IMG/VR virus record: IMGVR_UViG_3300042197_002708
Span: 1 to 24,564 of that record
Reading direction: 5' to 3' (one strand)
Length of the DNA: 24,564 nucleotides
From: a virus
Shown here: positions 1-24,564 of the stretch, one piece after another
How positions within the stretch are numbered: the stretch's first letter is position 1
How the letters are laid out: the number at the start of each line of letters is the position of its first letter
Program-made: the position numbers and the translations under genes
Notes under the pieces: model-generated
Told to the model about the DNA's origin: nothing
Seen by the model: the letters and a program-made list of their open reading frames with translations, nothing else
The model's database searches: none

Positions 1-172
1 TCCAATATGTTTGTGGATTAGTAACTCGCTGCGCTTTCAATCGCCAGAACATTCTAAACTTTCTGCCGGCTTTTGTTTTGTGTAGGGATTTTCCAAGGAT
101 TCCCTTAGCCTTTCTTTTTGGCAAGGTTTTCAAAAGATTATTTGAAACCCTTTCGTATGCTTTGATTATCAT
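1..172 (-). CDS. Partial small basic protein, unknown function (3' end outside window)
   Basis: An open frame starts at an ATG (172-170), one base after the stop codon of the gene at 174-374 (TAA T ATG), and runs 57 codons without a stop to the window edge. The visible part is strongly basic (LPKRKAKG, KTKAGRKFRMFWRLK), with lysine and arginine spread throughout and almost no acidic residues. That composition suits a nucleic-acid-binding or membrane-surface peptide, but I recognise no family. No strong Shine-Dalgarno site precedes it, so translational coupling to the upstream gene is likely. I infer that it is real from the open frame, the tight spacing to a same-strand gene and the lack of any competing plus-strand gene. 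Its C-terminus is unseen. Confidence 0.5.
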   Translation of the reverse strand, partial: MIIKAYERVSNNLLKTLPKRKAKGILGKSLHKTKAGRKFRMFWRLKAQRVTNPQTYW

Positions 173-173
173 A

Positions 174-374
174 TTAATAATCCCAGTATTCCCGAGCACG
201 TTCCCCGACAATCATAACGTAAAACGGAATATCACGGACTTGAGTGCTTCCAGTTGCAATCCATTCAGTTGCATCAATGCCACGATCGCAAGCCCACATG
301 GAAAAGTCGGGCCGGATGTCCACGGAAATGTTGGTACCGGTTGCAGGGATCAGGGAAATGGTGAGCTTGGTCAT
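174..374 (-). CDS. Small phage protein of unknown function (66 aa)
   Basis: A 66-residue ORF beginning MTKLTISLIPATGTN and ending AREYWDY. The ATG at 374 follows a leader that begins at an extended -10 promoter (404-412) and carries a weak purine-rich site (GAAGAA). The next minus-strand gene starts one base after this stop, so the two are probably co-transcribed. The sequence alternates beta-prone segments with WACDRG and YVMIVGERAR, with no membrane segment or known motif. Its promoter and leader closely resemble those of the gene at 948-1145, which supports a real gene, although the two proteins are not obviously similar beyond the MT start. Function unknown. Confidence 0.55.
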   Translation of the reverse strand: MTKLTISLIPATGTNISVDIRPDFSMWACDRGIDATEWIATGSTQVRDIPFYVMIVGERAREYWDY

Positions 375-403
375 TTCGGGTTCTTCGGTGAGTCAGCGAA
401 CGT

Positions 404-412
404 AGTATAGCA
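404..412 (-). promoter_or_regulatory. Extended -10 promoter for the minus-strand gene at 174-374
   Basis: On the minus strand the sequence reads TGC TATACT, an extended -10 (TGnTATAnT) element 29 bases before the ATG. The same nine bases occur before the genes at 546-749 and 948-1145. No convincing -35 box is visible, which is usual for extended -10 promoters. Confidence 0.6.
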
Positions 413-478
413 TAACACCGGGCAGCACCAAGCCCGAAATTTTAACCTTCTAGAGTGTAGGGTCTTTCACATCACCAT

Positions 479-508
479 TTGACACGGGCCAAAATTATGT
501 GATATAAT
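479..508 (+). promoter_or_regulatory. Strong sigma70-type promoter, module A
   Basis: A perfect -35 box (TTGACA, 479-484) and a perfect -10 box (TATAAT, 503-508) are separated by 18 bp, with TGTGA just before the -10. Transcription would start near 515, inside or just before an 11-bp-stem hairpin, and would run antisense to the minus-strand gene at 546-749. A second copy with the same spacing lies at 879-908. Confidence 0.75.
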
Positions 509-514
509 TTTGGC
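488..514. repeat. Inverted repeat over the -10 box of module A (possible operator)
   Basis: GCCAAAATTAT (488-498) is matched perfectly by its reverse complement at 504-514 around a 5-base centre GTGAT. The dyad covers the whole -10 box and predicted start region of the plus-strand promoter. This is where a repressor or other DNA-binding protein would act, but that role is inferred. Module B has the related dyad CAAAATTGT/ACAATTTTG. Confidence 0.6.
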
Positions 515-515
515 G

Positions 516-547
516 CCACAAAGCCCCCTTGGGCTTTGTGGTCTTTT
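516..547 (+). terminator. Hairpin with short T-run at the 5' end of the module A transcript
   Basis: CCACAAAGCCC (516-526), loop CCTT, then the exact complement (531-541), followed by TCTTTT on the plus strand. It resembles a rho-independent terminator for transcripts from the promoter at 479-508, which would leave an RNA of only about 33 bases. It lies 4 bases past the stop codon of the minus-strand gene at 546-749, so it may also end or protect that mRNA, but no T-run follows it on the minus strand. Confidence 0.55.
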
Positions 548-749
548 ACAAGCAGTGTTCCAACGTCATGAGAGTGTGGTAGTTGGCGTGAAAGAATGTC
601 TCCTCCGCCACCTTGCCAGCCACCTCGTCAAGCATCAGGTTTACTTCGTCATCCCAACGCATGGAAGCCGCTTCCAGTTCTTGCTCGAACTCTACAACTT
701 CAGAGTCTGTCATGCCAAGTGTATCGTAATACTGGTGGAAGGTGGTCAT
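546..749 (-). CDS. Small acidic phage protein of unknown function (67 aa)
   Basis: The protein starts MTTFHQYYDTLGMTDSEV and is rich in Glu and Asp (VVEFEQELEAAS, RWDDEVNLMLDEVAGKVAEE), with a predicted mostly helical middle and a His/Tyr-rich end (FHANYHTLMTLEHCL). I start it at the ATG at 749 because a GGAG Shine-Dalgarno sits 9 bases upstream and an extended -10 promoter lies at 783-791. The open frame continues upstream to 866, but that extension would contain the promoter and starts with an unsupported TTG. The stop overlaps the T-run of the module A hairpin. No family recognised; a small acidic protein could bind a host protein, but that is speculation. Confidence 0.6.
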   Translation of the reverse strand: MTTFHQYYDTLGMTDSEVVEFEQELEAASMRWDDEVNLMLDEVAGKVAEETFFHANYHTLMTLEHCL

Positions 750-782
750 TTTGCTTGCTCCGGTTTGTGATCCAATGAAGAC

Positions 783-791
783 AGTATAGCA
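783..791 (-). promoter_or_regulatory. Extended -10 promoter for the minus-strand gene at 546-749
   Basis: TGC TATACT on the minus strand, 33 bases upstream of the chosen ATG, identical to the elements at 404-412 and 1171-1179. No good -35 box is present. Confidence 0.55.
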
Positions 792-852
792 TATTCCAGT
801 GCGTTTTTGCAGAGGTCTCTCATTGTTTTTTCCTATCGAATGGACCAGGCTC

Positions 853-867
853 ATTGAAAAATTCAAT
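853..867. repeat. Small perfect inverted repeat upstream of promoter module B
   Basis: ATTGAA, centre AAA, TTCAAT: a perfect 6-bp-arm dyad ending 11 bases before the -35 box of the promoter at 879-908. It could be a regulator site. No equivalent is seen in front of module A, so the role is uncertain. Confidence 0.3.
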
Positions 868-878
868 CGCTCAGCCCG

Positions 879-908
879 TTGACACGGGCCGCAAAATTGT
901 GATACAAT
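879..908 (+). promoter_or_regulatory. Strong sigma70-type promoter, module B
   Basis: TTGACA (879-884) and TACAAT (903-908) separated by 18 bp, with TGTGA before the -10. The first 12 bases (TTGACACGGGCC) are identical to module A, and TTTTGGCGCC follows in both. The predicted start is near 915, just before another 11-bp-stem hairpin. Confidence 0.75.
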
Positions 909-912
909 TTTG
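892..912. repeat. Inverted repeat over the -10 box of module B (possible operator)
   Basis: CAAAATTGT (892-900), centre GAT, ACAATTTTG (904-912): perfect 9-bp arms covering the -10 box. It corresponds to the dyad at 488-514, with changes on both sides that keep the symmetry (TAT/ATA there, TGT/ACA here). This suggests the symmetry itself is selected. Confidence 0.6.
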
Positions 913-918
913 GCGCCT

Positions 919-948
919 ATAACCCCACAGATTGTGGGGTTATTATTT
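919..948 (+). terminator. Hairpin with T-rich tail at the 5' end of the module B transcript
   Basis: ATAACCCCACA (919-929), loop GAT, and the exact complement (933-943), followed by TATTT on the plus strand. As in module A, the stem is 11 bp and ends 4 bases from the stop codon of a minus-strand gene (948-1145). The stem sequence differs completely from module A. The predicted product is an RNA of about 34 bases. Confidence 0.5.
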
Positions 949-1145
949 CAGGACCACCTGTCCATCTGTTCTGCAGCCACATCATTCCAATGAAGCCAAT
1001 CCTTCTCAGTCTGTTTGACTTCTAGCCATGGAGCCGGCCGCCCACACCGATCGAGAATATCGAACTCGATGTCTTCGACAGTTAGATTCCAGCGGATTGT
1101 GCAAGGTATTCCTGCACACTTGCTTTGAAATTCACCGTTAGTCAT
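948..1145 (-). CDS. Small phage protein with an LDR-GRPAPWLE motif, unknown function (65 aa)
   Basis: MTNGEFQSKCAGIPCTIRWN, then a segment ending in FDILDRCGRPAPWLEVK and an acidic, Trp-rich tail (DWLHWNDVAAEQMDRWS). From memory, small phage proteins with IPC near the start and an E-F-x-(I/V)-L-D-R-x-G-R-P-A-P-W-L-E core recur in many unrelated phages as conserved proteins of unknown function; I could not check this by search. The ATG at 1145 has an AAGGA site upstream and an extended -10 promoter at 1171-1179. The promoter and leader resemble those of the gene at 174-374. Cys10 and Cys15 flank the IPC region. Function unknown. Confidence 0.7.
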   Translation of the reverse strand: MTNGEFQSKCAGIPCTIRWNLTVEDIEFDILDRCGRPAPWLEVKQTEKDWLHWNDVAAEQMDRWS

Positions 1146-1170
1146 TTTGGGTTCCTTGGTCAGTTAACGT

Positions 1171-1179
1171 AGTATAGCA
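1171..1179 (-). promoter_or_regulatory. Extended -10 promoter for the minus-strand gene at 948-1145
   Basis: TGC TATACT on the minus strand, 25 bases before the ATG. The sequence from the -10 through the start codon matches that at 374-412 apart from a few changes (shared blocks ACGTT, CTGAC and AACCC). It lies directly after the stop of the gene at 1186-1446. Confidence 0.6.
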
Positions 1180-1185
1180 TGATTT

Positions 1186-1446
1186 TTAGATCAAAACGTA
1201 CCGGCCTGCATCGTATTCGCGAACCACAGCCTTGCCGATCTCACGGTTTGTATAGCACAATTCAAAGCCCACCAACTTCACAGTTCCCGAGATCGACCGG
1301 GCCTCATCCCGAAAGTGTACGCTCACGTCTTCCAAGTACAGCCCCACACCCTCCTGGCTGTCATCCCACCAGATGTCCAGAAACTGTTGATTTCCACCAT
1401 AGCACCTGCCGGTGTTGAAGTGTATCATCTTGATCGACTTGTTCAT
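1186..1446 (-). CDS. Small phage protein of unknown function (86 aa)
   Basis: MNKSIKMIHFNTGRCYGGNQ, followed by FLDIWWDDSQEGVGLYLEDV, a central FRDEARSISGTVKLVG and a basic end (REYDAGRYVLI). The pattern suggests a small beta-rich domain; there is no signal peptide or membrane segment and I do not recognise the family. The ATG at 1446 has a good AAGGAAG Shine-Dalgarno, and a full promoter lies at 1473-1502. This is the first gene of the leftward cluster and sits across the control region from the late operon. A second in-frame ATG is six codons in but lacks an equally good site. Confidence 0.65.
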   Translation of the reverse strand: MNKSIKMIHFNTGRCYGGNQQFLDIWWDDSQEGVGLYLEDVSVHFRDEARSISGTVKLVGFELCYTNREIGKAVVREYDAGRYVLI

Positions 1447-1462
1447 CTTGCTTCCTTGCTGC

Positions 1463-1538
1463 CAATAGAACTATTGTACATCAGAACCAGCACAACGATC
1501 AATAGAATTTTTCTAATAGTGTTGACCACACAATAGAA
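1463..1538. repeat. Three direct copies of CAATAGAA in the divergent control region
   Basis: Exact copies at 1463-1470, 1500-1507 and 1531-1538, all in the same orientation. They lie downstream of, overlapping and upstream of the -35 of the leftward promoter at 1473-1502, and just before the rightward promoter at 1559-1588. They could be sites for a regulator controlling both directions, but 8-mers in AT-rich DNA can recur by chance. Confidence 0.35.
1473..1502 (-). promoter_or_regulatory. Leftward sigma70-type promoter for the small-gene cluster
   Basis: On the minus strand, -35 TTGATC (1502-1497), 18 bp, -10 TACAAT (1478-1473), with TG two bases before the -10. It lies 27 bases before the ATG of the gene at 1186-1446. 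Confidence 0.6.
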
Positions 1539-1558
1539 AAAATTCATAGCAAGACTGC

Positions 1559-1588
1559 TTGATACAGGCGGGAAGGTTGTGGTACAAT
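1559..1588 (+). promoter_or_regulatory. Rightward promoter for the late (structural) operon, module C
   Basis: TTGATA (1559-1564), 18 bp, TACAAT (1583-1588), with TTGTGG before the -10 and GGGGCGG after it. Spacer length and most positions match the promoters at 479-508 and 879-908 (TTGAYAC, GGC, TTGTGR, TACAAT, GGCG), so the three form a family. This copy lacks the long dyad and the start-site hairpin. Its leader to the small terminase gene would be about 150 bases. Confidence 0.6.
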
Positions 1589-1691
1589 AGGGGCGGTTAG
1601 TAGACTGCTAAAAAATGTTACCTACTGGCACCCACCACCAAGCGCAACTCCAGAATTTTTCTTCAAAACAAAAAGGTGCCAAAGAAAACAC

Positions 1692-1720
1692 TTGATTTTT
1701 AGCTCCCCAACTGTTATAAT
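1692..1720 (+). promoter_or_regulatory. Second rightward promoter, just before the small terminase gene
   Basis: TTGATT (1692-1697), 17 bp, perfect TATAAT (1715-1720). The predicted start near 1727 gives a short leader of about 22 bases to the ATG at 1749. The presence of this promoter is why I do not accept the upstream TTG at 1692 as a start codon. Confidence 0.65.
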
Positions 1721-1748
1721 TGACCCTAACACCACAAATCCCCCACAC

Positions 1749-2234
1749 ATGAACACACTAACTACCCCACCCACTTCACCAGCAGAAGTCCTAGAGGTTT
1801 CACCTGAGGCCCTAACAATCTGCAATGCCTATCTCAGCCACCAAACCATCGAAGGTGCTGCAAGGTCTTTAGACTTAGAGCCTTCATACGTAGCCCAGGT
1901 ACTATGTATGCCCAGTTCAAAATCTTACATTTCAACAGTATTTCAAGACTGGGGGTTCAACAATCGTTTTAAGTTAAGGTCGGCCTTGGATGCAGTAATC
2001 TCCCGTAAGTTTCAGGAGTTAGACGAGGCAGGTGTGGGATCCTCAAAAGACATCGCAGAATTACTAGAGCTTTCACACAAAATGAGCATAAAGGAGTTGG
2101 AACTTCAAATACTCCTAGAAAAGGCCAGAACTAAGAATGTTCCCTCAAAAGTCACAAATGTGCAAGTCAATGATCACGGCGGCTCAAACTACAACAAACT
2201 TTTAGAAAGCTTACTAAAAAATGTTGCAAATTAG
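1749..2234 (+). CDS. terS: Terminase small subunit (putative)
   Basis: The terminase small subunit binds the packaging start site on phage DNA and hands it to the large subunit. This 161-residue protein lies directly before an unmistakable large terminase and overlaps it by 14 bases. A likely helix-turn-helix occupies about residues 24-50 (YLSHQTIEGAARSLDLEPSYVAQVL). The later segment, with GVGSSKDIAELLELSHKMSI and a following helix with many Glu and Leu, matches the oligomerisation helices common in small terminases. I chose the ATG at 1749; the frame is open back to a TTG at 1692, but that TTG is the -35 box of a promoter. No Shine-Dalgarno precedes the ATG (the leader is CCCCCACAC), which is odd beside the other late genes. 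Identification rests on position, size and helix pattern. Confidence 0.75.
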   Translation: MNTLTTPPTSPAEVLEVSPEALTICNAYLSHQTIEGAARSLDLEPSYVAQVLCMPSSKSYISTVFQDWGFNNRFKLRSALDAVISRKFQELDEAGVGSSKDIAELLELSHKMSIKELELQILLEKARTKNVPSKVTNVQVNDHGGSNYNKLLESLLKNVAN

Positions 2235-3498
2235 TCGAAGTGACATTGTCTCGGACCGTCTCCAGGACTTTAACCCCAAAAAGATTTTATTACCAATCCA
2301 GCCTTACTTGGAACTCTTACAAGAAAATGGTAGTTCAGTATGGTCGCAGATCAATCCTCCACAAATCGCACTTATCAATGCTCTTAATAGTCCGTCATAC
2401 CGTTTTGTAACTGCAGCGTATAGCCGCCGGTTAGGCAAGACCTATATAGCAAATGTGATTGGTCAATTGGTATTTTTAGTTCCGGATAGCCACGTACTCA
2501 TCATGAGTCCCAACTACAACCTGAGCAACATAAGTTGGGACCTACAGCACCGTTTTGTAAAAAGTTTTGATTTGGAAGTCGTCAAAGACAATAGCAAAGA
2601 CAAGGTTTTGGAACTCAGCAACAAAAGCACTATCCGAATGGGCTCTGTTGGTACCGTAGATTCTAGCGTTGGTAGAAGTTACGATTTAATTATTTTTGAC
2701 GAAGCAGCCTTACACCCCGGAGGTGAATCCGCCTTTGAGGTTGCCCTGCGCCCTACTCTAGACAAGATCTCTTCTAAATGCGTTTTTATTTCAACCCCGC
2801 GCGGTAAGTCGAACTGGTTTTCAAAGTTTTACGACCGCGGGTTTGATGACAACTTTCCGCAATGGTGTTCACTCCACGCTACCTGGGAAAGCAATCCTAG
2901 AGTTTCGGAATCGGACATCCTAGAAGCTCGCAAGACCATGAGTGCAGCAGTGTTTGCACAAGAGTATTTGGCATCCTTTAACACCTTTGAGGGTCAGATC
3001 TACAAGTTTGATGTGTCCAATGTGGTAGAACAGGCTCCAGCAGGAGAAAGCTTTGCTGGTTTAGACCCTGGCTTTAGAGACTATACAGCGTTTTGTGTGG
3101 TAGTTTACGATGGACATTGTTACTATATAGTAGACGAGTACTTAGAACGTGAAAAACCCACTTCATACCACGCTGACAAAATAAAAGCTCTTTTAGAACG
3201 TCACCACTGCGAAACAGTCTTTATTGATTCAGCTGCAGCTCAAGTAGCAGCCGACTTAGCCTACAATCACGACATTTCAACCACTCGTGCACGTAAAGAC
3301 GTGTCTGCAGGGATTGGATTTGTTCAGAATCTAGTAGAGAACGACAAGCTAAAAGTGTTATCGCACTGTACCCACACTTTAACAATGCTAGACCAGTACC
3401 GTTGGGATGAACGTAAAACAGGAGAAAAACCTGTGCACGATCAATACTCCCACATGGCAGACGCTCTTCGTTACGCACTTTATACTTATACAACATGA
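2221..3498 (+). CDS. terL: Terminase large subunit (packaging ATPase and nuclease)
   Basis: The DNA-packaging motor at the portal vertex: it hydrolyses ATP to pump DNA into the prohead and cuts the concatemer. At 425 residues it has the usual length. The N-terminal ATPase has the terminase-type Walker A SRRLGKT (residues 68-74) and Walker B LIIFDEAA with Asp160 and Glu161, followed by the coupling motif STPRG. The C-terminal RNase H-like nuclease has its three expected acidic residues: Asp282 (GLDPG), Asp336 (FIDSAA) and Asp414 (HMADALRY). All catalytic residues are intact. It starts within the end of the small subunit gene and its stop overlaps the start of the GIY-YIG gene (ATGA), so translation is probably coupled on both sides. 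Confidence 0.95.
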   Translation: MLQISRSDIVSDRLQDFNPKKILLPIQPYLELLQENGSSVWSQINPPQIALINALNSPSYRFVTAAYSRRLGKTYIANVIGQLVFLVPDSHVLIMSPNYNLSNISWDLQHRFVKSFDLEVVKDNSKDKVLELSNKSTIRMGSVGTVDSSVGRSYDLIIFDEAALHPGGESAFEVALRPTLDKISSKCVFISTPRGKSNWFSKFYDRGFDDNFPQWCSLHATWESNPRVSESDILEARKTMSAAVFAQEYLASFNTFEGQIYKFDVSNVVEQAPAGESFAGLDPGFRDYTAFCVVVYDGHCYYIVDEYLEREKPTSYHADKIKALLERHHCETVFIDSAAAQVAADLAYNHDISTTRARKDVSAGIGFVQNLVENDKLKVLSHCTHTLTMLDQYRWDERKTGEKPVHDQYSHMADALRYALYTYTT

Positions 3499-4067
3499 AC
3501 TCAGGAATTTATAAGTTCTATTTCCCAGATAGCAGTTTTTACATTGGTCGATCACACGACTTTGAAAAGCGTTGGAAACAACACCGGGACTCAATGGTTA
3601 AAAACAAGCACACGCCAAAAATACAAGAAAAGTACAAGACCTTTGGACTTCCCACTTTTGAGGTGGTTACTTGTTGCCATCCAGACCATTGCGATATTGT
3701 AGAAACACTCTTTATTACAAAGCTGTGGAAAGATCATTCACACCGAATGTTGAATGGTTCTATACCAACAGAATTGGGTTCAGACTATTGGGACCGTTTA
3801 GTAGAGGTAGCAGAATATCTCCCTTTAGGTACTCTAGAAATAATGGAAAAGCTCAAGGCCTTGGAGTACAAGTTGGATCATGACAGCTTAGCTAAACAGT
3901 TGGCAGAGCGAGAAGCAGAGGTTCAAGACCTTTGGGAGGTGTTTAGTAGCTATGTAGACGAAGCAGAGAAAAACCGGTTGTTGGAACAAAGGGTGTTAGA
4001 ATTAGAGAATGGGTTGAAAAATGAGAGTTTTTGGAAGAAGATTAAGTTTTTATGGGGTACTACATAA
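3495..4067 (+). CDS. GIY-YIG endonuclease with C-terminal coiled coil
   Basis: A GIY-YIG nuclease of 190 residues. GIY is at residues 4-6, YIG at 16-18, the catalytic-type arginine at Arg26 (EKRWKQH), the metal-binding glutamate at Glu70 (DIVETLF) and the family asparagine at Asn86 (MLNG). All key positions are present, so it should be active. Residues about 120-178 form a charged coiled coil (LKALEYKLDHDSLAKQLAEREAE and following) that may mediate dimerisation or DNA contact. The gene starts in a 4-base ATGA overlap with the large terminase and has no Shine-Dalgarno of its own. Phage GIY-YIG proteins are mostly homing endonucleases; a role in packaging cannot be excluded here. No intron or inserted-gene boundary is visible. 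Confidence 0.85.
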   Translation: MNSGIYKFYFPDSSFYIGRSHDFEKRWKQHRDSMVKNKHTPKIQEKYKTFGLPTFEVVTCCHPDHCDIVETLFITKLWKDHSHRMLNGSIPTELGSDYWDRLVEVAEYLPLGTLEIMEKLKALEYKLDHDSLAKQLAEREAEVQDLWEVFSSYVDEAEKNRLLEQRVLELENGLKNESFWKKIKFLWGTT

Positions 4068-4073
4068 TTTTGC

Positions 4074-4102
4074 TTGAAAAAATTTTGCTTTTGCTTTATA
4101 AT
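4074..4102 (+). promoter_or_regulatory. Promoter in front of the HNH-type gene
   Basis: TTGAAA (4074-4079), 17 bp of T-rich DNA, perfect TATAAT (4097-4102). The predicted start near 4109 leaves almost no leader before the TTG start codons of the next gene. It also would transcribe portal and capsid genes downstream. Confidence 0.6.
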
Positions 4103-4116
4103 AAGGGAAATTGAAG

Positions 4117-4578
4117 TTGGCTAAAAATACCTCTAAAAGAATTCCTGTAAAATGGATTCGCGACAAAGCAAAGTCAGCTTACGAAAAACAGGAACACTGC
4201 TGGATCTGCAACACTGAAAAGGACTTAGAACTTCACCACCTAGGAAGTATTACACTTCTTTTAGAAAATTGGGTAGTCAAAACCGGTGTAGACATTAGCA
4301 CTGACGAAGCAGTGGTTGCCATGAGGGACGAGTTTATTGAAGCTCACTACAAAGAGATCTACAAAGACGTTTATACACTTTGCAATCGCCATCATGTTGC
4401 TTTGCACTCTGTATTTGGAAAAGCTCCGGCCTTGAACACAGTAGACCGTCAAAGATCCTGGATAGAAATTCAAAAAACCAAAGCCTTGAATAAAGAAGAT
4501 AGTGTTAAAAAGGTTTTTGTTGTAGGGAACTTTTCTCCCTTTGTTTTAGATACAAGCTTTAAGCGGTTCTGGGAGTAA
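4117..4578 (+). CDS. HNH-like endonuclease (putative)
   Basis: A protein of about 153 residues with a zinc-type HNH layout. Counting from the alternative TTG at 4111, these are Cys30-x2-Cys33 (CWIC), a Leu-His-His at 41-43 (ELHHLGS) and a second metal site at Cys91, His94, His95 and His99 (CNRHHVALHSVFG). His42/43 would be the catalytic base of a beta-beta-alpha-metal fold. No ATG is available. Of two TTG codons I prefer 4117, because AAGGG (4103-4107) is then 9 bases upstream; 4111 would leave only 3. In HK97 an HNH protein (gp74) beside the packaging genes supports terminase cutting, so this gene, between terminase and portal, could do likewise; it could equally be a homing-type gene. It has its own promoter. 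Confidence 0.75.
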   Translation: MAKNTSKRIPVKWIRDKAKSAYEKQEHCWICNTEKDLELHHLGSITLLLENWVVKTGVDISTDEAVVAMRDEFIEAHYKEIYKDVYTLCNRHHVALHSVFGKAPALNTVDRQRSWIEIQKTKALNKEDSVKKVFVVGNFSPFVLDTSFKRFWE

Positions 4579-4581
4579 AAG

Positions 4582-5754
4582 ATGTTTGAAAGTTTTAAAA
4601 ACTGGATGTTTAAAAGCAATCCAGCACAAGTTGTAATCAGCAGAGAAGAAGGCATCACAATTGACACCTTTTCTCCTATCAATTACCGTTTAGCATTTGA
4701 CAAGTTGGAAAGTGTAAACCGCGGAACGTCCATGATTGTGAGCGGTTGCAGTTCTTTGGACTACGATATCAAAGATCAGAAACTAGAAGGTGTTGTAAAA
4801 GGGGTTCGAAAGACTACTTTAGATCGTTTACTAAACTTTCAGCCCAACCCACATCAAAGTAGTTGTGAGTTTCGTAAAAACATCTTTACAGATTATGTTT
4901 TAGAAGGCAACGTGTTTTTGTACTGGGATGGAGCACACCTATACCACCTTCCAGCATCATCTGTTGTAATAGAAACAGATACCAAAACTTTTGTAAAAGC
5001 CTACAACTATAACTCAGAAGTAGACTTTAAACCAACAGAAATCATTCACTTCAAAGACTTGAGTTCAAAGAGTATTTACCGCGGCGACAGCAGACTACAG
5101 AGTGCAGATCGCAACATAAAGATTCTTTATAAAATGCAGAGTTTTCAAGAAGGTTTCTTTGAAAACGGTGCAGTTATGGGTCTGGTTTTAACGTCTGACA
5201 ACACACTTTCTCAAATCGCAAAAGACAGAACAATCTCAAACTGGATTCAAAAGTACAATCCACGCAATGGGGCACGCAAGCCCATGATTTTGGATTCAGG
5301 ATTGAAGCCAGTTAATATTTCACAAGAAACATTTAAAGACATGGACTTTGATAACTCTATCAAAACCCATGACCACAAGATTTTAAAAGCGTTAGGAGTT
5401 CCTCCTGTGTTGTTAGACGGAGGAAACAATGCCAACATTAGTCCTAACTTGAGATTATTTTACCTAGAAACAATAATGCCTATTGTGCAAAGCTATGTTT
5501 CAGGTCTAGAAAGATTTTTTGGATACGATGTTGCGCCTATCACCAGCACCGTGTCCGCCCTGCAGCCAGAGCTTAAAGATGTGGCTGCCTACTACACAAC
5601 ACTAGTAAACGGAGGAGTTTTAACTCCTAACGAGGCTAGAGTTGAACTTCGCTACGAGAAAAAGCCTAATGCAGACGAAGTGCGAATTCCTGCCAATATC
5701 GCAGGATCAGCAAGCAATCCGAGTCAGGGTGGCAGACCAAGCGAAAACCAATAA
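4582..5754 (+). CDS. Portal protein (HK97 type)
   Basis: The portal forms a twelve-subunit ring at one capsid vertex through which DNA enters and leaves, and on which the neck is built. This 390-residue protein has the usual size for the HK97-like group and typical features: STLxRLLNFQPNPHQS-like start of the core (TLDRLLNFQPNPHQSS), DYVLEGNVFLYWDGA, LPASSVVIE, EIIHFKDLSS...YRGDSRLQSA, FFENGA, and the C-terminal ILKALGVPPVLLDGG with FYLETIMPIVQSYVSGLERF. The C-terminus is polar and glycine-rich. A GGGAG Shine-Dalgarno overlaps the stop codon of the upstream gene. It is followed after 10 bases by the protease-capsid gene. Confidence 0.93.
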   Translation: MFESFKNWMFKSNPAQVVISREEGITIDTFSPINYRLAFDKLESVNRGTSMIVSGCSSLDYDIKDQKLEGVVKGVRKTTLDRLLNFQPNPHQSSCEFRKNIFTDYVLEGNVFLYWDGAHLYHLPASSVVIETDTKTFVKAYNYNSEVDFKPTEIIHFKDLSSKSIYRGDSRLQSADRNIKILYKMQSFQEGFFENGAVMGLVLTSDNTLSQIAKDRTISNWIQKYNPRNGARKPMILDSGLKPVNISQETFKDMDFDNSIKTHDHKILKALGVPPVLLDGGNNANISPNLRLFYLETIMPIVQSYVSGLERFFGYDVAPITSTVSALQPELKDVAAYYTTLVNGGVLTPNEARVELRYEKKPNADEVRIPANIAGSASNPSQGGRPSENQ

Positions 5755-5764
5755 AAGGAAAAAG

Positions 5765-7675
5765 ATGGATAAAAATAAAGTACTACGATTGAATAGTGCT
5801 TTTTCCATTAAGAGTGATGCCTCTAGCGATAGTTCTGTTTATGTAGAAGGGTATGCAAGTACTGTAGACGTAGACAGGCAAGGCGACGTTGTCCCTAGTA
5901 GCGTGTGGGAAAAAGGCATCCAAAACTACCTTAGAAATCCAGTTGTTCTAGCTTATCATGACCATAGCCAGCCTATTGGTCGTGTAACAGAACACAAAAC
6001 GGATTCAAAGGGGTTGTGGATTAAAGCCCGTATTAGTTCTGCTGCAAAGCAGTTTGGTTTAATCAAAGACGGTATACTTTCCGCTTTTAGTATTGGGTTC
6101 CGTGTCTTAGACGCAGAATACAATTCAGCAGCTGAAGTATTTGTTATCAAAGAGCTAGAGCTGGTTGAAATTTCCGTTGTTAGTGTACCAGCTAATCAAA
6201 ATAGTTTATTTGAACTATCCAAGGCGTTTGAATCGCCTGAAGAGTATAAACTTTTTAAGGAAAGCTTCACAAAACCCTCAGGTAATAGCCTAGAGCAAAA
6301 AGAAGCAGACACAAGTAAGAAAAAGGAATGGAACATGAATCCAGAAGATATCAAGCAAATGGTTGCAGATGCAGCTAAAGCCGCAGCCGAAGCTCTAGTT
6401 CAAGAGCAAAAAGCCCTTCAAGTCAAAGCACAAAAAGAAGCTGAAGAAAAAGCACTTTTTGAAGCAAAAGTTAAAGAAGCCGTTACAGCCCAGATCCAAA
6501 CAATTGGTACTGGCAGCGAACAGCTCATCAAAGACGTAGAAAAGCGCCTACAAGACGATCATCAAAAGGCCCTAGACGGTCTACATGCTGTGATCAAGGA
6601 AAAGGCTGCTGAACTAGAAGCCATCCAAAAGAGCAAGATGACTTTTGGTGACAAGGACAGCAAAGAAGCTGTAAGTTACCAAGAAAAAGAAAATGCCGTA
6701 ATGCTAAGCAAGGTTCTTGGCCGTAAGGGCTTAGACACCACAAAGTATGGTAAGCGTATTGTAGAAAAGGCTGGTGCTCACGTTCCAGGTGCAGAACCTT
6801 GGGAACTAGAAGTAAGCCTACGCATGGAAGACGAAGTACGTCGTCGCCTAGTAATGGCTCCTCTAATGAGAAGCATTGCAATGCAGACCAACGTAATGAA
6901 GATTCCTGTTAACCCAGAAGCTGGCCTAGCCACATGGGTACAGAATTCTGAGTTTGGTACTTCTGCTTCTGCTGGTGCAGCTCAGACTCATGCTCTAACA
7001 GAAATCACACTAAGCGCCTATAAGGTTGCTACTCGTGAGTATCTAGCTTACGAAGAAGAAGAAGATTCATTACTAGTTCTTCTACCAGTCATTCGTGACG
7101 CAATGATCCGTCGTGTTGCTCGTGCAGTAGACAAGGCCATGATCAACGGAGCCGGTGCAGGTGCTGATCCTGTTAAGGGTGTTGCAATGTACGACGCTAC
7201 TTCAGCTGTAACAGTTGATTCAAGCGCCGCAGTAACCATTGCTAACCTACGTGCTCTACGTAAGGATCTTGGTGCTTGGGGTCTAGACCCTGCCGAGCTA
7301 GTTTATGTTGTTAACACAGAAGTGTACTACAACCTACTAGACGACACCAACTTCCAGACCGTTGACAAGGTTGGTCCTCAGGCTACCTTACTAACTGGTC
7401 AGATCGGTGTTATTGCCAACACTCCAGTAGTTGTAAGCGGCGAGTTCCCTTCAATCGCTGAAGGTGCTGCAACAGCCTCTACCAACATCGCAGCCTTCTG
7501 CTTTGCCCCAGCTAACTTCCTAGCCGGCAACCAGCGTGGTCTACGTGTTGACACCGACGATCTCGTAGAAACACAGCGCCGTGTATTAGTGGCTTCACTA
7601 CGCACAGGCCTAACACAGCTAACCACAAATCTTGGTCCAGCTGTTTCTACCCTACGCTACGTCAACGCAGCTTAA
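5765..7675 (+). CDS. Fused prohead protease, scaffold and major capsid protein (HK97 fold)
   Basis: A single 636-residue protein with three parts. Residues about 20-170 are an HK97-type (U35) prohead protease: VEGYASTVDVDRQGDVV, YHDHSQPIG with His65, SAFSIGFR with Ser109, and LVEISVVSVPAN with Glu135 as the likely third catalytic residue. Residues about 190-310 are an Ala/Glu/Lys-rich coiled coil, matching the scaffolding (delta) domain. From about 320 on is the capsid shell protein (WVQNSEFGTS, INGAGAGADPVKG and the C-terminal DDLVETQRRVLVASLRTG). I start at the ATG at 5765, with an AAAGGA site; the frame is open back to 5642 inside the portal gene. In most phages protease and capsid are separate genes. 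An in-frame start at 6335 would make protease-free product. A double hairpin follows the stop. Confidence 0.93.
   Translation: MDKNKVLRLNSAFSIKSDASSDSSVYVEGYASTVDVDRQGDVVPSSVWEKGIQNYLRNPVVLAYHDHSQPIGRVTEHKTDSKGLWIKARISSAAKQFGLIKDGILSAFSIGFRVLDAEYNSAAEVFVIKELELVEISVVSVPANQNSLFELSKAFESPEEYKLFKESFTKPSGNSLEQKEADTSKKKEWNMNPEDIKQMVADAAKAAAEALVQEQKALQVKAQKEAEEKALFEAKVKEAVTAQIQTIGTGSEQLIKDVEKRLQDDHQKALDGLHAVIKEKAAELEAIQKSKMTFGDKDSKEAVSYQEKENAVMLSKVLGRKGLDTTKYGKRIVEKAGAHVPGAEPWELEVSLRMEDEVRRRLVMAPLMRSIAMQTNVMKIPVNPEAGLATWVQNSEFGTSASAGAAQTHALTEITLSAYKVATREYLAYEEEEDSLLVLLPVIRDAMIRRVARAVDKAMINGAGAGADPVKGVAMYDATSAVTVDSSAAVTIANLRALRKDLGAWGLDPAELVYVVNTEVYYNLLDDTNFQTVDKVGPQATLLTGQIGVIANTPVVVSGEFPSIAEGAATASTNIAAFCFAPANFLAGNQRGLRVDTDDLVETQRRVLVASLRTGLTQLTTNLGPAVSTLRYVNAA
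6323..6337 (+). promoter_or_regulatory. Internal ribosome binding site and in-frame ATG at the scaffold-capsid part
   Basis: AAGGAA (6323-6328) lies 6 bases before an in-frame ATG at 6335-6337 (codon 191, start of MNPEDIKQMV). It sits exactly at the join between the protease domain and the scaffold coiled coil. Starting here would give a 446-residue scaffold-capsid protein without protease. The site is seen in the sequence; its use is inferred. Confidence 0.5.
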
Positions 7676-7680
7676 TAAAC

Positions 7681-7705
7681 CGGGGAGGAAATCCTCCCCG
7701 TTTTT
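7681..7705 (+). terminator. Rho-independent terminator after the capsid gene
   Basis: CGGGGAGGA (7681-7689), loop AA, TCCTCCCCG (7692-7700), then TTTTT. It begins 5 bases after the capsid stop codon (TAA, 7673-7675). A GC-rich stem with a U-run is a standard intrinsic terminator, probably partial, so that capsid mRNA is made in excess over downstream genes. Confidence 0.8.
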
Positions 7706-7733
7706 ATAATGGTTTTAGGAACCATTATAAAAA
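7701..7733 (+). repeat. Second perfect hairpin sharing the terminator's T-run
   Basis: TTTTTATAATGGTT (7701-7714), loop TTAGG, and its exact reverse complement (7720-7733). The U-tract of the terminator is the 5' arm of this 14-bp stem, so an RNA that escapes termination can fold the U-tract into a second structure. It ends 15 bases before the next start codon. Confidence 0.7.
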
Positions 7734-7748
7734 CGACAAGGAGTAATA

Positions 7749-8315
7749 ATGGCAGACTTAGTCACGCTTCAAGAATACAAAAACTATGCGGGAATCACAA
7801 ACCCCAATCAAGATACACAGATTAATTCCATTATTCCCAAGGTTTCAGATTTTGTAAAAACATACTGCAACCGTGCTTTTTTAGAGTATGTAAGCGACCC
7901 TAAAACTGAAGTGTTTGCAGGGGGATTTCGCTATCTACTCAAAGAGTTTCCAGTGGTTCAGGTGCTCAGTTTAGAGTACAGCTCAGACTACGGCAACACT
8001 TATGTAGAGCTGGAAGAGTATGTTTCCTGGGTTTTTGATAATACTACCGGCGAGGTCATCCCCATCGGTAATCTCACAGAATTTGATAAGAAACCCAACA
8101 GCTACAAAGTCACTTACTTTGCAGGGTTTGAAACTCTGCCAGGCGACTTAAAGCTTGCTGTTTTAGATTTGGTTACTTACTACTTACGCAACGATTCAGC
8201 AATTCACAGCACAAAAGCTCCGGGCTCTAATTCAGTGCAGATTGAGTATATTTCTACTACAAACCTGCCCTCACACATCAAGCGTGTTTTAGATTTGTAT
8301 GTAAACTACTATTGA
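7749..8315 (+). CDS. Head-tail connector (adaptor) protein, gp6-like
   Basis: A 188-residue protein of the head-tail connector family that docks under the portal. The start, LVTLQEYKNYAGITNPNQDTQINSIIPKVSDFVKTYCNRAF, is the typical first half of the HK97 gp6/SPP1 gp15-like alpha-helical adaptor, followed by a beta-rich middle (EFPVVQVLSLEYSSDYGNTY, YKVTYFAGFETLPGDLKLAVLDLVTYYL). Position after the capsid gene fits. A strong AAGGAG Shine-Dalgarno lies 6 bases before the ATG. The stop is one base before the next ATG. Confidence 0.85.
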   Translation: MADLVTLQEYKNYAGITNPNQDTQINSIIPKVSDFVKTYCNRAFLEYVSDPKTEVFAGGFRYLLKEFPVVQVLSLEYSSDYGNTYVELEEYVSWVFDNTTGEVIPIGNLTEFDKKPNSYKVTYFAGFETLPGDLKLAVLDLVTYYLRNDSAIHSTKAPGSNSVQIEYISTTNLPSHIKRVLDLYVNYY

Positions 8316-8316
8316 T

Positions 8317-9972
8317 ATGAGTATCCCAGAGTTTAGTGAGACCCTAAAAAAACGGGTTCAAGACAATTATTTACAAAAAGTAAAGCTTGGAAGTCTAGGA
8401 GAAGCCTCAATAAAAGACCTTTCAAATTCTATTTCAGACAGTGATAAATTTAGAGCGGCTTTTGAGGCAGGTACTTCGGGACATGATTCAATTATAACTG
8501 TTGCAGGTCTTAGAGATCTAGGGCAAAAGCTTGCACAAAGTGCACCTAAAGGTGCTTTAAAAATCATGGCTCAAGACCTATTTAATAACTTAGATTTTAA
8601 TCACTTTATTAATTGGTTGGAAACAAAAAGACTTCCTTTAGCAGCAGGAAAAGGCAGCACTACACAGGTAAAAAGACTTACGGACTCCTCTGGAGAAGAG
8701 TACCCAGGTTTAAAACTAGAAAATATTACTCAAAGTAATGCAAAAAAATACTTTGAACAGTACATAGATTTAATACTAACAACACAACGCTATCCAAAAC
8801 AGGTAAGAACAATACAGAGGTTAAAAAAACACATTTCTGAAAATATAGAAGCAGGACACTTAGCGGGTATTTTTAGTTTAAAGTTCAAGCTTGCTTTTGG
8901 TGCTACAATAAATCAGGATGAGTTGGCATCAGCAAAAACTTACAGAGATTTTTCCGTAAAAATAGATGGAGAAAACAAAGAATTTGAAAAGATGCTGACT
9001 GTAGTAATAAGATCTCTTTTAGACGCCGACTATTTGACTAGTAACGTAGTAGATAAAGAAGATCTATTTTTAACTGCAGTAAAGTACGCTCTAGGAGAAA
9101 ATCCAAGACTACAAACAGAACTTCAGTTTGGAAAAGATAACGGAGGTTCTGGTAGTTTGTTAGGAAGTGCAGGAAAGAGTATAAAAAAGCTAATAACAAA
9201 CTTAGCAACTACTCTTCCACAAAACAGAGATCAAAAAATATACTTAAAAGAGTTCATACAGTCTCTAACAGCCCTTCAAAAATCTGTAGAAGAAAGAGCA
9301 AAACAGCTGCAGAATCTTGGTCCTAAATACGAAAAACTTGCAGAAAGTATATTAGAAGACAATAAAACACTGCAGTCTTTTATAACCAGTCCTGGATCTC
9401 CTTCTATAGTACAAGGTATAGAACAAACTATAGCAAGTATTATTAAAAATGGTAAAATTCCAAAAGAAATAAAAACTTCTGTATCTTTAAAAAAGTCCAC
9501 AAAGAAAAAAGATAGTGTATCTTCTAACTTAAATAAGATAATAAAAGATACAGTAAAAAAGGTTAATAGTGCTAAACAAACACTAAAAAAACAAACAGAA
9601 GCCGTACGGATAAAATATCCAAAAATCGAAGCGAAACCAACACCACAAAGTCCCGCCAACCTAGTAGCATTACTAAACGCCAGTTTACGAGACGCCATTG
9701 TAAACAACATGGGAACAGGCAACAGAACTGATGTACTCAACTACAGAACCGGTCGATTTGCAGACAGCGTTGAAGTAAACAGAGTTTCGACCAGCCGTCA
9801 GGGAATGATAACTGCTTTTTATACTTACATGAAAAACCCGTATGCAACCTTTTCGAGAGGTGGGCGTCAGGAGTTTCCTAGGAGTAGAGACCCTAAGACC
9901 TTAATAAGCAAAAGCATCCGTGATGTCGCGCAAACCCTAGTAACCAACCAATTGAGGACTATAAATGTCTAA
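8317..9972 (+). CDS. Neck/head-closure protein with a large N-terminal extension (putative)
   Basis: Residues about 448-551 look like a neck or tail-completion protein (HK97 gp10-like position): VLNYRTGRFADSVEV, ITAFYTYMKNPYATFS and SRDPKTLISKSIRDVA. The preceding 440 residues are unusual for this slot: helical, Lys-rich, containing GHLAGIFSLKFKLAFGATIN, a coiled-coil-like region around residues 310-345 and a Lys-rich linker (SLKKSTKKKDSV). That part is AT-rich and uses mostly AGA arginine codons; around 9600 base and codon use returns to that of the neighbours. I infer a domain fusion. Start is one base after the previous stop with no Shine-Dalgarno, so it is probably coupled. It overlaps the next gene by 8 bases. 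Function of the N-terminal part unknown. Confidence 0.7.
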   Translation: MSIPEFSETLKKRVQDNYLQKVKLGSLGEASIKDLSNSISDSDKFRAAFEAGTSGHDSIITVAGLRDLGQKLAQSAPKGALKIMAQDLFNNLDFNHFINWLETKRLPLAAGKGSTTQVKRLTDSSGEEYPGLKLENITQSNAKKYFEQYIDLILTTQRYPKQVRTIQRLKKHISENIEAGHLAGIFSLKFKLAFGATINQDELASAKTYRDFSVKIDGENKEFEKMLTVVIRSLLDADYLTSNVVDKEDLFLTAVKYALGENPRLQTELQFGKDNGGSGSLLGSAGKSIKKLITNLATTLPQNRDQKIYLKEFIQSLTALQKSVEERAKQLQNLGPKYEKLAESILEDNKTLQSFITSPGSPSIVQGIEQTIASIIKNGKIPKEIKTSVSLKKSTKKKDSVSSNLNKIIKDTVKKVNSAKQTLKKQTEAVRIKYPKIEAKPTPQSPANLVALLNASLRDAIVNNMGTGNRTDVLNYRTGRFADSVEVNRVSTSRQGMITAFYTYMKNPYATFSRGGRQEFPRSRDPKTLISKSIRDVAQTLVTNQLRTINV

Positions 9973-10405
9973 AAGAAGTAGTATTGTAAAAGCCCTCAGT
10001 ACAAATATTGCTAACGAGTTAGACGGAGTAAGTCCCTACAAAACAAACTTGTACAGCAACTGTTTTCCTTACTTAAAGTTCTGGGATGAAGTCTCAAACT
10101 TTCCGTCTGTTTACATAACACCAGGCTCAGAAACTCGTGAGTATTTACCGGGAGACTTTGTTTGGGGCTATCTTAGCCTCAGCTTGAAATTGTACTGCAA
10201 AGGTGATAATAGCCAGCAAGAGTTAGAAGACTTGTTGGAAGATGTAGAGCGCTGTATTGATCTTAACCGTGTGTTGGTTTATGATACAACACAAAATTAC
10301 TCAACAACAGAGATTTTAATCACCAGTATTACAACTGATGAAGGTCTGTTGTCTCCTTATGCAGTAGGAGAAATTAATCTGCAAGTAAGATACGAAGTAA
10401 AATAA
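9965..10405 (+). CDS. Tail terminator / tail completion protein (putative)
   Basis: A 146-residue protein between the neck gene and the tail tube gene, the place where siphophages encode the protein (lambda gpU-like) that caps the finished tail tube and joins it to the head. The sequence fits a small alpha-beta fold: helical start (SIVKALSTNIANELDG), FPSVYITPGSETREYLPGD, strands WGYLSLSLKLYCKG, an acidic helix ELEDLLEDVERCIDL, and strand-rich end GEINLQVRYEVK. A GAGGA site precedes the ATG, which lies inside the end of the neck gene. Assignment rests on position, size and fold pattern. Confidence 0.75.
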   Translation: MSKRSSIVKALSTNIANELDGVSPYKTNLYSNCFPYLKFWDEVSNFPSVYITPGSETREYLPGDFVWGYLSLSLKLYCKGDNSQQELEDLLEDVERCIDLNRVLVYDTTQNYSTTEILITSITTDEGLLSPYAVGEINLQVRYEVK

Positions 10406-10453
10406 AGTCTTTTAATAAACAGATAAAGATCTTGTAAAAAAGAAGACTTTTTT
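10404..10453 (+). terminator. Weak hairpin with T-run before the tail tube gene
   Basis: AAAGTCTT (10404-10411) pairs with AAGACTTT (10443-10450) across a 31-base loop and is followed by TTT. The loop is long and the stem AT-rich, so it may be a weak terminator or a leader structure of the tail tube mRNA. Confidence 0.3.
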
Positions 10454-10473
10454 CGCCAAAAAAGGAAAAAATT

Positions 10474-11625
10474 ATGGCATTAAATCTATTGCGTAATACC
10501 CGAGTATTCTTTACCACAAATGTTAGCGCCACAACAGGTGTGGTAGCGGGTACTGGGTTTACTAATACAAACACCTTTGAGATCCAGGTTCTAGACGGAT
10601 TCTCTTTTACTCAGAATACAACTTCTGAAACAATTACCCTAAATGAAGCAGGTGCAGCACCTAGCCGTGGTCAAAGATCGTTCAATACTGCTCTTGACCC
10701 TGTAGAGTTCACAATGAGCACCTACATTCGTCCAAAGTTTATTGATGCAGAAACAGATCAAATTGTGGCCGAAGAGCGCTGGTTGTGGAACGCTTTTGCT
10801 GGGACTGGAAGCATAGGGGCAGCAGGTGCAGGCTGGACAACTGGATCAGCCAGTTCAGCAGTAGCTTTTGGCAATAGTAACGCTCACCAGTTACAAAAGT
10901 TTGGTATGATACTAGTAGTAGATGGTGCTATTTATATCATCGATAACTGCGCAATGGACCAAGCAACTATCGATTTTGGTATTGATGCAATTGCTACTAT
11001 TGGATGGACCGGTAGAGGCACTACTTTACGTAATATCGAAAACATCACAGTTGGAACAAATGGTGATGGTGATACTACCTTTACTGGTACAGGTCTTTCC
11101 GGCGTAGCAAAGAAAAAAGATACTACAGCAGGGTATTTAGCCAATAAGTTAAGTACAGTAACCGTTTCAGCAGGTATTGGTGGTGGGGGCACTTCTTATT
11201 CAGTACCAGTTACTGGCGGAAGTGTTACTTTTGCAAACAATCTAACCTACTTAACTCCAGCTAACCTTGGTGTTGTTAACGTACCTATTACCTACTTTAC
11301 AGGAACGCGTGCTGTAAGTGGAAACTTAACAGCTTATCTACGTACAGGTGGTTCAAACGATACAGGTGATTTGTTAAAGGATCTACTAACTGGATCTACT
11401 ACAAATATTGAACCAGGCTTCTCTATTACTGTTGCTATCGGTGGATCCACAAACAGCAATCGTGTAGAAATTGCAATGCCTGCAGCCGTACTGCAAATTC
11501 CTACTGTAAATGCAGAACAGGTTGTTTCAACAACAATCAACTTTACAGCTCAAGGTAAGGCAGCCGGCGCTGCATACGACATCGAAGCTGCAAACGAAGC
11601 TTCTGTTACATACTACGCTGCTTAA
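10474..11625 (+). CDS. Major tail tube protein
   Basis: A 383-residue protein expected to stack in hexameric rings to form the tail tube. Seen: FSFTQNTTSETITLNEAGAAPSRGQ followed by NTALDPVEFTMSTYIRP, a pattern common in siphovirus tail tube proteins, an LLVVDGAIYIIDNC-like strand pair (MILVVDGAIYIIDNCA), GWTGRG, and a C-terminal VSTTINFTAQGK. The middle (about residues 185-290) is Gly/Thr/Ser-rich with NNLTYLTPANLGVVN, likely an outward loop or added domain. Gene position after the tail terminator and before the frameshifted chaperones is canonical. AAAGGA Shine-Dalgarno; a GC-rich hairpin follows the stop, fitting a highly expressed gene. Confidence 0.85.
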   Translation: MALNLLRNTRVFFTTNVSATTGVVAGTGFTNTNTFEIQVLDGFSFTQNTTSETITLNEAGAAPSRGQRSFNTALDPVEFTMSTYIRPKFIDAETDQIVAEERWLWNAFAGTGSIGAAGAGWTTGSASSAVAFGNSNAHQLQKFGMILVVDGAIYIIDNCAMDQATIDFGIDAIATIGWTGRGTTLRNIENITVGTNGDGDTTFTGTGLSGVAKKKDTTAGYLANKLSTVTVSAGIGGGGTSYSVPVTGGSVTFANNLTYLTPANLGVVNVPITYFTGTRAVSGNLTAYLRTGGSNDTGDLLKDLLTGSTTNIEPGFSITVAIGGSTNSNRVEIAMPAAVLQIPTVNAEQVVSTTINFTAQGKAAGAAYDIEAANEASVTYYAA

Positions 11626-11630
11626 TTTTT

Positions 11631-11656
11631 AAGGGGAGGAACACCCTCCCCTTGTT
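11631..11656 (+). terminator. Hairpin after the tail tube gene
   Basis: AAGGGGAGG (11631-11639), loop AACA, CCTCCCCTT (11644-11652), then GTTT. The stem is strong but the T-run short, so it is probably a leaky terminator or a 3'-end stabilising structure. It resembles the stem after the capsid gene (GGGGAGG/CCTCCCC in both). Confidence 0.65.
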
Positions 11657-11674
11657 TAATACAAAAGGAAAAAA

Positions 11675-12088
11675 ATGTCAGGAAAAGTTTCTCTTAAGTC
11701 TCTTTTAGTACCTTCAAAGAACATTGAAGTCGAATACCCAGGAATGCCTGGTTTCGTTGTAAGCGTGGCCTTCTTAAGCCGCGAAACACTTCAAAACATT
11801 CGCAAAAAGAGCACAAAAACAAGCTTTAAAAATCGTCAGCCCGTTGAAGAGTTAAATGACGACTTATTCTTAGAGCTTTATGTAAAAGCGTCGGTCTTGG
11901 GCTGGAAAGGCTTAAAAATTGCTTATCTAGAACAGCTTGCACCTATTGATGTAAGTGGTCTAGACAAAGAAGATGAACTAGAGTTTTCAGATGAAAATGC
12001 TTTGTACCTTATGAAGAGCTCATCAAACTTTGACGCCTTTATTTCAGAACAGGTTACAGACCTGGGAAACTTTTCGAAGAACAAATAA
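11675..12088 (+). CDS. Tail assembly chaperone (lambda gpG-like, unshifted product)
   Basis: A 137-residue protein in the place of lambda gpG, between tail tube and tape measure. Such proteins coat the tape measure and recruit tube subunits; they are absent from the finished virion. The body is a helical/beta mix with a Lys-rich start (VSLKSLLVPSKNIEVEYPGM, FLSRETLQNIRKKSTKTSF) and an acidic later part (DKEDELEFSDENALYLMKSS). Near the end, codons CTG GGA AAC place the slippery heptamer GGGAAAC in the correct phase for -1 slippage. AAAGGA Shine-Dalgarno before the ATG. Confidence 0.85.
   Translation: MSGKVSLKSLLVPSKNIEVEYPGMPGFVVSVAFLSRETLQNIRKKSTKTSFKNRQPVEELNDDLFLELYVKASVLGWKGLKIAYLEQLAPIDVSGLDKEDELEFSDENALYLMKSSSNFDAFISEQVTDLGNFSKNK
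12064..12070 (+). promoter_or_regulatory. Programmed -1 frameshift site GGGAAAC
   Basis: The heptamer GGGAAAC is read G GGA AAC in the chaperone frame, the X XXY YYZ arrangement needed for -1 slippage; lambda uses GGGAAAG at the equivalent place. After slippage reading continues CTT TTC GAA in the -1 frame, which is open for 131 codons. The unshifted stop comes only 15 bases later (12086-12088). A 5-bp inverted repeat abuts the site upstream (12050-12064), and no clear downstream structure is visible. Confidence 0.85.
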
Positions 12089-12465
12089 GCTTTTTATACG
12101 AGAGCCTTAACACTTGGATGCAGAATTCCGATGTGGGAGTTTCAAAAGAAACTTACCTAGACATGTGTGATATGCTAGGCAGCGAGCCGATCGAAGAAGA
12201 GATGCCTCCTGATGTAGGCGACTTTTCTTTAGAAGTACAGCAAAGCATTCAGGTGTTTAATTTGTTGAAAGATGTCTGGGATCCTTTTGGCGGAAATTAC
12301 TTAGGTAAAGATTTAACAATAATATTTCAGATCTTTGATTTATTAGAAATAGATAGTAGTTCTCGTAGCTTAGTCTTTAAAATAGTCCAGCACTTAGACT
12401 ATTGTAGAGCAGGAATAATAAAAAGAAAGCAAGACGCAAAAAGTTCGCAAAAGCCCTCTAAATGA
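12070..12465 (+). CDS. Frameshift extension of the tail assembly chaperone (gpT part of gpG-T)
   Basis: This -1-frame segment adds 131 residues to the first 132 of the upstream chaperone, giving a fusion of about 263 residues made in minor amounts; in lambda the T part contacts tube subunits and the G part the tape measure. The extension begins LFEEQISFLYESLNTW, has an acidic loop (EPIEEEMPPDVGDF) and ends basic (GIIKRKQDAKSSQKPSK). An ATG at 12118 exists but has no Shine-Dalgarno, and the open frame runs back through the slippery site, so frameshifting is the better explanation. The stop codon lies within the loop of a terminator hairpin. Confidence 0.8.
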   Translation, partial: LFEEQISFLYESLNTWMQNSDVGVSKETYLDMCDMLGSEPIEEEMPPDVGDFSLEVQQSIQVFNLLKDVWDPFGGNYLGKDLTIIFQIFDLLEIDSSSRSLVFKIVQHLDYCRAGIIKRKQDAKSSQKPSK

Positions 12466-12475
12466 GGGCTTTTTT
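12449..12475 (+). terminator. Rho-independent terminator overlapping the chaperone stop codon
   Basis: AAAAGCCCTC (12449-12458), loop TAAAT, GAGGGC (12464-12469), then TTTTTT (12470-12475). The stop codon of the frameshift extension (12463-12465) spans the loop and second arm. It separates the tail tube/chaperone transcript from the tape measure gene. Confidence 0.8.
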
Positions 12476-12495
12476 GTGCTCTTTTATTAATAGGT

Positions 12496-12524
12496 TTGAC
12501 AATTTTTAGCCCTTGTGCTATAAT
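12496..12524 (+). promoter_or_regulatory. Consensus promoter for tape measure and fibre genes
   Basis: Perfect TTGACA (12496-12501), 17 bp, perfect TATAAT (12519-12524), with TG at -15/-14 region (TGTGC before the -10). The predicted start near 12531 gives a leader of about 48 bases containing the AGGAG site of the tape measure gene. It lies just after a terminator, so the distal tail genes form their own transcription unit. Confidence 0.85.
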
Positions 12525-12578
12525 CTGAGGTAAACAAAAGCACCTGTAAAAAATTACAGAATACCAGCAGGAGACCCT

Positions 12579-15500
12579 ATGGCTACAAAAATTAATGTAG
12601 ATATCAACGTATCAGACAACGGTACAGCCAAAAAATCAACAGAAGCTGCAGAAAGATTAAAAAAGACCTATGATGCAGCAGCCAAAAGTGCTAGCAAAAT
12701 TGGGGCTTCTCCTACAATGGCAGGGGCTGCTTCCCGCGCTACCAGCAGTGCTGAATTAGTAGAATACAACCGCAATCGGTCCCTTGCTATGGGGACCGGT
12801 GCTAGTGCTCGTGACTTTGCAAAGCAAGCTGAAGGATTAGGCGGATTAGTAAGATTATATGCAACCTTTGCAGCAAATATATTTGCTGTGAGCGCAGCAT
12901 TTGGGGCATTAAGCTCTGCAATGGACACCACAAACATGATTCGTGGGTTGGACCAGCTTGGAGCTGCAACTGGAGTTGCTTTAGGTGCTTTGAGTAAAAG
13001 GCTAGTAGAAACCACCGGAGGTGCTGTAAGTATTCGCGAAGCGATGGAAGCAACAGTCAAGGCTTCCGCCGCAGGTATTGACAGCTCAAGTATTTTACGT
13101 TTGGGTAAAGTAGCACAACAAGCCTCTGTTGCTTTAGGTGTAAATGCTTCCGATGCCCTAAACCGCTTAAGTCGCGGTGTTGTTAAACTAGAGCCTGAAT
13201 TACTAGACGAATTGGGTATTTTTACAAAGATTGATCCAGCGGTAAAAAAGTACGCTGAAAGCGTAAACAAAGCTGTATCCGAGCTAACAGACTTTGAGCG
13301 TCGCCAAGCTTTCTTGAATGCTGTAGTAGAAGAAGGCGAGCAAAAGTTTTCTCAGATTGAAATAGACACTAATCCCTACACAAAGCTGAGTGCTGCACTC
13401 CAAAATACTCTTCAAAACGCCCTAGAGTTAATTAACAAGGGCCTAGGACCGATTGCTAACTTTTTAGCAGAGAGTCCGAGTGCCCTAACAGCTGCACTTG
13501 TTGCTTTAGGAAGCGTATTAGTGCGCCAAGCTCTTCCTGCTTTAGGACAGGTTCGTGCAGGATTAGCCGCTGCAGCAGAAGAAGCGGCAGAAACAGCAGG
13601 AAGAAGAGCCCAGCAGGCACTAGCTGCCCGACAAAAAGCAGATCAAATTATTTTAGATCAAGTTGAACTACAAATAGAAAAAGAAGTCGCAGCAGTTGTG
13701 GATGGCCAAAAAAGATTAGAAAAACTACAAGAAAAAGGTTACAGCAGAAGAACCGCGTTTGGCAGACTATTGAGCAAAGATGTTAATGAGTTAGAAGAAA
13801 AAGATTTTCAAAGAGCAGAATCAAGAGTACAAGCTCTTTCCAAGTCTAAAAAAGCGGCGGATCAAGAAGAAGCTGCTCTTGGCAGGATTATTATTAATAG
13901 TACACGCGGACAAATAAAACTAACTGAAGATCTTGCCAGTGCTAAAGAAAAAGCACAAATAAAAGCAGAACAAGATGCAAAAAGTAATACTATTTTGGGA
14001 TTGACTCAAAGAGCTGCAGTCAAAGCTGATGTTGCCGCAAAAAAAGATGCTTTAGTAAGTAATGCAGCATATAACGCAAGTCTTATTGGTCCGGTTGGAG
14101 CAATGAGAATTTTTAAAGCAGAAACAGAAAAGTCTGGACTAGCATTAAAAGGGTTTGCTCTAGCCACTCTAACTGCTAGAGCAGCATTAGGTGCTTTAGC
14201 AGGTGCTTTAGGTACTGTGTTGAGCGCCCTTAATGGAGTATTTTTAGTAATAACAATAGTAACTACTGCTTTTGCTCTTTTAAGCGGGTTTTTTACTACA
14301 AAAGAGGTAGGGGCTTTTAGTAGTGAGTTAGACAATCTAGAGTCTACAACAGAAAACTTAGGAAAAACTTTTGAAAAAACAGGAAGATTAAATCCTTTTT
14401 CCGAAGATAGCCTAAAGGCAAGGTCTGCGGCCCTTATTGAGTTTTCTCAGGGTTTGGATAGCACTGCTTCTGCTGCTCAAAGAGCTTTAGGGTCACTAAA
14501 CGACAGTACTCTAGCCAATTTTGGAAATAACTTTTTAGAGTTTTTTAATATTGGTGGTGTAAGCTCTGATTTTGCTGATACTTTTGCAGGCAGCATAAGA
14601 CTTGCATTGCAAGAGATTGGCGATCCTCAAATACAAAAAGAGGCAAAAGCCAAAATCGAGAGCCTACTAAAAATAGATCCAAATGCAGCTGATTTTGTAA
14701 AAAATCTTAGAGAAAAACTTAAAGAACTAGGTCCTGCGTCTACCGAAGTGGCAGCAGTAGCAAAAGTATTTAAAAACGCAGGAATAGAAGCAGGAAATGC
14801 CGCTAGCAGAATAACAGAAGTAAAAACTGCTTTAGACGATACACGCAAAAGTTTTAATAGTTTACAAGACTCTTACAAAATAAAAAATCCTATTATAGAA
14901 TATGCAGAAAATGGGGTTAAAGCCCTAGAAAAATTACAGGCAGCAACAACTAAAGCCAGAACTCCACAAGAGGCAGGTCAGGCAGTACGGGAAGCAATAG
15001 AGTTACAAGATACCGTTCCTATTTTTGGAGATATTAGCTCTGAAGAACTCAGAAGAAAACTTCCAGATTTTGAAAAATTTTTAGAGGAAGCGCAGGCAAA
15101 AGTAGGCCCTAATGCACAATTACCTAGAGATACACTTGTTGATGCTTTAGGTAAAGCTTTTGGAAATGAAGCAGCTGGCAGAATAGCCGCAGGATTAGCA
15201 AACTTTAATGGTATAATAAGAGCTCAGCTAGATGTAGAAAAGAAAAAGAATGAAAATGCTTTTAAAGAATTTGCACTTTCTTTAACCGGAGGCTTCGACG
15301 CACGTACCACAGCTTTAGAAATTTCAAAAGCTCAGGCAGAATTAACAAAAGTAAGATCTGAGTTTGAGTTAGCACAAAAAGGAACAACTCCTCTAACTGC
15401 AACACAAAAAGAAGGATTTGAACAAAAGATACAAGCAGCAAACAATGCAGTATTAATAACACAAATAAAAGAAAAGCTAGCAAAAGAAAAAGAAAATTTA

Positions 15501-18500
15501 GCTGTTTTTACCAAGATTAATACTATACTAAAAATTGAGTTTGAAGCCTTAAAAGCTAAAACTGAGTTAAGTGTCTTAAACGGAGGCATCAATGAAGAAA
15601 ACTTGGCAATAAGACAAAAAGAGCTACAGCTTGAAATACTTATTTTAGAAAAGCGACAAAAACTAGACGAAATTTCTAGCAGAGAAAAAGTATTAGCAAT
15701 ACAAGTGCAAGCTTTACGTGATGCAGGATATGAAGCAGAGGCAGCGGAAGAAGAAAAGAGAGAAAAAAGATTACTCAACGCAGAAAAGAACAAAATTGTA
15801 GCTGAAAACAATTTAGCTGTTAAAAAAGCAGAACTTAACACAGAGCTAAAATTAATAGACATACAATTTAAAAAGGTACAGAATGCATACACAATACTAG
15901 ATCTTGAAAATCAGATTGCTCAAGTAAAATCAGAAAAAGAAGTCAGTTTTGAAGAAAGAAGCTTAGAACTAGACATTAGAAGATCTCAAATAACTAGAAG
16001 CGAACTAATAGCCAGAAAACAGTTTGCAGCTATAAATAAAGCAGAAGTAGATCTGCAGAAAAAAGTACAAGACAGAACTTCCTCTTATGTAAGCACACAG
16101 ATTAAACTAAGCCAAGATCTTGCTAAGGCGAAGGCGTCAAACAATCAAGAAGAGGTAAACAGTTTAGAAAAGCAAATAGAGCTACAGTATACTTCATTTG
16201 GGATAGATCTAGGAAGAATTAGAGAAGATTCTAGGCTAGATTCAGCCAATAAATTTCTAGATATAGAAGAAGAACGACTAAATCTTCTAGACAAAGAGAA
16301 CTCTACTACACGAGAAATACAAGATGTCAGAACTCAAGGAATCAGAGAAGAACAGCAATACAATATTGGAATTCAAGAAAATAGATTAGAAAGTCTAAAG
16401 CAAATAGGAGCAGTGGAAGAGTCCCGTTATCTGCTGTTAAAAAATTCTTTAGAAATAGCAAAACTAGAGTTTGACTTTGAAAACCGTAAAAAAGACGCAA
16501 TTACAAGTACACTGAGAGCAATTGAAGATAGCCAGCGTAGAGTATCTGGTGGAACACTAACCGAAGAGCAGATAGCTTTAGAGCAAAATCTCCAAGAAGC
16601 CCTAGCTTTTAGATTGGGTATAACTATTTCTAAGCTATCAGCAGAAAAAACTATAAGACAAGACATATTAGCTATTGTAGGCGATATTGCAGTAAAAGAC
16701 GCAAAACGAGCAGAAGACGCCAAAAAGTTAACAGATCAGTACAAAGAAATGGCTGATGCTGCAAAACTTCTTGGAGACGTATTTGACGGGTTCGGCGATC
16801 GTTTCGCAGAAACCGTTGGCGGGTTGTCATCAGTCTTACAAACCGACCTAGAAAAACGCAATGCTCTAGAAAAAGAGTACGAGCAAAAAAGACTAATTGC
16901 AGCTGAAAAGTATAGAAACAATGAAAGCAAGCGTAGACAAGAGCTTTTAAAGTTACAAGGAGAAAATGCGGACAAGAGCTTGGCCTTAGATGCAGAAGTT
17001 GTTTCTAAAGCTTCAGGATCTTTTAAGTCACTTTTCAAAGAAAAGACAGCAGCTTACAAGGCGTTCTCTTTAGTAGAAAAAGCAGCGGCAGTAACCACTT
17101 TTGCTTTAAACGCGCAGATCATTGCCAGCAACTTGGCAACTCTTGCAAGCAGAGTTAGTGCTGGTGTAGCACAGCTATTTGCTCAAGGAGGATTCGCCGG
17201 GTTCGCCGCCTCTGCGGCATTTTTAGCACTCATGGGCAGCTTGGGAATTTTTGGTGGTAAAAGCGTGAAAAATACTTCAGGACCCTCAACTGAAGACGTA
17301 CAAAAAGCTCAAACAACTGGTCAAAGCTTTCAGGGAGGTGTACTCACCACCCGCACAGGTGCTTTGAGTTCAGACCCAACAAAGACCCTAGAAAGCATTG
17401 ACGAATCCTTAGAGATCTTAAAGACCAACAGTTTTGAAGAACTTGACTTTTCAAACAAAAACCTAAAGACTTTGAGTAATATAGAGCGCAATACAAAGGG
17501 GTTATCAGAAGCTCTTGCAATATTTGCTCTTTCAGCCTCAGGTAACGTCCCAACAGGAAGCAAAACTTCGGGCCCATTTGGTTTCGGAGGCGGAGTATTA
17601 GGTAAGGGATTAAGTTTAGCATCAGGAGCTTTAGGAGCATTTGGTGGGTTCTTGGGTGGTACTGCAGGTGCCAGTTATTTAAGTAACCTGTTGTTAAACA
17701 CTTTTGGAACTGCTTTAACCGGAATTGCCTCTCCTTTAACCAGTATTATTACTTCAGCGTTTGGACCAGTCGGAGCCGCTTTAGGTTTCTTACTAGGTAA
17801 AAACCTAGACAAAGTTTTAAATTCTGTTTTTGGCGGAAAAACAACAAAGACCTTAAAAGATGTTACACTTACTATTGATGGCCAGTTAAACAAATTATCA
17901 GAAGCAAATTCAGAACTCATCAAAACTTTTGCTGTTTTACAAGTAAAAATTGATGGTGGATGGTTCAGAAGCGATAAGATCTTTGATGAGTTGTTTCAAT
18001 TAGAAACTCCAGACTTGGTAAAAGAGTATGTTGGAAGCTTGTTCAAAGATATTAAAACTGGGATTGAGGTTGCAGGGGCCTCGTTTGGCATGGACATAAC
18101 CAAAGTTTTAGAAACCTTTTTAACAGAACCAATCAAAATTAGCTTAAAAGACTTAAAACCAGAAGAAGTAGCAGAAGCCTTAAAGAACCAAGTAAGCATA
18201 GCTTTTAACCAAATTGCCTTAGCAGGTTTTGAACCACTTATAAAAGCACTTCGTGACCCTCTCGAAGAAGCAGGAACTACCCTAACCCGGTTGAGTAGTC
18301 AGGTAACCTTATTCGACCAAGCCATGAGCTTGGTGGGCAAAAGTGTTGGAAATATAACAAACACTTTAAAAGTGGTTGTTGCAGATGACTTGATTGAACT
18401 CGTAGGAGGTGTAGAAACCTTCCAAGAAAAAATCAGTTTCTTCCGCGAAAACTTCTTGAGTGAAGCAGAGCAGATTGCTCCTATTGCTGAAGCTCTAAGG

Positions 18501-20123
18501 AAAGAACTGAGTTCTTTAGGAGTCTCTGGAACATTGAGTAGAGATCAGTTTAAGGCCTTGGTCTTGAGCCAAGACTTAGCAACAGACAGTGGTAGAAATA
18601 CTTTTGCTGCTTTGTTAAATGTTGCAGAAGCTTTTGATACTGTGGCGTCCGCTGCAGAAGAAGCGCAAAGCAAACTGGATGGTTTCGTAAAAGACATTCG
18701 TGACTTTATTCGTGAACAAACCCTAGACTTGGTCAAGCCGTCACAGACTACCAAAGCGTTATTCCAAGAGTTTGGTAGCACAGTAAGCAAGAGCCTACAA
18801 GGTGACGAAAACAGTTTAAGCTATCTTCCAGACATTGCTTCACAAACAATCGAAAGTGCTCGTAACAGCAGTAGTAGCCTTCGTGAGTTTAATAAGCTAC
18901 GTGCTGGCATAATCGGCAGTTTGGGCGAGGTAGCTTCTAAAATTGAAAGTGGCGACTTAAAGATTTTAACTCCTCAAGAGCAAAGCAATGTGTTGCTACA
19001 AGAAATTGTTGACAACACAGGAAACCTAGCCCAAGACTTAGCAAAAGAAATCGATCGACAAGCTCAGATTACAGCAGTAAAAGCAGACTTGCTGTCTGAC
19101 CCTGAAAAACTTCAAGCAGCTGTTGCAGCTTCTGTTGTTGAAGCAGGTGACTTTGGTTCTAGCGACGTTCCTATCTCACAGGCAACCTTGGACTTTTTAG
19201 CAGAAGAGGCTAGAGTTCAGGAAATTTACGACCTTTTAGGAGAAGGCGAAAAGGGACCAAGAGAAACTCGCATGGCTGCTGTAGGGCAACTAGTAGGTTT
19301 AGCTATTCCAGGAGCTTCAGCCGCACAATTGGCAGGAGACATAATTGGCGGCAAATCACTAAGTGATGCTTTAGCATCAAAAGTAGACAAGATTTCTCTC
19401 GATGCTTTGGGCATAAAAGCGCCTTCTTTAGACGCTATTATAAATGGCATCTCAGAAGGGGCAAAAGCATTACAAGTTGCAGGTACTTATGTAGCGGCTC
19501 AAGCAGTTAACGTTGTTCAAGCTGCTAAAAATACTGTAAACTCTTTGATTGATGCAGTTACTGGTGGAAATTCTGGTTCAAGCATACTAGATTCCTTACA
19601 GCAGCAAGCTTTAAATGAAAGCTCTGGAGACGCAGCTATATCTGCAGCAGATTTTGCTACATCACAGCAAACAAGCGGTAACATTTCCGGAGACTGGGAC
19701 GGCCCTAGGTTAGCATTAGGAGGTGCCTTTAACAAAGGCATCAAAATGTTTGAAACCGGAGGAGCTTTTACTAACTCTGTGGTCAGCAATCCAACCATGT
19801 TCCCTCTAGGAGTAATGGGAGAAGCCGGACCAGAAGCAATCATGCCCTTAACCCGTACAAGCGACGGATCTTTAGGCGTTCAAGCAGAGTTACCACGTTT
19901 TAGTACACAACAAGACAAAACTCCAGAAACTCTAGTATTAGAACTAAAAGAACTAAGAAAAGAAATGGAAAAAGTACGTATTGGTGTAGAAACTACAGCG
20001 ACGGGTACTAATAAAACATTTAGATTATTAGACAGAGTTGCTCAAGACGGAGACTCTCTCAATGTAGTAACAACAAGCAGCAGTCTTGTATCCATTCAAG
20101 GAATAAAAGGCGGTAGTTTTTAA
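12579..20123 (+). CDS. Tape measure protein (2514 aa)
   Basis: The tape measure sets tail length and is ejected with the DNA. Evidence: very large size, position after the frameshifted chaperones, hydrophobic segments (about 93-113, 530-572, 1498-1562 and a Gly/Ala-rich stretch 1668-1747), a long charged coiled-coil region (about 330-420 and 890-1440), and the tape-measure hallmark GEAGPEAIMPL near the end (about 2414-2424). From the usual ratio of about 0.15 nm per residue the tail would be roughly 380 nm, long for a siphovirus. I see no clear lysozyme or peptidase motif. The part from about 13,600 to 16,750 is AT-rich with arginine mostly AGA; the two ends use mainly CGT/CGC. AGGAG Shine-Dalgarno, own consensus promoter. 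Confidence 0.95.
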   Translation: MATKINVDINVSDNGTAKKSTEAAERLKKTYDAAAKSASKIGASPTMAGAASRATSSAELVEYNRNRSLAMGTGASARDFAKQAEGLGGLVRLYATFAANIFAVSAAFGALSSAMDTTNMIRGLDQLGAATGVALGALSKRLVETTGGAVSIREAMEATVKASAAGIDSSSILRLGKVAQQASVALGVNASDALNRLSRGVVKLEPELLDELGIFTKIDPAVKKYAESVNKAVSELTDFERRQAFLNAVVEEGEQKFSQIEIDTNPYTKLSAALQNTLQNALELINKGLGPIANFLAESPSALTAALVALGSVLVRQALPALGQVRAGLAAAAEEAAETAGRRAQQALAARQKADQIILDQVELQIEKEVAAVVDGQKRLEKLQEKGYSRRTAFGRLLSKDVNELEEKDFQRAESRVQALSKSKKAADQEEAALGRIIINSTRGQIKLTEDLASAKEKAQIKAEQDAKSNTILGLTQRAAVKADVAAKKDALVSNAAYNASLIGPVGAMRIFKAETEKSGLALKGFALATLTARAALGALAGALGTVLSALNGVFLVITIVTTAFALLSGFFTTKEVGAFSSELDNLESTTENLGKTFEKTGRLNPFSEDSLKARSAALIEFSQGLDSTASAAQRALGSLNDSTLANFGNNFLEFFNIGGVSSDFADTFAGSIRLALQEIGDPQIQKEAKAKIESLLKIDPNAADFVKNLREKLKELGPASTEVAAVAKVFKNAGIEAGNAASRITEVKTALDDTRKSFNSLQDSYKIKNPIIEYAENGVKALEKLQAATTKARTPQEAGQAVREAIELQDTVPIFGDISSEELRRKLPDFEKFLEEAQAKVGPNAQLPRDTLVDALGKAFGNEAAGRIAAGLANFNGIIRAQLDVEKKKNENAFKEFALSLTGGFDARTTALEISKAQAELTKVRSEFELAQKGTTPLTATQKEGFEQKIQAANNAVLITQIKEKLAKEKENLAVFTKINTILKIEFEALKAKTELSVLNGGINEENLAIRQKELQLEILILEKRQKLDEISSREKVLAIQVQALRDAGYEAEAAEEEKREKRLLNAEKNKIVAENNLAVKKAELNTELKLIDIQFKKVQNAYTILDLENQIAQVKSEKEVSFEERSLELDIRRSQITRSELIARKQFAAINKAEVDLQKKVQDRTSSYVSTQIKLSQDLAKAKASNNQEEVNSLEKQIELQYTSFGIDLGRIREDSRLDSANKFLDIEEERLNLLDKENSTTREIQDVRTQGIREEQQYNIGIQENRLESLKQIGAVEESRYLLLKNSLEIAKLEFDFENRKKDAITSTLRAIEDSQRRVSGGTLTEEQIALEQNLQEALAFRLGITISKLSAEKTIRQDILAIVGDIAVKDAKRAEDAKKLTDQYKEMADAAKLLGDVFDGFGDRFAETVGGLSSVLQTDLEKRNALEKEYEQKRLIAAEKYRNNESKRRQELLKLQGENADKSLALDAEVVSKASGSFKSLFKEKTAAYKAFSLVEKAAAVTTFALNAQIIASNLATLASRVSAGVAQLFAQGGFAGFAASAAFLALMGSLGIFGGKSVKNTSGPSTEDVQKAQTTGQSFQGGVLTTRTGALSSDPTKTLESIDESLEILKTNSFEELDFSNKNLKTLSNIERNTKGLSEALAIFALSASGNVPTGSKTSGPFGFGGGVLGKGLSLASGALGAFGGFLGGTAGASYLSNLLLNTFGTALTGIASPLTSIITSAFGPVGAALGFLLGKNLDKVLNSVFGGKTTKTLKDVTLTIDGQLNKLSEANSELIKTFAVLQVKIDGGWFRSDKIFDELFQLETPDLVKEYVGSLFKDIKTGIEVAGASFGMDITKVLETFLTEPIKISLKDLKPEEVAEALKNQVSIAFNQIALAGFEPLIKALRDPLEEAGTTLTRLSSQVTLFDQAMSLVGKSVGNITNTLKVVVADDLIELVGGVETFQEKISFFRENFLSEAEQIAPIAEALRKELSSLGVSGTLSRDQFKALVLSQDLATDSGRNTFAALLNVAEAFDTVASAAEEAQSKLDGFVKDIRDFIREQTLDLVKPSQTTKALFQEFGSTVSKSLQGDENSLSYLPDIASQTIESARNSSSSLREFNKLRAGIIGSLGEVASKIESGDLKILTPQEQSNVLLQEIVDNTGNLAQDLAKEIDRQAQITAVKADLLSDPEKLQAAVAASVVEAGDFGSSDVPISQATLDFLAEEARVQEIYDLLGEGEKGPRETRMAAVGQLVGLAIPGASAAQLAGDIIGGKSLSDALASKVDKISLDALGIKAPSLDAIINGISEGAKALQVAGTYVAAQAVNVVQAAKNTVNSLIDAVTGGNSGSSILDSLQQQALNESSGDAAISAADFATSQQTSGNISGDWDGPRLALGGAFNKGIKMFETGGAFTNSVVSNPTMFPLGVMGEAGPEAIMPLTRTSDGSLGVQAELPRFSTQQDKTPETLVLELKELRKEMEKVRIGVETTATGTNKTFRLLDRVAQDGDSLNVVTTSSSLVSIQGIKGGSF

Positions 20124-20135
20124 AAGGGAATATTA

Positions 20136-23100
20136 ATGTCAATAACAATAGAACTAAAAAATTCTAATGTTTCAGGCAGAGCTCCAACAGTTTCAGACCT
20201 AGAATGGGGGGAGCTTGCCATCAATACAGCTGATGGCAAGCTCTTTTACAAGAAATATGTTGAGGAAACTGAAGCAGGAGTTATAGATAGTTTTGATGCG
20301 GTTAGTTTAGGTACTATAAGTGGTACTCTAAACCTGGAAACTCAAACAACAGGAGTATTGCCTTATACCAGGGGAGGTACTGGTGCTAACTCTAGACAAA
20401 GTGCACTAAATGAACTAGTAGCATCTGTAACTACCGGAACATATCTTAGAGGTAATGGCTCTAACGCAGTTATGTCTACTATTTTGGCCGGCGACGTTCC
20501 TATTTTAAATCAAAATACTACAGGTACCTCTTCTAATATTACAGGAGTTTTAGCGGCTGCAAACGGAGGAACAGGTATTGTTTCTCCTGGTACAGCGGGT
20601 AACGTACTCACTTCTAATGGAACCGGATGGGTAAGTTCTGGTATTCCTGTAAATATTGAGGATGTAATGACTGAGCTTGAGGGCCGAATAAGAAGCTCAG
20701 AGTTAGCAACTGACTTAGCTTCAAGAATAAATCTAATTGATGGAGATAGTACTGTAGCTGGTTCTGTTAATAACAGACTATCAAATTATACAACTACGTC
20801 CGCTTTAGAGAGTAGTTACTATACAAAACAACAATCTGACGCTGCCGTAACTGCTGCAACAAACAATTTAGTTTCAACACAGACTCTAGCAAATTCTTTG
20901 TCTAATTATGTTACACAAAGTAACTTAGACTTAAACTATTTTACAAAAGAACTTACTAACAATGCAATTGCTGTAGCCACTGATGCCCTTGTTTCTGCCC
21001 AGGACTTGGTCGGTGAGCTTGCTAACTATACTAACACAGCCGCTTTAGAAGAAAATTACTATACAATAACTGAAGCTGATTCAGCTATTGCTTCCGCTAC
21101 TAGTACTCTCGTAAGTAATACTACTTTAGCTAATTATACTAATACAGCTACTTTACAACAAAACTACTATACTAAAACAGCTACTGATTCAGCTATTTCT
21201 TCAGCTACTAGTACTCTAGTAAGTAATTCAGCTCTAACAACTGAACTAGCTAATTATACTAATACAGCTACTTTACAACAAAACTACTATACTAAAACAG
21301 CTACTGATTCAGCTATTTCTTCAGCTACTAGTACTCTAGTAAGTAACTCAGGTCTAGCAACTGAACTAGGTAATTATACTAATACAGCTACTTTACAACA
21401 AAACTACTATACTAAAACAGCTACTGATTCAGCTATTTCTTCAGCTACTAGTACTCTAGTAAGTAACTCAGGTCTAGCAACTGAACTAGGTAATTATACT
21501 AATACAGCTACTTTACAACAAAACTACTATACTAAAACAGATACTGATTCGGCTATTTCTTCAGCTACTAGTACTCTAGTAAGTAACTCAGGTCTAGCAA
21601 CTGAACTAGGTAATTATACTAATACAGCTACCTTACAACAAAACTACTATACTAAAACAGCTACTGATTCAGCTATTTCTTCAGCTACTAGTACTCTAGT
21701 AAGTACTAGTACTCTTAATGATTACGCAACAACCGTTAGTCTTCAAAACTTGGCAGAAACTGTAGCAGGTCCTGAAGGTACAGAGGCTCAATACACAATA
21801 AAAATAGATAATAACGGCCATGTTGCAGGATTTGGTTTAAGTAGTACAAGTGTAAATGGCACCCCTACTAGTGCATTTGTTATAAGAGCAGATAAGTTTG
21901 CAATCATAAATCCTAGTAGTGAAGCAGATAATTTAACTAATAACCCTAGTGCTGATAATATTCCTTTTATAGTAGAAAATGGCATAACTTATATAAAAAG
22001 TGCATTTATACCTACTCTTACAGCTAATAAAATAAATACTAATGGATTGAGTATTTATTCAGCTGATGGAAGTACTTTGCTATTTAATGCAGGTTCTAAT
22101 ACACCTATAGATTCCACAAAAGTTTCTGGATTAGGCAGTCTAGCAGTAAAAAACGAAGTTTTATACGAAGATTTACAAAGTGACATTGGAGCCATACTTA
22201 CAGTAAGTTCTTTGCCTACCTATTATTCAGGAGAGATCTTATCTTTAAATAATGTTTTATACAGGTTTAATCCTTCTACCAGCATTACTAGTGTAGTTGG
22301 CTTCTACCCTTCAGACCGAGGAAGCTATGATAATTTTGGATCTTCGGTATCTATTAGTAGAAACGGATTAATACTTGTAGCAGGAGCTCTAAACTGGGAC
22401 CTTTCCACAGGAGGAGACAACAAAGGGGCCGTTTATACTTTTTATAGAAGTGGAAATACTTGGATACAACAGTATACAACGTCAGAATCTGCATCGATAG
22501 CAGACGATCAATTTGGTTCTGCTTGTTGTTTGGACGATACAGGTTTAAAATTAGTTGTTGCTAGCCAAGGATATGACTCCGGAGGATTTAGCTCAGTCGG
22601 TAAAGTAGCTACCTATACTAGACAAAACACAGGCTCTGCTTGGACTTTGGCACACACCCTATATAATTCTACTCCCATAAGTTTTGATTACTTTGGCAGC
22701 GGTCTTAGTATGGATAAGTGGGGCAGCGTTTTGGCTGTAGGCATAAAAGGAAAAAGTTCTAGTAAGGGACAAGTACAAATTTATACTTCCGTTGCTCCAG
22801 CAGGGTGGGGGCTGTCAGCCACAATTGAGTCTCCAGTAAATACTAACAACTATGGCTTTGGCACTTCAGTATCTTTAAGCGGCAACGGGACCGTACTGGC
22901 TGTCAGTACTTCAACGGACTATATTTGGTTTTACGACAAAGTAGGGAACAGTTGGGTACTAAGAAACAGTCTAGTACAGGGAACAACAGCCTCAGACAGT
23001 AGTTCTGTATGCTTAGATAACAGTGGAAATATATTACTAGTAGGTAATCCACTACATACTGGTTCAGTTGGAAAATATACTATATATGATTATATTGCAC

Positions 23101-24266
23101 GATTGCAAAGTTGGAGACAACGATTTACAGAACCACAAGGTGCTCAGGACGCAGAAACTGCGGATGCTTTTGGCAGCTCAGTAAGTATATCAGGAGACGG
23201 AAAAAACTTTTTTGTGGGTGCAACTGGGTGGGACTTAAACAGTTTTTTCAGCAGTACTTCTAATACAGGACGAGTTTACCACTATACAGTAAACGGAGAA
23301 CTATATACTGCAGATCTTTATAACTCTAGTATTTCACTTGGCACAAACGGAGAATTACTAGGTATAGGGTCGGGAGCAGGAACGGTAGTAGTAGGAGCAC
23401 CAGTAGGTACTCTTGTAGCAGGTGTTGCTGCAGAAACTTTAGTAAATAATGCAAATAATGCTTTATCAGGTCTAAGTACCAAGTTAAATAGCAATGCAAG
23501 AAATGTTTTAAGTGGAGCAGGCGGTTTTGCAACAGGAGATTTAAACTGGGATGCTAACGGTGTTAGAAATTCTGGAAAAGGTATTGGATTTACTGCTGAC
23601 GGTATAGTAGCATATAATCAAGCAGGAAGCGCTACGTTTGTTTTAAATGGTGCTACAGGAGACGCCGTTTTTGCCGGAAGCATGAGTGCTAGTAGTATAA
23701 CTGCAGGTACCTTACAAGTAGGATCTTCTATACAAAGTCAAGGATATCCAGCTTCTGGATGGAAAATAGATTCAAATGGTAGTGCTACTTTTACAGGAGT
23801 AGTAATTAGCAGAAATAATATTCTTGCTCAAGGAACCCATGCTATAGGTGCTACTAGTGCATCTGATACTGTTATTACCTTTACTGAACTACCGAGCTCA
23901 CTTAGTCCACCTTACTCTTACGGTACTTTTACCCCTCCTGTTCCTCAGTGGCAAAAACCTTACAGATCTGGTCCTTACTTAATAGATACAGGAATTGCTA
24001 TTACAGCATGGACTTATGGAGAAAGCCCTATAGTAGCGCTGGTAGCGCCTAAAATTCCGGGAGGAGTATGGTGGGTAAACGACCTCAGCGTACCTGAAGC
24101 AAATCGACTTTGGGGCTGCGAAGCAAAAGTATTGCCTTGGACACGCTGGAGTGGTACTTCTACTATTTGGATAGAGTTTTTTATAAACACAAGAAATATG
24201 TACCGAGTGACTAATAATCCTGGAAGTCAGATTCTTTTTAACTGGATTCTTTATAAAATAACATAA
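20136..24266 (+). CDS. Tail fibre with YYTK repeats and FG-GAP beta-propeller-like domain
   Basis: A 1376-residue fibre expected to contact the host surface. Residues 1-50 (APTVSDLEWGELAINTADGK) match the virion-attachment start seen in many phage fibres. About 65-175 has GGTGA-type fibre repeats. About 217-523 is a tandem array with NYYTKTATDSAI units. About 731-1056 has six FG-GAP-like repeats (NFGSSVSISRNGLILVAG, QFGSACCLDDTGLKLVVA, YFGSGLSMDKWGSVLAVG and three more), each followed by a strand such as GKVATY or GQVQIY; this is the pattern of integrin-type beta-propellers. About 1120-1230 (LNGATGDAVFAGSMSASSIT) resembles the later part of lambda J-type tip proteins. The last 150 residues are unmatched and may hold the receptor-binding tip. 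AAGGGA Shine-Dalgarno; AT-rich, AGA-using. Overlaps the next gene (TAATG). Confidence 0.88.
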   Translation: MSITIELKNSNVSGRAPTVSDLEWGELAINTADGKLFYKKYVEETEAGVIDSFDAVSLGTISGTLNLETQTTGVLPYTRGGTGANSRQSALNELVASVTTGTYLRGNGSNAVMSTILAGDVPILNQNTTGTSSNITGVLAAANGGTGIVSPGTAGNVLTSNGTGWVSSGIPVNIEDVMTELEGRIRSSELATDLASRINLIDGDSTVAGSVNNRLSNYTTTSALESSYYTKQQSDAAVTAATNNLVSTQTLANSLSNYVTQSNLDLNYFTKELTNNAIAVATDALVSAQDLVGELANYTNTAALEENYYTITEADSAIASATSTLVSNTTLANYTNTATLQQNYYTKTATDSAISSATSTLVSNSALTTELANYTNTATLQQNYYTKTATDSAISSATSTLVSNSGLATELGNYTNTATLQQNYYTKTATDSAISSATSTLVSNSGLATELGNYTNTATLQQNYYTKTDTDSAISSATSTLVSNSGLATELGNYTNTATLQQNYYTKTATDSAISSATSTLVSTSTLNDYATTVSLQNLAETVAGPEGTEAQYTIKIDNNGHVAGFGLSSTSVNGTPTSAFVIRADKFAIINPSSEADNLTNNPSADNIPFIVENGITYIKSAFIPTLTANKINTNGLSIYSADGSTLLFNAGSNTPIDSTKVSGLGSLAVKNEVLYEDLQSDIGAILTVSSLPTYYSGEILSLNNVLYRFNPSTSITSVVGFYPSDRGSYDNFGSSVSISRNGLILVAGALNWDLSTGGDNKGAVYTFYRSGNTWIQQYTTSESASIADDQFGSACCLDDTGLKLVVASQGYDSGGFSSVGKVATYTRQNTGSAWTLAHTLYNSTPISFDYFGSGLSMDKWGSVLAVGIKGKSSSKGQVQIYTSVAPAGWGLSATIESPVNTNNYGFGTSVSLSGNGTVLAVSTSTDYIWFYDKVGNSWVLRNSLVQGTTASDSSSVCLDNSGNILLVGNPLHTGSVGKYTIYDYIARLQSWRQRFTEPQGAQDAETADAFGSSVSISGDGKNFFVGATGWDLNSFFSSTSNTGRVYHYTVNGELYTADLYNSSISLGTNGELLGIGSGAGTVVVGAPVGTLVAGVAAETLVNNANNALSGLSTKLNSNARNVLSGAGGFATGDLNWDANGVRNSGKGIGFTADGIVAYNQAGSATFVLNGATGDAVFAGSMSASSITAGTLQVGSSIQSQGYPASGWKIDSNGSATFTGVVISRNNILAQGTHAIGATSASDTVITFTELPSSLSPPYSYGTFTPPVPQWQKPYRSGPYLIDTGIAITAWTYGESPIVALVAPKIPGGVWWVNDLSVPEANRLWGCEAKVLPWTRWSGTSTIWIEFFINTRNMYRVTNNPGSQILFNWILYKIT
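21131..21704 (+). repeat. 120-bp tandem repeat array inside the fibre gene
   Basis: Units start at 21131, 21251, 21371, 21491 and 21611 with a period of exactly 120 bp (40 residues each), the last unit incomplete. The units at 21251 and 21371 are identical; the others differ at a few bases. Each encodes NYTNTATLQQNYYTKTATDS and a 20-residue remainder with SSATSTLVS. More diverged units precede the array from about 20785. It is coding and has no unique spacers, so it is not a CRISPR. Confidence 0.95.
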
Positions 24267-24564
24267 TGAAAAAATCAATATTATTAAACTCAAATGATCA
24301 GTTTGTTAGTTTTATAAATACAAATTTTGAACTTACTGTACCAGAAGGCTACACTTTAAAAGAGTTTGAAGAATCAGAGTTACCAGAAAGCCTTAGTTCT
24401 TCTCACTATTTTTTAGACAATACGTGGACATACAATCCACCTAAAACTACTGATTTAGACCAAATAGAAAATGCTTGGAATTCTGTTAGGTCCGAAAGGA
24501 ATAGGTTGTTGCAAAATTCAGACTGGACCCAACTGCCGGATGTTCCTTTGACTACAAAAGAACT
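24266..24564 (+). CDS. Tail fibre assembly chaperone, partial (3' end outside window)
   Basis: An ORF starting at an ATG that overlaps the fibre stop (TAATG) runs 99 codons without a stop to the window end. It begins MKKSILLNSNDQFVSFIN, contains LDNTWTYNPPK, and ends with WNSVRSERNRLLQNSDWTQL followed by PDVPLTT. The W-x3-R-x2-R-x-x-L-L-x-x-S-D-W-T-Q-L-P-D-x-P motif is the signature of the phage tail assembly chaperone family (Phage_tail_APC type) found directly downstream of fibre genes. It probably helps fold or trimerise the fibre. Expected to end within a few dozen codons past the window. Confidence 0.85.
   Translation, partial: MKKSILLNSNDQFVSFINTNFELTVPEGYTLKEFEESELPESLSSSHYFLDNTWTYNPPKTTDLDQIENAWNSVRSERNRLLQNSDWTQLPDVPLTTKE

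Follow-up and report, generated by a model that had tools for sequence, protein, structure and literature searches.

Repeated promoter-dyad-hairpin cassettes in T5-like phages, candidate antisense promoters facing pre-early-like genes

Known promoter-hairpin systems and the two modules of the window

Cassettes in which a promoter directly precedes a stem-loop are reportedly found in T4-type phages such as RB49 and phi1, where Arbiol et al. in 2010 are said to have described them as PeSL (promoter-early stem-loop). In these cassettes a sigma70-like promoter is followed by a stem-loop, and many copies per genome lie among small accessory genes; the stem-loop terminates effectively, the promoter drives the next gene and recombination between copies shuffles genes. 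The example that we located in RB49, at 20558, reads TTGACT-17-TATAAT and then GGGGAGTGTAAATACTCCCC-GTTTTA. Another relevant system is the OOP RNA of phage lambda, a short RNA, ending at a true terminator, that is complementary to the 3'-terminal part of an early gene transcribed toward it. As for structure within the promoter itself, Horwitz and Loeb reportedly presented a cruciform-regulated synthetic E. coli promoter in 1988, and the virion RNA polymerase of phage N4 uses hairpin promoters. In T5, genes of every class are transcribed by sigma70 RNA polymerase, and how the phage moves from one class to the next has been described as unknown (PMC7472727).

The DNA analyzed here, referred to as the window, is an isolated virus fragment of 24.6 kb (24,564 nucleotides), and its TerS, TerL, portal, protease-capsid fusion and neck genes are arranged as they are in Vibrio phage D254. 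The window TerL is 48-49% identical to the TerL of phages of the Vibrio phage D254 type, and T5 TerL matches that of the relatives of the window at 45-48%. On the strength of this gene order and these TerL identities the window phage is assigned, by sequence, as an uncultured T5-like siphovirus. A search of 50,697 phage records with window positions 1-12000 found no close relative at the DNA level. The features to which we refer below are the following:

399 to 412, minus strand, also at 778-791 and 1166-1179: leftward extended -10 promoter-like element TGCTATACTACGTT (TGCTATACT)
479 to 508, plus strand: module 1 sigma70-type promoter, with TTGACA at 479-484, an 18-bp spacer and the extended -10 TGATATAAT (TATAAT at 503-508)
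488 to 514, unstranded: module 1 dyad over the -10, GCCAAAATTAT-GTGAT-ATAATTTTGGC, with arms that covary in relatives
512 to 517, unstranded: module 1 GGCGCC, discriminator or predicted start region and invariant anchor
516 to 541, unstranded: module 1 hairpin, perfect over 11 bp, with a 4-base loop and a weakly T-rich tail
546 to 749, minus strand: small ORF convergent to module 1, with no family match
879 to 908, plus strand: module 2 sigma70-type promoter, with TTGACA at 879-884, an 18-bp spacer and TACAAT at 903-908
892 to 912, unstranded: module 2 dyad over the -10, CAAAATTGT-GAT-ACAATTTTG, with arms at 892-900/904-912
912 to 917, unstranded: module 2 GGCGCC
919 to 943, unstranded: module 2 hairpin, perfect over 11 bp, with a 3-base loop and a sequence unrelated to that of the module 1 hairpin
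948 to 1145, minus strand: small ORF convergent to module 2, Pfam PF20788 (YuA_Gp49-like)
2221 to 3498, plus strand: T5-like TerL, the marker for the phage group, which also sets the orientation of relatives

The original prediction had described two composites made of TTGACA, an 18-bp spacer, TATAAT or TACAAT, a dyad and an 11-bp hairpin, and both were recovered at these positions, each with its hairpin ending exactly 4 bases short of the stop codon of a minus-strand ORF. This 4-base distance holds for the two window copies and not for relatives (median 38, peak 0-10). The short T-run that had been attributed to both hairpins is weak in each; the module 1 hairpin counts as terminator-like and the module 2 hairpin does not. 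The promoter scan scored module 1 at 12/12 and module 2 at 11/12. In DNA folding, the z-scores were -6.1 (hairpin) and -1.6 (dyad) for module 1, and -5.3 (hairpin) and -3.4 (dyad) for module 2. The dyad core of module 1 consists of 8 A/T pairs (491-498/504-511) lengthened by GCC/GGC, and module 2 differs from it by a paired change of A:T to G:C (TACAAT/ATTGT vs TATAAT/ATTAT). The cassette pattern matched the window twice and its reversed control gave no match. The two modules are not chance occurrences, because control matches were zero in the window and in 18 related contigs. Rfam matches at 400-1100 of the window were at chance level only, and none reached the gathering threshold in the window or in four related loci.

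The leftward genes of the window appear to have extended -10 promoter-like elements of their own. The element at 399-412 precedes ORF 174-374, and the three copies precede three small genes (4 matches with at most 2 mismatches vs 0.74 expected); no obvious -35 accompanies these elements in the window. Elsewhere in the window, a GIY-YIG-type gene (PF01541, 3495-4067) and an HNH-like ORF (4111-4578, assigned by eye and with no Pfam match) both lie between TerL and portal, and the pair at this junction resembles a homing-endonuclease insertion. At 5642-7675 a single 677-aa ORF combines the prohead protease (PF04586) with the major capsid protein (PF05065), which are separate in T5 and D254. A 12/12 consensus sigma70-type promoter (TTGACA-17-TATAAT, 12496-12524) is located directly ahead of a large 2514-aa ORF that is probably the tape measure gene. 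A further element at 1559-1596 (TTGATA-18-TACAAT then GGGGCGG) carries no dyad, is directed toward terS and is possibly the packaging operon promoter.

In general layout the modules resemble PeSL cassettes, with a sigma70-type promoter directly before a stem-loop, repeated in many copies among small accessory genes; they differ from the RB49 example, which has no -10 dyad, in that their -10 lies within a covarying dyad. Lambda OOP resembles the predicted module RNAs in being antisense to a convergent early gene at its 3' end; unlike them, OOP concerns one gene and has a true terminator, with no array and no -10 dyad. As in the Horwitz-Loeb and N4 promoters, the promoter core contains an inverted repeat that could extrude and so control initiation; the T5-like cassettes differ in being natural, multi-copy and sigma70-type with a -35, and extrusion is here a proposal only. 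The phages themselves are like T5 in TerL and gene order, and T5 has annotated palindromes between its pre-early genes. No promoter with a -10 dyad, GGCGCC and a hairpin was found in the 24 kb of T5 and the 22 kb of Vibrio phage D254 that were scanned.

Distribution, anatomy and covariation of the cassette

Relatives were gathered by a TerL scan and by motif scans of IMG/VR contigs, giving about 200 loci. These are partly overlapping contigs in which identical cores were counted once; the pattern-based sampling is biased toward near-consensus copies and the ORFs were called mechanically. The loci contained 479 distinct promoter-like matches, 335 of them with a dyad 7 bp or longer. Among the 18 related contigs, 15 carry 1-17 copies, always on a single strand per contig. 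In the three whole contigs mapped (3/3) the copies are confined to a block of about 10 kb left of or beside terS, which consists of small ORFs mostly with no family match. One contig of 97 kb has 27 of its 42 long palindromes within the first 10 kb. The cassette is restricted to T5-like phages: each of the 20 long contigs that were selected solely on the motif has a gene for a T5-like TerL, a scan of 84,980 species genomes of bacteria and archaea gave no match to the motif, and among 50,697 phage records nothing convincing appeared, the cultured phages giving only weak partial matches at E values of 2 or more.

The consensus order is TTGAC, an 18-bp spacer, TGnTAnAAT within self-complementary arms, GGCGCC and a perfect hairpin, and the spacer measures 18 nt in 330 of the 335 dyad modules of related contigs. 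A search anchored on GGCGCC plus a perfect dyad, with no promoter required, returned 326 cases, and in 225 of them the right arm contained TAnAAT. TTGAC was present in 224 of these 225, at a spacing of 18 bp in 222 and of 17 bp in 2. Among the remaining cases, the examples listed were mostly identical modules seen from the opposite side, because GGCGCC is its own complement. This association of TTGAC with the dyads at an almost constant distance excludes a bidirectional terminator with fortuitous promoters, which the original prediction had considered. Judging from its sequence, the promoter is very probably real. Downstream of it a perfect stem of at least 8 bp was found in 82% of modules vs 1.8% of shuffles.

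The idea that structure is kept despite sequence change, and that related phages would retain both the dyad and the hairpin, was upheld. When right arms were tabulated against left-arm motifs the table was almost purely diagonal, the right arms TTT, ATT, TTC, TTTT, TT, T and C each occurring together with a left arm complementary to it. At the third -10 position the base changes in step with the one it pairs with (T:A in 176/187, A:T in 43/43 and C:G in 7/7). Dyad loops are 0, 1, 3, 5 and more bases long and the centre of symmetry is also variable. The arms vary as complementary sets, unlike the fixed half-site and spacing of one dimeric operator. At orthologous positions, hairpins are swapped for unrelated ones. 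In one ortholog pair the identity spans the hairpin and about 40 bases beyond it, whereas the promoter half differs by paired changes and matches that of a paralogous module 5 kb away, an apparent conversion. Stems share a 6-mer in 29% of comparisons within a contig vs 5.2% between contigs, and in 25 of 133 pairs (4.1 expected) one loop is the reverse complement of the other. Nearest-neighbour counts mix replaced, non-homologous hairpins and were left out of the covariation statistics.

A wobble-pair test, meant to tell whether selection acts on DNA or on one of the RNA strands, found the stems nearly all Watson-Crick; terminator hairpins of the same phages were equally so under a comparable finder, and the test thus failed its control. 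Near-neighbour comparisons gave no clear strand preference in the hairpin. Two further candidate features were rejected. A palindrome around the -35 (GGGGC-TTGACA-GCCCC) occurs in some copies only (16% vs 13% in cross-matched controls), and for a leftward promoter inside the dyad no matching minus-strand -35 was seen on inspection.

The loci also contain a second promoter class with no dyad, CACTG-TATAAT-n-GGCGC (L202:118-155, L103:748-790, L193:3702-3740 and others), and TTTTGCACTGGCGCA repeats lie close to these promoters. Exact parS (putative ParB-binding) palindromes TGTTTCACGTGAAACA are present at L004:944-959, L103:748-763, L066:2744-2759, L079:6375-6390 and other places, and Fur-box-like module hairpins (AAATGAGAATGATTCTCATTT, AAATGCGAATGATTCGCATTT) at L136:1583-4450, L004:2605-2680 and L024:926-1000.

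Orientation, termination and position of the modules

The promoter had been predicted to yield RNA antisense to the 3' part of a convergent gene, and its placement agrees with this in most modules of the relatives: in 291 of the 334 dyad modules (87%) it points at the stop codon of an ORF that converges on the module. The neighbouring ORF on the left likewise runs leftward in 250 of 305 cases. A co-directional ORF follows the module in 43/334, and these could be ordinary promoters. The hairpin is intrinsic terminator-like in 29/334 dyad modules (9%), and the 8 bases after the stem contain a mean of 2.8 T. Since the hairpin is seldom a terminator, read-through into the convergent gene is expected. 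A terminator facing the module RNA lies within 160 nt in 64/334, so that some module RNAs may be short.

These counts also bear on the comparison with PeSL. In the RB49 example, promoter and genes point the same way and a T-run is present, whereas the T5-like cassettes are mostly convergent and a T-run is uncommon in them. The T5-like cassette is anatomically PeSL-like, yet we do not class it as PeSL because tests for termination and co-directionality found few terminator-like hairpins and a large majority of convergent modules.

Homologues of T5 dmp, a pre-early gene located within the T5 pre-early terminal repeat, were found in 99 loci. The nearest module was on the opposite strand in 99/99, at a median distance of 270 bp. 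A homologue of T5 A1 was found in the block in one contig only, and of T5 A2 in none, so the pre-early assignment of the block rests on dmp and on position. Relative to the late genes, the module block occupies the position of the T5 terminal repeat.

Antisense interference and alternative readings

We tentatively propose that the modules are selected antisense sigma70-type promoter cassettes whose activity interferes with accessory genes that are leftward and pre-early-like. In each, a strong promoter of the host sigma70 type (TTGACA, 18 bp, TGnTATAAT, GGCGCC discriminator) just past the 3' end of the leftward gene would aim back into that gene. RNA polymerase would start at about 515 or about 915, placing a stable hairpin at, or a few bases after, the RNA 5' end. 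The module RNA would usually continue antisense into the convergent gene, which would be lowered or shut off by antisense pairing and polymerase collision, and the self-complementary -10 region would control promoter opening. We infer in this way that the cassette is transcribed, that it represses and that the dyad plays a role. The covariation with variable loops suggests self-pairing of the dyad DNA. Self-pairing of DNA (or RNA) is more likely than a fixed operator of one dimeric protein, because the arms vary in sequence and loop length yet remain complementary. An antisense role alone leaves the retention of the hairpin and of the -10 dyad unexplained. In a further version, which we hold to be very unlikely, the modules would be topological switches whose -10 dyad and hairpin extrude as cruciforms, the array forming an early-to-late switch of the pre-early-like block. 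Cruciforms would extrude behind the leftward polymerase and keep the antisense promoter off during gene activity; once leftward transcription ends, the dyad would close, the promoter would fire and the gene would be locked off.

Other explanations can be weighed against antisense interference. The promoter and hairpin might serve, in PeSL-like manner, as short homology for swapping accessory genes and hairpins from one phage to another by recombination, with antisense transcription being secondary. The small genes of the block, mostly with no family matches, agree with this, as do the unrelated hairpins at orthologous positions, the ortholog pair that has the same hairpin and a promoter half as in the paralog, and the more frequent sharing of stem 6-mers within contigs; we nevertheless think it unlikely, and homology alone would not preserve the -10, the 18-bp spacer, the single orientation and the covarying arms. 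It is rather unlikely that host DNA-binding proteins (ParB, Fur, others) use the downstream palindromes as operators or decoys and thereby regulate the promoter. Among all loci, 38 of 48 parS-type sites GTTTCAYRTGAAAC lie at most 200 nt downstream of a module, a region that makes up 3% of bases, and 14 Fur-box-like stems ATGnGAATnATTCnCAT were found in the downstream windows, while scrambled palindromes gave 0 in both cases. However, there are about a hundred different half-stem 6-mers, most of which match no site known to us, and the two hairpins of the window match none of the motifs tried. Dyad loops of such variable length are also ill-suited to one rigid dimer, and LexA, CRP, FNR and Zur sites were not found in the 200-nt downstream windows.

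A role of the hairpins in the 3'-UTR of leftward mRNAs, where they would protect or process the 3' end, strikes us as decidedly unlikely. The minus-strand RNA does fold into both window hairpins (z -5.3) and hairpins are often a few bases from the stop codon, but such a role gives no reason for a TTGACA and a TGnTATAAT to stand a constant distance apart on the opposite strand, and minus-strand wobble pairs are not in excess, although that test is weak. The original prediction had the promoter and a terminator produce a discrete stem-loop RNA of about 33 bases. Module 1, which scores as terminator-like, would fit; module 2 does not belong to the small terminator-like group, and this outcome now appears highly improbable. 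Finally, the block palindromes could be functionless by-products perfected by template switching during replication, which predicts loops in both orientations (PMC8794818), as seen in the excess of reverse-complement loops. The crowding of long palindromes at the start of the 97-kb contig fits as well. Such a process accounts for perfect pairing and leaves the conserved promoter, spacing, orientation and position unaccounted for, and we regard it as extremely improbable.

If antisense interference is the correct reading, the cassettes may be off-switches for small genes adjoining the packaging genes of T5 relatives. They are a good natural example of a promoter core whose structure is preserved by covariation, and of hairpins exchanged as a whole yet kept in place. 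The question addressed in T5 is how gene classes are switched, and pre-early genes shut off, despite the use of host sigma70 RNA polymerase throughout (PMC7472727). An array of strong antisense promoters facing small genes of the pre-early-like block, among them dmp homologues, would be a concrete and testable candidate for class switching of the T5 type.
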